This document shows, in pieces, positions 1 through 64,000 of a stretch of DNA of 64,000 bases. Numbering within the stretch: the first letter of the stretch is position 1; every line of letters starts with the position of its first letter. The DNA comes from Microbacterium sp. BH-3-3-3 (lineage in GTDB: Bacteria > Actinomycetota > Actinomycetes > Actinomycetales > Microbacteriaceae), in the NCBI RefSeq assembly GCF_001792815.1, contig NZ_CP017674.1, forward strand, positions 1,178,001 through 1,242,000, written 5' to 3'. The position numbers and the translations under genes are program-made. Below the pieces are notes generated by a model that had not been told where the DNA came from, searched no databases, and was given only the letters and a program-made list of their open reading frames with translations.

Positions 1-331
1 ATCACGAGGGTTCTAGGCGTGGTGGCGCAGGGATACTCCGCTCTCAAAATCACCTGCCCCTCATCCATTTGGATGAATAGATCCTCCTGAGCGTCTCGGA
101 ACCTGACGAGTCGACCGACGCGCCTCTGCTCCGGACTAGTGTTCGACCAATTCTCCTGTGGGGAGCGGGCGGCGTAGCGAACGCTGGGGCGCGTTCACGA
201 TGATGCCGCCGAACCGGTGTCCGTGGTCGCTCCTCGGTCGCGCACCTGAACGCCGCGTGCAACGCGTCTGCACAGAGAGAGCCGAGCGCGCGTGCGCTCG
301 TGTTCTATGCCCGAAGAACCGAGGAATCTCC

Positions 332-1252
332 ATGACCGATAACACTCCGGCCTACCCCGCAGGCTGGTACGCCGACACCAACGCACTCGGAACCGAGCGC
401 TACTACGACGGCACCGCCTGGACGAACGAAACCCGCCCCGTGCCGATCGGGGCCAGTCCCCTCGCAGAACCTGCCGCCAAGGCACCCTGGTACAAGCGAA
501 AGGCAATCGTCATCCCCGTCAGCGTCCTGGCCGGACTCATCGTCATCGGAAGCATCGGCAGCGCAATGGGTGGAGGAAAGGGTGCCACCACAACAGCCGA
601 CACGAAGGCAGTGGCGGCGGCTCCGGTCGTCGAAGAGGACACGGATGCCGCGATCACCGTTCCCGAGACAACGGGTCTGACCGCTAAGGAAGCGGCCGCG
701 CTGATCGAGAACGCGGGACTTCAAGCGGAATTCTCCGCCGACAAGGGGTTCGTCATCGATCGAGACAACTGGACCGTCCTGAGCACGACGCCCGCTTCCG
801 GGGCAGCCGCCAAGACCGGCGACACCGTCGTGATCAACGTCGAGAAGACGGCTGCCGCTGCGCCCTCGACCGTGCCTGAGGTCGCCGCCCCGTCAGCCCC
901 ACCCGCGGCCGCTGAGCCCGAGAAGCCCGCATTGACGACGGCGCAATCCAGCGCGGTCCGCTCAGCGAAGTCCTACCTGTCCTTCAAGGGCTTCTCGCGT
1001 GCCGGACTCAGCGAGCAGCTGACGAGCGAGTACGGAGAGGGGTTCGCCCCCGAGGACGCCGAGTTCGCCATCGCGCAATTGGAGGCCACCGGCGCCGTCG
1101 ATTGGAACCAGGAGGCCGCAGAGGCAGCCAAGTCGTACCTGGACTTCCAGGGGTTCTCTCGCGATGGTCTGTACGAACAGCTGACCAGCGAATACGGAGA
1201 GGGATTCACCCCCGAGCAGGCGAACTTCGGCCTCGCGGCCGTCGGCCTGTAA
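332..1252 (+). CDS. DUF2510-PASTA-Ltp membrane-anchored surface protein
   Basis: A 306-residue protein. An N-terminal DUF2510 motif (PAGWYAD...RYYDGTAWT, residues 9-31) is followed by one transmembrane segment at about 58-80. A PASTA-like domain spans about 108-172 (starting TVPETTGLTAKEAA), and two tandem Ltp repeats fill about 203-306. Each repeat carries a SAKSYL/AAKSYL...GFSR...EQLTSEYGEGF core. The likely topology is a short cytoplasmic head with the PASTA and Ltp domains outside the cell. PASTA domains usually bind peptidoglycan; Ltp repeats occur on actinobacterial surface proteins and in phage superinfection-exclusion lipoproteins. The frame is open further upstream, but I chose ATG 332 because GAGGA lies just before it and DUF2510 begins at once. 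The role is inferred from domains only. Confidence 0.85.
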   Translation: MTDNTPAYPAGWYADTNALGTERYYDGTAWTNETRPVPIGASPLAEPAAKAPWYKRKAIVIPVSVLAGLIVIGSIGSAMGGGKGATTTADTKAVAAAPVVEEDTDAAITVPETTGLTAKEAAALIENAGLQAEFSADKGFVIDRDNWTVLSTTPASGAAAKTGDTVVINVEKTAAAAPSTVPEVAAPSAPPAAAEPEKPALTTAQSSAVRSAKSYLSFKGFSRAGLSEQLTSEYGEGFAPEDAEFAIAQLEATGAVDWNQEAAEAAKSYLDFQGFSRDGLYEQLTSEYGEGFTPEQANFGLAAVGL

Positions 1253-1258
1253 GTCGTG

Positions 1259-1290
1259 CATGGGGCGGGCATCACGACGCCCGCCCCATG
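1259..1290 (+). terminator. hairpin terminator after the Ltp protein
   Basis: A 12-bp perfect inverted repeat (CATGGGGCGGGC / GCCCGCCCCATG) with an 8-nt loop begins 6 nt after the stop codon. There is no T-run, as is common for terminators in high-GC actinobacteria. Confidence 0.7.
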
Positions 1291-1530
1291 CACCGCGTTC
1301 GCCGCATACGTGCGGCTGGGGGCCGCCTCTCCGTGATCAACCTTGAGCACGCGTGGCTGCTGCGGTCGTCGGCGGTGAGGCCAGAGTGCGCCACTCAGAG
1401 CACAAATCACGATAGCGAGACGCCGTCTCAGACCCACGAGCGCCGAACACCCTCGCGGGCATTCCGCGGCGACGCGGCCACTCTCTCACCGCGTCGATGT
1501 CGACGCCCGGGCCGGCCATCTATGACCCGC

Positions 1531-1860
1531 TTATTGTGGCGAGTCGGGTTTGCGCCGCGCCGCGGCCGAGGCCTCCATTACGCCGCATAGCAAGCCGAGC
1601 GCGCCTCCGATCATCGTTGCAGCGGCAACGACGGGGCGCGCACTCGCGAAGCTCGCGTATCCCGCCGCAGCACCAATCGCGGCGGGCACCATGGCAACCG
1701 CCAAACGCGCCACGGGGTGCTGAACAAACGACAGGGTCATAAGAGAGCGGGTCGTCCCCCATGCGATCAGGCCGAGCGCGGCCCCGATAGAAAACCCGGC
1801 AGGCCCTGCCCACAGCATCAACCCCCAAGGAGCTGTCGCCACCGATACTTCAGGACTCAC
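1531..1860 (-). CDS. small hypothetical membrane protein
   Basis: A 109-residue, strongly hydrophobic protein with three to four predicted membrane segments (for example GFSIGAALGLIAWG, LAVAMVPAAIGAAAGYASFA and TMIGGALGLLCGVM) and a short basic tail. It starts at GTG 1860 without a clear Shine-Dalgarno. It is divergent from the operon that begins at 1926 and shares a 65-bp gap with it. I do not recognise the family. Membrane proteins beside a peptidase operon can be effectors, but nothing here proves a link. Confidence 0.5.
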   Translation of the reverse strand: MSPEVSVATAPWGLMLWAGPAGFSIGAALGLIAWGTTRSLMTLSFVQHPVARLAVAMVPAAIGAAAGYASFASARPVVAAATMIGGALGLLCGVMEASAAARRKPDSPQ

Positions 1861-1925
1861 GATCGCTAAAGCGGCCAGCCTTACGGGAACTGTCGACGTC
1901 GGAGGAGCCGATTACCGTCGAGGAA

Positions 1926-2060
1926 ATGAGCCAGATCCAGGCAGTACTGCGCCGACGTGACGTCGAGCTCGCCTCCCGAGACGCCGACGCGCCGGCCGAA
2001 CTCACCCCGCAAGACGTTGCTGCTGCCCTCGACGAGGTCCGCAACAACAGCGGGTCGTGA
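1926..2060 (+). CDS. short leader ORF of the IrrE operon
   Basis: A 44-residue ORF (starts MSQIQAVLRRRDVELASRD, ends LDEVRNNSGS) whose TGA overlaps the GTG of the next gene (GTGA), which suggests translational coupling. The same frame stays open upstream with protein-like composition (LKRPALRELSTSEEP...) but has no ATG/GTG/TTG there, so the true start is uncertain; it may be truncated or use CTG. It is too short to assign a fold. In IrrE-type pairs the upstream gene is often a DNA-binding repressor; no HTH is visible here. Confidence 0.5.
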   Translation: MSQIQAVLRRRDVELASRDADAPAELTPQDVAAALDEVRNNSGS

Positions 2061-2944
2061 CCGGCGGCGCACTGGACGCGTTCGCACAGCGATGGGGGAC
2101 GTCCACACCAGAGGCTGCGATGGTTGCTGCAGCGGCGCACGCGACGGGTGACTTCGCACGGTTTCTTCCGATAGACCCGGGCGCCGTCGCCAACCGCTTC
2201 GGCGCAACCGTTGCAGTCATGCCCGGGACCCGAGGTGTCGGCGGTGCGCTTGCCGACCATGGCAAGCTGTCCGTGCGCGACGGACGCTGGCACATCCGTG
2301 TCCCCAAAGAGATCAGCCCCGAACGCCGCCGGTTCTCCGTGGCTCACGAGATCGGGCACATTTTGCTGTTCACCGCGGTTGCGGAGTACCCCGCCCTGCT
2401 CCGTGAGCTTCGCAGCGAACAGCTTTTCGGCCGCGTCGAGCGTCTATGCAACATCGGGGCAGCTCACGTGCTGATGCCGACGAATTCCTACACCGCGGCG
2501 TTTGACGAGTTCGCTCCCCTGAACCGAAGCGCTCTCGATGCGCTCGCCACCCGCTTTCACGTCTCCCTGGAGGCGGCTGCCCGGCGCATCACTGAAGTGA
2601 AACCAGAATGGTCCGTCATGTTCTGGTCGCTCTCCGCCACCCACCCCCGAGGTGTCGCGTGGCGCACAGCCAACCAGCAACCACGCGAAGGCCGAGCGTT
2701 CCTGCCCTCCGGGCTGTCCTCCTCCCGACTGCAGCCTGACGTCGTGGCGGAGGCCGCCCGAGAAGGTGAAGCGAATGCAGACAAGGTTCTTGCGGACCTG
2801 CCCGGGGTTGCGAGAATGGACAACGTCGTCGCCTGGCACCTCCCCCGCGGACGCCACGAACTCGTGGATGTCGAGCACGGAAGCGGGGAGCGCCAGAACG
2901 ACCGGGTTTTCGTCTTCTACCGAACCGCCGAGCCACACGCGTAG
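2057..2944 (+). CDS. ImmA/IrrE-family metallopeptidase
   Basis: A 295-residue protein with a zinc-peptidase signature HEIGH at residues 97-101 inside RRFSVAHEIGHILLF, the hallmark of the COG2856 (ImmA/IrrE) family. Characterised members cleave or inactivate a partner repressor in response to DNA damage or phage/ICE signals (ImmA on ImmR, IrrE on DdrO). About 150 residues follow the peptidase core, with no second domain I can name. It starts at GTG 2057 with a 4-nt overlap to the preceding ORF. The deoxyribosyltransferase-like gene follows after 7 nt. It could act as the sensor-protease of this operon; the substrate is unknown. Confidence 0.85.
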   Translation: MTGGALDAFAQRWGTSTPEAAMVAAAAHATGDFARFLPIDPGAVANRFGATVAVMPGTRGVGGALADHGKLSVRDGRWHIRVPKEISPERRRFSVAHEIGHILLFTAVAEYPALLRELRSEQLFGRVERLCNIGAAHVLMPTNSYTAAFDEFAPLNRSALDALATRFHVSLEAAARRITEVKPEWSVMFWSLSATHPRGVAWRTANQQPREGRAFLPSGLSSSRLQPDVVAEAAREGEANADKVLADLPGVARMDNVVAWHLPRGRHELVDVEHGSGERQNDRVFVFYRTAEPHA

Positions 2945-2951
2945 GGGGAAC

Positions 2952-3428
2952 ATGCGCATCTACATTTCCGGGCCACTGCAAGGCTCCACCGACCTCGCTA
3001 CGGCCCGCCGGTTCTACGACGCACTCGCGTTGCTGATCCGCGACGCCGGCCATGAGGCCTACGTGCCTCATCACTCCACCGATCCGGTGGCCGCGGCAGG
3101 CCTCCCAGCACAGGTCGTCTTCGCGACAGACCTCGCCGCTTTGAACTCTGCCGACGCCATCATCGCGCACGTGGGGCTGCCCTCGACGGGTGTCGGCGCC
3201 GAGTTGGCCCTGGCGACCGCCTCAGGCCGACGCGTCCTCGGCATCAAGCGTCCCGGCGAGAAGGGCTCCCGGTTCGCCGAGGGGCTCATCGCCGATGGCG
3301 GTGGCCAGGTCCGCACCTTCGCGGACGAGCAGGAGCTCCGCGAGGCCGTCCGTAACTGGCTGAGGATGCCAGCGGCGTGGTTTGGGCGCCCGGAAAGCAT
3401 CGAGCCACACCGGAAGGTCGTCGCTTGA
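2952..3428 (+). CDS. nucleoside 2-deoxyribosyltransferase-like protein
   Basis: A 158-residue protein with the nucleoside deoxyribosyltransferase layout. It opens with MRIYISGPLQG, has DLAALNSADAIIAHVG in the middle, and STGVGAELALA carries the glutamate expected as the catalytic nucleophile. ATG 2952 follows GGGGGAAC. Family members move deoxyribose between bases or hydrolyse deoxynucleotides; related folds also act as nucleotide sensors or effectors in conflict systems. The gene ends in a 4-nt overlap (TTGA) with the next one. The tight packing with kinase-like and glycosylase-like genes suggests a shared nucleotide or modified-base substrate, which is inference. Confidence 0.75.
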   Translation: MRIYISGPLQGSTDLATARRFYDALALLIRDAGHEAYVPHHSTDPVAAAGLPAQVVFATDLAALNSADAIIAHVGLPSTGVGAELALATASGRRVLGIKRPGEKGSRFAEGLIADGGGQVRTFADEQELREAVRNWLRMPAAWFGRPESIEPHRKVVA

Positions 3429-4063
3429 GCGCCCGGTATGTCGTCGTCACGGGTGCTGTGGGGGCCGGTGCGACGACCGTATCGAACGTGATCCTGCGTC
3501 GGTGGGACGCGGATCCTCTGCTGGAAGACCAGATCGAGACCAACAACCCGTTCTTCAAGGACGCGCAGACCGACCCCGAACGATGGGCGTTCAGCAGTCA
3601 GGCGCACTTCCTGGCCGCCTCCGTTGAGCGGCATGCGCGACTGCGCGCGCTGCTGGAGACCACGGAGACCGACTTCGTCGTCGAGGACCGCACGCCCTTC
3701 GAACACCATGGCGCCTACGTGCTCTCCGCATACCGGCTCGGGCACCTCTCAGAGCGTGAGTACGAGCTGCTGACGAAGCTGGCCCGCGAAATCGAGAAGC
3801 AGTACCTGATCCCAGATTTGCTCGTTTACCGCGAGATGACCGATGAGCAGCTGGTCGAACGCGTCCTGACGCGTGGTCGGGACGGGGAGTCTGCCGACCA
3901 CGGGCGCCTCTCCTCCATCCACGAGGCGTTCGAGGCGTTCGCAGACAAGTGGGACCGCTCACCCCTCACGCGGGTGCCCGCCGACCTGGATGTCCTGGAC
4001 CCCGACGGGGAAGAAACCCTGGTGCACTCGCTGAGCACGGTTCTCGGTTCCCCGAAGCGATGA
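3425..4063 (+). CDS. deoxynucleoside-kinase-like P-loop protein lacking the Walker A lysine
   Basis: A 212-residue protein starting at TTG 3425, overlapping the previous stop. The N-terminus VVTGAVGAGATTVSN aligns with the dNK/thymidylate-kinase P-loop (G-x4-G-K-S/T), but the invariant lysine is alanine (GGT GCG ACG). Other dNK-like elements are present: DRTPFEHHGAYV resembles the (E/D)RS motif, and LLVYREMTDEQLVERVLTRGR resembles the LID arginine segment. It may bind nucleotide without phosphorylating it, or be a decayed kinase. It ends in an ATGA overlap with the next gene, so it is kept in translational coupling, which argues against simple decay. Confidence 0.65.
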   Translation: MSARYVVVTGAVGAGATTVSNVILRRWDADPLLEDQIETNNPFFKDAQTDPERWAFSSQAHFLAASVERHARLRALLETTETDFVVEDRTPFEHHGAYVLSAYRLGHLSEREYELLTKLAREIEKQYLIPDLLVYREMTDEQLVERVLTRGRDGESADHGRLSSIHEAFEAFADKWDRSPLTRVPADLDVLDPDGEETLVHSLSTVLGSPKR

Positions 4064-4683
4064 CCAACCCATTGCAGGACGCGGTCATGGCTCTGCCATC
4101 TACGCACACCGCGACGAACTTCTGGCTCGATGACAGCGACCTCAGCGGTGACTTCCCCACCACCGCATCCGAGCGCCGCGCACAACTCGACACGCATCTG
4201 AACCGGGTGCGCGGTGGCGGGATCGTCCTTGTGGGCGAAGCTGCCGGGTGGCGCGGCGCACGCCAGTCGGGGGTCGCATTCACGTCCGCCGTGACCGTCG
4301 GCCTGCCCGGCACACGAGAGCCCACGGCAACCACCGTGCACCGCGCCCTGGCCGAACTGGGACTTAAAGACAGCGCGCTGCTGTGGAATGCGTTTCCGCT
4401 GCACCCGCACGAGGTGCGGCGCCCCGGCACGAACCGCACACCCACCCCGGCAGAGCTCCGCTCCGGGCGTGACGCACTCGCGCTGGCCGTCGACAACCGA
4501 CGCGTCGTCTGCGTGGGAAAGAAGGCCGCAGAGAGCGTCCGTGAGCTCCTGGGGGTACCCACCCCTGCTGCAGCCGATGTCCGCGCGTCGGACAGGGCCG
4601 TGGCGATTCGCCATCCCGCGAACGGGGGAACCCCTCACTTCTTCTTGCACATGCGGACGCTCGCAACGCGCTGGGGCCTCTGA
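4060..4683 (+). CDS. uracil-DNA-glycosylase-superfamily protein
   Basis: A 207-residue protein with UDG-superfamily features: VLVGEAAGWRGARQSG (cf. the GEAPG motif of family 4/5-type enzymes), SALLWNAFPLHPHE in the middle, and AIRHPANGGTPHFF near the C-terminus in place of the HPSP/HPS loop. The normal role is excision of deaminated or modified bases; some superfamily members act against phage DNA carrying modified bases (for example Brig1). The cysteine ligands of the 4Fe-4S families are not evident. It is last in the operon, with an ATGA overlap at its start. Substrate not assignable. Confidence 0.7.
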   Translation: MTNPLQDAVMALPSTHTATNFWLDDSDLSGDFPTTASERRAQLDTHLNRVRGGGIVLVGEAAGWRGARQSGVAFTSAVTVGLPGTREPTATTVHRALAELGLKDSALLWNAFPLHPHEVRRPGTNRTPTPAELRSGRDALALAVDNRRVVCVGKKAAESVRELLGVPTPAAADVRASDRAVAIRHPANGGTPHFFLHMRTLATRWGL

Positions 4684-4992
4684 GCGGCGCAATGAGGTTC
4701 AGAGGCGCGAATGTCAGCCTCTTCATCACACAGACCGTGCCGACTTCGCTGCGGTCATCGAGAAGGCGAAAGCCGCCATCCAGACGCACAGCAGATTTGC
4801 TCGGGCGCTGCCTGACACTGACCCCGAGGCCTTCGAACTGCGCGCCCCGCGCGACGAGGCTCGCACCGTCGCGCTTAACTTGATTGCGCCCCGAGCGTTG
4901 CGCTTGGACGCGCGGGTGGAACCGCGAACTAACGCACCCACCTCGGATCCTCCCCCGCCAAACGCGTTGACGGGGGATCAGCGGACCTAGAC
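4684..4992. other. gap between convergent cassettes
   Basis: About 310 bases separate the tail-to-tail cassettes. No complete gene is supported. On the + strand at about 4690-4990 one frame is open and protein-like (for example ADFAAVIEKAKAAIQTHSRF, then EAFELRAPRDEA) but has no usable start codon, so it may be the remnant of a lost gene. No clear terminator hairpin was seen. Confidence 0.4.
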
Positions 4993-7335
4993 CTAGACCT
5001 CGATTTCGACGTCGACGTCGACGTCGACGTCGACCGAGGTCTCCACTTGGATGGGCAGAGCGGTCAGGACGGGGTACTGCACTTCTGCGAGGGCGTACAG
5101 CGGAACGTCCGCGTGAGCGCTGATCGTTACGATGAGGCTGAACTCGATTTCGTCGGTGCCTGTCGTCAACCGTCCGTTTTCGCGGGTGACATGGCTGATG
5201 TCGATGGTCGGCTTGTGAAGGCTTCGGCCCTGCTTCGTGAACTGCCAACGGGAGATCGATTCCCACTTGCCGTGGTCACGAAGCGCTGTCTCGGGGGCGA
5301 AATCCGACGGGGCAGAGAAGCTCTCGGGATACCGGGAAGGCCTGTAGCCTTCGGCGAGCAAGGCTGCGATCTCCTCCGCTTGCGTTTCGATATTGCGGGT
5401 TTTCGTGGTCCTTCCGTTTGCGAACGTGTGCTTCAACGCGTGGGGGCGGAAGGTCGTCTCCAGACCGGCGTTCGTGTAATCGCCTGCCTCCGCGCTGTCT
5501 GTGCCCGTGGTGAACGCCAAGGTCCACCGCACGTCGAAGTTGCCGGTAGTCAATCCCGTCGGATGCGGAAGAGCGAAGCTGCGCACCTCGTCGCGAGCGA
5601 TGCTGCCCTGGTAGATGGCGGTCACCTGCCCGGGGCCGCACTGGAGGATCTTGTTCACGTCGGTCACGATTCGCCCGTACCCCACGGCCAGGACGTCGTG
5701 ACCGGGCAGTCTGGTTGCGGAGTGCACAATCAGTGCCCGCAGCGTGGGCGCGTCAGCTCGGGGGCCGAGCTCGCGGGTGAGTTCCGCGGCCAGGTGCGTC
5801 ACGAGTGGCGCTGCATAGCTCGTGCCGTGCCCGTCGAGGAGGAGCTGCCCGTCGGCCCGCAAGCGTGGGAACCGGGGGCTGATGACGTCACCGCCGAACG
5901 CGACGACAGCCGGTTGCACCCGAGAACCCGGGCGCCCGGGGCCGCGGCCCGAGTAGTCGGTCGCGTCCCACCCGGCGTCGGTGGGGACGAAAGCTCCGAC
6001 GCAGAGGCCGTTCACCATGTCACCGGGGACCTGCACCCTGTGAAGGTTCGCAGCGCGGTCACGGTGACCGTCGTTACCGGCCGCGGTAATGAACAGGGTG
6101 CCCGTCTCCCGGGCCAGCTTGTCGAGCACTGCGGTCCACCGGTGCGGTTCGCGGTCGTCGATGGGCACGCGCGGGCCGAGGCTAAGGTTGACCAGCGCGG
6201 GTTTGTCGCGTTCCACGACGGTGCGGATCTGGCGCAACAGCCACGGGTACTCGGACGAGTCGGTGTCGGGCCCCTCAACCACCTGGTAGTGCTTTACGCT
6301 CGCCGCCGCCGGTGGGAGGGGCTCGCCGGGAGTGAGCTGCCCGAACAGGACACACGCTGTTACCGCGGAACCGTGGGCGAGGGGGCCAGGTGTGAAGCCC
6401 AGACCGGTGAGGTCGACGTAAACCACATGGTCGTGGAACACCCCGGAATCTGTCTGCACCCCACCATCGAAGACCACTACCTCGGGAAGCCCAGGCACGG
6501 GGGCCGCGGCCGGGTCCAGCACTGCGTCGGCGATGTCGGCCCCAGGTGCGGTCGCAAGCTCGATGCGAGGCGTCGGAGAAAGAGAACGGAGAGGGTTAAA
6601 GGCGGTCACGTCATCGACGGCGGACGCCGGGAGATCGAGCGCCACGAATGTCAGGCCGTCGACCACGTCGTTGAAATCGGCGTGGACGCGCCCACCGTTC
6701 GCTTCTACCAGCTTTACGAACTTCTCGAGCGTCGTCGGCGACGCTCCCGAACGCTCCATCAGCGTGGACGTGTCCGGGTCCGGGTGCAGCACCGCCTCGA
6801 ACGGGAGCAGCTCTTTCAGGCCGTCGTCGTCCGGCTCGCCCACGTACGGGGCTGCGACGGTGATGCGGGTGAACTGCCGCACCTCTTCGAGCGCCTTGTT
6901 GCTGCGCGCACCCGTCGTCGTCCCGTCGAGCAGTTCGACCATCTCGTCGATACCGCCAGCGTCAACGGAGAACAAGTACGACTTCGTGACCGACTCAGTG
7001 TCGCCCTTTGTCTGGCTCCGGTGCACACCGTCCTGCACGATCCGGGACCCGAGCGGCTTGAATTTTAGCCTGCTGACGAGGCTGGCAGGGAAGTAGGAGA
7101 TCGCGAGGTAGTTCGCCCACACTTCCGCTTCGATGACGACCCGGTTCGCGCGCAGCTCGGGCGGGATCTGCGCGATCCGCCGCTGCAGCTCACCGAGCTG
7201 AGGCTCAAGCAGGTCTCGTGCCTGCTCGAGCGATTGCGGGTGGTACTTTTCGCCCCCACGGCTCACCCTGTCGATAGTCTGCCCAAGGTCCTCGCCGTTG
7301 ACGAAGATCCTGCCGCCCCCTGTGGCATCAGCCAT
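4993..7335 (-). CDS. S8 subtilase of an AAA-subtilase (IetAS-type) cassette
   Basis: A 780-residue protein. A roughly 270-residue N-terminal region precedes a subtilisin domain with all catalytic elements: Asp290 (VVVFDGGV), His321 (LAHGSAVTA), oxyanion Asn421 (FITAAGND) and Ser506 (DGHGTSYAAP). A roughly 200-residue C-terminal region follows. No signal peptide is visible, so it is probably cytoplasmic. It ends in an alternating valine/acidic tail (VDVDVDVDVEIEV) encoded by a GACGTC hexamer tract. The gene starts 21 nt after the AAA ATPase. ATPase-subtilase pairs (IetA/IetS) are known from plasmid incompatibility/toxin work and are listed as phage-defence systems, with the subtilase as effector. 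Confidence 0.85.
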   Translation of the reverse strand: MADATGGGRIFVNGEDLGQTIDRVSRGGEKYHPQSLEQARDLLEPQLGELQRRIAQIPPELRANRVVIEAEVWANYLAISYFPASLVSRLKFKPLGSRIVQDGVHRSQTKGDTESVTKSYLFSVDAGGIDEMVELLDGTTTGARSNKALEEVRQFTRITVAAPYVGEPDDDGLKELLPFEAVLHPDPDTSTLMERSGASPTTLEKFVKLVEANGGRVHADFNDVVDGLTFVALDLPASAVDDVTAFNPLRSLSPTPRIELATAPGADIADAVLDPAAAPVPGLPEVVVFDGGVQTDSGVFHDHVVYVDLTGLGFTPGPLAHGSAVTACVLFGQLTPGEPLPPAAASVKHYQVVEGPDTDSSEYPWLLRQIRTVVERDKPALVNLSLGPRVPIDDREPHRWTAVLDKLARETGTLFITAAGNDGHRDRAANLHRVQVPGDMVNGLCVGAFVPTDAGWDATDYSGRGPGRPGSRVQPAVVAFGGDVISPRFPRLRADGQLLLDGHGTSYAAPLVTHLAAELTRELGPRADAPTLRALIVHSATRLPGHDVLAVGYGRIVTDVNKILQCGPGQVTAIYQGSIARDEVRSFALPHPTGLTTGNFDVRWTLAFTTGTDSAEAGDYTNAGLETTFRPHALKHTFANGRTTKTRNIETQAEEIAALLAEGYRPSRYPESFSAPSDFAPETALRDHGKWESISRWQFTKQGRSLHKPTIDISHVTRENGRLTTGTDEIEFSLIVTISAHADVPLYALAEVQYPVLTALPIQVETSVDVDVDVDVEIEV
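5007..5034 (-). repeat. GACGTC hexamer microsatellite in the subtilase 3' end
   Basis: About 4.7 tandem copies of CGACGT encode the (Val-Asp)n tail of the subtilase. A shorter CTAGAC repeat follows at the stop codon. Slippage would change tail length by two residues per unit without shifting frame. Confidence 0.8.
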
Positions 7336-7356
7336 TATTTCCCCCTGGTATATCGA

Positions 7357-8496
7357 TTAGTTGTCGGATTTCGCGCGTCTGAGGTCGCTGCTGATGGTCG
7401 GATGCGAGACACCAAGCCATTCCGCGATGCGGCGGTTGGACCACTTCGCGTGCTTCGATGCGAATGCGGCCAGCGCGGTGCGGTGGGGCACCGAGCCTGT
7501 GATGTAAGCGCGCGCCGCGTCGCGAGCGCCGTCGAGAAGCTCCCCGGGAACGTTGATCTCCCCGCCTCCGCCGTCGAGCACCGCACGCCGCAGTGAGCGT
7601 GCGACCCAGTTCTGGAGGTCCGCGTGAGACCAGCCATCGGTCACGAGTGCCAGCAGTTCGCTCTGAGCGGCCCACGCGGGGGTGTTCGCCAGCGGGGCGC
7701 TCGCGCGTAGGAGCTGCAGCCGCTCGACCTCGGTGGGCAGCTCGAACTGGACGGTCGTATCGAACCGACGGGTCACGGCAAGGTCGAGCAGCTGGACGTG
7801 GTTGGTTGCGGCGATGAGCAAGCCGCCCGGAGGCCAACGGTCCAATTGCTGCAGGATTACGTTGACGAGCCGGCGGACCTCGCCCACATCGGAACTGTCG
7901 CTGCGGCTTTTCGCGAGAGCGTCGAACTCGTCGAAGAACACCACACACGGCTGTGAGGCGGCGAGGTTGAGCACTTCCTGCAAGTTCTGGCCGGTTCGAC
8001 CCATGAGGCTGGAGATGAGGGATGCGAGGTTCACTGTGATGAGCGGCAACCGCAACTCGGAGGCGACATAGTCCGCGGTAATGGTCTTGCCCACACCTGG
8101 GGGACCGGTAAAGAGGACGGCGCGGGAAGGCATCAGGCCGTAGCGGGCGAGAGGCTCTGGGTCGGTGTGCTCCGCGATGAGGAGGCGAATGGTGTGCGCG
8201 AGCCTCTCCGACAGGACAGGGGCGGGAACGCCCGAGGGCTGACGCACCCAACTGGAATCCGGCGCCTCGATGGCGGGCGCCGATCGCAGCGGGCTGTCCG
8301 CCGGCGCGGGGGAACGGTCCAGAAGATCCAGGAGCGCCTGCTTCAGAGCCTGGGGGTGGCGTGCGTCATCGGGCACCCGCCTGACCACACGTCGACCGAG
8401 CAGACGCACGCCTTCGAGATCACCGGAGAGCGCAACGCGCGTAACGTCGAGGAGCGCTTGCTCGAGTTGACCCAGGGCCTTGTCTGACACATCCAA
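7357..8496 (-). CDS. AAA ATPase with C-terminal helix-turn-helix (IetA-like)
   Basis: A 379-residue protein. The N-terminal ~100 residues are helical. The AAA core has Walker A GPPGVGKT (131-138), Walker B VVFFDEFD (185-192), a sensor-1 ATN and the arginine-rich VTRRFD. The C-terminus WSNRRIAEWLGVSHPTISSD is a clear helix-turn-helix, suggesting DNA binding or self-regulation. Start TTG 8496 is preceded by AGGGTGG; GTG 8490 is an alternative. It lies between the Trypco1-like gene and the subtilase. The expected role is an ATP-driven regulator that restrains or loads the subtilase; IetA acts as the antidote in the IetAS pair. Confidence 0.85.
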   Translation of the reverse strand: MDVSDKALGQLEQALLDVTRVALSGDLEGVRLLGRRVVRRVPDDARHPQALKQALLDLLDRSPAPADSPLRSAPAIEAPDSSWVRQPSGVPAPVLSERLAHTIRLLIAEHTDPEPLARYGLMPSRAVLFTGPPGVGKTITADYVASELRLPLITVNLASLISSLMGRTGQNLQEVLNLAASQPCVVFFDEFDALAKSRSDSSDVGEVRRLVNVILQQLDRWPPGGLLIAATNHVQLLDLAVTRRFDTTVQFELPTEVERLQLLRASAPLANTPAWAAQSELLALVTDGWSHADLQNWVARSLRRAVLDGGGGEINVPGELLDGARDAARAYITGSVPHRTALAAFASKHAKWSNRRIAEWLGVSHPTISSDLRRAKSDN

Positions 8497-8497
8497 A

Positions 8498-8581
8498 ATT
8501 TACCACCCTGTGGCATCCACGGCTACAGGCCGAAGTGATGCGAGTGGTAAATGGCGGGAACTCGGTGCCCGGATTTACCAC
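8498..8581 (-). promoter_or_regulatory. three copies of ATTTACCAC/GTGGTAAAT in the AAA gene promoter gap
   Basis: Exact 9-mers occur at 8498-8506 and 8573-8581 (ATTTACCAC on +) and at 8544-8552 (GTGGTAAAT on +). The latter two form a perfect 9-bp inverted pair with a 20-bp spacer. The copy nearest the gene overlaps its ribosome-binding region. They are likely operators, possibly for the HTH of the adjacent ATPase. Confidence 0.6.
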
Positions 8582-8594
8582 GTCGTGTCGCTTC

Positions 8595-8930
8595 TCAGGA
8601 GTCGATCTGATCCTGCTTATTCCACAGGGCGCGGACGGTGAACGTAGCCTCGCTTGTCGCTTTCGTCACCAGCGGGATGCTCGTCTCGCCACCAAGGGAG
8701 ATGCCGAAGGTGAGCTCGAGCTCATCGGGGGATGCCGCGGTGACACCGTCCCGCATGGCCATCATGACGTCATTGCACAGTTTGGCGACGGTCTCACCGA
8801 CCTCCCGGACGTGATGAGCCGTTGTGGAGGCGAACTCACTGACGCCCCGCAGGGGTGACTCGGCCGGGCGTGTCACTTCGATGGTGAACAGCGTGCGACC
8901 GTTCTCATCCTGGATGAGATGCTCAGACAT
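8595..8930 (-). CDS. Trypco1-domain (CU044_2847-like) small protein
   Basis: A 111-residue protein resembling the CU044_2847/trypsin-co-occurring domain 1 family. It has an N-terminal beta segment (GRTLFTIEVTR), a helix with VGETVAKLCNDVMMAM, then the family-typical PDELELTFGISLGGETSIP and EATFTVRALW strands. Start ATG 8930 is preceded by AGGAGGATCCC. Family members sit beside trypsin-like or other peptidases in predicted conflict systems and are thought to be adaptors linking effector to sensor. Here it is the first gene of the AAA-subtilase cassette, 98 bp ahead of the ATPase. The family call rests on recall of the pattern, not a search. Confidence 0.65.
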   Translation of the reverse strand: MSEHLIQDENGRTLFTIEVTRPAESPLRGVSEFASTTAHHVREVGETVAKLCNDVMMAMRDGVTAASPDELELTFGISLGGETSIPLVTKATSEATFTVRALWNKQDQIDS

Positions 8931-8999
8931 GGGATCCTCCTCGAACGACCGTAGCGGCTGGACAACGTCGCGCGCGGATCGCGCGCACGTCTGAGCATC
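8918..8999. repeat. 11-bp inverted repeat around the Trypco1 start
   Basis: GATGCTCAGAC at 8918-8928 (next to the start codon) and GTCTGAGCATC at 8989-8999 are perfect inverted copies about 60 bp apart. They enclose the promoter region of the cassette. Confidence 0.5.
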
Positions 9000-9011
9000 C
9001 CGGTTCCGGCA

Positions 9012-9560
9012 CTAGGGAGTGTCTGACATGTTTTCGTCCAAGGCGAGGGTCGCGTGAACGAGGATTGCGGCGCGGTAAACGATGGCGTGCTTGTCGTATC
9101 GGGTCGCGAGTCCTCGCCATCGCTTGCTGTAGCAGAACCGTCACTCGATTACGTTCCGGTTCCGGTCGTCGTCGGTGTCGAGTTCGACGGGTCGGCCGCC
9201 TCGTGAGCCGCGGCGTTTGCGGTGGCCTTGCTGGTCTCGTGGTTCCGGGACGACGGCCTTGATCCCGCGACCACGCAAATGCGCCCGGATCGCGAGAGAC
9301 GAGTAGGCCTTGTCACCTCGGATCGCATCCGGTCGGGTGCGAAGTCGCCCGCTCGGCAGCGTCTCGCGTAACTGTTCCAGCAGCAGCACGAGTATCGGTG
9401 AATTGCCGGCCGGACCAGGCGTGATGACGCCCACCAGCGTGGCCGAGGAGGCCGCTGATCGCTGCGCCTTTCGAAGGAGTCGAAACCTCCTTGCCGCGCC
9501 CGCGGTTCAGCTCCATCAGGTGTGTTGCGCTTCGCTGGGCCAAGTTGCGAGCTCAGCCGA
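9012..9560 (-). pseudogene. decayed IS5-family transposase
   Basis: Read on the minus strand, the C-terminal half of an IS5-type DDE transposase is recognisable: RPDAIRGDKAYSSLAIRAHL, then RGIKAVVPEP, then RKRRGSRGGRPVELD, then RNVIE, and after an in-frame TGA, SKRWRGLATRYDKHA. The upstream part lies in another frame, with a shift near 9430. The N-terminal half is missing or unrecognisable. At least one nonsense change and one frameshift make it non-functional. Confidence 0.8.
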
Positions 9561-9616
9561 GACCCCCGCACATCAAGCCCCCGCCGCCGACGACCGATCA
9601 TATGTCAGACGTGTGC
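9015..9616. mobile_element. remnant insertion sequence (IS5 family)
   Basis: The transposase remnant is flanked by short inverted ends: GTCTGACAT at 9021-9029 and ATGTCAGAC at 9602-9610. At about 600 bp it is shorter than a complete IS5-group element, consistent with internal deletion. It marks the right edge of the accessory island, just before the nitrate genes. Confidence 0.65.
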
Positions 9617-9821
9617 CATGAGCTCCACCACGTCGCTCTGACTGACCCCATGTAACGCCCACGTAAACTCCCCCTCTCCCACCCTCTCCGCCCGGGTGAG
9701 CCAACCGTTACCTCCCCGCCCCCAGCGGCGCGGTCCCGGGAAACCCCTCCTCCCTACGCTGACGGCACGCCCCACCCATGCGGGGCGCTGCACCTCCCCG
9801 CATCGTCCACCGGAGGACCCC

Positions 9822-11216
9822 GTGACCGTCACCGACCCGCGCCCCGAAGCGGCCACCGCGCCGCCCGCAACGCCCGAGGCAGCAGCACAAGAACTCACGC
9901 ACCGCCCCGGCCGCTGGATCGACAACTGGAACCCCGAGAACCCCGAGCAGTGGAACAGCGTCGGCAAGGCCATCGCCGCCCGCAACCTGCGGTGGTCGAT
10001 CTTCGCCGAGTTCCTGGGCTTCGTGGTCTGGCAGCTGTGGTCGGTCGTGGTCGTCTCTCTCCCGGCGGCGGGCTTCCAGCTGTCGACGGGTGAGATCTTC
10101 TGGCTCATCTCGATGCCGAGCCTGGTGGGCGCGACGCTGCGCATCCCCTACACGTTCATGGTTCCGCGCTTCGGCGGTCGCAATTGGACGATCGTCTCGG
10201 CCGCCCTGCTGCTCATCCCCAGCATCGGCCTGGCCATCGCGGTGTCGAACCCCGCAACTCCGTTCGGCGTGCTTCTGCTCATCGCCGCCCTCGCCGGCTT
10301 CGGCGGCGGCAACTTTGCCAGCTCGATGTCGAACATCACGTTCTTCTACCCGGCCGCGCAGAAGGGGTACGCTCTCGGACTCAACGCCGCGGGCGGCAAC
10401 CTCGGCGCCTCGGTCGCGCAGTTCGTCGTGCCGATCGTCATCACCATCGGCGCCGCGGCCACCCTCAATCTCCCCCTCGCGGGCCTCATCTGGGTGCCGC
10501 TCATCGTCGTGGCGATGGTCGGTGCGTACTTCCGCATGGACAACCTCAGCGCCGCGAAGGCCGACGTCGCGGCATCGCTCGCCGCCCTGAAAGAGCCGCA
10601 CCTCTGGATCCTCGCGACCCTCTACATCGGCACCTTCGGCTCGTTCATCGGCTTCACGGGTGTCTTCCCGAAGCTCCTCGCCGACACCTTCCCCGACTTC
10701 AAGGGCATCGCGATCGGCACGGCCACCGTCACCCTCGCCTTCCTCGGTGCCCTGGTCGGCTCCCTCGCCCGCCCCTACGGCGGCAAGCTGGCCGACCGCT
10801 TCGGCGGAACCGTCATCACGATCGGCGCCTTCACGGTGATGGGTCTCGGCATCCTGAGTGTGATCCTCACCCTGCCGATGCAGAACTTCGCCGTGTTCCT
10901 GCTCTGCTTCCTGGTGCTGTTCGCCGCCGCCGGCATGGGCAACGGCTCGACGTACCGCATGATCCCGACGATCTTCGCCCTGCGCTCGAACAACGGCATC
11001 GGCGCTCAGCGCAAGGCCGCGGCGGCCCTCGGCCTCATCTCGGCGATCGGCGCGTACGGCGGCTTCTTCATCCCGCAGCTGCTCGGCTTCTCGAAGACGA
11101 CGTTCGGCTCGTACACCCCGGCCCTCGGCTGGTTCGTCGGCGCCTACGTGGTCTTCCTCGCCCTCACCGCCGGCGTCTACCTGCGCATGTCGAAGCGCTC
11201 CGGCGTGCGGATCTGA
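9822..11216 (+). CDS. narK: nitrate/nitrite MFS transporter (NarK/NasA type)
   Basis: A 464-residue major-facilitator protein with about 12 membrane segments. The nitrate-porter glycine-rich signatures are present: ALAGFGGGNFASSMSNITFF in the first half and LFAAAGMGNGSTYRMIP in the second, plus ALGLNAAGGNLG. It imports nitrate, or exchanges nitrate for nitrite, at the cell membrane. GTG 9822 was chosen because CGGAGGA lies 4 nt upstream and the N-terminus becomes a short soluble tail; longer frames upstream have low-quality sequence. The reductase gene begins 6 nt after its stop, so the two are co-transcribed. Confidence 0.92.
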   Translation: MTVTDPRPEAATAPPATPEAAAQELTHRPGRWIDNWNPENPEQWNSVGKAIAARNLRWSIFAEFLGFVVWQLWSVVVVSLPAAGFQLSTGEIFWLISMPSLVGATLRIPYTFMVPRFGGRNWTIVSAALLLIPSIGLAIAVSNPATPFGVLLLIAALAGFGGGNFASSMSNITFFYPAAQKGYALGLNAAGGNLGASVAQFVVPIVITIGAAATLNLPLAGLIWVPLIVVAMVGAYFRMDNLSAAKADVAASLAALKEPHLWILATLYIGTFGSFIGFTGVFPKLLADTFPDFKGIAIGTATVTLAFLGALVGSLARPYGGKLADRFGGTVITIGAFTVMGLGILSVILTLPMQNFAVFLLCFLVLFAAAGMGNGSTYRMIPTIFALRSNNGIGAQRKAAAALGLISAIGAYGGFFIPQLLGFSKTTFGSYTPALGWFVGAYVVFLALTAGVYLRMSKRSGVRI

Positions 11217-11222
11217 CAGCCC

Positions 11223-13409
11223 ATGAGCTCCGCCGACACCCACTGCCCCTACTGCGCGCTGCAATGCGCGATGACCGTGCGCCACGACGGCACCACCACG
11301 GTCACCGGCCGCGACTTCCCCACCAACCGGGGAGGACTCTGCGCCAAGGGCTGGACGTCGGCGGAGCTCCTGGCATCCCCGCACAGACTCCGGATGCCAC
11401 TGACCCGGCGCTCCGACGGCACCCTCGCCGAGACCACCTGGGACGAGGCTCTGGATGCCGTCGCGGCGGCGTTCCGAGAGACGAAAGCGAACCACGGCGC
11501 CGACGCCAACGCCATCTTCGGCGGCGGCGGACTCACCAACGAGAAGGCGTACCAGCTGGGCAAGTTCGCCCGCGTCGCCCTCGGCACCTCGCGCATCGAC
11601 TACAACGGCCGCTTCTGCATGTCGTCGGCGGCCGCCGCCGCCAATCGAGCGTTCGGCATGGACCGCGGCCTTCCGTTCCCGGTGACCGACCTCGACGACG
11701 CCGAGACGATCCTGCTGCTCGGCTCCAACGTCGCCGCGACCATGCCGCCGTTCCTCGCGCACCTCGCCGGAGCCCGCGCCGCCGGCGGCCTCATCGTCGT
11801 CGACCCGCGCCGCTCAGCCACGGCGCGCCTCACCGAAGACGGCGCCGGCACCCACCTGCAGGCCGCCCCCGGTACCGACCTTCCGCTCCTCCTCGGCCTC
11901 ACCCACATCGCCCTCGCCGAGGGGCTCGCCGACCGGGCCTATATAGAGGAGCGCACGTCGGGGTTCGACACGGTCCGACGCAGCGTCGCGCAGTGGTGGC
12001 CGGAGCGGACTTCTGCGACGACCGGCGTCCCGGTCGCCGACCTGAGAGCGACCGCCCGCCGCCTCGCCGCGGGACGCGCGTACATCCTCACCGGACGCGG
12101 CGTCGAACAGCACGTCGACGGCACCGCCACCGCGACCGCCGCGATCAACCTCGCCCTCGTGCTCGGCCTCGTCGGCCGCGAGGGCTCGGGCTACGGCACC
12201 CTCACCGGCCAGGGCAACGGCCAGGGCGGACGCGAGCACGGCCAGAAGGCCGACCAACTGCCCGGCTACCGCTCCATCCGCGACCCCGAAGCCCGCCGGC
12301 ACGTCGCCGGGGTCTGGGGCGTCGATCCCGACACGCTTCCGGATGCCGGAATCCCTGCCACCGCGCTGCTCGCAGAGCTCGGCGGTCCGGTGAAGACGCT
12401 GCTGGTCGCGGGCTCCAACGTCGTCGTCTCGGCCCCCGACGTCGAGGCCGTTCGCGCGAACCTCACCGCCCTCGACACCCTGATCGTCTGCGACTTCTTC
12501 CTCTCCGAGACCGCGGAGCTCGCCGACATCGTGCTGCCCGTGCTGCAGTGGGCCGAGGAGGAGGGCACGATGACCTCTCTCGAGGGCCGGGTCATCCGCC
12601 GTCGCCAGGCGCTGCCCGGGCCCGACGGCGCCCGCAGCGAGCTGTGGATCATGTCCGAGATCGCGCGGCGCCTGGGCGCGGCATCCACTTGGTCGACCGA
12701 TCCGGCCGAGGTGTTCGACGAACTCGCCCGCGCCTCGGAGGGCGGTATCGCCGACTACTCGGGCCTCTCGCACGCGCTGCTCGACACCGGCGTCGAGGCG
12801 TACTGGCCGTACCGCTCCGAGAGCACCCCGCGACCCTTCACCGAACGCTTCGCCCACGCCGACGGCCGCGCGCGCCTCGTGCCGGTGTCCGCTACTCCCC
12901 CGGCGCCCACCGACCGCGGAGGCGAGCTGACCCTCGTCACCGGCCGCTACCTGCAGCAATACCAGTCGGGCACGCAGACCCGACGCGTCGCCGAGCTGAA
13001 CGGCGCCCGCCCCGAGGCGCGGCTCGAAATCCATCCGGCGACGGCTTCCCGCCTCGGCATCCGCGAGAATGCGCTCGTCGCCGTGTCGAACGAGCGCGGC
13101 ACCGTGCGGGCGCGGGCGACGGTCACCACCGACATCCGCCACGACACGGTCTTCCTGCCGTTCCACTACGCGGGAGACGAGTGCGCCAACCGCCTCACCG
13201 AGGCCATCGTCGACCCGACCTCGGCCATGCCCGAGTTCAAACGCACGCGGGTGCGGGTGGCTCCGGATGCCGCCGCCCCCGGCGCCCCCACCACGACCGG
13301 TGCCCTGACGACCGACGCCCGGGCCGTTTCGCCCCACGTCATCGAGCGCCCCGGCGTTCTGGTGGCGGGCCACTCCGATCACCGCCCCCAGGAGGAGATG
13401 CATGTCTGA
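11223..13409 (+). CDS. assimilatory nitrate reductase, molybdopterin catalytic subunit
   Basis: A 728-residue molybdopterin oxidoreductase. The N-terminal [4Fe-4S] motif is complete (Cys8, Cys11, Cys15, Cys40 in CPYCALQC...GLCAKG). Typical Mo-bis-MGD domains follow (YNGRFCMSSAAAA, GQGNGQGGREHGQKADQLPG) and a C-terminal molybdopterin dinucleotide-binding domain (GRYLQQYQSGTQTRR). The length and lack of a signal peptide fit cytoplasmic NasA/NasC-type enzymes rather than periplasmic NapA. The C-terminal BFD [2Fe-2S] domain seen in some NasA proteins is absent; it is carried instead by the next gene, which overlaps this one by 8 nt. Reaction: nitrate to nitrite. Confidence 0.92.
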   Translation: MSSADTHCPYCALQCAMTVRHDGTTTVTGRDFPTNRGGLCAKGWTSAELLASPHRLRMPLTRRSDGTLAETTWDEALDAVAAAFRETKANHGADANAIFGGGGLTNEKAYQLGKFARVALGTSRIDYNGRFCMSSAAAAANRAFGMDRGLPFPVTDLDDAETILLLGSNVAATMPPFLAHLAGARAAGGLIVVDPRRSATARLTEDGAGTHLQAAPGTDLPLLLGLTHIALAEGLADRAYIEERTSGFDTVRRSVAQWWPERTSATTGVPVADLRATARRLAAGRAYILTGRGVEQHVDGTATATAAINLALVLGLVGREGSGYGTLTGQGNGQGGREHGQKADQLPGYRSIRDPEARRHVAGVWGVDPDTLPDAGIPATALLAELGGPVKTLLVAGSNVVVSAPDVEAVRANLTALDTLIVCDFFLSETAELADIVLPVLQWAEEEGTMTSLEGRVIRRRQALPGPDGARSELWIMSEIARRLGAASTWSTDPAEVFDELARASEGGIADYSGLSHALLDTGVEAYWPYRSESTPRPFTERFAHADGRARLVPVSATPPAPTDRGGELTLVTGRYLQQYQSGTQTRRVAELNGARPEARLEIHPATASRLGIRENALVAVSNERGTVRARATVTTDIRHDTVFLPFHYAGDECANRLTEAIVDPTSAMPEFKRTRVRVAPDAAAPGAPTTTGALTTDARAVSPHVIERPGVLVAGHSDHRPQEEMHV

Positions 13410-14973
13410 GCGCGTGGTGCTGGTGGGCTATGGTCCCGTGGGGGCGCGACTGATCGACGGGCTGCTCCCCGCCGTGCGCGCGGGGCGCATCGACCTCACC
13501 GTCGTCGGGGCCGAGACCCACGACGTGTACAACCGCGTGCTGCTCGCCGAGTACGCCGTGGGCCGCGCCGACCGCGCGGGCCTCGACATGGACGACCGCC
13601 GCGTCGCCGAAGACGCGGGCGTGCGCTTCGCGCTCGGCGCGACGGTGGTCGGCATTGACCGTGATCGGCGGGTGGTGCGCCTGCACGATGGCATCCGGAT
13701 CGACTACGACCGACTCGTGCTCGCCACCGGTGCCCGCGCCAACGTCCCGACACTGGCCGGCCTGGAGCGGGCTCGGCGCGACCGGTCGGCCCGACCCGGG
13801 GCGCCCGACGACCTCGACCGGGGCGGGGCGCCGCTCCCCCGCGGCGTCGTCGCGCTGCGCGATCTCGCCGACGCCGAACTCGTGCGCGCGGCCGTCTCGG
13901 CCGGGCAGCGGATCGTCGTGCTGGGCGCCGGCGTGCTGGGGATGGAACTCGCCCTGGCCGCCGCCGAAGCGGGCGCCGAGGTCATCGTCGCGTACCACTC
14001 GGCCGCCCCCATGAACCGCACGCTCGACGAGAACGGCGGGCGCGTGCTGGCCGCCGCCGCGCACGCGGCGGGCGTCGAGATGGTGCACCACGCCCGTGCC
14101 GAGAGCATCGTGCAGCGCTACGACGACCACGGCCACGCCTGGTTCGACGGCCTGGCCTGCGCCGACGGCAAGGTGCTCGCCGGCGATCTGCTCGTGCTGT
14201 CGTGCGGGGTCGGTGCGCGGACCGAGTTGGCATCGCTCAGCGGCCTCGCCACCTCGGCGGGCGTGCTCGTCGACGGCTCGTCGCGTTCGTGGACCGACCC
14301 GGCCGTGTACGCGATCGGCGACTGCGCGCACGTCGCCGATCCGGCCGCCGCCGACACCGACGGGCGGGTGCCGGGCGGGCCGACCGGACTCATCGGCCCG
14401 GGCTGGCGCCAGGCCGACCGCCTCGCAGCGCTGCTGTCGTCGGGCGTCTCGTCGCCCGCGGTCGCCGAGCGTCCGGGAGTCGTCATGCTCAAGGCCGAGG
14501 GCATCGACGTCGTCGCCGGCGGCGAGGTCGACGCCGACCCCTTCGTGCCCGTGCACGCGTCCGGATGCCATGGCCCCCAGGTCACCCTCTGGGCCGACCC
14601 CGCGCGCGGGGCCTACGTGAAGCTCGTCACCGTCGAAGGCGTGCTCACCGGGTTCGTCGCGGTCGGGATGCCGCGCACCGGTGCCGAGCTCACGTTGCTG
14701 TTCGAGCGGGGCTCGGAGCTGCCCGCCGACCGCTCCTCCCTGCTGCGGCTGGATGCACCCGACGTCGGCATGGCCGTCGTCGCCGACCCCTTCGCAGCCG
14801 ACGCGACCGTCTGCTGGTGCAACGGAGTGAGCGCGGGAGCCATCCGCGACGCCGTTTCGGCCGGGGAGCCGACGGTGGCGTGCGTGAAGGCCTCGACCCG
14901 CGCCGGCACCGGCTGCGGCGGCTGCGTCGGTCGAATCACCGAGCTGATCGCGCGCGAGGCGGTGCCGGCGTAG
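13402..14973 (+). CDS. NirB-like FAD oxidoreductase with [2Fe-2S] BFD domain (nitrate reductase electron donor)
   Basis: A 523-residue protein. The N-terminal pyridine-nucleotide-disulphide oxidoreductase fold has RVVLVGYGPVGARLIDGL and a second nucleotide site RIVVLGAGVLGMELALAAAE. The FAD site is VYAIGDCAHV. The C-terminus carries a BFD-like [2Fe-2S] domain, VCWCNGVSAGAIRDAV...GTGCGGCVG. It resembles the N-terminal part of NirB but lacks the sirohaem reductase half, so it is best read as the NAD(P)H-oxidising subunit passing electrons to the nitrate reductase encoded just upstream. No nitrite reductase is seen in this window. Confidence 0.88.
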   Translation: MSERVVLVGYGPVGARLIDGLLPAVRAGRIDLTVVGAETHDVYNRVLLAEYAVGRADRAGLDMDDRRVAEDAGVRFALGATVVGIDRDRRVVRLHDGIRIDYDRLVLATGARANVPTLAGLERARRDRSARPGAPDDLDRGGAPLPRGVVALRDLADAELVRAAVSAGQRIVVLGAGVLGMELALAAAEAGAEVIVAYHSAAPMNRTLDENGGRVLAAAAHAAGVEMVHHARAESIVQRYDDHGHAWFDGLACADGKVLAGDLLVLSCGVGARTELASLSGLATSAGVLVDGSSRSWTDPAVYAIGDCAHVADPAAADTDGRVPGGPTGLIGPGWRQADRLAALLSSGVSSPAVAERPGVVMLKAEGIDVVAGGEVDADPFVPVHASGCHGPQVTLWADPARGAYVKLVTVEGVLTGFVAVGMPRTGAELTLLFERGSELPADRSSLLRLDAPDVGMAVVADPFAADATVCWCNGVSAGAIRDAVSAGEPTVACVKASTRAGTGCGGCVGRITELIAREAVPA

Positions 14974-15082
14974 TGCGCCCGCCGCCCCGGCATCCCGCCA
15001 CTCCACGCCCTCTCGCGCACGAAGAGATCGCCCGGAGCGCCCGCGACGTCTGCGCGTAACGCAGCCGCACTACCCTTCACTC

Positions 15083-15715
15083 ATGCCTCCGCTCGAGAAC
15101 CTCGTGGCCTTCGTCGCCGCGTCGGTCGTCATCATCGTCATCCCCGGCCCGAGCGTGTTGTTCGTCATCGGCCGCTCCATCGCCCTGGGTCGCCGGGCGG
15201 GCGTGCTGAGCGTCGTCGGCAACGCCCTCGGCACGGTGCCCGCGGTGCTCGCGGTGTCGTTCGGGGTCGGCGCGATCGTGGCGTCGTCGGTGGTCGCCTT
15301 CACGGTGCTCAAGGTCGTCGGGGCGATCTATCTCGTGTGGCTCGGCATCCAGGCCATCCGTCACCGCCGCGACCACGTCGCCGGGGCGTCCCGCGCCCCC
15401 GCCTCGTCGTGGATGCTGCTGCGCCAGGGCTTCGTCGTGGGGATCACGAACCCCAAGACCATCGCCTTCTTCGTCGCCGTGCTGCCGCAGTTCGTCGCCC
15501 CGCAGGCCGGTGCCGTGTGGCTGCAGCTGCTGCTGCTCGGCCTGGTCTTCCAGGTGCTCGCGCTCACGTGCGACAGCGCCTGGGCCCTGGCCGCCGGCAC
15601 CGCCCGCGCATGGTTCGCCCGCTCACCGCAACGCATCTCGACGCTCTCGGCGACGGGTGGCGTCATGATGATCGGCCTGGGCGGCGCCCTCGCCTTCACC
15701 GGCGCGAAGAGCTGA
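15083..15715 (+). CDS. LysE/RhtB-family amino-acid exporter
   Basis: A 210-residue protein with the LysE pattern: N-terminal VIIVIPGPSVLFVIGRSIALG, then VVGAIYLVWLGIQAIR, and the conserved GFVVGITNPKTIAFFVAVLPQFV. About six membrane segments are expected. Family members export amino acids or derivatives by proton antiport. The substrate cannot be told from sequence. ATG 15083 lies 110 bp after the nitrate operon, so it is probably a separate unit. The downstream flavoprotein is convergent. Confidence 0.88.
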   Translation: MPPLENLVAFVAASVVIIVIPGPSVLFVIGRSIALGRRAGVLSVVGNALGTVPAVLAVSFGVGAIVASSVVAFTVLKVVGAIYLVWLGIQAIRHRRDHVAGASRAPASSWMLLRQGFVVGITNPKTIAFFVAVLPQFVAPQAGAVWLQLLLLGLVFQVLALTCDSAWALAAGTARAWFARSPQRISTLSATGGVMMIGLGGALAFTGAKS

Positions 15716-15796
15716 GGCGCCGCACTCCTCCTGCGTGGGCACCGGCGAGGCCGCGGTGTCTCGCGTGCAGCGCCGGTGTGCGCGGCGCGCGCGACC

Positions 15797-17284
15797 TCAG
15801 CCCACCGCACCCCGCACGTCGAGATCCGCCGACGCCGCACCCTCGAGCCGCGTGCCGTCCGGCGCGAAGCGCGAGCCGTCGACGGGGCTGTCCCACGACC
15901 GTTCGGCGTCGTTCCAGGTGAACGGAGCCGGGGCGACGACCGCGCGGGTGCGCCCCTCGACGGTCGACACCGACGCCGTGCGAAGGCCCCGGCGCGCCAC
16001 GACACCGGCCCCTTCGGCGGGGCGCTTCGCCGGGGCGGGGACGGCCGAGGTCAGCGCCCCCGCCACCACGCCGACCCGCCGGCTCGCCTCGCCGATTCCC
16101 CGACCGAGGTCGGCGGGCACCGTCATGCGCGTGCCGATCGTGCGCATCCAGTGCGGCCGATCGCCGCGCGAGACACCGCGGATCTCGTCGCTCAACCGCA
16201 TCGCCGCGGCGGGGGCGTTCGTGAGGCCCCATCCCGCGTAGCCGGTGGCGAAACGCAGGCGGCCGAGGCCGCGCGGCATCCCCCCGACGAACGGCACGAG
16301 GTTGTGCGACTGGTAATCCTGGCCCGACCAGCGGGCGATCTCGACCCCGACCGGCAGGGTGCGCCGAGCCCAGGCGGCCAGCTCCTCGGCGAGCGCGACC
16401 TCCGACCTCGCCGAGCCGACCGGATGCCGGGCCCCGGTGACGATGAGCGCGGAACGCCCGAGCGACGACGGTGCCGCCACGACGCTGCGCCCGTCGACGC
16501 CGACCTCGCTCCACATGCCGCCGGGGGCCGCGGCATCCCCCTCCAGCTCGAAGGCGATCGCCCACGAGCGCAGCGCCCGCGTCTTGAGGTCGTACAACCC
16601 GCGGCGGGTGATGGGGGTGCCGGTGGCGAGCACGACGGTGTCGCCGAGGAGCGGGCCCTGGGCGGTGTCGACGCGTCCGGCGGGGAGCGCGTGCACGTCG
16701 GTGACGCGCGACCCGGTGTGCAGAGTCGCCCCGGCGTCGACGGCCGCGCGGGCCAGCGAATCGACGAGCTGCACGGGGTCGAGGGCGAGCTGGTCGTCGA
16801 GGGCGAGGGCGCGCACGGGGGTGCGCCCGCCGAGCTCGTCGGGGGCGTCCTCGCGCACGTCGAGGCCCGCCTCGCGCGCGGCGTCGCGGACGGCGTCGAG
16901 CGCGGTGTCGGTGGCGAGACCGCGGCCGAAGGTGAACGCCGTGCGCCGGTCGGCTGCGGCGCCCACGCGCTCGGCGAGCCACTCCTGTCCGGCGCGGTTC
17001 GACTCGACGTAGGCGCGCACGAGGCTCGCGGGGTGGTGCTGGCGCAGGGTCGCAAGCGTCGTGCCCTGCAGCAGCGACGCCATTCCGACCGACGCCCCGG
17101 TCGCGCCCCCGCCCACGTCGCCGGAGTCCACCACGGCGACGTCGACGCCGGCTTCCGCGAGCAGCACGGCGGTGGAGAGGCCCGTGATCCCGGCGCCGAC
17201 GACGATCACGTCGTGGTGCGTCCCGGGCTCGATCGAGGTCGTGTCGGCGGGCGTGCGGTCTCGGGTCCACAGCGGGGAGGTCAT
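15797..17284 (-). CDS. DadA-like FAD oxidoreductase with degenerate Rieske domain
   Basis: A 495-residue protein. The FAD-binding N-terminus is DVIVVGAGITGLSTAVLLAEAG, with a glycine/D-amino-acid-oxidase fold and the C-terminal FAD contact RLRFATGYAGWGLTNAPAAAM. The last ~60 residues follow the usual C-terminal Rieske domain of this family (FTWNDAERSWDSPVDGSRF...DGTRLEGAA). However, the ligands are gone: the expected CTHLGC stretch is VAPAPF and the CPCHGSRF stretch is SPVDGSRF. The oxidase half looks intact. Start ATG 17284 follows a reasonable spacing; the frame continues upstream in poor sequence. Substrate unknown, probably an amine or amino acid. Confidence 0.85.
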   Translation of the reverse strand: MTSPLWTRDRTPADTTSIEPGTHHDVIVVGAGITGLSTAVLLAEAGVDVAVVDSGDVGGGATGASVGMASLLQGTTLATLRQHHPASLVRAYVESNRAGQEWLAERVGAAADRRTAFTFGRGLATDTALDAVRDAAREAGLDVREDAPDELGGRTPVRALALDDQLALDPVQLVDSLARAAVDAGATLHTGSRVTDVHALPAGRVDTAQGPLLGDTVVLATGTPITRRGLYDLKTRALRSWAIAFELEGDAAAPGGMWSEVGVDGRSVVAAPSSLGRSALIVTGARHPVGSARSEVALAEELAAWARRTLPVGVEIARWSGQDYQSHNLVPFVGGMPRGLGRLRFATGYAGWGLTNAPAAAMRLSDEIRGVSRGDRPHWMRTIGTRMTVPADLGRGIGEASRRVGVVAGALTSAVPAPAKRPAEGAGVVARRGLRTASVSTVEGRTRAVVAPAPFTWNDAERSWDSPVDGSRFAPDGTRLEGAASADLDVRGAVG

Positions 17285-17473
17285 GGTCCCATCGAACTCT
17301 CGGTGACGGCCTCCGCGCAGCGGGTTGCCGACGCCGGTCCCGTCGTCTACGTGGGAGGGTCCACGAAGGCTGTGATCGCGCTGAGTGCGGCCCCTAGGAT
17401 GAAGCTCGTCGGCTCCCTGAGCCACCGCCGAGCTGACCAGTCGACGGCGTCACCGACCCTGGGAGTCGTTCGC

Positions 17474-19306
17474 GTGCGGACCTCAGTGGGCTTCGCCCTC
17501 GCTTTCATCCTCGTCACCGCCGGTATCGCCCCGTCCGCGTGGGCGGTCCCCACCGACGCAGCGGATTCCTGCCGGTCGATCCCGGTCGACGCCGACGCGC
17601 CGCTCAAGGCCGACCTCGCGCGGGAGCGCTTCGGCGTCGACGGCACCGGCGTCACGGTCGGCGTGCTCTCGGATTCGTACGGCCTGACCTCCGCCGAGGG
17701 CGCCACCGTGGCCGACGACATCGCCCACGGTCTGCTGCCGGGCCCCGGCAACCCCTGCGGGCGCACCACCCCCGTCGACGTCGTCCACGAGACGACCGGG
17801 GGCAAGGACGAGGGACGCGCGATGCTGCAGCTCGTGCACGGGATCGCCCCGGGCGCGACGCTGATGTTCGCGGGAGTGGATGCCGATCGCGCGGCCTCCT
17901 TGCGCGAATCCATCGACCTGTTGGTCGCCGCGGGCGCTGACGTCATCGTCGACGACATCGGCATGGAAGACGACTCGATCTTCCAGCGCTCCCTCTCGGG
18001 CGAGGCGATCGTGCGCGCGACCGCGGCCGGCGTCGCGTACTTCACGGCCGCGGGCAACGGCAACAAGATCTCCGTCGCCCCCCGGCCGGGTCAGACGAAG
18101 GGGCCGGTCAACGGCTGGGAGACGACCGCGTACCGTCCGACCGCCTGCCCCGACGGGGTGACCGCGGCGGTTCTCGCGCAGGGACGCACCGCTCCCCTCG
18201 ACTGCCTCGACGTCGACCCCGCAGAGGGCACCGACACGACCCTGAACTACGTGATCGGGGTGAAGGACGACGGCGAGGTGATCTTCCAGTGGGGTGAGCC
18301 GGCCGACCGGGTGAGCGGCCTCTTCGTGCCCGTCGTCATGATCGACGGAGAGCCCCTGACGACCGCCCCCACACCGTTGCAGGACGCCACCCCCGGCTTC
18401 ACCGTCGCCCTGCCCGCCCGCGACAAGCCGTTCGAGATCGACATCACCGTGGCGCGCCTCGCGATCCCGGATGCCGCGACCTCGCTGCCCCTGCCGCCGG
18501 TCTTCGTCTCGTTCGACCAGGGCGTGCAGGTCGGATCCGCCGAGTACTGGCGCTCGAGCGGCGACGACACCGTGGGCCGCACGATCATGGGCCACAACGG
18601 CGACCCGGCGGCCATCTCGGTCGCCGCCGCTCCCGCCGCCACCCCGCTGCAGGTCGAGGACTTCAGCAGCATCGGACCGGTCACCTGGGCGTTCGGCTCG
18701 CGCTTCGCGGCCGATCCGTCGGCGGTGCTCGACCCTCGTCCGGTGGTGTCGAAGCCCGATCTGCTCTCGGTCGACGGCGTTCGCACCTCGGTGCTCGGCG
18801 CCGACACCGACGAACCCGGCGTCAAGATCTTCTCGGGCACGTCGGCGGCCGCCCCCAACGCCGCCGCCGTCGCCGCGCTGATCCGCTCCCTGGCCCCCGA
18901 CACCGACCAGGAGCAGATCCGCGCCCTGCTCACCTCGACGGCGACCCGCGCTCCCTCGCCCTGGGATTCGGTCCCCGCCGAGAACATCGTGGGCGCCGGC
19001 CTGATCGACGCCGAAGCGGCCTTGGCCGCCCTGCCTCCCCGCCCCGGCCCCACGCCCGAACCGACACCGACGCCCGACCCGACGCCGACGCCGGAACCCA
19101 CGCCGACGCCTTCGCCGACGGCGACAGCGGGCCCGATCGCCTCGCCCAGCGCGTCTCCGGCCCCGGCCGCCGCTCCCGACGGGGGTCGCCTCGCGTCGAC
19201 GGGAATGGATGCCACCGCCCTCGTACCCCTGGCGATCGCCGCGGGGGTGGTCGTGATCGGCGGCGTGATCCTGCTGGTGGTGCGGGCACGCGCGCGGCGG
19301 CGGTGA
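17474..19306 (+). CDS. secreted S8/S53-like serine peptidase, paralogue 1, sortase-tailed
   Basis: A 610-residue protein with a signal peptide (VGFALAFILVTAGIAPSAWA). The mature part opens with DSCRSIPVDAD and GVDGTGVTVGVLSDSYG (Asp67). The usual subtilase HGTH is replaced by KDEGRAMLQLVHGIAPGA (112-127); the glutamate matches the S53/sedolisin arrangement. TAAGN contains Asn195 and SGTSAAAP contains Ser457. A proline/threonine-rich wall-spanning linker precedes LASTG, a hydrophobic segment and RARARRR, which is a cell-wall sorting signal of LAxTG type. GTG 17474 is preceded by GGGAG; ATG 17399 is an alternative without a Shine-Dalgarno. Substrate unknown. Confidence 0.82.
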   Translation: MRTSVGFALAFILVTAGIAPSAWAVPTDAADSCRSIPVDADAPLKADLARERFGVDGTGVTVGVLSDSYGLTSAEGATVADDIAHGLLPGPGNPCGRTTPVDVVHETTGGKDEGRAMLQLVHGIAPGATLMFAGVDADRAASLRESIDLLVAAGADVIVDDIGMEDDSIFQRSLSGEAIVRATAAGVAYFTAAGNGNKISVAPRPGQTKGPVNGWETTAYRPTACPDGVTAAVLAQGRTAPLDCLDVDPAEGTDTTLNYVIGVKDDGEVIFQWGEPADRVSGLFVPVVMIDGEPLTTAPTPLQDATPGFTVALPARDKPFEIDITVARLAIPDAATSLPLPPVFVSFDQGVQVGSAEYWRSSGDDTVGRTIMGHNGDPAAISVAAAPAATPLQVEDFSSIGPVTWAFGSRFAADPSAVLDPRPVVSKPDLLSVDGVRTSVLGADTDEPGVKIFSGTSAAAPNAAAVAALIRSLAPDTDQEQIRALLTSTATRAPSPWDSVPAENIVGAGLIDAEAALAALPPRPGPTPEPTPTPDPTPTPEPTPTPSPTATAGPIASPSASPAPAAAPDGGRLASTGMDATALVPLAIAAGVVVIGGVILLVVRARARRR

Positions 19307-19331
19307 GCGGCGCCCCGGTTAGGCTTCCCGT

Positions 19332-20000
19332 GTGAGCGACACCCCTGCCCCCTCGAGCCGCACGGCGGTCGTGGCGGCCGCGATCGACCTGTTCGCCGCG
19401 CACGGGTACGACCAGACGTCGGTGGAGCAGATCGCCCAGGCCGCCGGGGTCTCGCGTTCGACGTTCTTCCGCCAGTTCGGCGGCAAAGAAGACGTCGTCT
19501 TCGCCGACCACGAGGTGCTGATCGGCGAGACCCGCGCGTACCTCGCGCAGCCGCACGCCGACCCGTGGGCGGCCGTGTGCGACGCCTCGATGCGCGTGTT
19601 CCGCCACTTCGCCGCCGATCCCGAGCTGGCCCGCCGGCGTTACGCGATCGTGCGTGAGATCCCGGGACTGCGCGACCGCGAGATCGTCACCGTCTTCCGG
19701 TACGAGCGCCTCTTCGACGAGTACCTGCGCGACGCCCTCCCCGGCCTCGATCCCCTGGATGCCGTCGGCTTCGCCGCCCTCGTCACCGCCGTGCACAACC
19801 ACGTGCTGCGTCGACTCATGCGCGGCGCCCGGGTTCCGGCATCCACTCTGCGCCGCGCGCTCGACGGCGTGCTGCGTCGGTACGGTGTGCATCCCGACGG
19901 GGAGGACCCGGCCGGCGACGACGTGATCGTCGCCGCGTTCCCCCGGCGCATGCCCACCGCCGAGATGTCGCGCCGCCTGCGCGCGTCGCTCGAGGACTGA
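19332..20000 (+). CDS. TetR-family transcriptional regulator
   Basis: A 222-residue regulator. The N-terminal HTH is typical (AAIDLFAAHGYDQTSVEQIA, then QAAGVSRSTFFRQFGGKEDVVF). The C-terminal ligand domain is about 150 residues and not assignable. It starts at GTG 19332, 25 nt after the peptidase stop. It lies upstream of an acyl-CoA dehydrogenase, separated by a long hairpin repeat, so it could regulate that gene as FadR-like TetR proteins do. This is inference from position. Confidence 0.85.
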   Translation: MSDTPAPSSRTAVVAAAIDLFAAHGYDQTSVEQIAQAAGVSRSTFFRQFGGKEDVVFADHEVLIGETRAYLAQPHADPWAAVCDASMRVFRHFAADPELARRRYAIVREIPGLRDREIVTVFRYERLFDEYLRDALPGLDPLDAVGFAALVTAVHNHVLRRLMRGARVPASTLRRALDGVLRRYGVHPDGEDPAGDDVIVAAFPRRMPTAEMSRRLRASLED

Positions 20001-20010
20001 GCGCGGGCGT

Positions 20011-20094
20011 CGCAACCACCTCGTCGAGTGTCCCGAACACGCCGCTCCCGCACGGGGTGTGCGGCGTGTCGGGGACACTCAACGAGGTGGTCGC
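20011..20094. repeat. long hairpin repeat, copy 1
   Basis: A near-perfect inverted repeat with arms at 20011-20045 and 20061-20094. The core GAGTGTCC..GACACGCCGC matches its own reverse complement with about four mismatches across 35 nt. A related element lies at 50981-51044, sharing the CGTTGAGTGTCC/GACACGCCG core. Confidence 0.75.
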
Positions 20095-20136
20095 AAACCA
20101 TGACACCCGGTCCCAAGATGGGCGATACTGGGAACC

Positions 20137-21384
20137 ATGACCATCGACGCCGATGCCGAGACCCCCACGCTCCCCGGTGAGCGGATCGCCCACTACGACC
20201 TGCTCGGGCGCCGCGACACCGATTACTACGCCGTCTTCGCCGACATCCCCGAGGCCGACCGCGCTGCTTGGGAGCGCGCGAAGCAGTTCGCCGACGAGGT
20301 CGGCACGCGCATGCAGGGCGAATGGGATGCCGCGACCTACCCCGTCGAGCTCGTCCGTCGCATGGGCGAACTCGAACTCTTCACCGACGGCATCGAGCAC
20401 CCCGACCTCCCCGCGACCTCTCCCCTGGCCGCGGGCCTGGTCAACATGGAGATCTCGCGGCACGACGGGTCGCTGGCCACCGCCCTCGCCGTGCAGGGCG
20501 GGCTCGCGCTGCGCACCCTGGCGCTCTTCGGCTCCCCCGAACAGCAGCAGCGCTGGCTGCAGCCCCTCGCCGACGGATCTGTGCTGGGCGCCTTCGCGCT
20601 GACGGAGCCCGACCACGGGTCCGACTCCGTCTCGCTCGAGACCACCGCCACCCGCACGGCCGAGGGGTGGTCGCTCCGCGGCACGAAGAAGTGGATCGGC
20701 AACGGCGCATCGGGCGGCATCACGTTCGTGTGGGCGCGGGTCGAGAACGAGGGCGGCGACGACCACGGAGCGGTGCGCTGCTTCCTCGTCGAGCAGGACA
20801 CCCCGGGATACACCGGCACGGTCATCACCGGAAAGGTGTCGCTCCGCGGCATCCATCAGGCCCACATCGCGCTCGAAGACGTCCGCCTGCCCGAGGATGC
20901 CGTGCTCCCGGGCACGCACACGTTCAAGGACGCATCGATCGTGCTCTTCGCGACCCGCTCGGGCGTCGCCTGGTCGGCGCTGGGTCACGCCACCGCCTGT
21001 TACGAGATCGCACGGACGTATGCCACGGAGCGCATGCAGTTCGGCAAGCCCCTCGCGAAGTTCCAGATGGTGCAGGAACGCCTGGCGCAGATGCTCGACG
21101 AGGTCACCGCCATGCAGCTCTACTGCCGCCGCCTGGCCGACCTCGAGACCACCGGTGGCCTGCGCCCCACGCAGGCGTCGCTGGCGAAGTACCACAACAC
21201 CCGCGCCGCCCGTCGGGTCGCCTCGGTCGCCCGCGATCTGCTCGGCGGCAACGGCATCCTGCTCGAGAACGGCGTCATGCAGCACCTGGCCGACATCGAG
21301 GCGATCCACACGTACGAGGGCACCGAGAGCGTCCAAGCCCTCCTGCTCGGTCGCGACATCACCGGGATGAGCGCGTTCGTCTGA
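20137..21384 (+). CDS. acyl-CoA dehydrogenase (glutaryl-CoA dehydrogenase-like)
   Basis: A 415-residue flavoprotein with acyl-CoA dehydrogenase signatures: FALTEPDHGSDSVSLETTAT (FAD/substrate site), YATERMQFGKPLAKFQMVQE, and the C-terminal HTYEGTESVQALLLGRDITG. The glutamate of YEGTES sits where the catalytic base of glutaryl-CoA and related dehydrogenases lies. It oxidises an acyl-CoA to the enoyl-CoA using FAD and passes electrons to ETF; chain specificity cannot be read here. ATG 20137 fits the normal family start. It is preceded by a TetR regulator and a hairpin repeat. Confidence 0.9.
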   Translation: MTIDADAETPTLPGERIAHYDLLGRRDTDYYAVFADIPEADRAAWERAKQFADEVGTRMQGEWDAATYPVELVRRMGELELFTDGIEHPDLPATSPLAAGLVNMEISRHDGSLATALAVQGGLALRTLALFGSPEQQQRWLQPLADGSVLGAFALTEPDHGSDSVSLETTATRTAEGWSLRGTKKWIGNGASGGITFVWARVENEGGDDHGAVRCFLVEQDTPGYTGTVITGKVSLRGIHQAHIALEDVRLPEDAVLPGTHTFKDASIVLFATRSGVAWSALGHATACYEIARTYATERMQFGKPLAKFQMVQERLAQMLDEVTAMQLYCRRLADLETTGGLRPTQASLAKYHNTRAARRVASVARDLLGGNGILLENGVMQHLADIEAIHTYEGTESVQALLLGRDITGMSAFV

Positions 21385-21563
21385 TCCCGGATGCCACGGC
21401 CCCGGCGCCCTCCTCGGCGTCGGGGCTGCGGTCACCGGCCCTCGGCGACCGCCCGGGGGCCCGCGGAACGCCCCGGCTTCCGGCATCCCCGCGGCCCTAT
21501 CCGGCGCCACGACACCGCGCAACCCGCGCCTGCCATGTCGGAGGGCCCCGCTACCTTGTGAGC

Positions 21564-22742
21564 ATGGGCCTGTTCTCTCGTCATCCCGCGCCGCGCGACG
21601 CGATCACCTCCGTCGCTCAGGCGGTTCAGACGCCCCCGAAGAGCCTCTGGGCCGACGGGTTCGGGCGCCTCGCGGTCCGTGCGCTGCAGATCATCGTCGT
21701 GGTCATCCTCGTCGCCGGTCTCATCTGGGGCATCCAGCAGGTGACGCTCGTCATCATCCCGCTGATCCTCGCGCTCATCTTCGCCTCGGCATTCGGCCCG
21801 GTGACGATGTGGATGAGGCGCAAGGGAGTGCCGGCGGTCCTGGCGACCCTCCTCACTCTGCTCGCCGTCGTCGTCGTGTTGGGCGCCCTCGGCTGGCTGG
21901 TCGTCAACGCCGTCGTCGACCAGTGGCCGAATCTCAGCTCGCAGGCCGTGCAGGGCTTCCAGCAGGCACAGGACTGGTACCACACGCTGCCCTTCGCGAT
22001 CTCGCAGGACCAGGTCAACGGCCTCATCCAGGGCGTTCAGGACTTCGTCACCAGCTCGCAGTTCGGCAGCGGCGCCCTGGCGGGGGTCAGCGCCGTGGCG
22101 TCGTTCGTCACCGGCTTCGTGCTCATGGTCGTCATCCTGTTCTTCTTCCTCAAAGACGGCCCGCGCATGTGGGAGTTCGTCCTGCGCCCGTTCCGCGGTG
22201 ACCACTACGACCGCGCCCGCCGCATCGGCGACAAGACGGTGACGGTGCTCGGGTCGTACATGCGCGGCACCGCCTCGGTCGCCGCCGTCGATGCGATCGG
22301 CATCTACATCGGTCTGCTCATCCTGCAGGTGCCGCTCGCGCTGCCCCTGGCCGTGCTCGTCTTCCTTCTCGCCTTCATCCCGATCGTCGGTGCGGTCACC
22401 GCCGGCATCCTGGCGGCTCTCGTCGCCCTCGTCACGAACGGCCCCATCGTGGCGCTGATCGTCGTCGGCGTCGTCGTGCTCGTCAACCAGCTCGAGGGCA
22501 ACTTCCTGCAGCCGGTGCTCATGGGCCGCACCATGAAGCTGCACTCCTTCGTCGTGCTGGTGGTGCTGGCCGGCGGCACCGCGATCGGCGGCATCCTCGG
22601 CACCCTGCTGGCCGTGCCTCTCACCGCCGTTGTCTGGGGCATCGTCAGCGTCTGGAACGGCACCGACCGGCCCGCCGAGTGGGCGCGTCGCAAGAAGCGC
22701 AAGAACCCCGTGCCGCTCGCCGGGGGCGAGAGCGAAGGCTGA
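21564..22742 (+). CDS. AI-2E family transporter
   Basis: A 392-residue membrane protein of the PF01594 family. It has an N-terminal pair of membrane helices (ALQIIVVVILVAGLIWGIQQ, then VTLVIIPLILALIFASAFGP), a middle soluble stretch (QGFQQAQDWYHTLPF), and the characteristic C-terminal half with LAFIPIVGAVTAGILAALVA and NQLEGNFLQPVLMGRTMKLH. Family members export autoinducer-2, ions or other small solutes; the substrate here is not known. ATG 21564 was used; GTG 21558 is two codons upstream. The ligase gene begins 3 nt after the stop, so both probably share a transcript. Confidence 0.9.
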   Translation: MGLFSRHPAPRDAITSVAQAVQTPPKSLWADGFGRLAVRALQIIVVVILVAGLIWGIQQVTLVIIPLILALIFASAFGPVTMWMRRKGVPAVLATLLTLLAVVVVLGALGWLVVNAVVDQWPNLSSQAVQGFQQAQDWYHTLPFAISQDQVNGLIQGVQDFVTSSQFGSGALAGVSAVASFVTGFVLMVVILFFFLKDGPRMWEFVLRPFRGDHYDRARRIGDKTVTVLGSYMRGTASVAAVDAIGIYIGLLILQVPLALPLAVLVFLLAFIPIVGAVTAGILAALVALVTNGPIVALIVVGVVVLVNQLEGNFLQPVLMGRTMKLHSFVVLVVLAGGTAIGGILGTLLAVPLTAVVWGIVSVWNGTDRPAEWARRKKRKNPVPLAGGESEG

Positions 22743-22745
22743 GCC

Positions 22746-23789
22746 ATGGCCTACGACATCCCGGCACCGATGCTGGCGAAGTCCGTTCCCGCGGTGCCCG
22801 AGCACGCCAAGGTCGAGGGAGGGTTCAGTTACGAACCCAAGTGGGACGGCTTTCGCGCGCTCGTGTCGTGGGACGGCACCGATGTCGAGATCGGCAGCCG
22901 CGGAGCGAAGCCCCTCACCCGCTACTTCCCCGAGCTGGTCGCGGCGTTCGCCGAGATCCTGCCCGAGCCGTGCCTGATCGACGGTGAGGTCGTGGTGGCC
23001 CGCGGGCAGCGCGGTGAGCAGCGACTCGACTGGGAGGCCCTGTCGCAGCGCATCCACCCCGCCGCGTCGCGCGTGACGATGCTGTCGAACGAGACGCCGG
23101 CGATGTTCATCGCGTTCGACCTGCTCGCGCGCGGCGACCGCGACCTGCAAACCGAGCCCTTCTCGGAACGCCGCGCCCAGCTCGAGAACCTGCTCGGCGC
23201 CGTGCCGCACCCCGTCCACGTCACCCGTACCACCGACGACCCCGACCTCGCGCGCCGGTGGCTCGCCGAGTTCGAGGGCGCCGGCCTCGACGGCGTGATC
23301 GCCAAACCCCTCGCCCAGCCGTACGCGCCGAACAAGCGCACGATGTTCAAGATCAAGCACGCCCGCACCGCCGACGTCGTGGCGCTCGGGTATCGCATCC
23401 ACAAGTCTGGCGAGGGCGTCGGGTCACTGCTCGTCGGTCTCTACGACGACGAGGGCACCCTGCACGGCGTCGGCGGGGTATCGGCGTGGACCGACGCCCG
23501 CCGCCGCGAACTCATCGACGAGCTCGCGCCGCTCGTCGAGCGCAACGCCGAAGGAGAAGCGGTCGTCGGAGAGACCGACCGTTCGCGCTTCTCGGCATCC
23601 AAAGACGTGTCGTTCGTGCGCCTGCGCCCCGAGCGCGTGCTCGAGGTGCGCTACGACCAGCTCGAGGGCATGCGCTTTCGCCACACCGTGCAGTTCGACC
23701 GGTGGCGCCCCGACCGTGACGCCCGCTCGTGCACCTTCGCGCAGCTCGAGACGGTGACGTCGTACGACCTGGGCGACGTGCTGGACTGA
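22746..23789 (+). CDS. ligC: ATP-dependent DNA ligase, LigC type
   Basis: A 347-residue nucleotidyltransferase-fold ligase. Motif I is YEPKWDGFRAL with adenylated Lys32. SRGAKPLTRYFPEL, IDGEVVV (motif III/IIIa region) and DGVIAKPL (motif IV) follow, then MFKIKHARTADVV (motif V). A C-terminal OB-fold ends in QLETVTSYDLGD. The length fits stand-alone LigC, which repairs breaks with Prim-PolC-type polymerases in mycobacteria. Its last 27 bases plus the next 8 reappear exactly at 26868-26902. LigD-type polymerase genes are at 30.0 and 51.1 kb; no Ku is in the window. Confidence 0.9.
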   Translation: MAYDIPAPMLAKSVPAVPEHAKVEGGFSYEPKWDGFRALVSWDGTDVEIGSRGAKPLTRYFPELVAAFAEILPEPCLIDGEVVVARGQRGEQRLDWEALSQRIHPAASRVTMLSNETPAMFIAFDLLARGDRDLQTEPFSERRAQLENLLGAVPHPVHVTRTTDDPDLARRWLAEFEGAGLDGVIAKPLAQPYAPNKRTMFKIKHARTADVVALGYRIHKSGEGVGSLLVGLYDDEGTLHGVGGVSAWTDARRRELIDELAPLVERNAEGEAVVGETDRSRFSASKDVSFVRLRPERVLEVRYDQLEGMRFRHTVQFDRWRPDRDARSCTFAQLETVTSYDLGDVLD

Positions 23790-23796
23790 GGGGTGG
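23762..23796 (+). repeat. 35-bp direct repeat, copy 1 (3' end of ligC)
   Basis: The stretch from GTACGACCTGGGCGACGTG through the ligC stop to GAGGGGTGG is repeated exactly, in the same orientation, at 26868-26902. The two copies flank a 3.07-kb segment. Confidence 0.9.
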
Positions 23797-23815
23797 CGCG
23801 CGGTTGTGCGCTGCG

Positions 23816-25663
23816 TCAGACCCGCTGCCGACGACCGACCACGACGGCCGCTCCGACCGCGAGCAGCCCGATCCCGAGCACTCCCGCTCCCCACGCTGTC
23901 CCGACGGACGCCGCTCCGGTCACGGGGAGCATGCGAACCGGCGGCGCTCCCGCGGGAAGGGGCGGCAGCCCCTCCGCCACCCGGGTGAGAAGTGCGCGCG
24001 CGTCGATGATGCCCGCGCCAACCGAGTCGTCGTCGGCGATCGAGACGTAGGGCGACGCCACCGGCGAGGCCGTCTCGGTCAGCAGGGTCTCCACCTCGTC
24101 GGGCGTGAGGTCGGGATCCAGCTGCAGAGCGAGCGCCACGACTCCTCCCGCCACCGGGGTCGCCGACGAGGTTCCGTAGAACCGCCAGACGCCCGGGGCG
24201 GTCTCGGGGCCCTGCGGGTACACCGTCTGCTGTGATCCGTCGACCGAGAGGATGGTGGGCTTCACGATCTTCCGGGGTTCGGCGAGACGTTCGGCCGTTC
24301 CCGTCGCATCGTCCTCGGGTCCGAGGAAGTATCGGACGGGTCCGATGGAGCTGAACATCTCGAGGCGTTCGTCGGTGGTGGCACCGGTCGCCGCCACCGT
24401 GATCGCCGCCGGGGCACCGTTGTGCCCGACGATGGACCGGCCGACCTCGTCCGGGCCCTCTGATCGCCAATACTCCGCCGATACGGCCCACTGCAGGCCG
24501 TCAGTGGGGACGATGTAGCCGAGCGCCGGCGCGAGGTCGGACTCGGGCGTGCCGTCGAGATACCGCACGATCGTGATGTCCATGTCGAGCTCGTCGGCGG
24601 TGAGGTCGGTCGGGTCGAGAAGGTTCGTGATGTCGACCGTCGGGGACGAGGAGCGCAGCGGCGAGTCCGGGATCAGTGTCTCGATCACCTGCGTGCCCTG
24701 CCCCGCGAAGGTGACGAACATCTCGAAACGTGCCTTGGCCGTCCCGGTCCCCTCCGGTCCACCGAAAGGCTCCGCCCACTGGAAAACGATCGGCAGCCGG
24801 GCTTCTTTGTCGCTGACTGCCACGACCGCGGGCAGCGTCGTGATGTTCGAGACGACGTCGACGGCCTCGCCGGGATCGAAGTCGAGGCAGTCGAACGACA
24901 CGGCATCCTGGCGGAGGGCGTCGCTCGTGATGGCATCCAGAACGGACTTCTGGTCGGGATCCTTCGCGTCGAGGTCGCACGCGACGGGGCGGTACTGCTC
25001 GGTCCGCCAGCCGCCGATGGGCGTGACGTCCTGCTTCGGGCGAGGCGTTCGCGCCAGGGCCGTGTCGTTCCCCGCCGCCGAGAGGTAGGTGATGCCCGCC
25101 GCGCGCACCGCGGCGATCTGCTGGCTGATCGTTGACTCCTGGAAGAACGGCTCCCCGGGCAAAATGACGTCGTCCACGATGACGTCGACCCCCGCCTTCT
25201 GCAGCTCCGTGATCGCCGTGCCCATCTCACCGAGCTGCGGCCCCGCGCTGGCCCAGAACAGTTCCGCACCGGGGGCGATCCCGTGCACGAGTTGCGCCAT
25301 CGAGCGGCCCTCGTCGTCTTGGATGCCGGGCGGGTCGGCCACCACGATCTGCACGGGGGTGGTGTACCCGCACGGGTTGCCGGGGCCGGGCAGCAGGCCG
25401 TCGGCGATGTTGTCGTCGACGGAGCTGTACTCCGGCGAGGGCAGTGTCGAGAAGGAGTTGGAGATGATCCCCACCCTCACCCCCGACCCGTCCACGCCGA
25501 ACTCACTGCGCGCCGCGTCGGAATGAAGGATCGGGTCCGCGTCGACGGGTACCGTTCGACAGCTCGTCGGCGCCGCGGACGCCGCCGCGGGAACCCCGGC
25601 GAAGACCATCACCGCCACCGCAGCCATCGTCGTCACCACGGTCACAGGCGCCTTCGTGCGCAC
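23816..25663 (-). CDS. secreted S8/S53-like peptidase, paralogue 2, LPxTG-tailed, Asp to Asn at the active site
   Basis: A 615-residue protein. Signal peptide (AVAVMVFAGVPAAASA), then SCRTVPVDADP and GVDGSGVRVGIISNSFS. Paralogues have SDS at this point, but here the putative catalytic Asp is Asn69 (TCC AAC TCC). DDEGRSMAQLVHGIAPGA, LSAAGND and YGTSSATPVAGG keep the other positions. The C-terminus is LPVTG, a hydrophobic helix and GRRQRV, a sortase signal, with no proline-rich linker. It may be inactive or use a different residue. The gene is in reverse orientation to the other two paralogues and lies inside the segment bounded by 35-bp repeats. Confidence 0.82.
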   Translation of the reverse strand: MRTKAPVTVVTTMAAVAVMVFAGVPAAASAAPTSCRTVPVDADPILHSDAARSEFGVDGSGVRVGIISNSFSTLPSPEYSSVDDNIADGLLPGPGNPCGYTTPVQIVVADPPGIQDDEGRSMAQLVHGIAPGAELFWASAGPQLGEMGTAITELQKAGVDVIVDDVILPGEPFFQESTISQQIAAVRAAGITYLSAAGNDTALARTPRPKQDVTPIGGWRTEQYRPVACDLDAKDPDQKSVLDAITSDALRQDAVSFDCLDFDPGEAVDVVSNITTLPAVVAVSDKEARLPIVFQWAEPFGGPEGTGTAKARFEMFVTFAGQGTQVIETLIPDSPLRSSSPTVDITNLLDPTDLTADELDMDITIVRYLDGTPESDLAPALGYIVPTDGLQWAVSAEYWRSEGPDEVGRSIVGHNGAPAAITVAATGATTDERLEMFSSIGPVRYFLGPEDDATGTAERLAEPRKIVKPTILSVDGSQQTVYPQGPETAPGVWRFYGTSSATPVAGGVVALALQLDPDLTPDEVETLLTETASPVASPYVSIADDDSVGAGIIDARALLTRVAEGLPPLPAGAPPVRMLPVTGAASVGTAWGAGVLGIGLLAVGAAVVVGRRQRV

Positions 25664-25839
25664 GGCATCCTCCCCAGGATTCGCGTTCGGCCGTCTCCGA
25701 TCAGTGGTGCGATGCGGGCCGGATCGGAACGATTGCGTTCAGCATGGCAGAACGTCGAGTGCGCATCCGCACGGCGGGAGCGGCGACGGTGCACGAGACG
25801 TGTCGTGAGCCGACCGTCGGCCCATCGACCCGGTGAGGG

Positions 25840-26280
25840 CTACGCGCAGAGGAAAGTCTGAGCCAGGACGGTCAGGGCCACGGAGGGGCCGAACGAGAGC
25901 TTCGTTCCGTCGACGGTGACCTTCACGTCTTCGTCGTCGACGCCGTCCGCGATCTGGGTGCACACCGACTGTCCCGCCGCGACGAGAGCATCGTCCGACG
26001 CGGTGACGACGGTTGCTTCTTGTCCGAGCTGGTTACGCACCTGCGCGACGAACGTGTCGGGCCCCGGCGTGACATCGCTGTGGGTGACCTCGGCGGTGGA
26101 GTCGCCGAGTTCGATGGTGGAGTCGCCGTTCGTGATGGTGCCTCCGGTGATCGGCGTCGAGGATGCCGTCTGACCGGGGGTGGTGGAGACCACGATCGTC
26201 TCTTGTGTGCTGGTGCTCGTGCACCCGCTGAGAAGCACGATGCTGGCCGCGACCGCGAGGACGCCTGCGTAACGGTCCAT
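25840..26280 (-). CDS. DUF732-like lipoprotein
   Basis: A 146-residue protein with an N-terminal hydrophobic stretch and lipobox (SIVLLSGC), so it is probably a lipoprotein. A threonine/serine-rich linker leads to a C-terminal domain with two cysteines (SVCTQIADGV ... LAQTFLCA), a layout like the actinobacterial DUF732 family, where the cysteines form a disulphide. Function unknown. It lies downstream of the paralogue-2 peptidase gene on the same strand, inside the segment flanked by 35-bp repeats. Confidence 0.65.
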   Translation of the reverse strand: MDRYAGVLAVAASIVLLSGCTSTSTQETIVVSTTPGQTASSTPITGGTITNGDSTIELGDSTAEVTHSDVTPGPDTFVAQVRNQLGQEATVVTASDDALVAAGQSVCTQIADGVDDEDVKVTVDGTKLSFGPSVALTVLAQTFLCA

Positions 26281-26379
26281 ATCCAGAGATTAGCGAAATC
26301 GCATTCCGGTCGAACCCACGTTCGTCGCCCCACTGACACGTGTCTGAGTCATTCTTCGGGGTGCCAGTAGGCTTCCGGC

Positions 26380-26745
26380 ATGACCGACCGCGCGGTGCCG
26401 AATCTGCCGTCTCGCGACTTCGATGAGACGATCGCGTTCTATGGGGGGTTCGGATTCGGGCTGGCTCATCGGAATGAAAGCTGGCTGATTCTCCGCCGTG
26501 GGGAACTCCAGTTGGAGTTCTTCCCGTTTCCCGATCTCGTGCCCGAAGAGAGTTCTTTCATGTGCAGCGTCCGCGTCGATGACGTTGACGAGCTGTACCG
26601 GCAAATCAAAGAGGCCGGCGTCGCCGAGGAGACCTCGGGGCGTCCGCGGCTGCTTCCCGTGCAGGTGCAGCCCTGGGGGCAACGAGCAGGATTCCTCATC
26701 GACCGCGATGGGACGCAGCTGCATCTAATCGAGAACATCGCTTAG
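26380..26745 (+). CDS. bleomycin-resistance-like VOC protein
   Basis: A 121-residue protein of the vicinal-oxygen-chelate superfamily. It begins AVPNLPSRDFDETIAFY, has ELQLEFFPFPD in the middle and ends GFLIDRDGTQLHLIENI. The pattern closely follows bleomycin-binding proteins (NLPSRDFDATAAFY...), which sequester the drug as dimers. Whether this copy confers resistance is not shown. It is the last gene before the second 35-bp repeat. Base composition is less GC-rich than in the neighbours, hinting at transfer. Confidence 0.8.
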   Translation: MTDRAVPNLPSRDFDETIAFYGGFGFGLAHRNESWLILRRGELQLEFFPFPDLVPEESSFMCSVRVDDVDELYRQIKEAGVAEETSGRPRLLPVQVQPWGQRAGFLIDRDGTQLHLIENIA

Positions 26746-26867
26746 CGCTGTTCCACGCCCTGGGTGTTGCTGGCCGCGTGGTCGTCGACTCCTCCGGGAA
26801 TGAGGCAATCCTCTCCGGTCACGCGGAGCGTCGATGTGACCTCATTCGTCTGTGATGCGAGCTGCAA

Positions 26868-26902
26868 GTACGACCTGGGCGACGTGCTGGACTGAGGGGT
26901 GG
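26868..26902 (+). repeat. 35-bp direct repeat, copy 2
   Basis: An exact second copy of 23762-23796, including the ligC stop codon, but here not part of a gene. Immediately to its left the minus strand (26742-26866) has a short open, protein-like stretch (LQLASQTNEVTSTLRVTGED) that ends abruptly at the repeat and may be a truncated gene. Confidence 0.9.
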
Positions 26903-27012
26903 TCTTCCTGCCCTCGGTGTCGAGCACGACGGAGCGTCGCCCCAGGGCTGCCCACCTCGGTCGTCCACTCGTTCCACCCGCGCGAGGAAAGACCGACCGG
27001 TCGGGGCCGCAG

Positions 27013-27651
27013 CTATGCGAGTTCTCGTACGAAATCCTGAGTAAGCGTCGCCAGGAACGCATGGTGGTCGAGGCCGGGTGTCGGTGACACGTTCGGAGGC
27101 AGCGAACTGAGGAAATCGAGATGGCCGACACCGGGGTAGGTTCGCACGCTGATGGTGGCGGGGGCAGCGCGCAGGACATCCACGGTTGACGGAGGCGTCA
27201 CCCTGTCTGCCGCTCCCGTCATGACGACGACCGGAACACGGAGTCGATCGAGCGCACCCGGCGCGCGGAACCAGCCGAGCGTGGGAGCTAACGCGATCAC
27301 CTTCGAGACGCGAGGTTCGACGGGCACCGAGAGGCGATGCCCGTCTCTGCTCCACGGTTGCGCTCCGGCCAGGCAGAGTGCGGCCCATCCTCCTACCGAA
27401 TGCCCGGTGGCGACGACGGGCACATCCTCGCGGCCGGTTTCCCTCAGCACTTCGGCGAGGCTGATCGCGCGTTCTCGAACCTGGCCATCCGTCACGGTCC
27501 TGACGTCGAAGCGTTCATGCACGGGGGCGGCGACGATGAACCCGGCATCCCTCGCTGCGGTGATGAGCGCTCCGTAACGAGCGGGGTCTCCACCGGCACC
27601 CGGGGCGAACAGGACGACTCCACGCGGGTCTCGATCGGGAGCGATGATCAC
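27013..27651 (-). CDS. alpha/beta-hydrolase (dienelactone-hydrolase-like)
   Basis: A 212-residue protein. GVVLFAPGAGGDPARYGAL provides the oxyanion region, ATGHSVGGWAALCLAG the GxSxG nucleophile, and VVVMTGAADRVTPPSTV and YPGVGHLDFL the Asp and His positions. No signal peptide is seen with this start. GTG 27651 was chosen to avoid the divergent peptidase gene; the frame stays open further upstream, so the start is uncertain. It is divergent from the third peptidase paralogue, with about 88 bp between them. Confidence 0.75.
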   Translation of the reverse strand: MIIAPDRDPRGVVLFAPGAGGDPARYGALITAARDAGFIVAAPVHERFDVRTVTDGQVRERAISLAEVLRETGREDVPVVATGHSVGGWAALCLAGAQPWSRDGHRLSVPVEPRVSKVIALAPTLGWFRAPGALDRLRVPVVVMTGAADRVTPPSTVDVLRAAPATISVRTYPGVGHLDFLSSLPPNVSPTPGLDHHAFLATLTQDFVRELA

Positions 27652-27739
27652 GACAGGAGCGTAGCTTCTGGCCGCGAACTCGGGGGCTGCTATTGTGAGC
27701 CCGGCTCTGCTCGGGGCCGCTGGCTCTTGGGGGATAAGC

Positions 27740-30010
27740 GTGCACCGTCTGGGCAGAATGACCGTTGTCAGCGCCGTGATCACTGGCTCGCTGGTCACCA
27801 CCCTTCTCGCGGGTACCGCGGCATCGGCGGCACCGGGACCGGACGACGATGGGTCCGACACGCTCTCGGGACGCCTGCTGCAGGTCACTCAGCTCGACCT
27901 GTCGGACGACCCCGCAGAAGCATCGCGGCAGATCGACGAGCAGTCGGTGACCCTCGGCACCGTCGACGGCGGGCCGGCGAGTCTGCAGGTCTCCCCCGGC
28001 GGTATCGCCGTGACGATCTACTACACGACACCGCCCACCGACGGCGATCTCGCTGCCATCCGCGAGCTCGGCACCGTCGACGACGTGGCGGCGAAGTATC
28101 TCGTCGTCGACGCGACGATCCCGGCCGCAGCGCTGGCGACGGTCGCCGCCCTTCCGAATATCGCCTATGTCCTCGAGAACATCGCCCCGACGACATCGGG
28201 GGTGAGCCGCGACATCGTGGGCGCCCGAGCAGAAACGACCTCGGCCGCGCGTCCGACCGACTCCTGCCGCACCATCGAAGCCAACCTGGCCGAGCCCCTG
28301 AACGTTCCCTTCGCGCGCGAGCTTTACGGCGTCGACGGCACGGGGGTGAAGATCGGGATCATCTCGGACTCCTACGCGACACGGACAGACCCCCTGAGCA
28401 CGCCGGAACAGGACATCGCCGCCGGGCTCCTTCCCGGTGACAGCAACCCGTGCGGTTACGCACAGCCGGTGCAGGTCGTCAAAGAGAGCCGTCAGGCCGG
28501 ATCCGACGAGGGGCGTGCCATGGCCCAGCTCGTGCACAGCATCGCGCCGGGGTCGACCCTTCTGTTCGCCAGCGGATCCGGTGGGCAGGCGGGGTTCGTC
28601 GACGCCGTGGACGCGTTGACACACGCAGGCGCCGACGTCATCGTCGATGACCTCGGGTACTCGGGCGAACTGATGTTCCAAGACGGCCCGGCCTCGAACG
28701 CCCTCTCAGACGCCGTCGCCGACGGCATCCCCTTCTTCACCGCCGCCGGCAATGACACGTCGTTCGCCAGTGTGGGACCGAGTACCGGTCACGTCATCTC
28801 GTCGTGGGAGACACCTGAGTACCGTCCCACAGACTGCCCCCCGTCCGTGGCGGCCTACCTTCGCGACAACGAGATGACCGGGGACTGCCTCGACTTCAGC
28901 CCCTCCGAACAGGCAGACCCGACCGACACCCTGACGTACCCGAACCTGCATAACCAGGCGAACCCGTCGGCGACCATCATGCTGCAGTGGGCGCAGGCCA
29001 TCAGGGCGTCCGACACCCAGCTGATGGCAGCCGTGCTCGATTCCGACGGGAAGATCCTTCGCATCACTCCGTCGCAGCCTCTCGGACTGCCCCTGCAGAC
29101 GCTGGCTTTCGAACCCGATCAGGGCGACCTCCGCACCGGGGGCGAATACGACTTCGTCGTCGTTCGCAACACCACCGACGGCATCCCTGCATCTCTTCCG
29201 CGTGTGAAGGCCATCTTCACCGGAAGCTACCTTCGCGGCGCCGAGTACTTCGAGAACACGGGGGGAGACATCGTCGGCCCCTCCATCTACGGGCACGCGG
29301 GCACGCCGTCGGGCGTCAGCGTGGTGGCGGCCAACGCCGCCGACCCCTCCGTCATCGAGCTTTTCAGCGGCACCGGGCCGCTGACCCTGTACTTCGAGCC
29401 CTTCCCCAGCACGAAGGCCCTGCCGCAGCCGATCGCCGGGGCGCCCACCCTGACGGGCCTCGATGGTGTCTGGACCAACTTCTTCGGCACTCCGGTGCCG
29501 GACGAGCCGGGAACCTACTCCTTCACCGGTACCTCAGCGGCGGCTCCGTCCGCCGCGGCAGTCGCGGCCCTGGGGCTGCAGAAGAACCCCGACCTCACCC
29601 CCGCTCAGGTGACCGCGGCCCTCACCTCGACCTCTCGAGAAGTTCCGTTCATCTTTCCGGGTGTCGAGCGCAAAGACGTGACGGGATCCGGTCTCGTCGA
29701 TGCCGCGGGGTTCCTTTCCGTGCTCCCCGCGCCGACTCCCACTCCCACCCCGGTTCCCCCGACGCCCGTCCCCCCGACACCGGTACCGACACCGACACCT
29801 GTACCGACACCCACCGACACGCCCCTCCCCCAGCCCACGTCGACGGCCGTTCCCGTGCCGAACGACGCCGGGGGAACACGCGAACTCGGACGCACCGGCA
29901 CGTCGGCAGACGGCGCCCTCACCGGCGGCGTTCTCGGCGCGCTGCTCATCGTCGGCGGACTCGGGGTGGTTCTCCTGCGTCGCGGCCGCACGGGCCGTCC
30001 CCGTCTGTGA
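27740..30010 (+). CDS. secreted S8/S53-like serine peptidase, paralogue 3, with propeptide-like domain
   Basis: A 756-residue protein. After the signal peptide (VVSAVITGSLVTTLLAGTAA) comes an extra ~130-residue region (TVDDVAAKYLVVDATIPAAA...LPNIAYVLENI) resembling an inhibitor-I9-like propeptide, absent from paralogues 1 and 2. The catalytic part has DSCRTIEANLAEP, GVKIGIISDSYA, SDEGRAMAQLVHSIAPGS, TAAGND and TGTSAAAPSAAA. A (PTPVP)-type linker precedes LGRTG, a hydrophobic helix and RRGRTGRPRL. LGRTG is a non-standard sorting motif. GTG 27740 follows GGGGGAT; GTG 27695 is an alternative. Confidence 0.82.
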   Translation: MHRLGRMTVVSAVITGSLVTTLLAGTAASAAPGPDDDGSDTLSGRLLQVTQLDLSDDPAEASRQIDEQSVTLGTVDGGPASLQVSPGGIAVTIYYTTPPTDGDLAAIRELGTVDDVAAKYLVVDATIPAAALATVAALPNIAYVLENIAPTTSGVSRDIVGARAETTSAARPTDSCRTIEANLAEPLNVPFARELYGVDGTGVKIGIISDSYATRTDPLSTPEQDIAAGLLPGDSNPCGYAQPVQVVKESRQAGSDEGRAMAQLVHSIAPGSTLLFASGSGGQAGFVDAVDALTHAGADVIVDDLGYSGELMFQDGPASNALSDAVADGIPFFTAAGNDTSFASVGPSTGHVISSWETPEYRPTDCPPSVAAYLRDNEMTGDCLDFSPSEQADPTDTLTYPNLHNQANPSATIMLQWAQAIRASDTQLMAAVLDSDGKILRITPSQPLGLPLQTLAFEPDQGDLRTGGEYDFVVVRNTTDGIPASLPRVKAIFTGSYLRGAEYFENTGGDIVGPSIYGHAGTPSGVSVVAANAADPSVIELFSGTGPLTLYFEPFPSTKALPQPIAGAPTLTGLDGVWTNFFGTPVPDEPGTYSFTGTSAAAPSAAAVAALGLQKNPDLTPAQVTAALTSTSREVPFIFPGVERKDVTGSGLVDAAGFLSVLPAPTPTPTPVPPTPVPPTPVPTPTPVPTPTDTPLPQPTSTAVPVPNDAGGTRELGRTGTSADGALTGGVLGALLIVGGLGVVLLRRGRTGRPRL

Positions 30011-30034
30011 CGCCCCTCGCGTCGGTCGGGTCGC

Positions 30035-31066
30035 TCAGCCGTCCGACGCGGGGTTCTTCGCACGAGACGGCTGCACGCGCGGCGGCTCCCCCGGCATCTT
30101 GGGGAACTCCGGCGGGAAGGGCAGTTCGCCGAGGCCGTCGTCGAGGTCGCGCTGCCACCACTCCAAAAGCGTGTCGATGCGCCCGGGCTTCTCGGCGAAC
30201 CCCGCCCACGGATCACCGACGGATGCCAACCGCTCGGGAATGCTGCGCACGGTGAACGCGAGCGGGTCGAGGCCGTCGAGCTCGTCCCACTCGACCGGCG
30301 TGGACACGGTGGCCGTCGGCAAAGCGCGGGGCGAGTAGGCGCCGGCCATCGTGCGGTCGCGGTTCGCCTGGTTGAAGTCGACGAAGATGCGCTGGCCGCG
30401 CTCCTCTTTCCACCAGCTCGTGGTCACGGCATCCGGCATCCGTCGCTCGAGTTCCCTGGCCGCGGCGATGACCGCGTGTCGCACGTCGAGGAACTCGTGG
30501 GTCGGCTCGATCGGGCAGAACACGTGCAGACCACGGTTGCCGCTCGTCTTGATCCACGCCTCGAGCCCGGCCTCGCGCAGCACCGTGCGCAATTCGTGCG
30601 CCGCGGTGACCGCTTCGGCGATCCCCGTGCCCGGCTGCGGGTCGAGGTCGATGCGCAGTTCGACGGGATGGTCGGCGTCGCTCGCGAGCGAGGCCCACGG
30701 ATGGAACACGATCGTGTTCATCTGCGCCGCCCACACGGCCGAGCCGATCTCACCGAGGAAGAGCTGCGGATGCCGCCGCCCGCTGTTGTAGGTCACCGTC
30801 ACGGCCTCGACGAACGCCGGCGCCCCCTTGGGCGGGTTCTTCGAGAAGAACGCCTCGCCCCCGACGCCCTCGGGAAAGCGTTCGAGCGACACCGGCCGAT
30901 GCCCGTTCGCCGCGATGAAGGGGTCGGCGACGGCGATGAGGTACTCGGCGAGTTCCCGCTTGGTGATGCCCACCTCGGGCCAGAGCACGCGATCGGGGTT
31001 CGAGATGCCGATCTCGCGGTCGCCCTCGGGACCCGGCACGGTCAGCGTGATGCGGGGGGATGCCAT
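30035..31066 (-). CDS. LigD-type primase-polymerase (stand-alone)
   Basis: A 343-residue AEP polymerase. Catalytic signatures: LRIDLDPQPG (metal-binding Asp pair), KTSGNRGLHVF (nucleotide-binding SGxRGxH) and RIFVDFNQANRDRTM. It opens with ISNPDRVLWPEVGITKRELA, as in LigD polymerase domains. No ligase or phosphoesterase domain is attached, so it resembles mycobacterial PolD/Prim-PolC proteins that fill gaps in end joining or excision repair. It is convergent with the third peptidase gene. A second homologue lies at 51104-52333. Confidence 0.9.
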   Translation of the reverse strand: MASPRITLTVPGPEGDREIGISNPDRVLWPEVGITKRELAEYLIAVADPFIAANGHRPVSLERFPEGVGGEAFFSKNPPKGAPAFVEAVTVTYNSGRRHPQLFLGEIGSAVWAAQMNTIVFHPWASLASDADHPVELRIDLDPQPGTGIAEAVTAAHELRTVLREAGLEAWIKTSGNRGLHVFCPIEPTHEFLDVRHAVIAAARELERRMPDAVTTSWWKEERGQRIFVDFNQANRDRTMAGAYSPRALPTATVSTPVEWDELDGLDPLAFTVRSIPERLASVGDPWAGFAEKPGRIDTLLEWWQRDLDDGLGELPFPPEFPKMPGEPPRVQPSRAKNPASDG

Positions 31067-31177
31067 GCCCCGACGTTAGTGCGCCGGAGCCGTCGGCGTC
31101 TCCCCCGTTGCGCTCAGCGTGAGGTGCCCGTGTCCAGCCCGGGGTCTCGGCATCCGGTCTCGGTTTACGCTCAGATC

Positions 31178-31804
31178 ATGACTTCCGCCGCCGCCCGTAA
31201 GGCCCTCGACATCGCCGACTGGCGCCGCCGCGTGTTCGCTCTGTACGACGCCGTGCGGCAAGCCGAGGATCCCGAAGAGGCGCACGAGCTCTGGCGCATC
31301 GAGCGTGACGCGCTGTTGGCCGATCACCCCGCCACTCCCCTGCTACCGGAGCAGCGCGAGGGCTTCGTCGGCCTGCCGATCGCCCCGTACGACGCCGCCT
31401 GGCGGTTCGAGGTTCCGCTGCTCGACGCCGATGAGGCGTCGTTCGTCGCCACGACCGGCACCGACGGCGAGGTCGAGTTCGAGCGCATCGGCCGCGTCGA
31501 GCTGCCCGACACCGGCTCTCTCGACGTGTGGCGGCTGACCTCGTACGCCGGAGGGCTGTTCATCCCCGTCCGCGACGGCTCCGCCGGGCGCCCGGGCGGC
31601 ACGTACGGCGGCGGTCGCTACCTGCTCGACACCGTCAAGGGCGCCGACCTCGGCCAAGGCTCCGCGCCCGACAGCCTCGTCATCGACTTCAACTTCGCGT
31701 ACAACCCCTCGTGCGCCTACGACCCGATGTGGGCCTGTCCTCTGGCCCCGGCGGGCAACGTGCTCCCGGTCGCCGTGCCGGTGGGCGAGCTGTACGGGGT
31801 CTGA
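31178..31804 (+). CDS. DUF1684 protein
   Basis: A 208-residue protein of the DUF1684 family: ADWRRRVFALYDAVR at the N-terminus, WRIERDALLADHPATPLLP, GGTYGGGRYLLDTVKGADLG, and the conserved C-terminal DFNFAYNPSCAYDPMWACPL. Molecular function is not established. Divergent from the LigD-type polymerase with 111 bp between starts. Followed by a bidirectional hairpin. Confidence 0.85.
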   Translation: MTSAAARKALDIADWRRRVFALYDAVRQAEDPEEAHELWRIERDALLADHPATPLLPEQREGFVGLPIAPYDAAWRFEVPLLDADEASFVATTGTDGEVEFERIGRVELPDTGSLDVWRLTSYAGGLFIPVRDGSAGRPGGTYGGGRYLLDTVKGADLGQGSAPDSLVIDFNFAYNPSCAYDPMWACPLAPAGNVLPVAVPVGELYGV

Positions 31805-31925
31805 GCCGGGCCGGCGCGATCCCCGGTGGCCGCGCGGGATCCCTCGGCCATCGCGGGACGGATGCCAAAGCCCGGCGCCGCTGAAGCGATGGGCGGTCCA
31901 CTGCACCAGGGAACCCAGACAGCAA

Positions 31926-31965
31926 CGACGACGGGCCGCCTCCGAAAGGAAGCGGCCCGTCGTCG
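31926..31965. terminator. bidirectional hairpin between convergent genes
   Basis: A 14-bp perfect stem (CGACGACGGGCCGC / GCGGCCCGTCGTCG) with a 12-nt loop sits between the ends of the DUF1684 gene (+) and the SseB gene (-). Confidence 0.75.
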
Positions 31966-31973
31966 TCGAGAGA

Positions 31974-33056
31974 TCAGGAGGTCGGCGCGGTGTCTTCCGC
32001 CGCCAGGGCGATCACGGGAGCGAGCTCGTCGCGCGTGAGGCGGATCCAGGGGCCGGCCGGGTCGATCAGCACGCCGGTGAGCTCCGCGTCGCCGGCGAGG
32101 GCCTTCGCCAACTGCAGCGGCTTGACCGGCAGGGGCTGGTCGCCGCGGCCGAGCGCGAGCAGCTCGAGCGGGTGCGTGAACACCTCGAGATAGCGCTCGC
32201 CACCGGCTGAACGCGACTCGGCGACACCGACGGGTCCGCCCTCTTCGGTCTGGGCGACGGCGATCCACATCGGCGCCTCGGCCACCATGGCGTCGACGAT
32301 CGTGGATGCCGTGGTCTCATCGCGCGTCTCGCACAGGGCCGTCTTGATCCGCAGTTCAGGGTCGACCTCGGCGACCATGCGCTCGAGCAGCGCCTTGGGC
32401 AGCACGGCACGGTTGTCGCCCGAGGCCGGGTCGAGCACGATGCCGGCGTACGAGCCGCCGAGCACGTGCTGCAGCAGCGCCATCACGGGCTGACCCATCG
32501 CCGAGGTGTCGTGGTCGCCGTCGGCCTCGACGCTCGCGCGCAGGGCCATACCACCGCTGTAGGCGAGCACGAGCTGCTCGTCGCCGCGGTTGGCGACGGC
32601 CAACGGAAGGTCTTTGCCCTCGGCGAGCAGGGCGCGCGCGTCACCCTTCACGCGCAGGAAGACGTGCCCCTGCAGGAGCTGACGGGCGACGTTGAGCAGC
32701 TGCGCGGGCTCGGGCTGGTCCTTGATCTCGGCGAGGGCGATCCCCAGCAGAGCGTTGTCGCGCAGACCCTGCACCGTCTCGGGAGCCTCGGGGGCTTCCA
32801 TCGGTCCGGGCTGGCGGGCGGACGGCCGCGCCGAGAGGGGAGGCGCCGAAGGGTTTTCGGGACCGGCACCCACACCCCGGAACGACGACATCGAAATGCC
32901 GACCGTGGGGGCGGCGGGGGCCTGCTGGGCGGCGGGGGTGGCGTCGCTCGGACCGGCGGGGTCGACGGGCTGCTCGCCCGGTTCGATGGTGCTGTCGGGC
33001 CGGTCGGCCGATGCGTCGTCGGAATCGGACTTGTTGCGGCGCGAGAAGAGGGCCAT
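31974..33056 (-). CDS. SseB-family protein
   Basis: A 360-residue protein. The first ~95 residues are low-complexity, acidic and proline/alanine-rich (likely disordered). An SseB N-terminal-like domain (LPLAVANRGDEQLVLAYSGG, GIVLDPASGDNRAVLP) and an SseB C-terminal-like domain (PMWIAVAQTEEGGPVGVAES) follow. In enterobacteria a member was called enhanced-serine-sensitivity protein; the role in actinobacteria is unknown. The next gene upstream on the same strand is pcrA, about 108 bp away. Confidence 0.75.
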   Translation of the reverse strand: MALFSRRNKSDSDDASADRPDSTIEPGEQPVDPAGPSDATPAAQQAPAAPTVGISMSSFRGVGAGPENPSAPPLSARPSARQPGPMEAPEAPETVQGLRDNALLGIALAEIKDQPEPAQLLNVARQLLQGHVFLRVKGDARALLAEGKDLPLAVANRGDEQLVLAYSGGMALRASVEADGDHDTSAMGQPVMALLQHVLGGSYAGIVLDPASGDNRAVLPKALLERMVAEVDPELRIKTALCETRDETTASTIVDAMVAEAPMWIAVAQTEEGGPVGVAESRSAGGERYLEVFTHPLELLALGRGDQPLPVKPLQLAKALAGDAELTGVLIDPAGPWIRLTRDELAPVIALAAEDTAPTS

Positions 33057-33163
33057 TGTTCCAGCCTATCCGGGCGGTCCCTGTCGCGGGTCCGGCCGGC
33101 CCGACCGCGACCTCGCCCCGTCGTGGTCTGAGATGGCGCGGCGTGGTCCGACGCCGCGCCGGT

Positions 33164-35608
33164 TCACACCTTCGCGATCGGCGCGATCTTCACCAGCAGC
33201 TTCTTCGGCCCCACCGTGTCGAAGCGCACGTGCGCCACGCGCTTCGCGCCCTCGCCGGTGACGGCGTCGACACGCCCCTCGCCGAAGTCGTCGTGACGGA
33301 TGCGATCTCCCGCGGCCAGCACCAGGTCGCCGTTGTCGCGCACCTTCGCCGGAATGCGGTTGGGGAACTTGCTCGGGTCGGCCGGCGCACGCTTGGGAAG
33401 CGGTACGAGGTCGTCGCCGTAGCGGTTGCCCCCCGAGCCGCCCTGACCGGCCCATCGGCCGCCGCGCGCGTTCAGCGCGCGCGACTGCGAGCCACCTCGA
33501 CCGTTGACGTCGCCCGGCGACTGACGCCAGTCGATGAGGTCGGCCGGGATCTCTTGCAGGAACCGGCTCGGCATGGCCACGGTGACCTCGCCGAACTGGG
33601 CGCGGGTCATCGCGAGCGAGACGTGCAGGCGCTTGCGGGCTCGCGTGATGCCGACGTAGAAGAGGCGGCGTTCCTCTTGCGGACCGCCCGGCTCGTTGGC
33701 CGAGATGCGGTGCGGCAACAGGTCTTCTTCGACGCCGGTGAGGAACACCGCGTCGTACTCGAGGCCCTTCGCTGTGTGCAGGGTCATGAGCGAGACCGAG
33801 CCCGACGCGTCGTCGAGGTCATCGGCATCCGCCACCAGGGTGACCTCGGTGAGGAAGTCGATGATCGTGCCCTCGGGGTTGTTGCGGGCGAACTCGCGCG
33901 TCACCGCGACGAGCTCGTCGAGGTTCTCGAGGCGCGCTTCGTCTTGCGGGTCGCGGCTGGCGCGCAGGGCGTCGAAGTAACCGCTCTTGTTCAGGAGCAG
34001 CGTGAGTCCCTCGGTGACCGACGTGGAGGGAGCGAGTTCTCCCGATGCCGGCAGCATGATCGCCGTGGCCTCGGTGAGCACCGCATCGAGCTGGTCGATG
34101 GCCTTCTGCAGCTTGGGTCCGACGCCGATCTGCGCCGAGTTGGCCAGCGCATCGCGGAAGGTGATGCCGTGCTCGGCGGCGTAGCGGGCGATCGCGGTCT
34201 CGGTGACATCGCCGATGCCGCGGCGCGGACGGTTGAGGATGCGGCGCACGGCCATGCCGTCGGCGGGGTTGGCGACGGCGACGAGGTACGCGAGGGCGTC
34301 CTTGATCTCGGCGCGCTCGTAGAACTTGGTGCCGCCCATGATCTTGTACGGCACGGCTGAGCGGATGAAGATCTCTTCCAGCGCACGCGACTGCGAGTTG
34401 GTGCGGTAGAACACCGCGACACCGGAGTAGTCGACGCCCTTCTTGTGCAGGGATTCGATCTCGTCGGCGACGAACTGCGCCTCGTCGTGCTGCGAGTACC
34501 CGGTGAAGCCGATGATGGGGTCGCCCGCGCCGACGTCGGTCCAGAGTTTCTTCTCTTTGCGGTCGAAGTTGTTCGAGATGACCGCGTTGGCCGCCGACAG
34601 GATGTTCTGCGTCGAGCGGTAGTTCTGCTCGAGCAACACCACCTTGGCGCCCGGATAGTCGCGCTCGAACTCGCTGATGTTGCGGATGTCGGCGCCGCGG
34701 AAGGCGTAGATCGACTGATCGGAGTCACCGACGACGGTGAGGGACGCCGCATCTTCGCCGACGGGTTCGGCCTCGAAGATCATCATTCCGCCGCCGGCCG
34801 ACATCGGCTCGGCGTCGGATCCCGGGGGCCGCGTCAGTTCGTGGATGAGGGCGTACTGCGCGTGGTTGGTGTCTTGGTACTCGTCGACCAGGATGTGCCG
34901 GAACCGCTTGCGGTACACGTCGGCGACCTGCGGGAAGGCGCGGAAGAGGTAGACCGTCTGCGCGATGAGGTCGTCGAAGTCGAAGGCGTTGGACCGCTGC
35001 AGTTCGCGCTGGTACGAGCCGAAGATCTCGACGAAGACGCGCTCGGCCGGGTCGCTCATGTTGGCCGAGCGGGCGTACGACTCGGCGTCGGCGAGCTCGT
35101 TCTTGAGCTTCGAGATACGGCTCTGCGTCCCGGCGGGAGTCAGGCCGAACGAATCGCCCTCGTGCTCTTTGACCAGTCGCTTGATGAGAGCGCGCGAGTC
35201 GCCCGAGTCGTAGATGGTGAACGCCTTGGTGAAGCCGAACTGCTCGGCCTCGCGCCGGAGGATGCGCACGCACGCCGAGTGGAACGTCGAGATCCACATG
35301 CCGTCGGACTTCTGCCCGATGAGCTGGTGCACGCGCTCGCGCATCTCACCCGCGGCCTTGTTCGTGAACGTGATGGCGAGGATCTGGCTCGGATACGCCT
35401 CGCGCGTGCGCAGCAGCGAGGCGATGCGCCGGGTGAGCACGCTGGTCTTGCCCGATCCGGCGCCGGCGACGATGAGCAGCGCCTGACCCCGGTAGGTGAC
35501 GGCATCGCGCTGGGGACCGTTGAGTCCCTCGAGCAGGTCGGCGTCGGGGCGGGCGTCCGACGGCGCGGACCCGCCGACGATGAGGGGCGTAGTGGAGGCG
35601 TCGGTCAT
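33164..35608 (-). CDS. pcrA: ATP-dependent DNA helicase PcrA/UvrD
   Basis: An 814-residue SF1A helicase. Motif Q/I: LNGPQRDAVTYRGQALLIVAGAGSGKTSVL region (Walker A GAGSGKT). LVDEYQDTN is motif II, VVGDSDQSIYAFRGAD motif III, EQNYRSTQNIL motif IV and VSLMTLHTAKGLEYDAVFL motif V. The C-terminal tail (DRIRHDDFGEGRVDAVTG) is the Tudor-like domain of PcrA. It unwinds DNA 3' to 5' in repair and replication restart. The length and motif order are normal. It stands alone as a transcript start facing the divergent region at 35.6 kb. Confidence 0.95.
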   Translation of the reverse strand: MTDASTTPLIVGGSAPSDARPDADLLEGLNGPQRDAVTYRGQALLIVAGAGSGKTSVLTRRIASLLRTREAYPSQILAITFTNKAAGEMRERVHQLIGQKSDGMWISTFHSACVRILRREAEQFGFTKAFTIYDSGDSRALIKRLVKEHEGDSFGLTPAGTQSRISKLKNELADAESYARSANMSDPAERVFVEIFGSYQRELQRSNAFDFDDLIAQTVYLFRAFPQVADVYRKRFRHILVDEYQDTNHAQYALIHELTRPPGSDAEPMSAGGGMMIFEAEPVGEDAASLTVVGDSDQSIYAFRGADIRNISEFERDYPGAKVVLLEQNYRSTQNILSAANAVISNNFDRKEKKLWTDVGAGDPIIGFTGYSQHDEAQFVADEIESLHKKGVDYSGVAVFYRTNSQSRALEEIFIRSAVPYKIMGGTKFYERAEIKDALAYLVAVANPADGMAVRRILNRPRRGIGDVTETAIARYAAEHGITFRDALANSAQIGVGPKLQKAIDQLDAVLTEATAIMLPASGELAPSTSVTEGLTLLLNKSGYFDALRASRDPQDEARLENLDELVAVTREFARNNPEGTIIDFLTEVTLVADADDLDDASGSVSLMTLHTAKGLEYDAVFLTGVEEDLLPHRISANEPGGPQEERRLFYVGITRARKRLHVSLAMTRAQFGEVTVAMPSRFLQEIPADLIDWRQSPGDVNGRGGSQSRALNARGGRWAGQGGSGGNRYGDDLVPLPKRAPADPSKFPNRIPAKVRDNGDLVLAAGDRIRHDDFGEGRVDAVTGEGAKRVAHVRFDTVGPKKLLVKIAPIAKV

Positions 35609-35702
35609 GGCGGGTCAAGTCTAGGCGGGGCCTCCGACATCGGCCCTCCGAGCCGGCCGCGGGGCTCCCGCGATGTCGCGAGACCCCCGCCCCGGCGAAA
35701 CG

Positions 35703-36179
35703 TTACGCCCGCGCCTCGCCCGCCGCCCCCGACGACAGCAGCGACTGGGCGCGCGAGTAGTGCTCGGCATCCACCGTCACGTCCCACCGCTCGGCTTCGA
35801 GTCCCTGCACCGACGAGAAGTCGCGGCGGCCGCCGGTGAACGCGTGACCGGCGAAGCCGAACACCGCACCCCACACGGCGCCGAGAACAAGGCCCCAGAC
35901 CAGCAGGCCGAGGAATCCTCCGGGGGTGAGCAGCCCCAGCAGCACGCCGATCATCAGGCCGAACCAGGCACCGGAGGCGGCGCCCAGACCCGCCGCGCGT
36001 CCGCGGGTCAGGCGGCCGGTCACCTGCTCGACGATGCGCACGCCGTGCCCGACGATCGCGGTGTGCTCGACGGGGAAGCCGGCGTCGGAGAGGCGGTCGA
36101 CGGCCGCCTGCGCTCCGGTGTAGTCGCTGAAGCTCGAGAGTGTGCGGCGCTCGGGGGTGGCGCGGGTGACGTCGGTCAT
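35703..36179 (-). CDS. general-stress-protein-17M-like membrane protein
   Basis: A 158-residue protein. The N-terminal ~70 residues match the general stress protein (YflT-like) domain: FSDYTGAQAAVDRLSDAGFPVEHTAIVGHGVRIVE. A glycine-rich membrane hairpin follows (SGAWFGLMIGVLLGLL ... GLVLGAVWGAVFGFAG), then a soluble tail. ATG 36179 follows GAGGAACCCCC. Role in stress response is inferred from the family. Confidence 0.8.
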   Translation of the reverse strand: MTDVTRATPERRTLSSFSDYTGAQAAVDRLSDAGFPVEHTAIVGHGVRIVEQVTGRLTRGRAAGLGAASGAWFGLMIGVLLGLLTPGGFLGLLVWGLVLGAVWGAVFGFAGHAFTGGRRDFSSVQGLEAERWDVTVDAEHYSRAQSLLSSGAAGEARA

Positions 36180-36322
36180 GGGGGTTCCTCTCCCTCGGAT
36201 GGGCCTCACGCTAGCCCTCCGCGTCTCGACGGGCGGGGCGCTTGCGCGTCGTCCTGCCCCTGGATAGGCCCGGGGCTGTCAAACCCCGGATGCCACACAG
36301 CCCGGCCGGTCATGATGGGGAC

Positions 36323-36718
36323 ATGCGCCTCATCCTCAACGTCCTCTGGCTCGTGCTCTCGGGCTTCTGGCTCTTCCTGGGCTACTTCGCCGCGGGGATC
36401 GTGCTGTGCATCTTCATCGTCACGATCCCGTGGGGCATCGCGGCGTTCCGGATCGGCCTGTACGCACTGTGGCCGTTCGGTCGCGAGATCGTGTCCAAGC
36501 CCACCGCCGGTGTGGGCTCGTTCCTGGGCAACGTCGTATGGGTCATCCTCGCCGGGTGGTGGCTGGCACTGGAGCACGTCGTCACCGGCCTGCTGCTCTG
36601 CGTCACGATCATCGGCATCCCGCTCGGGATCGCCAACTTCAAGCTCGTGCCGGTCTCGCTCATGCCCCTCGGCAAAGAGGTGCGCGAGCTCCGTCGCGGG
36701 GGTCCGTTCGACCGGTGA
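36323..36718 (+). CDS. YccF-family inner-membrane protein
   Basis: A 131-residue protein made of two similar YccF units: NVLWLVLSGFWLFLGYFAAG with ITIPWG-type turn (VTIPWGIAAFRIG) and NVVWVILAGWWLALEHVVTG with ITIIGIPLGIANFKL. About four membrane segments. Function unknown. ATG 36323 was selected since the YccF motif begins immediately. Confidence 0.88.
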   Translation: MRLILNVLWLVLSGFWLFLGYFAAGIVLCIFIVTIPWGIAAFRIGLYALWPFGREIVSKPTAGVGSFLGNVVWVILAGWWLALEHVVTGLLLCVTIIGIPLGIANFKLVPVSLMPLGKEVRELRRGGPFDR

Positions 36719-36760
36719 TCCGCGCGTGGGCCGGCGCGCACGGCGGCTCACCCCGGCGCG

Positions 36761-37699
36761 TCAGCGTGCGGTGCGCTCGTACACCCGTCGGGGAAGGGCG
36801 AGCAGGATGCCGACGAGCGTGACGACCGCCCCGATCACCGCGGTGGTGATGACGAGCTCGACCGGGAAGGCTCCGTCCCGCGCGCCGGCGAAGCGCGCGA
36901 GGTCCCAGGGAAGCACGCCCACCTGCTCGTTCCACGACCGCAGCGCAGCACCCGCTCCCATGAACGCCACCGTGACCGCGGGGACCGCGCACCCCACGCC
37001 CATGCCGGCCAGGGCGATACCGGTCGCGCGACGGCGTCCGAGCTGGGGGCGGAGCGACCACCCGGCGGCGACGAACACCCAGGCGAGCAGGGCGAACGCC
37101 CCCGTCAGATAGAGCACCCGCACCGCGGGGATGGTCCACAACCCCGACCAGATGCCCTCGGAGCCCGACAGCGCCACCGCCGTCAGGGCGACGACGCAGC
37201 GCAGCACGAGCGCGCCGCCGACGGCCGCGATGATGGGCCACGGCGAGCGCTTGCCGAGCAGCAGCCGCACGACGATCGCGAAGACGAGCCAGCTGGCGAT
37301 GGCCACGGCCGCGCCCCACAGGCCGTCGCGGGGCGTCTGCACGATGCGGGTCGCCACGAGCAGGCCGCCCGGAATGAGGATCATCAACCACCGGTCGAGC
37401 GGCAGCAGTCCGAGGCTGGACTCGCGGGCCCGCCAGGGTCGCGTCGACGCGATCCAGGTCGCGCGCGCGGCAGCGGCGCCGGGGCGACGCACCAGGCTGG
37501 TGCGGGCGGCGACCATGCCGATCACGACCCAGACGACCCCGAGCAGCAGCAGACCGCGGCCGAACCATTCGGTCGTCGCGTCCACGACGACGGGAGCGCG
37601 GGTGAAGGGATCGACCACGAACGACAGGATGAGGCCGAGCACGAGGAGTCCGCCGGCGGTGCTCAGCGCCAGAACGCCTCGCCCCGTCGTCGTCGCCAT
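36761..37699 (-). CDS. multipass membrane protein of unknown function
   Basis: A 312-residue protein with about seven to eight hydrophobic segments (for example GLLVLGLILSFVVDPF, LLLLGVVWVVIGMVAA, LMILIPGGLLVATRI, VITTAVIGAVVTLVGILLAL). Soluble loops are short and basic. I do not recognise a family. Convergent with the YccF gene; 42 bp between stops. Confidence 0.7.
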   Translation of the reverse strand: MATTTGRGVLALSTAGGLLVLGLILSFVVDPFTRAPVVVDATTEWFGRGLLLLGVVWVVIGMVAARTSLVRRPGAAAARATWIASTRPWRARESSLGLLPLDRWLMILIPGGLLVATRIVQTPRDGLWGAAVAIASWLVFAIVVRLLLGKRSPWPIIAAVGGALVLRCVVALTAVALSGSEGIWSGLWTIPAVRVLYLTGAFALLAWVFVAAGWSLRPQLGRRRATGIALAGMGVGCAVPAVTVAFMGAGAALRSWNEQVGVLPWDLARFAGARDGAFPVELVITTAVIGAVVTLVGILLALPRRVYERTAR

Positions 37700-37805
37700 G
37701 CACCTACGTTAGCGGGCACTCCCGCGCGCTCCGACCGCGAAGACCGGGCCACCCGGGCCGCCCGTCGCGACCGCGGCGCGCGAGCGCGGCCACGAGGACC
37801 GGCGG

Positions 37806-38174
37806 TCAGGCCCGGTCGTGCAGAGTGACGTGGTATCCGTCGGGATCGGCGAAAGTGAACGTGCGGCCGAAGGGGCCGTCGATGGGGTCCGTGACGATGC
37901 GGTGACCGTCGGCGACGAGTGCGTCGTGGATCTGCTGCACATCGGTGGCGTGCAGCCAGACGGCTGCGCCGATCCCGGGCTGCGCCACACCGCTCAGGTC
38001 CGTCCCCGGCGCGAGGTCGCGCAGGGCGAAGGCGATCGGCGTCGTGGTGAAGACCACGGCGTGCGGGGGTCCCGCGGGTGAGCGCTCGAGTCCGAGGTAG
38101 CGCGCGTAGAAGGCGTGCGAGGCGTCGAGATCGCGCACCTGCAGGGAAAGGAAGTCGGGGCCGGTGACAGGCAT
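37806..38174 (-). CDS. VOC-family glyoxalase-like protein
   Basis: A 122-residue glyoxalase/bleomycin-fold protein: FLSLQVRDLDASHAFYARYLGLE at the N-terminus and PFGRTFTFADPDGYHVTLHD at the C-terminus. ATG 38174 is preceded by AAGGAGATTCC. It is divergent from a MarR regulator, and two perfect palindromic operators lie in the 54-bp gap, so it is almost certainly MarR-controlled. Substrate unknown; such pairs often respond to reactive aldehydes, phenolics or drugs. Confidence 0.85.
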   Translation of the reverse strand: MPVTGPDFLSLQVRDLDASHAFYARYLGLERSPAGPPHAVVFTTTPIAFALRDLAPGTDLSGVAQPGIGAAVWLHATDVQQIHDALVADGHRIVTDPIDGPFGRTFTFADPDGYHVTLHDRA

Positions 38175-38188
38175 GGAATCTCCTTGTG

Positions 38189-38229
38189 TGTCAGTTATCT
38201 GACATCCACTGTATGTCAGAATACTGACA
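38189..38229. promoter_or_regulatory. two MarR operators
   Basis: TGTCAG-TTAT-CTGACA (38189-38204) and TGTCAG-AATA-CTGACA (38214-38229) are identical perfect palindromes 25 bp apart. The second overlaps the ATG of the marR gene, so it should give strong autorepression as well as control of the divergent VOC gene. Confidence 0.85.
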
Positions 38230-38666
38230 TGACGCAAGAGCGCATCGATCTGGACACCTCGCTGGGGTACCTGCTCAAAGAGGCGGCGAGCGCGCTGCGC
38301 TCCGCGATGGAGGACGTCCTGCGCCCCCTCGGCATGACGATCACGCACTACTCCTGCCTCGAGCTCCTCGCCCAGCGTCCGGGGTTGTCGAACTCCGACC
38401 TCGCGCGCGGGGCATTCGTCACGCGGCAGTCGATGAACGTGCTGCTCCAGACACTGGAGCGCGACGGCATCGTCGAGCGCCCGGACGCCGCTCCCGTCGG
38501 CAAGGCACTGCCCACGCGTCTCACCGCGCGCGGCCTCCGCTCCCTCGAGGCGGCGAGCGCTGCCGTGCGCTCGGTGGAACGTCGCATGCTCAGCGGAATG
38601 TCCGACGCCGAGCAGGCCGCCGCCCTGCACGCGCTGCGTTCGATGGTGCACGCGCTGCGTGGGTAG
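38229..38666 (+). CDS. MarR-family transcriptional regulator
   Basis: A 145-residue winged-helix regulator: LDTSLGYLLKEAASALRSAM (dimerisation helix), THYSCLELLAQRPGLSNSDLAR and GAFVTRQSMNVLLQTLERDG (recognition helix), then the wing RPDAAPVGKALPTRLT. ATG 38229 coincides with the end of a palindromic operator. Divergent from the VOC gene. Likely a ligand-released repressor of both genes. Confidence 0.9.
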   Translation: MTQERIDLDTSLGYLLKEAASALRSAMEDVLRPLGMTITHYSCLELLAQRPGLSNSDLARGAFVTRQSMNVLLQTLERDGIVERPDAAPVGKALPTRLTARGLRSLEAASAAVRSVERRMLSGMSDAEQAAALHALRSMVHALRG

Positions 38667-38675
38667 ATCCGCCGC

Positions 38676-38692
38676 AGATTGTGTAACAATCT
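38676..38692. promoter_or_regulatory. palindrome upstream of the EamA gene
   Basis: AGATTGT-GTA-ACAATCT is a perfect 7-bp palindrome ending 4 nt before the chosen ATG. A TTGT-N3-ACAA core is compatible with GntR-type operators, and a GntR gene is downstream in the same operon. Confidence 0.55.
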
Positions 38693-38696
38693 GTGC

Positions 38697-39611
38697 ATGC
38701 TTCCCGCTCTCGCGGTCCTCGCCGCGGCCCTGTGCTTCTCGACCACGGGCACCGCGCAAGCGCTCGCGGGCGTCGACGCCTCTCCCCTCGCGGTCGGTGC
38801 CGCGCGAATCGTCGTGGGCGGCGGCATTCTGGGCCTGCTGGCACTGTTGCGCCGCCGATCACCCGAGGCGCAGCAAGCACCCACGGCGTCGTCGACCAAG
38901 ACGGCCACCCTCGTCGCCCTCGCCGCAATCGGCGTGCTCGCCTACCAACCCCTCTTCTTCCTCGGCACCCGCGAGAACGGCGTAGCCATCGGCACGGTCG
39001 TCGCGCTGGGTTCCGCGCCGATCGCAACCGGAATCGTGGATGCCGTGCGCCTGCGTCGCGCCCCCTCGCCGCGCTGGATGCTCGCCACCGCCATCGCCCT
39101 CGCCGGTGTCGTGCTGGTGTCGGGAGTCACCGGCGGCTCGATCGCGCTCGCTCCGAGCGGCCTCCTCGCCTCGGCGGGCGCGGGAATGTCGTATGCCCTC
39201 TATACGGTGTGCGGCAAGGCGCTGATCGAGAGGGGGTGGGACTCCACCCGCGTTATGGGCACGGTCTTCGGTGTCGCCGCGGTGGCGAGCCTGCCGGTGC
39301 TGCTGGTAGCCGGGTCCTCTTGGCTGCTCACTCCCAACGGCCTCGCGCTCGCGCTCTGGCTCGGAGTGATCACGACGACGATCGCCTACCTGCTGTTCGG
39401 CTGGGGGCTCGCACGGCTGACCGCCGTCACGGTCTCGACCCTCACGCTCGCCGAGCCCCTCGCGGCGACGCTGCTCGGGCTGTTCGTGCTACACGAGCAG
39501 CTCACCCCGGTGGGAGCCGTCGGCCTCGCGCTCATCGCGGTGGGCCTCGCCGTGGTCTCGGTTCCGTCGCGTCGGCGCGAGGAGGTTCCGGATGCCACGG
39601 CTCGGGCGTGA
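38697..39611 (+). CDS. EamA-family (DMT) transporter
   Basis: A 304-residue protein with about ten membrane segments and two EamA repeats: ALCFSTTGTAQALAGVDASP and ARIVVGGGILGLLALL in repeat one, GLLASAGAGMSYALYTVCGK and TLAEPLAATLLGLFVLHEQL in repeat two. It exports small metabolites or amino acids; substrate not known. ATG 38697 was chosen over an upstream TTG (38679) that falls inside a palindrome. The GntR gene overlaps its end by 20 nt, suggesting regulator-transporter coupling. Confidence 0.88.
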   Translation: MLPALAVLAAALCFSTTGTAQALAGVDASPLAVGAARIVVGGGILGLLALLRRRSPEAQQAPTASSTKTATLVALAAIGVLAYQPLFFLGTRENGVAIGTVVALGSAPIATGIVDAVRLRRAPSPRWMLATAIALAGVVLVSGVTGGSIALAPSGLLASAGAGMSYALYTVCGKALIERGWDSTRVMGTVFGVAAVASLPVLLVAGSSWLLTPNGLALALWLGVITTTIAYLLFGWGLARLTAVTVSTLTLAEPLAATLLGLFVLHEQLTPVGAVGLALIAVGLAVVSVPSRRREEVPDATARA

Positions 39612-40320
39612 CGGCTCCGCGCGCGCCGCGGCTGGACGCGGTGGTGCCGGGCGGGACACCCGCGCCTCGACGGCACCCGGCCGCGCCATCGCGGACTCCC
39701 CCGGCCCCCGCGCCGCCGACCTCGTCGCCGACGCGGTGCGCTCCGGCATCCTGTCGGGAGAGCTCGCCCCCGGAACCCCGCTACGCGAAGAAGAGCTGAG
39801 CGCGACGCACGGCGTCTCGCGCCACACCGCTCGCACCGCACTCACCCGCCTGGCCGGCGAACGCCTCGTCACCGCCGAGCCCTATCGAGGCGTGCGGGTC
39901 TCGCTGCTCGACGATGACGCACTCATCGCGCTGCAGCAGCTGCGCTGCGCCCTCGAGACCGAGGCGTTGCGGATCGTGCGGGATCGCGGCATCCATCCGC
40001 CCGCTGTCGACGCGGCGCTCGACGCCCTCGCCGACGCCGAGACCTCGGGCGACTGGCCCGCCACGCTCGACGCGCACGCCCGCGTGCACCTCGCCCTCGT
40101 CGATGCCGCGGGCAGCCCGCGGATCGCCGAGGAGTACCGGCGCCTCGACTCCGAGATGCACCTGCTGCTCACCCACGTGCGTCCGGCGTACGCGCCAGGG
40201 ACGCTGACGGCCGAGCATCGCGCCTACGTGCGGGCGGCGCTGGACGAGCCCGAGCGGGCCGTGCGCGCGCACCTCGACCACTCGACGCGGGCGATCATCG
40301 ACGGGCGGCGCGCGCGCTGA
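39592..40320 (+). CDS. GntR-family regulator (FCD subgroup)
   Basis: A 242-residue regulator. After a ~40-residue basic extension the GntR winged helix appears: AVRSGILSGELAPGTPLREE, then THGVSRHTARTALTRLAGER. The C-terminal helical FCD domain (LQQLRCALETEALRIV, HARVHLALVDAAGSPRI, YRRLDSEMHLLL) binds small acids or metals in relatives. ATG 39592 overlaps the transporter gene but has a strong GAGGAGG upstream and no other start is possible in frame. It probably regulates its own operon via the palindrome at 38676. Confidence 0.87.
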   Translation: MPRLGRDGSARAAAGRGGAGRDTRASTAPGRAIADSPGPRAADLVADAVRSGILSGELAPGTPLREEELSATHGVSRHTARTALTRLAGERLVTAEPYRGVRVSLLDDDALIALQQLRCALETEALRIVRDRGIHPPAVDAALDALADAETSGDWPATLDAHARVHLALVDAAGSPRIAEEYRRLDSEMHLLLTHVRPAYAPGTLTAEHRAYVRAALDEPERAVRAHLDHSTRAIIDGRRAR

Positions 40321-40412
40321 CGCGGGGTCGAGCGCCACACGGCGACATCTGTCGTCACTTCTCGCAACGCCCGCACCGCGCGTCCGCGGCCCGGGTTAGC
40401 GTGAGGGCACAT

Positions 40413-40488
40413 CGCGGCGATCCGGGCGGTCCCGGGCCTCGGCTCATAACCGAAGGCGTGGCGGGTTCGACTCCCGCCGTCGCGTCCA
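40413..40488 (+). tRNA. tRNA-like sequence, CAT anticodon, with unusual D-arm
   Basis: 76 nt that fold as a tRNA. Acceptor CGCGGCG pairs with CGTCGCG (one G-U), discriminator T and an encoded CCA follow. The T-arm is GCGGG-TTCGACT-CCCGC. The anticodon loop CTCATAA is the classic methionine/initiator loop, on a TCGG/CCGA stem. The D-arm is odd: CCGG-GCGGTC-CCGG, a 6-nt loop without the usual A14 or a normal GG context, and positions 8-9 read AT. It could be a non-standard tRNA-Met, or a chimera left by integration at a tRNA 3' end. Confidence 0.5.
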
Positions 40489-40532
40489 CTTCCGCACCAC
40501 GGGCAGGAGAACGTCGCCACGCGTAGGCTATA

Positions 40533-40551
40533 TCACGGAGGTATACCGTGA
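40533..40551 (+). promoter_or_regulatory. operator over the XRE-MNT start
   Basis: TCACGG-AGGTATA-CCGTGA is a perfect 6-bp palindrome with a 7-bp spacer. It covers the Shine-Dalgarno (GGAGG) and the GTG start at 40548, so binding by the XRE domain would block its own expression. Confidence 0.65.
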
Positions 40552-41018
40552 CAGGGACTTTCGACCACAGCCGAGCGTCGCAGCTGGTGCGAGCCGCTCG
40601 CCTCGACCGGGGGATGTCTCAGGCCGATCTGGCGCGAGCCACGGGTATGAGTCAGCCCAATGTGGCGGCCGTGGAATCCGGGACGAGGAACCCCAGTGCA
40701 GACGCCTTCGAGCGCCTCCTCCGCGCCGCCGACTACCGGCCGAGTCTGGCCGTCGAAGAGCATGCCGGGGCGATCGTCGAGGCGGGACTGCGTCACGGGC
40801 TCCGTGACATCCGCGTCTTCGGCTCGGTGGCCACGGGAGCGGATCACTTCTCGTCGGACATCGACCTGCTCGCCCGCGTCGAGAGCGGGCGCGGCTATTT
40901 CGACATCGCGGCGTTCGTGAATGCCGTCGAAAAGCTCACCGGATTCTCCGTCGACGTGATCGTCGACGACGAGCGGCGCCCCGCATTCCTCGACTCGACA
41001 CCGATGGCCGCGTTGTGA
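40548..41018 (+). CDS. XRE-nucleotidyltransferase (MNT) antitoxin
   Basis: A 156-residue fusion. Residues ~8-60 form an XRE helix-turn-helix (ASQLVRAARLDRGMSQADLA, then GMSQPNVAAVESGTRNPS). The C-terminal half is a minimal nucleotidyltransferase with the GSx10DxD signature (FGSVATGADHFSSDIDLL). In MNT-HEPN pairs the MNT enzyme AMPylates the HEPN toxin to neutralise it; the fused XRE domain supplies autoregulation. Start GTG 40548 has GGAGG 7 nt upstream. The downstream toxin gene overlaps by 4 nt. Confidence 0.85.
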   Translation: MTGTFDHSRASQLVRAARLDRGMSQADLARATGMSQPNVAAVESGTRNPSADAFERLLRAADYRPSLAVEEHAGAIVEAGLRHGLRDIRVFGSVATGADHFSSDIDLLARVESGRGYFDIAAFVNAVEKLTGFSVDVIVDDERRPAFLDSTPMAAL

Positions 41019-41431
41019 CGGGTTCCGAGCCCGTGCCGGCCAAGCCCTTCACTCGTGCACCCCGCACCGATCGTCCGCGGAAAGACGTTTCGCAGGAGAA
41101 CTTCCTGGACAGCGTCGACGCGATCGACGCGTTCCTCACCCACGCGACGAGCGGTGGAAGGGACGCATTCCAGCGCAACTCTCCCGCTCACGCGTCCGGC
41201 TCGATGGCGATCATCCGGGCGGCTGCGCTCTTCGAGACCGACGAGTTCGCCGACTTCCTGGCGACCACCCCGATTGAGGTGTTCACCGCCCTGAGGACGA
41301 TGCGCAACATCGCCTCGCATTCCGGCTACCGCGCGATGAACGACGAGTTCTTCTGGGTCACTCTGACCACCGAGCTGCCTCCCCATGTGAACCGATGGAG
41401 GCTCGCAGCCCAGGCGTCGGCGTCAAGCTGA
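41015..41431 (+). CDS. HEPN-domain toxin (DUF86-like)
   Basis: A 138-residue helical protein. It has ENFLDSVDAIDAFLTHA near the N-terminus and the HEPN RNase motif RX4H in RTMRNIASHSGYRAMNDEFFW, where Arg-Asn and His are the expected catalytic residues. GTG 41015 overlaps the antitoxin stop (GTGA), the normal arrangement for an MNT-HEPN module. HEPN toxins cut or otherwise attack RNA, often tRNA or mRNA. Sequence is divergent from standard DUF86, so the call rests on the motif plus the partner. Confidence 0.75.
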   Translation: MTGSEPVPAKPFTRAPRTDRPRKDVSQENFLDSVDAIDAFLTHATSGGRDAFQRNSPAHASGSMAIIRAAALFETDEFADFLATTPIEVFTALRTMRNIASHSGYRAMNDEFFWVTLTTELPPHVNRWRLAAQASASS

Positions 41432-41501
41432 GCGCCGCCGCCTCGGAAGGCCCGGCGTTCGGAACCCGCGCCCACGCCGTGACCGGTGCCAGACTGGAGC
41501 G

Positions 41502-41726
41502 ATGACCAGCCCCGCACCCCAGGACGTCCTCATCGGCAGCGAGAGCATTCGTCTGAGCGCGTTCCTCAAGTTCGCCGGCATCGTCGATTCCGGTGGAGAC
41601 GCCAAAGAGGCGATCATCGACGGGTACGTCAAGGTGAACGGCGAAGTCGAACGCCAGCGCGGGCGACAGCTGCAGGTCGGCGATGTCGTGACGTTCGAGG
41701 GGCAGTCGCTCCGCGTCCAGCCGTGA
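41502..41726 (+). CDS. S4-domain RNA-binding protein (YbcJ-like)
   Basis: A 74-residue protein that is essentially one S4 domain: RLSAFLKFAGIVDSGGDAKE, then GYVKVNGEVERQRGRQLQVG. Small S4 proteins of this type bind structured RNA, possibly rRNA or stalled ribosomes. ATG 41502 follows GGAGCG. Followed by a terminator at 41756. Confidence 0.88.
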   Translation: MTSPAPQDVLIGSESIRLSAFLKFAGIVDSGGDAKEAIIDGYVKVNGEVERQRGRQLQVGDVVTFEGQSLRVQP

Positions 41727-41755
41727 CGTCACCGCACCCCCTCTGACACGGGAAA

Positions 41756-41785
41756 GGCCCGCTCCCCCCGAAGGAGAAGCGGGCC
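41756..41785 (+). terminator. hairpin terminator after the S4 gene
   Basis: GGCCCGCT / AGCGGGCC, an 8-bp perfect stem with a 14-nt loop, about 30 nt after the stop. It also faces the end of the His-rich gene on the other strand. Confidence 0.7.
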
Positions 41786-41840
41786 CGGCAGGCGAGATCC
41801 CGAGCTCGTGACACGGGATGCCGCTCGGCTCAGCGGCGGA

Positions 41841-42137
41841 TCAGTGCTCGTCGTAGTGGTCGGTGTGCAGCGAGTGGCGGTGACCGTCGTGCACGTAGTC
41901 GGCGTGGCCGTCGTGCTCGATCTTCTCGTGGCCGCAGTCGTCGCCGTGACGGTGCTCGTCGACGGTGTGCTCGGCCTTCGACTCGTGCTCGTCGTAGTGG
42001 TCGCCGTGCAGGGCGTGGTGGTGCGTGCCGTGCACGTAGTCGATGTGGTCGCCGTGCTCGATCTTCTGGTGGCCGCAGTCGTCGCCGTGGGCGTGCTCGT
42101 CGACGGAGTGCTCGGCGTGGGTTTCGGTGGTGCTCAT
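41841..42137 (-). CDS. histidine-rich metal-binding protein, duplicated unit
   Basis: A 98-residue protein built from two ~43-residue repeats. Each has the order (S/T)VDEHxHGDDCGHxKIEH, then DYVHxxHxHxLHxDHYDEH. About a quarter of residues are histidine, with one cysteine per unit. There is no membrane segment, so automated labels such as 'zinc transporter' would be misleading; it looks like a soluble zinc buffer or chaperone. ATG 42137 overlaps the ArsR stop (ATGA), so it is co-expressed with that sensor. Metal-induced expression is expected. Confidence 0.8.
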   Translation of the reverse strand: MSTTETHAEHSVDEHAHGDDCGHQKIEHGDHIDYVHGTHHHALHGDHYDEHESKAEHTVDEHRHGDDCGHEKIEHDGHADYVHDGHRHSLHTDHYDEH

Positions 42138-42451
42138 TGTTCGTTCCCCTGGTCGTTCGGTTCCTGGACGTGGGCGATCGCATCGAGCACGACGTGCGCG
42201 ACATGCTGGTCGGCGAGGGCGTATCGAATCTCTTTCCCCTCGCGCTCCGAGCTCACCAAGCCCGCCTGGCGCAGTGTCCGCAGGTGTTGCGACACCAACG
42301 GCTGCGACAGGCCCGCCTGCTCGGCGAGCACGCTCACCGTGAGCTGTTCGCGGCTCAGGAGCCACACGAGCGCGAGACGCGACTCGTTGCCCAGAACCTT
42401 GAACAGTTCCGCGGCTTCGTCGAGTCCCGCGATCTTGTCCACGGCATCCAC
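42134..42451 (-). CDS. ArsR/SmtB-family metal sensor, zinc-type
   Basis: A 105-residue regulator: FKVLGNESRLALVWLLSREQ, then the HTH QAGLSQPLVSQHLRTLRQAG and wing EGKEIRYAL. The last helix reads DQHVAHVVLDAIAHVQE, matching the alpha-5 zinc site pattern D-x-H-x10-H-x2-E/H of SmtB/CzrA-type sensors. GTG 42451 is used; TTG 42478 is an alternative. It heads a two-gene unit with the His-rich protein, so it likely releases that operon when zinc is high. Confidence 0.85.
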   Translation of the reverse strand: MDAVDKIAGLDEAAELFKVLGNESRLALVWLLSREQLTVSVLAEQAGLSQPLVSQHLRTLRQAGLVSSEREGKEIRYALADQHVAHVVLDAIAHVQEPNDQGNEQ

Positions 42452-42459
42452 TCGACCAT

Positions 42460-42483
42460 ACACATGCACGAATTGCAATGTGT
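42460..42483 (-). promoter_or_regulatory. candidate ArsR operator
   Basis: ACACAT...ATGTGT outer arms enclose an inner TGCA-N5-TGCA, immediately upstream of (or overlapping) the ArsR start. The symmetry is imperfect but the position is right for autoregulation. Confidence 0.4.
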
Positions 42484-42526
42484 TCAGGTTATTGGGAGCG
42501 ATTCTCGTTCGCGTGCCGACGGCACG

Positions 42527-42715
42527 TCACGGCAGGTCGTCGCGGTCTCCGCTCGACCGACCCTCGCCGAACGCGGCCCGCATCCACGCCGTTTCGGCCG
42601 CCGCGCGGATGTCATCGTCGTCGCGTCGCCGTTGGGCGCGGCGCCCGATGCCGAGCCCCGCGCCCGCCACCGCGACACCGATCGCGATCCCCACAGCGAG
42701 CGCCCCGAGTTCCAT
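42527..42715 (-). CDS. small membrane-anchored hypothetical protein
   Basis: A 62-residue ORF: one N-terminal membrane helix (LGALAVGIAIGVAVAGAGLG) then a basic/acidic tail (RRAQRRRDDDD). It begins 20 bp after the L36 stop on the same strand. Composition and position make a real gene plausible. No family recognised. Confidence 0.5.
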   Translation of the reverse strand: MELGALAVGIAIGVAVAGAGLGIGRRAQRRRDDDDIRAAAETAWMRAAFGEGRSSGDRDDLP

Positions 42716-42735
42716 GGGGCGATTCTACGAAGGCG

Positions 42736-42858
42736 TCACCCCTGACGCCCCTTGAAGCGCGGGTTCTGCTTGTTGATCACGAACACCCGACCGCGGCGGC
42801 GAACGACCTGCGCACCGGGCTGCTTCTTGAGTGACGCCAGCGAAGCGCGAACTTTCAT
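42736..42858 (-). CDS. rpmJ: ribosomal protein bL36, cysteine-free paralogue
   Basis: A 40-residue protein: [19 protein letters not shown], then [21 protein letters not shown]. This is the second form of L36, in which the four zinc ligands are missing. Such C-minus forms replace the zinc form under zinc shortage and are normally repressed by Zur. ATG 42858 is preceded by AAGGAGGATCCCC, and a Zur-type palindrome lies 15 bp further upstream. It is too short to be picked up by many gene finders. Confidence 0.92.
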
Positions 42859-42873
42859 GGGGATCCTCCTTGT

Positions 42874-42888
42874 TGATAACCGTTCTCA
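42874..42888. promoter_or_regulatory. Zur box
   Basis: TGATAACCGTTCTCA is a 7-1-7 palindrome (TGAxAAC-C-GTTxTCA) with a single mismatched pair. It closely fits actinobacterial Zur sites. It lies between L36 (-) and the CobW-like gene (+), so both should be zinc-repressed. Confidence 0.8.
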
Positions 42889-42938
42889 CTAACACGGTAG
42901 GGTGTCGGGAGCCCCCTGACAAACGAGAGGTGGATGCC

Positions 42939-43934
42939 ATGCCCCGCACGATCGCCATCCTCGGCGTCTGCGCACCGGAACGCCGGGCCTACGCCGAACG
43001 CACCGCTGCCGCGCTCGATCGCCCGCTGCACCTGCTGCGTTTCGCCGACCTCCGGTCCTCCCACGCCCTTCCCCACCCGCGGTCACGCCCGAGCACCGCG
43101 CACGCCGTCGTCGACCTCGGCACCGACGTCGACCTCATCCACGCGATCGCCTCGCGCGGCGGCGCTGAGGTCGAAGCGGTCTGCGTCGTCGACGCCCGGC
43201 ACATGGTGGGCGACCTGCTCGACGAGGCGCCCCTCGTGGCATCCGCTCGTCCCGGCGACACCCGCGCCGACGTCGGTGCACGCGCGCGGCAGGCGGCCCT
43301 GGCCCTAGAGCTGGCGACACGCATCGTCTGGATCAACTGGGAGCAGGTGCCCACCGCGGCCCTCTCCGTGCAGATGGCACTCGCCTCGCACCTGAACCCC
43401 ACCGCCGTGGTGCGCCTGTCGCGCGATCCGCTCAGCGACCTGCACTCGGAAGCTCCCCGCGACGGCGAGATCCTCGAGCGAGCGGGCTGGGTGCACGCCC
43501 TCAACGCCGAGCACGACCCCTACATGCGCGACAACCGCGTCATGACGGTGCGCTACGAGCAGCTGCGGCCGTTCCACCCGGCCCGCCTGTCGGCCGCGCT
43601 CGACCGGCTCGACGACGGCGCCGCCGGACGCCTCGTGCGCTCCGCGGGATTCTGTCGCCTGGCCTCACGCCCCGGCATCCTGGCGCGGTGGGAGCACGTC
43701 GGCTCGGCGATCTGGCTCGAACCGATCGGTGCCGACGACGGACTCATGGGCATGGGCCAAGAGATCGCCTTCACCGGCCTCGACCTCTCGGCGCCGAAGC
43801 TCGCGCACGTGCTCGACCGGGCCGCTCTCACCGACGACGAGCTCGCCAGCGGCCCCGCGGCCTGGGCGCTGTTCGACGACCCGCTGCCCGCCTGGCCCGC
43901 GGTGGAGTCGTCGATCCCCGATGCCACCGACTGA
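42939..43934 (+). CDS. COG0523/CobW-like protein without a P-loop
   Basis: A 331-residue protein. The C-terminal part follows CobW/COG0523 zinc-metallochaperone GTPases (FCRLASRPGILARWEHVGSA, IWLEPIGADDGLMGMGQEIA, AWALFDDPLPAWP). In the N-terminal half IVWINWEQVP holds the place of the NKxD-like region. However, the opening (TIAILGVCAPERRAYAERTA) has no G-x4-GK(S/T). A CxCC-type metal motif is also absent. It is controlled by the Zur box with L36. It may be a non-GTPase relative that still binds partner or metal. Confidence 0.7.
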   Translation: MPRTIAILGVCAPERRAYAERTAAALDRPLHLLRFADLRSSHALPHPRSRPSTAHAVVDLGTDVDLIHAIASRGGAEVEAVCVVDARHMVGDLLDEAPLVASARPGDTRADVGARARQAALALELATRIVWINWEQVPTAALSVQMALASHLNPTAVVRLSRDPLSDLHSEAPRDGEILERAGWVHALNAEHDPYMRDNRVMTVRYEQLRPFHPARLSAALDRLDDGAAGRLVRSAGFCRLASRPGILARWEHVGSAIWLEPIGADDGLMGMGQEIAFTGLDLSAPKLAHVLDRAALTDDELASGPAAWALFDDPLPAWPAVESSIPDATD

Positions 43935-43988
43935 CGACGACCTGTCAAGCCGGTTCACCGTGGCGGCCGCGTGGCGCAACGTGGCCGC

Positions 43989-44195
43989 ATGAGCACTCCT
44001 GAGATCCCCTCCCGCCACTCCGACGACGCCCACGCCGACTCCGCCGCCCCCACCGACGCCGTGACCGACGAGGTGCGCGAAGACGCCGCCGAGTCCGAGG
44101 AACACGTCGAGCTCGACAACCACACGGGCGACGCGCTCGACGGCGACGCCCCGGCGGACGATCCCGGGTTCCCCGCCGCCGAGGGTCACGCCTGA
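43989..44195 (+). CDS. small acidic hypothetical protein
   Basis: A 68-residue, highly acidic protein (about a third Asp/Glu; for example DEVREDAAESEEHVELDN), probably disordered. Starts 54 bp after the CobW-like gene, on the same strand. No family recognised; coding status is moderately supported by codon pattern only. Confidence 0.45.
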   Translation: MSTPEIPSRHSDDAHADSAAPTDAVTDEVREDAAESEEHVELDNHTGDALDGDAPADDPGFPAAEGHA

Positions 44196-44371
44196 ACGCA
44201 TCTGCGTGCGTGGCATCCTTCTTGCTTTTTGGGCGCCACCCCTGAGTCCGAGAGTTGATCACCCTCTACTCGCTCATCCCTCACCCCGGGCACGAATCCA
44301 GCACCACCTTCTGAGCGACTGCCAACTCCAATACTGTCCCCGCACAAGGCAGACGGACATTTGGAGGGGAC

Positions 44372-44953
44372 ATGACGAGATTTTTCGGACGCAAGTGGAC
44401 GGTGACGGTTCTCGTGGCGGGAGTCTTGGCTCTCGCTCTTCCGTCCCCCGCCGCAATTGCGCAGTCGACCGCACCTCAGGCGGATGATTCTCGTGTAACC
44501 GTGGATCGCGCGGGCGTCATAACGCTGACGTGGAACTGCGATCAACTCTCGGAGTCAGATCGAGCCCGGGCGCTTCGAGAGGGTCTGACGATGTGTGGCC
44601 TCAATGAGACCCCCGGGCGATTGAGAACCATGGCAGCCAGCAATAACAACTGCGGAACGGCTTACATCTACACAAGCCAGGCCGGCGGAAGGGCGCGAGT
44701 TGATTATTCACTCCACTCCACGGCCGGAATCATCACAGGCCGGAACCTCGACATCTCGTGGGGACCTTCCTACAGCGGCGGCAAGAAAGACCTGGGGCCT
44801 TGGTGGGGCACAGGCTTCTACGGCAACAAGACTGACGTCGGTTTCGCGATGAAAGGTAAGAAATTCGGGGCATCGATGTCGGGATGGGTTTCCCTCGCAG
44901 GCTGGACAATCACCTGCGGTGTCTATGTACGAGAAGACCCTCGAACCCTCTGA
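44372..44953 (+). CDS. secreted orphan protein
   Basis: A 193-residue protein with a clear signal peptide (VTVLVAGVLALALPSPAAIAQ). The mature part has four cysteines spaced for disulphides (WNCDQLS, TMCGLNE, NNCGTAY, ITCGVYV) and a glycine/aromatic-rich C-terminal half (SWGPSYSGGKKDLGPWWGTG). Start ATG 44372 follows TGGAGGGGAC. The local base composition is visibly less GC-rich than the neighbours, suggesting recent acquisition. No family recognised; secreted toxin, inhibitor or bacteriocin-like roles are possible but unsupported. Confidence 0.75.
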   Translation: MTRFFGRKWTVTVLVAGVLALALPSPAAIAQSTAPQADDSRVTVDRAGVITLTWNCDQLSESDRARALREGLTMCGLNETPGRLRTMAASNNNCGTAYIYTSQAGGRARVDYSLHSTAGIITGRNLDISWGPSYSGGKKDLGPWWGTGFYGNKTDVGFAMKGKKFGASMSGWVSLAGWTITCGVYVREDPRTL

Positions 44954-44964
44954 ACGACAAGAGT

Positions 44965-45000
44965 CGTGGGGGCCGTCGCGTTGTTGCGGCCGCCCCCACG
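44965..45000 (+). terminator. hairpin terminator after the secreted orphan
   Basis: CGTGGGGGC / GCCCCCACG, a 9-bp perfect stem (extendable) with an 18-nt loop, 12 nt after the stop. Confidence 0.75.
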
Positions 45001-45010
45001 ATGCTGTGAG

Positions 45011-45436
45011 CTAGCGAGCGGCCGCCCGCATCCACGCTGAGAGCAACGGAGTCGTGTCGCTCACCCGGCGCACCGGCACCTCGACGTTCCTTGCGCTAGT
45101 CGAGTGCACAAAGACGGTGTCGCCGCCCACCAGCTGGCTCGATCGGTGCGCGAGAGGGTGGGAGCGGTCGAGAAGCGCCCCGAGCTCGTTCGCCGTGGTC
45201 GAGGATCCCCCAGCAATCACGGTGTGCGGTGGCGCACCGGCGACCTGATCCTCGACGCTGCGCCACAGCCCCACCCAGCCGTAGACCGGCCCGGGCTCAG
45301 CCAGAGGAAGGTTCACGAACATCGCGAGGTCGTTGCATCCCTGCAACGCGTATGCAACCACGGTCTTCTCGGACGCGACCGCCCGAAGCTGCTCTAGTCC
45401 TGCCTCGGTAGTCAAAAGCTTCGAGTGGTCGCTCAT
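45011..45436 (-). CDS. hypothetical protein
   Basis: A 141-residue soluble protein (KLLTTEAGLEQLRAVASEKT, YALQGCNDLAMFVNLPL, VGLWRSVEDQVAGAPPHTV). No signal peptide or membrane segment. Start ATG 45436. I do not recognise a family. It ends facing the terminator of the secreted orphan. Confidence 0.65.
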   Translation of the reverse strand: MSDHSKLLTTEAGLEQLRAVASEKTVVAYALQGCNDLAMFVNLPLAEPGPVYGWVGLWRSVEDQVAGAPPHTVIAGGSSTTANELGALLDRSHPLAHRSSQLVGGDTVFVHSTSARNVEVPVRRVSDTTPLLSAWMRAAAR

Positions 45437-45564
45437 GAAACTACGTTAGCGGCCCACCCACCCCGACAAACCTGGGGTGAAACCGGTACAGTGCACGTTC
45501 TCGACGGACCAACTCCCGGGTGAAAACGAGGCTCACGCGAAGGTCGGGCGGCGCCCCTCAGCCG

Positions 45565-46650
45565 CTACGCGATCCTCGTCCCCGGCGGCAGGCGCTTCGC
45601 GGGCGTGCGCGTTCGCGAGATTCCCCACCACAGCAGCCCACCGGCGACCACCGCCTGCAGCAGCAGCCCCACGAACCAGCTCGGCGCGGTGCCCGCGAGT
45701 TGCTCCTCGGTGGTCGGGTAGTCGTAAGCGCTGCCCGCGGGGTCGGCGCAGGCGTCGTAGCGCGGCGCCGGGTCGGGCTCGATCTGCGCGAGGCGCACAC
45801 CCGAGGCGATCTGCGAGAACAGGTCGGACGGGTAGCCGTCGCGATACGTCGGCGGCGTGGCATCCGCGAGGATCACGAAGGGGTTGGCCGCGAGCAGCCA
45901 CCACACGCGGTCGAAGCGCGGGGTCTCGCCGTACGACCTCGATTCGACGCACTCGAGCTCGTCGTAGGTGGGGCACCCCGCCCCGGGACTCGGCGCGCCC
46001 GGGTCGCAGCCGGTGGGCACCGCGTTCCAGTCGACGTCGCGACTCACCGTCACCTGCGGCGTGCGCAGCGCGGCGCCGCCCAATCCGAAGGCGAGCAGCG
46101 TGCCGATGGTGAGCGCGGCGACCACCAGGTACGTGCTGGCCACCGAGAAGATGGGCCGCGCGACCACCGCGCTGAAACCCACCCCGATCGCCGCGACGAT
46201 GCCCACCTCGAGGATCAGGATGCCGAGCGAGCTCACGATCACGCCCGGATTCAGCGCCCCGGCGAACGTCGACACGATGAGGAAGGGCACGGCCACGACG
46301 AGGAAGGCGAGACCGGAGATCCAGGCGGCCAGGAACTTGCCGATCACGATCTCGGTCGTCGTGGCGAGCGTCACCTGCACGGGAGCAAGGGTCGCGCCGT
46401 CGCGGTCGCCGTTGACCGCGCTGCCGCTGAGCGTGGGCGACACCAGCAGCACGAGCAGGAGCACGAGCATGATGACGAGCGAGAAGAACCACTCGTTGCC
46501 GCCGCTCCACAGCGAGAACGCGGCGAGCGAGAGCACCATGATGCCGAGCAGGATCGCGGCGAAGATCCCGAGCAGCACGTACCAGCCCACCGAGCGGACG
46601 CGCTGACGCAGCTCGATCCCGATGATCGTGCGCAGGCGGTGCGGGTTCAT
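45565..46650 (-). CDS. ABC transporter permease
   Basis: A 361-residue membrane protein of the ABC-2 type. It has an N-terminal IIGIELRQRVRSVGWYVLLG with the first helix, a cluster of four to five central helices (SLVIMLVLLLVLLVSPTLSG, ISGLAFLVVAVPFLIV, GILILEVGIVAAIGVG), a large extracytoplasmic domain at about 210-325 with paired cysteines, and a last helix before TRTPAKRLPPG. Its ATG overlaps the ATPase stop by 4 nt. Substrate unknown. Confidence 0.88.
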   Translation of the reverse strand: MNPHRLRTIIGIELRQRVRSVGWYVLLGIFAAILLGIMVLSLAAFSLWSGGNEWFFSLVIMLVLLLVLLVSPTLSGSAVNGDRDGATLAPVQVTLATTTEIVIGKFLAAWISGLAFLVVAVPFLIVSTFAGALNPGVIVSSLGILILEVGIVAAIGVGFSAVVARPIFSVASTYLVVAALTIGTLLAFGLGGAALRTPQVTVSRDVDWNAVPTGCDPGAPSPGAGCPTYDELECVESRSYGETPRFDRVWWLLAANPFVILADATPPTYRDGYPSDLFSQIASGVRLAQIEPDPAPRYDACADPAGSAYDYPTTEEQLAGTAPSWFVGLLLQAVVAGGLLWWGISRTRTPAKRLPPGTRIA

Positions 46651-47672
46651 GCGCGGCTCCCCTCGTCGTCGCGGTCATCGGGCACGGCGGGCGCCGTCGG
46701 CCCCGGTGCGGCGGCGCCCGGCGGAGGCGGAGGCGGCGCCGACTCGGACCGCAGGTCGAGGAAGGCGTGCTCGAGATCACCCACGGCGGGAGCGAACTCC
46801 ACCACCGGTAGGCCCGCGCCGACGAGAGCGCGCAGCCCCGCGACGGCACCCGCGTCGTCGGCGAACGGCACGAGAGCATCGCGCCGGTCGAGACCGATCT
46901 CGTCGCCGGAGCGGCCGAGGGCCGCCGCGATATCTCCGCGCGCCGCCTCGACCGACCTCGAGGAGTCGGTCGCCAGTCGCACGCGCCACCCCCGCACGCG
47001 CGTCGCCGCCGCCGCGATGCGGTCGCCCGCGACGGTGCGTCCGTCGACCAGGAACACGGCGTCGTCGACGACCTCTTCGAGCTCGGACAGCACGTGACTC
47101 GACATCAGGATCGTGCGTCCCTCGGCGGCCAGGCGTCGCAACAGCACGCGCAGCGCGATGCGCGCCTGCGGATCGAGACCCGAGGCCGGCTCGTCGAGCA
47201 ACAGCACGCGCGGGTCGTGCACGAGCGCGCGGGCCAGAGCGAGACGCTGCTTCTGTCCGCGCGACAAGACGCGGGCAGGTGCCGCGGCGAGCGCGGTCAG
47301 GTCGACGAGCTCGAGCAGTTCGTCGGCGCGGGAACGCGCGGCGTCACGCGACAGGTCGTAGAGCTGCGCGGTCGCCACCAGCACCTCTCGCGCCGTCAGG
47401 CTGGGCCACGCGCCCAGGGAGTCCGGCATCCATCCGAGCACGCGTCGCACACCGGCCGGGTCGGCGACGGGGTCGATGCCGCCGATGCGCAGCTCACCGT
47501 CGTCGGGCCGCAGCAGAGACGCCAGCATGAGCATGAGCGTGGTCTTGCCCGAGCCGTTCGGTCCGACGAGTCCCGTCACGCGGCCCGGTGCGGCGGTGAA
47601 CGTCACCTGCCGCACGGCGTGCACCGAACCGAACGACCGTCTCACTCCCGCGACTTCGATACCGGCTTCCAT
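46647..47672 (-). CDS. ABC transporter ATP-binding protein
   Basis: A 341-residue ATPase. Walker A GPNGSGKTT, signature VLSRGQKQRLALARAL, Walker B VLLLDEPASGLDP and H-loop MSSHVL are all intact. The C-terminal ~110 residues form the usual extension of ABC-2 exporters and end in a proline/acidic tail. ATG 47672 was chosen as the domain begins within 10 residues; the longer frame upstream lies in the neighbouring gene. Paired with the permease, it forms a small exporter or membrane-remodelling pump. Confidence 0.92.
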   Translation of the reverse strand: MEAGIEVAGVRRSFGSVHAVRQVTFTAAPGRVTGLVGPNGSGKTTLMLMLASLLRPDDGELRIGGIDPVADPAGVRRVLGWMPDSLGAWPSLTAREVLVATAQLYDLSRDAARSRADELLELVDLTALAAAPARVLSRGQKQRLALARALVHDPRVLLLDEPASGLDPQARIALRVLLRRLAAEGRTILMSSHVLSELEEVVDDAVFLVDGRTVAGDRIAAAATRVRGWRVRLATDSSRSVEAARGDIAAALGRSGDEIGLDRRDALVPFADDAGAVAGLRALVGAGLPVVEFAPAVGDLEHAFLDLRSESAPPPPPPGAAAPGPTAPAVPDDRDDEGSRA

Positions 47673-47733
47673 GGCCCCCACCCTAGAGGGGAGCTCCGAC
47701 GTGCCTCGTCTCGCGATTCGCGGATGCCAGGAC

Positions 47734-48663
47734 TCAGGATGCCGCCAGCGCCCGGCCGAGAGCGTCGCCCGACGACCACGCGGTGCGTACCGCCGCACTC
47801 TCTCCCCATGCATCACCGCAGGCCGAGAGCCCGGGCGAGCGGAAGAACGGCTCCCCGGTCGCCTCGACGGGTCGGGCGAAGGTCCAGCGGTGGGCGCGCG
47901 CGGCGACGGGATCGGCATCGATCCGCAGGAGTCGGCGGGTCGCCGCGACGACGGGCGCGATCGCCGCGTCGGGGTCGTCGAGGTGCCGTCGGGCGCGGTC
48001 GGCGGTGGTGTGCACCACGAGCACGGGAGCACCGTCGCCGCGACGATCGCCGTCGTCAGCGAGGAACGACACGTCGGCGTCGCCGTCGGCGAAGGCACCG
48101 TGCAGGTCGGCATCCCACTGCCTGTCGTCCCACCGGAGCATCACGGCGATGACCGGCTCCCAGTCCTGAGCGCCACCCGGAGCCTCACCCGTCAACCGCG
48201 CAGCCTGAGGGGCGGGCATCGCGAGCACCACCTCGCCGGCGTCGCGACCGTCGACACGGTACGGCTCGACCCGCTCGACGACGTGCTCCGACACCACGTC
48301 GAGCCCCTCGGCCAGGTCGAGCGTCAGCGAACGCGAGCCCAGCGGAGCCGCCCATCTCATCGGACCGGGCTTGGGCGTCTGCCCGCCGTCGGCGTCGATG
48401 ACGGCGAAGGTGTCGGTCCAGGGGCGGGCGAGACCCCGTTCCTCCCAGTCGGCGACGAGATGGCCGAAGCGCTCCGCCTCGCCCACGACGAAGTACGACG
48501 CGCCGAGGTCGACCGCGCGCCCGTCGATCGTGCGGCTCGCCAGGCGCCCACCCACGCGGCGCCCCCGATCGAGCACGCGCACCGACCTCCCGGCATCCTG
48601 CACCGCTCGCGCGCACGCGAGCCCGGAGATCCCGCCGCCGACGACCGTCACATCCACTGTCAT
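47734..48663 (-). CDS. FAD-dependent amine-oxidase/renalase-like protein
   Basis: A 309-residue flavoprotein: DVTVVGGGISGLACARAVQD (FAD Rossmann motif), VRVLDRGRRVGGRLASRTID, DLGASYFVV, and the C-terminal FAD contact GLSACGDAWGESAAVRTAWSS. The layout fits renalase-like NAD(P)-binding amine-oxidase homologues of ~310-340 residues. Substrate unknown. ATG 48663; the frame upstream runs into a hairpin repeat and looks non-coding. Confidence 0.85.
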   Translation of the reverse strand: MTVDVTVVGGGISGLACARAVQDAGRSVRVLDRGRRVGGRLASRTIDGRAVDLGASYFVVGEAERFGHLVADWEERGLARPWTDTFAVIDADGGQTPKPGPMRWAAPLGSRSLTLDLAEGLDVVSEHVVERVEPYRVDGRDAGEVVLAMPAPQAARLTGEAPGGAQDWEPVIAVMLRWDDRQWDADLHGAFADGDADVSFLADDGDRRGDGAPVLVVHTTADRARRHLDDPDAAIAPVVAATRRLLRIDADPVAARAHRWTFARPVEATGEPFFRSPGLSACGDAWGESAAVRTAWSSGDALGRALAAS

Positions 48664-48746
48664 GCGGTCATCCTCCCGCGCCATGCGGGGCCGAGGGACG
48701 GGGTTGCGTCGGGACGCTCCCGGACTCGCGACCGCCACGGACCGGC

Positions 48747-48826
48747 CCAAACTCCTGAGAAACCTCGGCACGGCCGACGAACACCGGCGAGGACGGTGAC
48801 CGCCGACCGAGAACTCAGGAGTTTGG
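48747..48826. repeat. long hairpin with CCAAACTCCTGAG arms
   Basis: Perfect 13-bp arms CCAAACTCCTGAG (48747-48759) and CTCAGGAGTTTGG (48814-48826), with partly complementary inner sequence (CCTCGGC / GCCGACCGAG). It lies between two genes of the same strand. Confidence 0.7.
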
Positions 48827-48901
48827 CCCGCGTATGCCCGGGCGCACGCGCCGAGCCCGCTCCGCAGGGCGCTCGGCCGCCGTCCCGCACACGAGCGCAG
48901 C

Positions 48902-49882
48902 TCAACTCCGGAAGAACTCGACCCCCAGGTCGGGATGATCCACGAACACCCCGTCGAGCCCCGCGTCGCGCAGCACCGACCATTCCGCGCGGTGGTCGCC
49001 GAACGCCGCGGCGCCGCCGGGCCGCCGATACGCGCGCAGCAGGAACATATTCTCGGGACGGCATGTCCAAGTGAAGACGCGCAGACCGCGTTCCTGCGCC
49101 TCGGCCACGAGCGGCGCCGGACCGCGCGCGCGGCCCCAGCGGTCGGGGGCGAGGATGAGGCGCTTGTCGGGGCTGATGCCGTCGACCTCGGCGGCGAGCC
49201 CGTCGAGCCCCCGGGGGGTCAGCATCGCGGCGTACCCCGTGGCATCGGCGCCGTCGCGTTCCCGCAGGTCCCACGGCGCGCCGTCGGCCTCGATCAGCTG
49301 CACCAGCGGAACGCGGATGCCGAGGTCACGCAGCCGCGTGAGCACCAGCGGCTCGAACGACTCGATGACGAGGGAGTCGACGGCATCCGTCCATCCCGCC
49401 GTGCGCAGCTCGTCGCGTACGAGCTCGGCCATGTCGAAGCCGAGGCGGGCGAACGCGGCCGCGTGCTTGATCTCGAGCACCACCCCGACTCCCCCCTCGC
49501 GGGCGAGATCGAGCACGTCGCGCAGGCGCAGCACGGGCTCGGTGTCGTCGTGGGCGGCGCTGGCGGGACGGATCGCGGGGATGCGCTCCCGGCACCGGAG
49601 GGTCTGCAGCTCCGCCCAGGTGAAGTCCTCGGTGAACCACCCCTCGAGCCGCCCGCCATCGATCGTCTTCGACGTGCGCCGGTCGGCGAACTCGCGACGC
49701 GTCGCGACATCGGTCGTGGCACTGATCTCGTTCTCGTGACGCACGACGAGCACGCCGTCTTTCGAGGGGACGACGTCGGGCTCGACGGCATCCACTCCCG
49801 CGGCGATCGCTCGCGCGTACGAGCTGCGGGAGTGCTCGGGGAGGTACCCGGGGGCGCCGCGATGGCCGATCACGAGGGGCAT
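48902..49882 (-). CDS. glycerophosphodiester phosphodiesterase
   Basis: A 326-residue GDPD: LVIGHRGAPGYLPEHS with the HRG...E site, GVDAVEPDVVPSKDGVLVVRHE with the E-x-D metal ligands and general-acid His, and VLEIKHA further in. The C-terminal GVFVDHPDLGVEF is the usual closing strand. No signal peptide, so cytoplasmic. It hydrolyses glycerophosphodiesters to glycerol-3-phosphate and an alcohol. Single transcript, divergent from the Bax-inhibitor gene. Confidence 0.93.
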   Translation of the reverse strand: MPLVIGHRGAPGYLPEHSRSSYARAIAAGVDAVEPDVVPSKDGVLVVRHENEISATTDVATRREFADRRTSKTIDGGRLEGWFTEDFTWAELQTLRCRERIPAIRPASAAHDDTEPVLRLRDVLDLAREGGVGVVLEIKHAAAFARLGFDMAELVRDELRTAGWTDAVDSLVIESFEPLVLTRLRDLGIRVPLVQLIEADGAPWDLRERDGADATGYAAMLTPRGLDGLAAEVDGISPDKRLILAPDRWGRARGPAPLVAEAQERGLRVFTWTCRPENMFLLRAYRRPGGAAAFGDHRAEWSVLRDAGLDGVFVDHPDLGVEFFRS

Positions 49883-50024
49883 TCCGTCACGCTAACGACG
49901 CCGGGTGAACAACGGGTCCGCTCAAAGCAGAATCCCAGTCAGCACAAGGAATCCCGCGGCCCCCTCGGCTAGTGTTGTCTGACAGCACGGTGCTGTGATC
50001 ACCATCTTTGGAGTGTGAGTTCCC

Positions 50025-50894
50025 GTGGCCCTCAACAACCCGGCATTCAGCAACCCGGCGTTCCAGGACCCTCGAGCCGGTGGCGCCCAGACGCGCTACA
50101 GCCCGCCCCCGGCCGTCGATCCCGCCGCAGACGCGTCGATCGAAGGGGCGTACGCCGCCCCCGCGGCGAGCGCAGCCCAGACCGGTCGCATGACCGTCGA
50201 AGACACCGTCTTCAAGACCCTCGCCCTCTTCGGCATCCTCGTCGTCACCGCCGTCGTCGGCTGGATCTGGACGATGAGCGGCGTCAGCGTCGCCAACCCC
50301 AACCCGAGCGTTGCTCCGATGATCATCGGCGGCCTGGGCGGCTTCGTGCTCGCCATGGTCGCGATCTTCAAGAAGAAGCCGTCGGTCCCCGTGTTCATCG
50401 CCTACGCGGCGTTCGAGGGTCTGTTCATCGGTGGAATCTCGGCGTTCTTCGAGTTCATGCTGCCCGGCATCGTCGTGCAGGCGACCCTCGCGACCCTCTC
50501 GGTCGTCGGTGTGACCCTCGCCCTCTTCGCCAGCGGCAAGATCCGCGCCTCGAAGCGTGCCACCAAGATCTTCATGATCGCGATGGTCGGCTACCTCGTC
50601 TTCAGCCTGCTGAACGTCGGCCTCATGCTCTTCGGCGTGCTGCCCGACGGAATGGCGTTCGGTCTGCGCAGCGCCACCATCGCCGGCATCCCGATCGGTC
50701 TGATCCTCGGTGTGCTCGTGGTCATCATGGCCGCGTACTCGCTGGTGCTCGACTTCGACCAGATCCAGCGCGGCGTCCGCAACGGCGCCCCGCGCGTCTA
50801 CGCGTGGGTCGGCGCCTTCGGCATCATGGTCACCGTCGTGTGGCTGTACGTCGAGATCCTGCGCATGATCGCGATCATCCGCGGCAACAACTGA
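50025..50894 (+). CDS. Bax-inhibitor-1/YccA-family membrane protein
   Basis: A 289-residue protein. The N-terminal ~60 residues are proline/alanine-rich with two NPAF repeats. Seven helices follow with family features: TVEDTVFKTLALFGILVVTA, FIAYAAFEGLFIGGISAFFE, YSLVLDFDQIQRGVRNGAPR and the final VYVEILRMIAIIR-type helix. Relatives are pH-sensitive calcium leak channels. GTG 50025 was chosen. Followed by a strong terminator at 50911. Confidence 0.92.
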   Translation: MALNNPAFSNPAFQDPRAGGAQTRYSPPPAVDPAADASIEGAYAAPAASAAQTGRMTVEDTVFKTLALFGILVVTAVVGWIWTMSGVSVANPNPSVAPMIIGGLGGFVLAMVAIFKKKPSVPVFIAYAAFEGLFIGGISAFFEFMLPGIVVQATLATLSVVGVTLALFASGKIRASKRATKIFMIAMVGYLVFSLLNVGLMLFGVLPDGMAFGLRSATIAGIPIGLILGVLVVIMAAYSLVLDFDQIQRGVRNGAPRVYAWVGAFGIMVTVVWLYVEILRMIAIIRGNN

Positions 50895-50910
50895 CGCACC
50901 GATTCACGAT

Positions 50911-50940
50911 GAAGGGCCGTCCCGTTCGGGGCGGCCCTTC
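50911..50940 (+). terminator. hairpin terminator after the Bax-inhibitor gene
   Basis: GAAGGGCCG / CGGCCCTTC, a 9-bp stem with a 12-nt loop followed by a short GTCGTCG, 16 nt after the stop. Confidence 0.8.
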
Positions 50941-50980
50941 GTCGTCGCGTCGAGTCGCGGCATATCCCGCGCCGCCTTCC

Positions 50981-51044
50981 CGTTGAGCGTCCAGGACACG
51001 CCGCGCGACCAGGTCGACGTACGGCGTGTCCTGGACACTCAACG
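50981..51044. repeat. long hairpin repeat, copy 2
   Basis: Arms CGTTGAGCGTCCAGGACACG+CCG (50981-51003) and its complement (51022-51044) match with one mismatch. The core is shared with the element at 20011-20094. Both sit between a + gene and the next + gene. Confidence 0.75.
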
Positions 51045-51103
51045 CCGGGGAGGAGCGCCGCAAGGGGTGCCGCGGCCGAGCGTCCCGACGCTAGCGTCGC
51101 GTC

Positions 51104-52333
51104 ATGAGCCCCGCGAAGACGCCCGCCGAGATCCTCGACATCGACGGACACGAGGTGCGCGTCACCAGTCCCGATCGCGTCGTGTTCGCCGAGCCCGCCC
51201 TCACCAAGCTCGACCTCGTGCGCTACTACCTCGCCGTCGCCGAGGGGGCGCTCCGGGGCGCCGGTGGGCGGCCGATGGTGCTGAAGCGCTTCTCGAAGGG
51301 CCTCGACCAGGAGCCGTTCTTCCAGAAACGCGTGCCCGAGAACCACCCCGCCTTCATCGACACCGCGACCCTGCGCTACGCCTCGGGCACGTCCGCGGAA
51401 GAGACGGTGATCCGGGATGCCGCGGGCCTGGCGTGGGTCGTCAACCTCGGCTGCCTCGACCTCAACCCGCATCCCGTGCGAGCCGAAGACCTCGATCATC
51501 CCGACGAGCTGCGCGTGGACCTCGACCCGATGCCGGGGGTCGACTGGTCGCAGATCGTCGACGTGGCCTTCATCGCCCGCGACGTCCTGGAAGACCACGG
51601 GCTCGTCGGCTGGCCCAAGACCTCGGGGTCGCGCGGTCTGCATATCCTCGTGCGCCTCCGCCCCGAGTGGAACTTCGCCGACGTGCGTCTCGCGGCCGAA
51701 ACCCTGGCCCGCGAGGTCGAGAATCGCGCGCCGGGGCTCGCCACGGCCCGCTGGTGGAAGGAGGAGCGGGGCGAGAGCGTCTTCGTCGACTTCAACCAGA
51801 ACGCCAAGGACCGCACGGTCGCATCGGCCTACTCCGTGCGCGCCCTCCCCGACGCGCGCGTCTCGACACCGTTGACCTGGGACGAGGTGCGAAACCGCCG
51901 CCCCGACGAGTTCACCGTCCTCACCGTGCCCGAGCGCTTCGCGACACTCGGTGATCCCCACGCCGGGATCGACGACGCGGCGGGGTCTCTCGACGCGCTC
52001 CTCGCCCTCGCGAAGGAGCTCGGGCCGGCCGACAAGCCCCCGCGCGGCGGCGACGGTTCGGGCCGGCGCGCGTCGACCATGCCGCTCATCGAGGTCGCGC
52101 GCACCAAGACCAAGCCCGAGGCGCTGGAGGCACTCGAGACGTGGAAGCAGCGGCATCCCGACGCCACCTCTGCCCTTCACCCGGCCGACGTGCTCGTCGA
52201 CGGCATGCGCGGCTCGAGCTCGCTCTGGTACCGCGTGCGGGTGAATCTGCAGCACGTTCCGGATGCCGAGCGCCCGGCGCAGGAAGACCTGATCGCCGAC
52301 TACGACCCCTGGGCCGGCCGATCCCCGTCGTGA
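51104..52333 (+). CDS. LigD-type primase-polymerase, second copy
   Basis: A 409-residue AEP polymerase. ELRVDLDPMPGVDWSQI carries the metal-binding aspartates, KTSGSRGLHILVRL the nucleotide-binding motif, and SVFVDFNQNAKDRTV the third motif. Compared with the 343-residue homologue at 30.0 kb it has a longer C-terminus (RTKTKPEALEALETWKQRHP...). No ligase domain. Its 3' end overlaps the convergent TetR gene by 34 bp. Likely repair role with LigC or Ku; neither Ku nor a LigD ligase is in the window. Confidence 0.9.
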   Translation: MSPAKTPAEILDIDGHEVRVTSPDRVVFAEPALTKLDLVRYYLAVAEGALRGAGGRPMVLKRFSKGLDQEPFFQKRVPENHPAFIDTATLRYASGTSAEETVIRDAAGLAWVVNLGCLDLNPHPVRAEDLDHPDELRVDLDPMPGVDWSQIVDVAFIARDVLEDHGLVGWPKTSGSRGLHILVRLRPEWNFADVRLAAETLAREVENRAPGLATARWWKEERGESVFVDFNQNAKDRTVASAYSVRALPDARVSTPLTWDEVRNRRPDEFTVLTVPERFATLGDPHAGIDDAAGSLDALLALAKELGPADKPPRGGDGSGRRASTMPLIEVARTKTKPEALEALETWKQRHPDATSALHPADVLVDGMRGSSSLWYRVRVNLQHVPDAERPAQEDLIADYDPWAGRSPS

Positions 52334-52857
52334 GCGTTCGACAGCGAGGCGACGAGGTGGGCGCGACCGTAGTCGTACGCCTGATCGAGGTCGCCGCCGA
52401 GCCGGAAGGCCCCGCCGAGCTCCATGGTCACGAAGCCCGTGGCCCAGGCCGTCAGCAGTCGCGCGGCGTCGAGCGCGTGCTTCTCGCCCACCGCCGACGT
52501 GGTCGCCCGCAGCACCGGCGCGCTCGTGGCCGCGAGGCGCTCGGCATCCACCACCGTCGTGAACAGCAGACGGAACGCCTCGGGACGATCGTGGCCGAAG
52601 CGACGGAACGCGATCAACAGGGCGTCGAGATCGTCGGATGCCGCCGTCAGCCGAGCGGTGAGCTCGTCGGCGGCCCGCTCCCCGACGCGCGCGAGCAGAG
52701 TCTCGCGGTCGCGCACCCTCTTGTAGAGCGAGGGCGCCTTCACCCCCACCGCCTGCGCGACGGCCTGCATCGTGACGGCGCTCGGTCCGCCCTCGTCGAG
52801 CAGTCGCGCTGCCGCATCGACGATCTCGTCGAGGCTCGTTCTCTCCGGAGTCGGCAT
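52300..52857 (-). CDS. TetR-family regulator (WHG-type)
   Basis: A 185-residue regulator: TSLDEIVDAAARLLDEGGPS, AVTMQAVAQAVGVKAPSLYK (HTH), and a C-terminal domain with FRLLFTTVVDAE and LDAARLLTAWATGFVTMELG typical of the WHG group. ATG 52857 is preceded by GGGAGGAATC; an upstream in-frame ATG is 4 codons away without one. Divergent from a metallo-hydrolase gene, with a perfect operator between them. Confidence 0.88.
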   Translation of the reverse strand: MPTPERTSLDEIVDAAARLLDEGGPSAVTMQAVAQAVGVKAPSLYKRVRDRETLLARVGERAADELTARLTAASDDLDALLIAFRRFGHDRPEAFRLLFTTVVDAERLAATSAPVLRATTSAVGEKHALDAARLLTAWATGFVTMELGGAFRLGGDLDQAYDYGRAHLVASLSNAHDGDRPAQGS

Positions 52858-52889
52858 GATTCCTCCCATGGCTACGGATATAAGCTATC

Positions 52890-52910
52890 ATGGCTAACGT
52901 TCGTAGCCAT
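52890..52910. promoter_or_regulatory. TetR operator
   Basis: ATGGCTA-ACGTTCG-TAGCCAT is a perfect 7-7-7 palindrome in the gap between the TetR and metallo-hydrolase genes. A further ATGGCTACG half-site at 52868-52876 next to the TetR start suggests a second binding position. Confidence 0.8.
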
Positions 52911-52925
52911 TCAGGAAGGCCCCTC

Positions 52926-53639
52926 ATGAGACTCGCTCCGTCGCTCCACCGCATCGGCAACGACATCGTCGCCTCGTACCTCATCGTCACTCCCGAGGGC
53001 ATCACCCTCGTCGACGCCGGACTCCCCGGCATGCACACCGATCTGCTTCGAGAACTGGATGCCATCGGCCGCACCCTCGACGACATCCGCGGCGTCGTGC
53101 TCACCCACGGCGACAGCGACCACGTCGGCTTCGCCGAGCGCCTGCGCCGCGAGCACGGCGTTCCCGTCTACGTGCACTCCGCCGACGCCGACCGCGCCCG
53201 CGGGGGCTCCAAGCCGAAGGCGGCCATGGGCCCGATCCGCCTCGGCCCCCTGCTCAGCTTCGCCGCCTACGGGATCCGCAAGGGCGTGCGCCCCCAGTGG
53301 CTGACCGAGGTGAACGAGGTCTCCGACGGCGACGTGCTCGAGCTCCCGGGCAGCCCCCGCGTGGTCGGCATGCCCGGACACTCCCCGGGCAGCATCGCCG
53401 TGCACTCCCCCGCCGTGCGCGCGGTGTTCGTCGGCGATGCGCTCACCACGCGCCACGTGCTCACCGGTCGCATGGGCGCCGCCCCCGCACCGTTCACCGA
53501 CGACCCCGCCGAGGCGATGGCCTCTCTCGACCGCATCGCCGGACTGGATGCCGAGTGGGTCCTGCCCGGCCACGGTCCCGCCTTCCACGGCTCACCGGCC
53601 GCCGCCGCCGACGCCGTGAGGGCTGCCGCGCGCGGCTGA
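52926..53639 (+). CDS. metallo-beta-lactamase-fold hydrolase
   Basis: A 237-residue protein: VVLTHGDSDHVGFAERL carries the HxxxDH zinc motif (first His replaced by the THGDSDH form), GMPGHSPGSIAVHSP the second His, FVGDALTT the bridging Asp and VLPGHGPAF the last His. Cytoplasmic. ATG 52926 follows AGGAAGG; a start at 52890 would fall inside the operator. Under control of the divergent TetR. Substrate unknown; glyoxalase-II-like or thioester hydrolysis is possible. Confidence 0.88.
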   Translation: MRLAPSLHRIGNDIVASYLIVTPEGITLVDAGLPGMHTDLLRELDAIGRTLDDIRGVVLTHGDSDHVGFAERLRREHGVPVYVHSADADRARGGSKPKAAMGPIRLGPLLSFAAYGIRKGVRPQWLTEVNEVSDGDVLELPGSPRVVGMPGHSPGSIAVHSPAVRAVFVGDALTTRHVLTGRMGAAPAPFTDDPAEAMASLDRIAGLDAEWVLPGHGPAFHGSPAAAADAVRAAARG

Positions 53640-53743
53640 GCGGGGCTCGCGGGGTTCGCGCGCGACGGTGGCTCCGCCCCCGCCGGGGCTGAGGGTCCGA
53701 GCGAGGGACGCCGCCCCGCCGCAGCGCCCCGCCCCCGCCGGGC

Positions 53744-55111
53744 TCAGCGCCGCCGGTCGCGCGACAGCGCCTCGGCGCACGCTGCGGCCAGCGTCTGCAT
53801 CGCCCGCGCGGGACTCAGCGTCGTCGCCGCATCGAGGGCCTCGGTCGAGAGGCGTTCGCGCAGCGCGGCATCCGTCAGCACGCGCCGCAGTGCGTCGACG
53901 AGCGCGTCTTCGTCGCCGTCGGGCACCAGGATGCCGCCTCCCCCGGCCAGCATGTCGCGCGGGCCGTAGCGGATGTCGTAGGCGACCACCGGGGTGCCGT
54001 GCGCGAGGGCCTCGGCCAGCGCCAGCCCCTGCCCCTCGAAGGCCGAGGTCGTGAGGTACACCGCGGCCCGATCGAGCACCGCGCCGGGATCGGTGGTGAG
54101 TCCGGGGAGCGTCACGACCTGGTCGAGGCCGAGTTCGACGACGAGGGCTTCGAGGTCGGCGCGCTGCGCCCCTTCTCCCCACAGTTCCAGACGCGCCCCG
54201 GGCACCTCGGCCGAGACTCGCGCGAAGGCACGGATGGCGTGCCCGAGCCGCTTACCGGGCGCGAGGCGACCGAGCACGACCACCCGGCCCGCGTCGCGAT
54301 CGATCGAGGGGACGCTGACCTTCGGACCCACCACGGCGTGCGGGGCGACGAGGTCGTTCGCCACCGCCCCGAAGCGGTCGCGCACGTCGTCACGCTGGTA
54401 CGCCGTCGGCCAGAGCACCGCGTCGAAGCGCGGCGAGATCTCGAACCACCGCCTCCACAGGGCGTTCAGGTCGGAGTCCTCCCGGTACGGCGGTTCGAGA
54501 TGGATGGTGTGCACGGTGTGGACGATCCGCACTCGGTCGTCGCCCCAGCCCACGATGAGCTCGCCGAGCTGACGCGACTCGCAGATGACGACGATGGGGC
54601 GGTCGTTCTCGGCGCGCAGGCCCGACGCGAGCGAGGTCAGCCACGCGCGGTACAGGGCGCCGAATCCGTCGACGACCCCGACGGGCTCGCCCGCGGCATC
54701 CCGGATCACGATGGGTGCGGTGGTGAGGTGCCAATCGGGGTCGGCGACCTGGGGCAGCTCGATGGCTCCCCCGGCGACGCTCCGGTACTCGAACGCCGGG
54801 TCGGCCCCACCCTCGCGTGCCGCCTGCCGCACCCACGCTGCCGCTCCTCCGTCGGGTGCCGCGGCCTCGTCGAAGAGGTTCCGGAACATCCCGGGTGCCG
54901 CCGCCACCCCGCGCTCGACGAAGGTCGCCCGATGCGCCGCGTGGGCGTCGACGGTGCCGGGGTCGACCGTCAACAGCAGCGGAGCCGCTCCCGCCTCGGC
55001 CATCTGCCCGGCGCGCGCGAGGGCGGAGATCGTGTACCCCCCGTCGAGATCGGGGATGAGCCGACTCGACAGGATGAGGTACCACGCGTCGGGGAAGTCG
55101 CCGAGAGTCAC
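53744..55111 (-). CDS. TagE-like glycosyltransferase (GT4)
   Basis: A 455-residue glycosyltransferase. The C-terminal half is a GT-B donor domain: VVVLGRLAPGKRLGHAIRAF, LELWGEGAQRADLEALV, and TSAFEGQGLALAEALAHGTPV with the EGxG/E-x7-E nucleotide-sugar motif, then YGPRDMLAGGGGILVPDGDE. The N-terminal half (YTISALARAGQMAEAG, HTVHTIHLEPPYRE) resembles poly(glycerol-phosphate) alpha-glucosyltransferases that decorate wall teichoic acid. GTG 55111 was chosen (GGAGG upstream); GTG 55129 is possible. Confidence 0.82.
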   Translation of the reverse strand: MTLGDFPDAWYLILSSRLIPDLDGGYTISALARAGQMAEAGAAPLLLTVDPGTVDAHAAHRATFVERGVAAAPGMFRNLFDEAAAPDGGAAAWVRQAAREGGADPAFEYRSVAGGAIELPQVADPDWHLTTAPIVIRDAAGEPVGVVDGFGALYRAWLTSLASGLRAENDRPIVVICESRQLGELIVGWGDDRVRIVHTVHTIHLEPPYREDSDLNALWRRWFEISPRFDAVLWPTAYQRDDVRDRFGAVANDLVAPHAVVGPKVSVPSIDRDAGRVVVLGRLAPGKRLGHAIRAFARVSAEVPGARLELWGEGAQRADLEALVVELGLDQVVTLPGLTTDPGAVLDRAAVYLTTSAFEGQGLALAEALAHGTPVVAYDIRYGPRDMLAGGGGILVPDGDEDALVDALRRVLTDAALRERLSTEALDAATTLSPARAMQTLAAACAEALSRDRRR

Positions 55112-55181
55112 GCCTCCATCCTCCCCCACGCGCCGCCGATTCCCCGGCCGGCACCGCTGCGCGTCAGGAGTCAGCCGAAGC

Positions 55182-56758
<1,577 letters not shown>

Positions 56759-56762
<4 letters not shown>

Positions 56763-57280
56763 CGCTGGCCTTCCGGGGCAGAGACGGGAGCGGATGCCAG
56801 GGCGGCCTCGCGCTCGGCGAGATAGGCGCGCACGCCGTGGGCGGTGCGCACCTCGAGGATGAAGGAGAGGAACGGCACCACGCCACCGAGGGCGAGGAAC
56901 ACGAACCGACGGAACGGCCAGCGCATGAGGCTCCACACGCGGAAGCACGAGATCAGGTACACGACGTAGAACCAGCCGTGCGCGACGAGGATCGCGAGAG
57001 AGACGTTGACGCCGTCACCCGTGGAGAGGATGCTGCACTCGTTGGTCCAGGGCACGAAGAGCGAGAACCACTGGCAATCGGGGCCGGGGATGGCATCCGC
57101 GAACCACAGGAAGCCACCCGATCCGCCGAGGAACAGCTCCATGTGCAGGGGCGTGTACTTCAGGATCATCTCGGCGACCAGCAGCAGCAGGCCGATACCG
57201 GTGATGACCGAGCAGATCTGGTAGAACTTCAGGGCTCCGCGAATCGCCGGGAACGAGGCGAGCTTCGGGGCACGGGGCAT
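56759..57280 (-). CDS. DUF3817 membrane protein
   Basis: A 173-residue protein: [20 protein letters not shown], then a loop, [20 protein letters not shown] and [20 protein letters not shown]. This is the DUF3817 pattern, three to four membrane helices, function unknown. ATG 57280. Sits between SURF1 and guaA with a 4-nt overlap to guaA, a common actinobacterial arrangement. Confidence 0.88.
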
Positions 57281-57290
57281 GGATGCCAGT

Positions 57291-58160
57291 CTAGTCGCGG
57301 GTTGCCGAGGCCCCCGCCGCGAGCGCGTCGGCGTACTCGTCTTCGAGGTCTTCGACCTCTTTCTCCCACGCGTCACGTGCGAGGCGGTACCAGAGGTACA
57401 GCGCGAAGCCGGCGAAGATCGCCCACTCCGCCGCGTAGAAGATGTTCAGCCAGTTCACTCTCGAACCCTCGTCGGGCGCCGGTGACGAGATCGGCTCGAG
57501 GGGCCCGATGACGCTCTGCGAGGCGATGTACTGGCGGTACACCCGCAGGTCGTCGACGTCGTGCCACCGGCCGAGGAGCATCGCCGGGGACATGCGGGTG
57601 AGGGTCTGGGTGTCAGCCCCCCGGGGCGGAACGGACGGGCCTTCGTCGGAGATGAGACGACCCGTGACCTCGACGGTCGCGGTGGGGTCGGCGTCGACGG
57701 CGGCCTGGAGCTCGTCGACAGCGGCGTCGGCCTGCTCGCGCGAGGCGGTCCAGCCCGTGGCGACGGCGACCGACGTGGGCTCAGCGGTACCCGTGATGCG
57801 CAGCTGGCCCGTGACCCAGTACCCCTCGACGTCGTCGTTGAAACGAGACGACACGACGATGAAATCGGATGCCACCCACTGGCCGCTCACCTCGACCCGC
57901 TGTCCGACCTGCGGCTCGGGCAGGTACGCGCCGGGCTGCACGACGTCGGCGAGCGGCTGGACGTTCTCGGTCAGGCCGGGCTCGGGCGGCGAGGTGTCGA
58001 TCGCGCGGCCCAACTGCCACTGCCCCAGCCACGCGAGGGCACCGGCGACGACGAGCGAGAACGCCAGCAGCGCGATCCACCGGGGTCGCAGCATGACTTC
58101 CCGCAGGGTGGGCGGGAAGATCTGCGGCGGCTCCGGTCGGGTCGCGGGGGTGACGGTCAC
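57291..58160 (-). CDS. SURF1-family cytochrome oxidase assembly protein
   Basis: A 289-residue protein: WIALLAFSLVVAGALAWLGQWQLGRA (first helix with the family W-Q-R features), QRVEVSGQWVASDFIVVSSR, VATGWTASREQ, and a C-terminal helix WAIFAGFALYLWYRLARDAW. Helps assembly of haem-copper oxidase. GTG 58160, 12 bp after guaB3. Same strand as the gua genes. Confidence 0.9.
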   Translation of the reverse strand: MTVTPATRPEPPQIFPPTLREVMLRPRWIALLAFSLVVAGALAWLGQWQLGRAIDTSPPEPGLTENVQPLADVVQPGAYLPEPQVGQRVEVSGQWVASDFIVVSSRFNDDVEGYWVTGQLRITGTAEPTSVAVATGWTASREQADAAVDELQAAVDADPTATVEVTGRLISDEGPSVPPRGADTQTLTRMSPAMLLGRWHDVDDLRVYRQYIASQSVIGPLEPISSPAPDEGSRVNWLNIFYAAEWAIFAGFALYLWYRLARDAWEKEVEDLEDEYADALAAGASATRD

Positions 58161-58172
58161 TCGGTCTCCGTA

Positions 58173-59288
58173 TCAGTGCCCGTAGGGGGCGACGACGACC
58201 TCGACCCGCTGGAACTCCTTGAGGTCGGAGTACCCGGTGGTCGCCATCGACTTCTTCAGGGCTCCGATGAGGTTCGCGGTGCCGTCGGCGACGGGCGCCG
58301 GCCCGAAGAGCACCTGCTCGAGCGGTCCGACGCGGTCGACCGCGACGCGGTGGCCGCGCGGCAGCTTGGGGTGGTGCGCTTCGGGACCCCAGTGGAATCC
58401 GCGGCCCGGGGCGTCGGTGGCGCGGGCGAGCGCCACGCCGAGCATGACCGCATCGGCACCCATGGCGAGGGCCTTCACGATGTCGCCCGAGGTGCCCACG
58501 CCTCCGTCGGCGATGACGTGCACGTAACGTCCGCCCGACTCGTCGAGGTAGTCGCGGCGGGCGCCGGCGACGTCGGCGACGGCGGTGGCCATCGGCGCGT
58601 GCAGGCCGAGCGTGGCGCGGGTGGTCGAGGCGGCACCGCCGCCGAAGCCGACGAGGACGCCCGCGGCGCCCGTGCGCATGAGGTGCAGCGCCGCCGTGTA
58701 GGTGGCCGCTCCGCCCACGATGACGGGGACGTCGAGGTCGTAGATGAACTTCTTGAGGTTCAGCGGCTCGACGCCGCTCGAGACGTGCTCGGCCGAGACC
58801 GTGGTGCCGCGGATGACGAACAGGTCGACGCCCGCGGCGACGACGGTCTCGTACAGGTCGTGCGTTCGCTGCGGGGTGAGGGCGCCGGCGACGGTGACCC
58901 CCGCGGCGCGCACCTCGGCGAGGCGATCGCGCACGAGCTCGGGCTTGATGGGCTCGGCGTACAGCTGCTGCATACGCCGCGTGGCGTCGGCGTCGGCCAG
59001 CGTCGCGATCTCGGCCAGCAGGGGCTCGGGGTCGTCGTAGCGCGTCCAGAGGCCTTCGAGGTCGAGCACGCCGAGGCCGCCGAGACGACCGAGCTCGATG
59101 GCGGTGCGCGGGCTCACCACGGAGTCCATCGGCGCACCGAGCACGGGGATCTCGAACGGGAACGCGTCGATGGTCCACGCCGTCGAGACGTCTTCGGGGT
59201 TGCGCGTGCGCCGCGACGGCACGACGGCGATGTCGTCGAAGGTGTAGGCGCGGCGGGCGCGCTTGGCGCGGCCGAGGTCGATCTCCAT
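58173..59288 (-). CDS. GuaB3-family IMP dehydrogenase-related protein
   Basis: A 371-residue TIM-barrel of the GuaB3 family: TFDDIAVVPSRRTRNPEDVS, PVLGAPMDSVVSPRTAIELG, GVGTSGDIVKALAMGADAVM, and the C-terminal PLEQVLFGPAPVADGTANLI. It has no CBS domains. Where IMPDH has the catalytic loop GPGSICTTR this protein has VIRGTTVSAEHVSS with no cysteine, so IMPDH activity is doubtful. ATG 59288 has GGAGG at good distance; GTG 59294 is too close. Role in guanine nucleotide metabolism inferred from neighbours. Confidence 0.92.
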   Translation of the reverse strand: MEIDLGRAKRARRAYTFDDIAVVPSRRTRNPEDVSTAWTIDAFPFEIPVLGAPMDSVVSPRTAIELGRLGGLGVLDLEGLWTRYDDPEPLLAEIATLADADATRRMQQLYAEPIKPELVRDRLAEVRAAGVTVAGALTPQRTHDLYETVVAAGVDLFVIRGTTVSAEHVSSGVEPLNLKKFIYDLDVPVIVGGAATYTAALHLMRTGAAGVLVGFGGGAASTTRATLGLHAPMATAVADVAGARRDYLDESGGRYVHVIADGGVGTSGDIVKALAMGADAVMLGVALARATDAPGRGFHWGPEAHHPKLPRGHRVAVDRVGPLEQVLFGPAPVADGTANLIGALKKSMATTGYSDLKEFQRVEVVVAPYGH

Positions 59289-59303
59289 GGTCACCCCTCC
59301 AGC

Positions 59304-59984
59304 CTACCCGCGCCCTTCGACATCGCCGCCGGGGTCGGGAGCGCGGGCGGCATCGACGGGCGCGGCGAGGTCGTTGCCGCCGCGGAGGATTCGCGTGAGG
59401 AGTCCGTCGAAGAGGAACACCAGGAACGCCATCGACCCGATCACCGGGCTCAGCGCCATCGCGACGAGACCCAGCACCACGGCGCTGAATCCCGCACGCC
59501 CCATGCGACGGGCGTCGTCGCGCGAGAGGTCGGGGATCGCACCGGACCGCGCCGCCCACACCCACTGGATCCAGCCGAGCAGGATCGCGAGGAAGAAGTT
59601 GACGGGCAGCAGCACCCGCCCCAGGAGCAGATCGTCGTAGGTGGTGTTCAGCGACGAGGTGAAAGGCACCAGGACCACGAGCAGCAGGCGGAAGCTGTTG
59701 ATCCACATGCCGAGCGCGTCGATCCGCGCGATGTACTCGAACTGCCGTACGTGCGTCATCCACATGAGGCACAGGAGCAGGAAACTGATGACGAACGAGA
59801 AGACGGGGTGCGCGAGACCCACGAGACCGGCCGCGAGGTCGTCGTTCGTGCGGATCGTCCCCAGCGACTGATCGGTGAGGCCCAGCACGAGCAGGGTCGC
59901 GGCGATCGCGAACACGCCATCGGTGAACGCCTCGGTCCGCCGCGCCGAGAGCGACGCCTCGGGGTGGCTCCTGCGTCGGATCAT
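59304..59984 (-). CDS. TMEM175/DUF1211-like potassium channel
   Basis: A 226-residue protein. RTEAFTDGVFAIAATLLVLG matches the FSDGVFAIAxTLLVLxL pore helix of prokaryotic TMEM175 channels; HPVFSFVISFLLLCLMWMTH is the third-helix pattern. Six membrane helices. Potassium-selective leak is the known activity. It sits between guaB and guaB3 on the same strand, 16 bp ahead of guaB3. Confidence 0.85.
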   Translation of the reverse strand: MIRRRSHPEASLSARRTEAFTDGVFAIAATLLVLGLTDQSLGTIRTNDDLAAGLVGLAHPVFSFVISFLLLCLMWMTHVRQFEYIARIDALGMWINSFRLLLVVLVPFTSSLNTTYDDLLLGRVLLPVNFFLAILLGWIQWVWAARSGAIPDLSRDDARRMGRAGFSAVVLGLVAMALSPVIGSMAFLVFLFDGLLTRILRGGNDLAAPVDAARAPDPGGDVEGRG

Positions 59985-60012
59985 GCGCACAGCGTAGTCG
60001 CGGGAGCGGAAC

Positions 60013-60050
60013 GACGAGGGGCCGGGCAGTCGCCTGCCCGGCCCCTCGTC
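60013..60050 (-). terminator. strong terminator after guaB
   Basis: A perfect 16-bp stem (GACGAGGGGCCGGGCA / its complement) with a 6-nt loop, 9 bp past the guaB stop. Genes downstream on the same strand therefore probably have their own promoter. Confidence 0.85.
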
Positions 60051-60058
60051 AAGCCGCG

Positions 60059-61696
<1,638 letters not shown>

Positions 61697-61813
61697 TCAT
61701 GACACGGTTCGCTAACGACGCGGTCGGCGAAACACCCTCGACACATTACGCTCGTAGCGTCGACCGTCGAAGCTGACGGACGACTTCGTCAGCGCTGCCG
61801 AACTGGAGACTCC

Positions 61814-63160
61814 GTGGGTCATTCCTCCCCCACCGCGACACGATCGCGATCCCTATCCCGCATGGCTGCCGTCGTCTCGCTCCTCGCGAGTGCGATAGCC
61901 GTCCTGAGCCTGCTCTTCGCGTCACCTGCGAGCGCAGCCGCCACCACCGCACCAACACCCGCCGCCACGACCGGAACGGGCGACGTCTCATCGCAGTACA
62001 CGATCGGCGGCATCATCCGCGCCGAGGATGAACCGCTCGAGGGCGTCGAGATCTCGGTCGAGGGCTCCGGCTTCTCGGAGGTCGGCACGACCGGTGCCGA
62101 CGGTCGCTGGTCGGTCGCGGTTCCCGGGCCCGGCAGCTACACCGCCGAGCTCCAGGTCGACACGCTGCCCGACGGTGTCGCACCCCGCGACCCCGACAAC
62201 GTCACGCGTGACGTCACGGTGGGAACGACGAACACGGTCAACGTGCTCTTCCCCACCGGTGAGGGAACGGCGGCGAGCGGCTCGATCTGGGACACGTTGT
62301 TCTCGCGCTTCTTCTACGGCCTCAACTTCGGCCTGCTGCTCGCCCTGGCCGCCATCGGCATCTCGCTGATCTTCGGCACGACGGGCGTCAACAATTTCGC
62401 GCACGGCGAGATGCTCACCTTCGGCGCGATCATCTTCTACATGTTCACGGCCATGGGCTGGAACATCATCCTGGCGGTGCTGCTCACCGTGGCGCTCTCG
62501 GTCGCGCTGGGCTGGACACAGGATGCCGTGCTGTTCAAACCTCTGCGCAAACGCGGGGTGGGGCTGGTCCAAGTGCTGATCGTCACGATCGGTCTGTCGA
62601 TCGTGCTGCGCTACCTGTACCTCTACTTCTTCGACGGCGGCACGCGCAACATCGACACCGGCATCACCGACAACGTCACGATCGGCCCGGTGACGGTCAC
62701 GCTCACCTCGATCATCAGCATGGGCGTCAGCGTGGTCATGCTCGGCGCGGTGGCCTACTTCCTGACCCGAACCCGCATCGGCAAGGCCACCCGCGCCGTC
62801 AGCGACAACGCGTCGCTCGCCGCGGCATCCGGCATCAACGTCGACCGCGTCATCCGCATCGTCTGGATGCTGGCCGGTGGCCTGACGGGCCTCTCGGGCG
62901 TCCTCTACGGCCTGTACCGCGGCGTCACCTGGGACATGGGCTTCGCGATCCTGCTGCTGCTGTTCGCCGCCGTCACCCTCGGCGGCCTGGGCAGTGCCTT
63001 CGGCGCCCTGGTCGGTTCGCTGATCATCGGCATCATCACGGAACTGTCCACCATCGTCATCCCACCCGACCTCCGGTACGCGGTGGCCCTGATCGTGCTC
63101 ATCGGCGTGCTGCTCTTCCGGCCGCAAGGTGTGCTCGGTCGTAAAGAGCGGATCGGTTGA
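61814..63160 (+). CDS. livH: branched-chain amino-acid ABC permease LivH with N-terminal extracellular domain
   Basis: A 448-residue protein. The last ~290 residues are a normal LivH permease (GLLLALAAIGISLIFGTTGV, NNFAHGEMLTFGAIIFYMFT, LGGLGSAFGALVGSLIIGII). It is preceded by a signal peptide (VVSLLASAIAVLSLLFASPASA) and a ~80-residue beta domain like carboxypeptidase-regulatory/CNA-B folds (GGIIRAEDEPLEGVEISVEG, DGRWSVAVPGPGSYTAELQV). GTG 61814. The extra domain is placed outside the membrane and could touch the binding protein or wall. livM follows after 11 nt. Confidence 0.9.
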   Translation: MGHSSPTATRSRSLSRMAAVVSLLASAIAVLSLLFASPASAAATTAPTPAATTGTGDVSSQYTIGGIIRAEDEPLEGVEISVEGSGFSEVGTTGADGRWSVAVPGPGSYTAELQVDTLPDGVAPRDPDNVTRDVTVGTTNTVNVLFPTGEGTAASGSIWDTLFSRFFYGLNFGLLLALAAIGISLIFGTTGVNNFAHGEMLTFGAIIFYMFTAMGWNIILAVLLTVALSVALGWTQDAVLFKPLRKRGVGLVQVLIVTIGLSIVLRYLYLYFFDGGTRNIDTGITDNVTIGPVTVTLTSIISMGVSVVMLGAVAYFLTRTRIGKATRAVSDNASLAAASGINVDRVIRIVWMLAGGLTGLSGVLYGLYRGVTWDMGFAILLLLFAAVTLGGLGSAFGALVGSLIIGIITELSTIVIPPDLRYAVALIVLIGVLLFRPQGVLGRKERIG

Positions 63161-63171
63161 GGAACGACGAC

Positions 63172-64000
63172 ATGGACTGGCTTTCAATCTTCAACAACGC
63201 CGCGGGCGAGCTCATCAGCCCGACCACCGCGGCCTACGCCCTCGCCGCGATCGGCCTGAGCGTCCACTTCGGCTACGCGGGTCTGCTCAACTTCGGTCAG
63301 GCGGGCTTCATGGCCGTCGGCGCGTACGCCTTCGCGATCGCGACGCTGTCGTTCTCGGCCCCCGTGTGGCTCGCGATCCTGGTCGCGATCGTCGCCTCGG
63401 TGCTGTTCGCGTTCCTTCTCGGCATCCCGACCCTGCGACTGCGCGCCGACTATCTCGCGATCGTCACCATCGCGGCCGCCGAGATCGTGCGCTACGTCGT
63501 GTCGACCGTCGGCCTGACCAACGTCACGGGCGGCTCGCAGGGCCTCAACGGGTACAACCGCGAGTTCCAGGCGCTGAACCCGCTGCCGGCCGGTACCTAC
63601 GGCATCGGGCCGTGGACCTACTCGGCGAACGACTGGTGGGTCCGCATCTTCGGCTGGGGACTCGTCATCATCGCGACCCTGCTCGTCTACGTGCTCATGC
63701 GCAGCCCCTGGGGCCGTGTGGTCAAGGGCATCCGTGAAGACGAAGACGCGGTGCGCAGCCTCGGCAAGAACGTCTACTCGTACAAGATGCAGGCGCTGGT
63801 GCTCGGCGGTGTCATGGGCGGCCTCGCGGGAGTGATCTTCATCCTCCCCCGCGCCGTGCAGCCCGGGAACTACGGCACCGCGCTCACCTTCTTCGTCTGG
63901 ACCGCACTGCTGCTCGGTGGCGCCGCCACCCTGCTCGGACCGATCGTGGGAGCAGCCCTGTTCTGGGTGCTGCTGTCGCTGTCGAACGGCATCATCGTGG
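63172..64000 (+). CDS. livM: branched-chain amino-acid ABC permease LivM (runs off the end)
   Basis: At least 276 residues, no stop before the window edge. Starts MDWLSIFNNAAGELISPTTA, then ALAAIGLSVHFGYAGLLNFG, ADYLAIVTIAAAEIVRYVVS, GRVVKGIREDEDAVRSLGKN (EAA-like loop contacting the ATPase) and KMQALVLGGVMGGLAGVIFI. Typical LivM membrane topology. Expected partners (livG, livF, binding protein) lie beyond the window. Confidence 0.93.
   Translation, partial: MDWLSIFNNAAGELISPTTAAYALAAIGLSVHFGYAGLLNFGQAGFMAVGAYAFAIATLSFSAPVWLAILVAIVASVLFAFLLGIPTLRLRADYLAIVTIAAAEIVRYVVSTVGLTNVTGGSQGLNGYNREFQALNPLPAGTYGIGPWTYSANDWWVRIFGWGLVIIATLLVYVLMRSPWGRVVKGIREDEDAVRSLGKNVYSYKMQALVLGGVMGGLAGVIFILPRAVQPGNYGTALTFFVWTALLLGGAATLLGPIVGAALFWVLLSLSNGIIV

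Follow-up and report, generated by a model that had tools for sequence, protein, structure and literature searches.

A candidate antiviral operon of predicted N-glycosidases and altered nucleotide enzymes in Microbacterium

We analyzed a window of 64,000 nucleotides from the chromosome of Microbacterium sp. BH-3-3-3 (NZ_CP017674.1, positions 1,178,001 to 1,242,000). Four same-strand open reading frames (ORFs), read from the sequence, lie at 2057–2944, 2952–3428, 3425–4063, and 4060–4683, with 4-nt overlaps at 2057–2060, 3425–3428, and 4060–4063 and a 7-nt gap at 2945–2951. An earlier note on this DNA had counted five such ORFs; four of them, the overlaps, and the gap are confirmed, whereas the first, 1926–2060, belongs to a gene remnant, leaving four genes and a remnant. 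A search for co-located gene neighborhoods, as the note had proposed, recovered the operon in two relatives, L010 (Microbacterium sp. H83; operon at 4697–8624) and L037, where the full order is TS-like protein, IrrE/CapP-like peptidase, DNPH1-like dNMP N-hydrolase, deoxynucleoside kinase (dNK)-like protein, and UDG-superfamily glycosylase. Including the window copy, which has no intact TS-like gene, the operon is present in 3 of 366 genus genomes. The order is identical in both relatives, with 4-nt overlaps at 6001–6004, 7366–7369, and 8001–8004 and a 16-nt gap in L010, and overlaps at 10331–10334, 11711–11714, and 12346–12349 and a 19-nt gap in L037. Such recurrence of the order and of three 4-nt overlaps is more than chance: the operon is real and conserved, and its apparent first gene at 1926–2060 is no gene.

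The remnant (1869–2060, forward strand) is the in-frame 3′ end of a TS-like (MilA-type) gene with the 5′ part missing, and contains the 44-amino acid (aa) ORF 1926–2060. Residues 387–434 of the 435-aa TS-like protein of L010 match window positions 1911–2054 in frame (tblastn; 50% identity, E = 2e-6, 48 residues clearly aligned); homology is clear from 1911, upstream of the ATG of the ORF, and weaker from 1896. When the whole genome was searched with this protein, 1179896–1180054, corresponding to window positions 1896–2054, was retrieved (45%), and the sole other match at E ≤ 0.001 was the canonical ThyA; the rest of the protein found nothing above chance in the window or in the 20 kb upstream (tblastn). 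The 44-aa ORF has no Pfam match, the folding of its RNA is not unusual (z = 0.25), and, being a gene tail, it is ruled out as a small regulator or antitoxin. In the window copy, most of the TS-like gene is gone, and the remaining genes are in open frames. Given this loss, either the gene is dispensable in this strain or the system is decaying.

Complete TS-like genes in the two relatives encode 435–437 aa proteins with a PF00303 domain (63.6 and 59.8 bits; cut-off 24.3), the closest solved structure being MilA (E = 5e-33, versus about 1e-11 for TS). The nucleophilic Cys is kept at the position of MilA C155, and the alignment indicates a uracil-type pocket. The catalytic Glu (E58 in EcTS, E60 in T4dCH, and E68 in MilA) is replaced by Arg in L010, L037, and two mycobacteriophage relatives, MontyDev and Papyrus, and is present in the other 14 of the 18 aligned sequences. 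Altogether, MilA Glu68, Lys133, Ala176, and Asp186 are changed to Arg, Arg, Ser, and Asn in the protein of the operon.

The first intact gene of the window (2057–2944, forward) encodes a 295-aa IrrE/ImmA-type metallopeptidase with a HEIGH motif (Peptidase_M78/IrrE Pfam, 54.2 bits, E = 1.6e-14), 58% identical to its L010 and 62% to its L037 counterpart and CapP-like by the PADLOC capP model (E = 6.8e-23; 2.2e-23 in L010). The peptidase is common to CapP/CapH and PprI(IrrE)/DdrO; unlike these, the operon has no recognized Xre-type or other HTH repressor directly beside it among the neighbors scanned, some small ORFs lying outside the scan. GntR-FCD and AraC-type regulators lie further from the operon. 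The second gene (2952–3428, forward; 158 aa) has the nucleoside deoxyribosyltransferase (NDT) fold ascribed to it previously (Nuc_deoxyrib_tr Pfam, 34.4 bits, E = 2.7e-8), but its residues are those of DNPH1/MilB-type enzymes, and we reassign it as a predicted nucleoside 5′-monophosphate N-hydrolase. In profile searches against the PDB, it matched DNPH1/5-hmdUMP N-hydrolase at E = 6e-10 and MilB at 6e-7. D60, S78, E84, and S106 are found in all 34 aligned rows and align to DNPH1, D60/E84 with the catalytic Asp/Glu and S78/S106 with the phosphate-binding Ser of both subunits. In MilB, the hydroxymethyl group is read by Arg23 (PMC4081090), and 32 of 34 rows have Gln10 where this residue is expected, the equivalence being judged by motif only.

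The dNK-like gene (3425–4063, forward; 212 aa) had been described as kinase-like, which holds for its domain (dNK Pfam, 70.0 bits; cut-off 27) and fold (AF2 model, pLDDT 94.4; best match 8puu, TM 0.83) but not for the Walker-A Lys, which is absent. This position is Ala16 in 26 of 28 rows, the two exceptions with Lys being the outgroups P0151 and P0152; as a control, the Lys is present in all 18 other dNK-profile loci, from 15 other genomes, in an order-level search of 396 genomes. The last gene (4060–4683, forward; 207 aa) encodes a UDG-superfamily DNA glycosylase (Pfam UDG, 34.9 bits) with a single cysteine. UDGs of family 4 have four Cys for an Fe-S cluster; the relatives of the operon protein carry 0 to 3 Cys each (32 rows), and it scores 15.9 bits against the family 4 model TIGR00758 (cut-off 125.3), which places it outside that family, although its fold ties between SMUG1 and family 4. 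The UDG profile found no match among PDB sequences. All four domain calls of the earlier note (IrrE, NDT fold, kinase-like, and UDG) score above the curated Pfam cut-offs. Judged by their residues, the N-hydrolase and the UDG have intact N-glycosidase residues, and the TS-like and dNK-like proteins have each lost a hallmark catalytic residue and kept other site residues.

These genes are rare. Of 398 genomes sampled from the family, a single one, the source genome itself, had the dNK-like protein, and the order-level dNK search matched 15 of 396 genomes besides it. A class-level NDT search matched 6 of 394 genomes besides the source genome, at E = 3e-20 or weaker, and the three best matches (L065–L067) lie in a different TS/NDT cassette. 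Within the genus, NDT retrieved the three operons and, weakly, G781 and G039; the 18 kb read of G781 held nothing beyond an IrrE stretch of 34% and a single chance-level UDG match, and the 3.1 kb read of G039 held no operon gene. Lone UDG relatives occur in L007 (4 neighbors scanned, no PADLOC match) and, among ordinary-looking genes, in L008 (2 neighbors scanned, one PADLOC “desaturase” match, E = 1e-7); in L011, the UDG match covers residues 1–122 only and the other operon genes are absent, and distant relatives are located on large plasmids. The possibility that the block is a known prophage nucleotide-metabolism region is contradicted by the phage data: neither UDG nor NDT matched any of 50,697 phage records at E = 1e-5, dNK matches only 5 of these records at ≤30% identity, and IMG/VR scans with UDG (single sequence and alignment) and with NDT and dNK alignments yielded no confirmed relative. 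A phage origin of the whole block is rejected on these grounds, the TS-like gene being the sole phage-like member. Spread of the operon by plasmids is likewise rejected, as NDT matched no plasmid record and dNK matched 20, all of them over less than 80% of the query.

Downstream, on the reverse strand, lies a putative neighboring defense system composed of an IetS-like subtilase (4993–7335; PADLOC IetS, E = 5.4e-35) and an IetA-like AAA+ ATPase (7357–8496; PADLOC IetA, E = 1.1e-69), which score 106.9 bits with NCBIfam IteS and 202.2 bits with IteA, under the equivalog cut-offs of 900 and 510, respectively. The pair is adjoined by a small protein of the Trypco1/CU044_2847 family (8595–8930, reverse; Pfam Trypco1, E = 1.9e-13; NCBIfam NF041216, 56.1 bits, cut-off 23). 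A PADLOC defense pair lies beside each operon copy, IetAS-like twice (with different IetS models) and PDC-M65AB once, an adjacency of 3/3 that refers to three full loci in islands often rich in such genes. Comparison of 36 kb of the chromosome with G007 and G058 (blastn) delimited a variable slot at 1–9646: sequence common to the relatives restarts at 9646/9647, before an MFS gene at 9696, and on the left the nearest common stretch ends about 80 bp (G058) or about 3.1 kb (G007) before the window start. Called genes in the slot have lower third-position GC, and its content differs between relatives; 5 proteins scanned in the same slot of G007 gave no PADLOC match.

Based on gene order, overlaps, defense neighbors, folds, and residues, from which we infer substrate, induction, and antiviral effect, we read the five genes (four intact in the window) as an antiviral module in which two N-glycosidases act against the same base in the pool and in DNA, with nucleotide-binding partners and a peptidase trigger; we give this reading a probability of roughly 0.45. 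The earlier proposal of a nucleotide- or modified-base-directed defense module gains support from co-location elsewhere, the adjoining PADLOC pairs, and the variable slot. The module would be activated by its IrrE/CapP-like peptidase in response to DNA stress or infection. The DNPH1-like enzyme would split a modified pyrimidine deoxynucleotide into base and deoxyribose-5-phosphate before incorporation, the substrate, by analogy with its relatives, most likely being 5-hydroxymethyl-dUMP or another 5-substituted dUMP, and the UDG-family enzyme would cut the same base out of phage DNA, leaving abasic sites. Having retained residues of the nucleotide site but lost a hallmark catalytic one, the TS-like and dNK-like proteins would most likely serve as nucleotide sensors or decoys and not as synthase and kinase. 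Against this reading, the apparent inactivity of two members of the five could also point to a different chemistry, and the counterpart of MilB Arg23 appears, by motif, to be Gln10. Also counting against it are the loss of the TS-like gene in the window, the lack of a recognized repressor directly beside the operon, the lone UDG relatives of L007 and L008, whose surroundings are not recognizably defensive, the sub-cut-off NCBIfam scores of the window IetA and IetS, and the slot of G007, where the proteins scanned had no PADLOC match.

It is unlikely that the operon is instead a salvage or repair cassette on mobile islands, without antiviral role and beside defense genes by coincidence: its Pfam families, the peptidase aside, are metabolic or repair families, and the lone UDG relative in L008 and the distant ones on large plasmids would suit such a cassette, but the rarity and patchiness of the genes, a peptidase of defense/ICE regulator type, and three defense-pair neighbors speak against it. 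We consider it quite unlikely that a triggered N-hydrolase destroys dUMP/dTMP-type precursors and blocks phage DNA synthesis, with the UDG removing the resulting uracil; kinase-like and synthase-like members without their hallmark catalytic residues fit poorly here, and DNPH1 is described as a nucleotide-pool sanitizer, not a starvation enzyme, even though the DNPH1-type active site and the uracil-type pocket of the TS-like partner agree with this mechanism and a UDG would suit a raised dUTP/dTTP ratio. Finally, a self-poisoning circuit in which the TS-like protein makes a modified dUMP, the dNK-like protein passes it on, and the UDG shreds DNA containing it, with the N-hydrolase as a safety valve, parallels the human hmdU/DNPH1/SMUG1 axis and accords with the proximity of the TS-like protein to MilA among solved structures and with its being the only gene lost in the window, which would leave the safe half, but is improbable, since, with Glu68 changed to Arg in the one and the Walker-A Lys to Ala in the other, neither protein is expected to make its product.

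The antiviral module favored here can be set against several known systems. Brig1 and Brig3-BapA are published DNA glycosylase phage defenses found in defense islands, with Brig1 homologues mostly in Actinobacteria. Compared by their descriptions, they resemble the operon in the excision of a base from phage DNA (here predicted) and in the island setting, whereas they comprise one and two genes, respectively, and target (glucosyl-)5hmC, and the operon has five genes, among them an N-hydrolase and a pair of altered nucleotide enzymes. At a position that is often Asn in related enzymes, Brig1 carries Glu; the operon UDG has an invariant Asn110 at the presumed equivalent place. MilA and MilB of mildiomycin biosynthesis likewise place a TS-superfamily protein alongside an NDT-fold monophosphate N-hydrolase, but the operon differs in the four changed MilA site residues and, unlike the mildiomycin locus, has no recognized antibiotic genes among the neighbors scanned. 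The human DNPH1–SMUG1 pair, directed at 5-hydroxymethyl-dU, also joins a nucleotide N-hydrolase to a DNA glycosylase of the SMUG1 fold, but serves cellular sanitation, without a peptidase, altered TS, or kinase, and the fold of the operon UDG matches SMUG1 and family 4 equally. Among DefensePredictor systems, PMC13092281 lists TS, dNMP kinase, 5-hmdU DNA kinase, and NMAD domains, with TS and hydroxymethyluracil-kinase domains in systems protecting E. coli and UDG named in a legend of predicted systems; the likeness lies in these named domains. Glycosylase defense (Brig1 and Brig3) and validated TS-domain systems are thus known; the five-gene combination was not found in print in the open-licence PMC literature. 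That the operon is a new kind of antiviral module, coupled to IrrE, striking one modified base twice (in the pool and in DNA) and using a phage-related, disarmed TS-like protein and a Walker-A-less dNK-like protein as sensors or decoys, we propose only tentatively and with considerable doubt.

The base-excision defenses known so far are one- and two-gene systems, and the operon would carry this kind of defense over to the pool of precursors. It would also offer a specific example, open to experiment, of how enzymes of nucleotide metabolism are co-opted for immunity, and sequenced strains of the Microbacterium type carry intact copies.

The operon lies in the window (C1:1178001-1242000) of a 3.51-Mb genome belonging to the same genus as G697 (Microbacterium sp. 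H83). The four same-strand ORFs described in the earlier note, with their overlaps and a 7-nt gap, are borne out in the sequence, and the domain of each product scores above its Pfam cut-off, the products being an IrrE peptidase (IrrE), a DNPH1-like NDT-fold protein (NDT), a dNK-like protein (dNK), and a UDG-superfamily glycosylase (UDG). A fifth ORF (1926-2060), which the same note had counted as a gene, is instead the tail of a thymidylate synthase (TS)-like gene that is complete in the corresponding loci of two relatives, L010 (in G697) and L037 (in G770, Microbacter sp. GSS18). In these loci, the product of the gene preceding IrrE is 435 or 437 aa long and has a thymidylate-synthase domain; residues 387-434 of the L010 protein align in frame with window positions 1911-2054, the alignment beginning upstream of the ATG at 1926. 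The rest of the L010 protein gave nothing above chance in the window or in the 20 kb upstream, and the sole further TS-like match in the genome (E 0.001 or better) is the canonical ThyA at C1:746420. The window retains just the tail of the TS-like gene.

An NDT profile run across 366 genomes of the genus matched 5, 3 strongly and 2 weakly. The strong matches (the own genome, G697, and G770) all carry the operon; the stretches read in the 2 weakly matching genomes, G781 and G039, contained no other operon genes except an IrrE stretch of 34% identity in G781. Identities to the window in L010 and L037, respectively, are 58% and 62% for IrrE, 70% and 70% for NDT, 62% and 68% for dNK, and 56% and 55% for UDG. 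The 4-nt overlaps TS/IrrE, NDT/dNK, and dNK/UDG are kept in all 3 operons, and the sole gap is always that between IrrE and NDT (7 nt in the window, 16 nt in L010, and 19 nt in L037).

Protein searches recovered 182 UDG, 32 dNK, and 62 NDT relatives, and co-location was estimated from equal lengths of the clusters' longest contigs, with 100 of the 120 listed UDG rows used. By this measure, 22 of the 32 dNK clusters (own included), and 20 of the 24 whose contigs measure 4 kb or more, match an NDT or UDG cluster, compared with 0.16 in a control with jittered lengths; the counts are likely too low because the UDG list was used in part and each cluster is represented by its longest contig. The operon is rare: dNK turned up in just one of 398 genomes sampled from the family, the own genome. 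UDG is spread more widely (4 of 198 relatives including the own, the remaining three matches being weak), and three loci (L007-L009) carry it without other operon genes. At L009 (20-9951), the lone UDG relative has Wadjet genes (JetA, JetC, and JetD matches) on one side and, on the other, an IrrE-HTH protein that matches PD-Lambda-2_B; scans of 4 neighbours in L007 and 2 in L008 revealed no such surroundings.

After the operon, the opposite strand of the window encodes an IetA-like ATPase (PADLOC E 1e-69) and an IetS-like subtilase (PADLOC E 5e-35), both under the NCBIfam equivalog cut-offs. In L010, IetA and IetS matches lie upstream of the operon in convergent orientation, separated by two small ORFs, and the best IetS model is not that of the window; in L037, PDC-M65A/B follows the operon. 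Sequence that the window has in common with each of two relatives, G058 and G007, restarts at 9646/9647, and their left shared stretches lie before the window (the closest in G058 stopping ~80 bp before it, that in G007 ~3.1 kb before it). In between, G058 carries PDC-M11A/B and a WYL protein, and PADLOC gave no match among 5 proteins scanned in G007. The content thus differs among the three genomes, which identifies a variable slot, holding known or candidate defence genes in 2 of the 3. Outside the island, the product of window 15776-19306 is 1176 aa long and contains a Peptidase_S8 (subtilase) domain.

Among 10 plasmid stretches with a TS gene that were read, six, drawn from three phyla (L070 5935-8957, L071, L072, L073, L074, and L079), share a cassette of a TS-like gene, a next gene (with an aGPT-Pplase3/ADDT domain in all 4 loci scanned, L070, L071, L073, and L074), and an oppositely oriented peptidase, annotated ImmA/IrrE in 5 of 6 (a hypothetical protein in L072). 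Three large actinobacterial genomes (L065, L066, and L067) group TS-like, NDT-like, and HIT-like genes, joined by dCTP-deaminase-like and nucleotidyltransferase-like genes in L065 and L066 and lying near integrase-like and replication-initiator-like genes in L065 and L067, all names being assigned by eye. In Priestia and Streptomyces plasmids (L077 5509-6981 and L076 5905-7415), an NDT gene is paired with a TS-like gene having the residue set of MilA (Lys, Ala, Asp), like nucleoside-antibiotic pathways. The mycobacteriophage "thymidylate synthase" of L068 (7911-8915) and L092 (1411-2412), one gene downstream of a DnaE-like polymerase, has Arg for the catalytic Glu.

Glycosylase defence is already established in the accounts of Brig1 (PMC11078745) and Brig3-BapA (PMC13160076). 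Among the domains of the validated systems described for DefensePredictor (PMC13092281) are those of thymidylate synthase and of a 5-hydroxymethyluracil kinase, and a legend of its predicted systems names UDG; the comparison with the operon is made at the level of domain types. A search of the open-licence PMC literature for the operon's gene combination returned nothing closer than these systems.

Two operon members look like working N-glycosidases, as predicted from their residues, two look like nucleotide-binding proteins without their usual chemistry, and the peptidase looks like the type that releases repressors. This combination, together with the genomic context, favours an antiviral module that attacks a modified pyrimidine. 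Starvation and plain salvage are possible readings of the operon; a third, in which TS makes a poison that dNK activates, is less likely because the TS-like and dNK-like proteins have lost the residues concerned. An antiviral module of this kind would strike its target at two levels, as nucleotide and within DNA, and a 5-substituted deoxyuridine is the likeliest candidate for that target; the module may be inducible, and its altered nucleotide-binding members may act as sensor or decoy.
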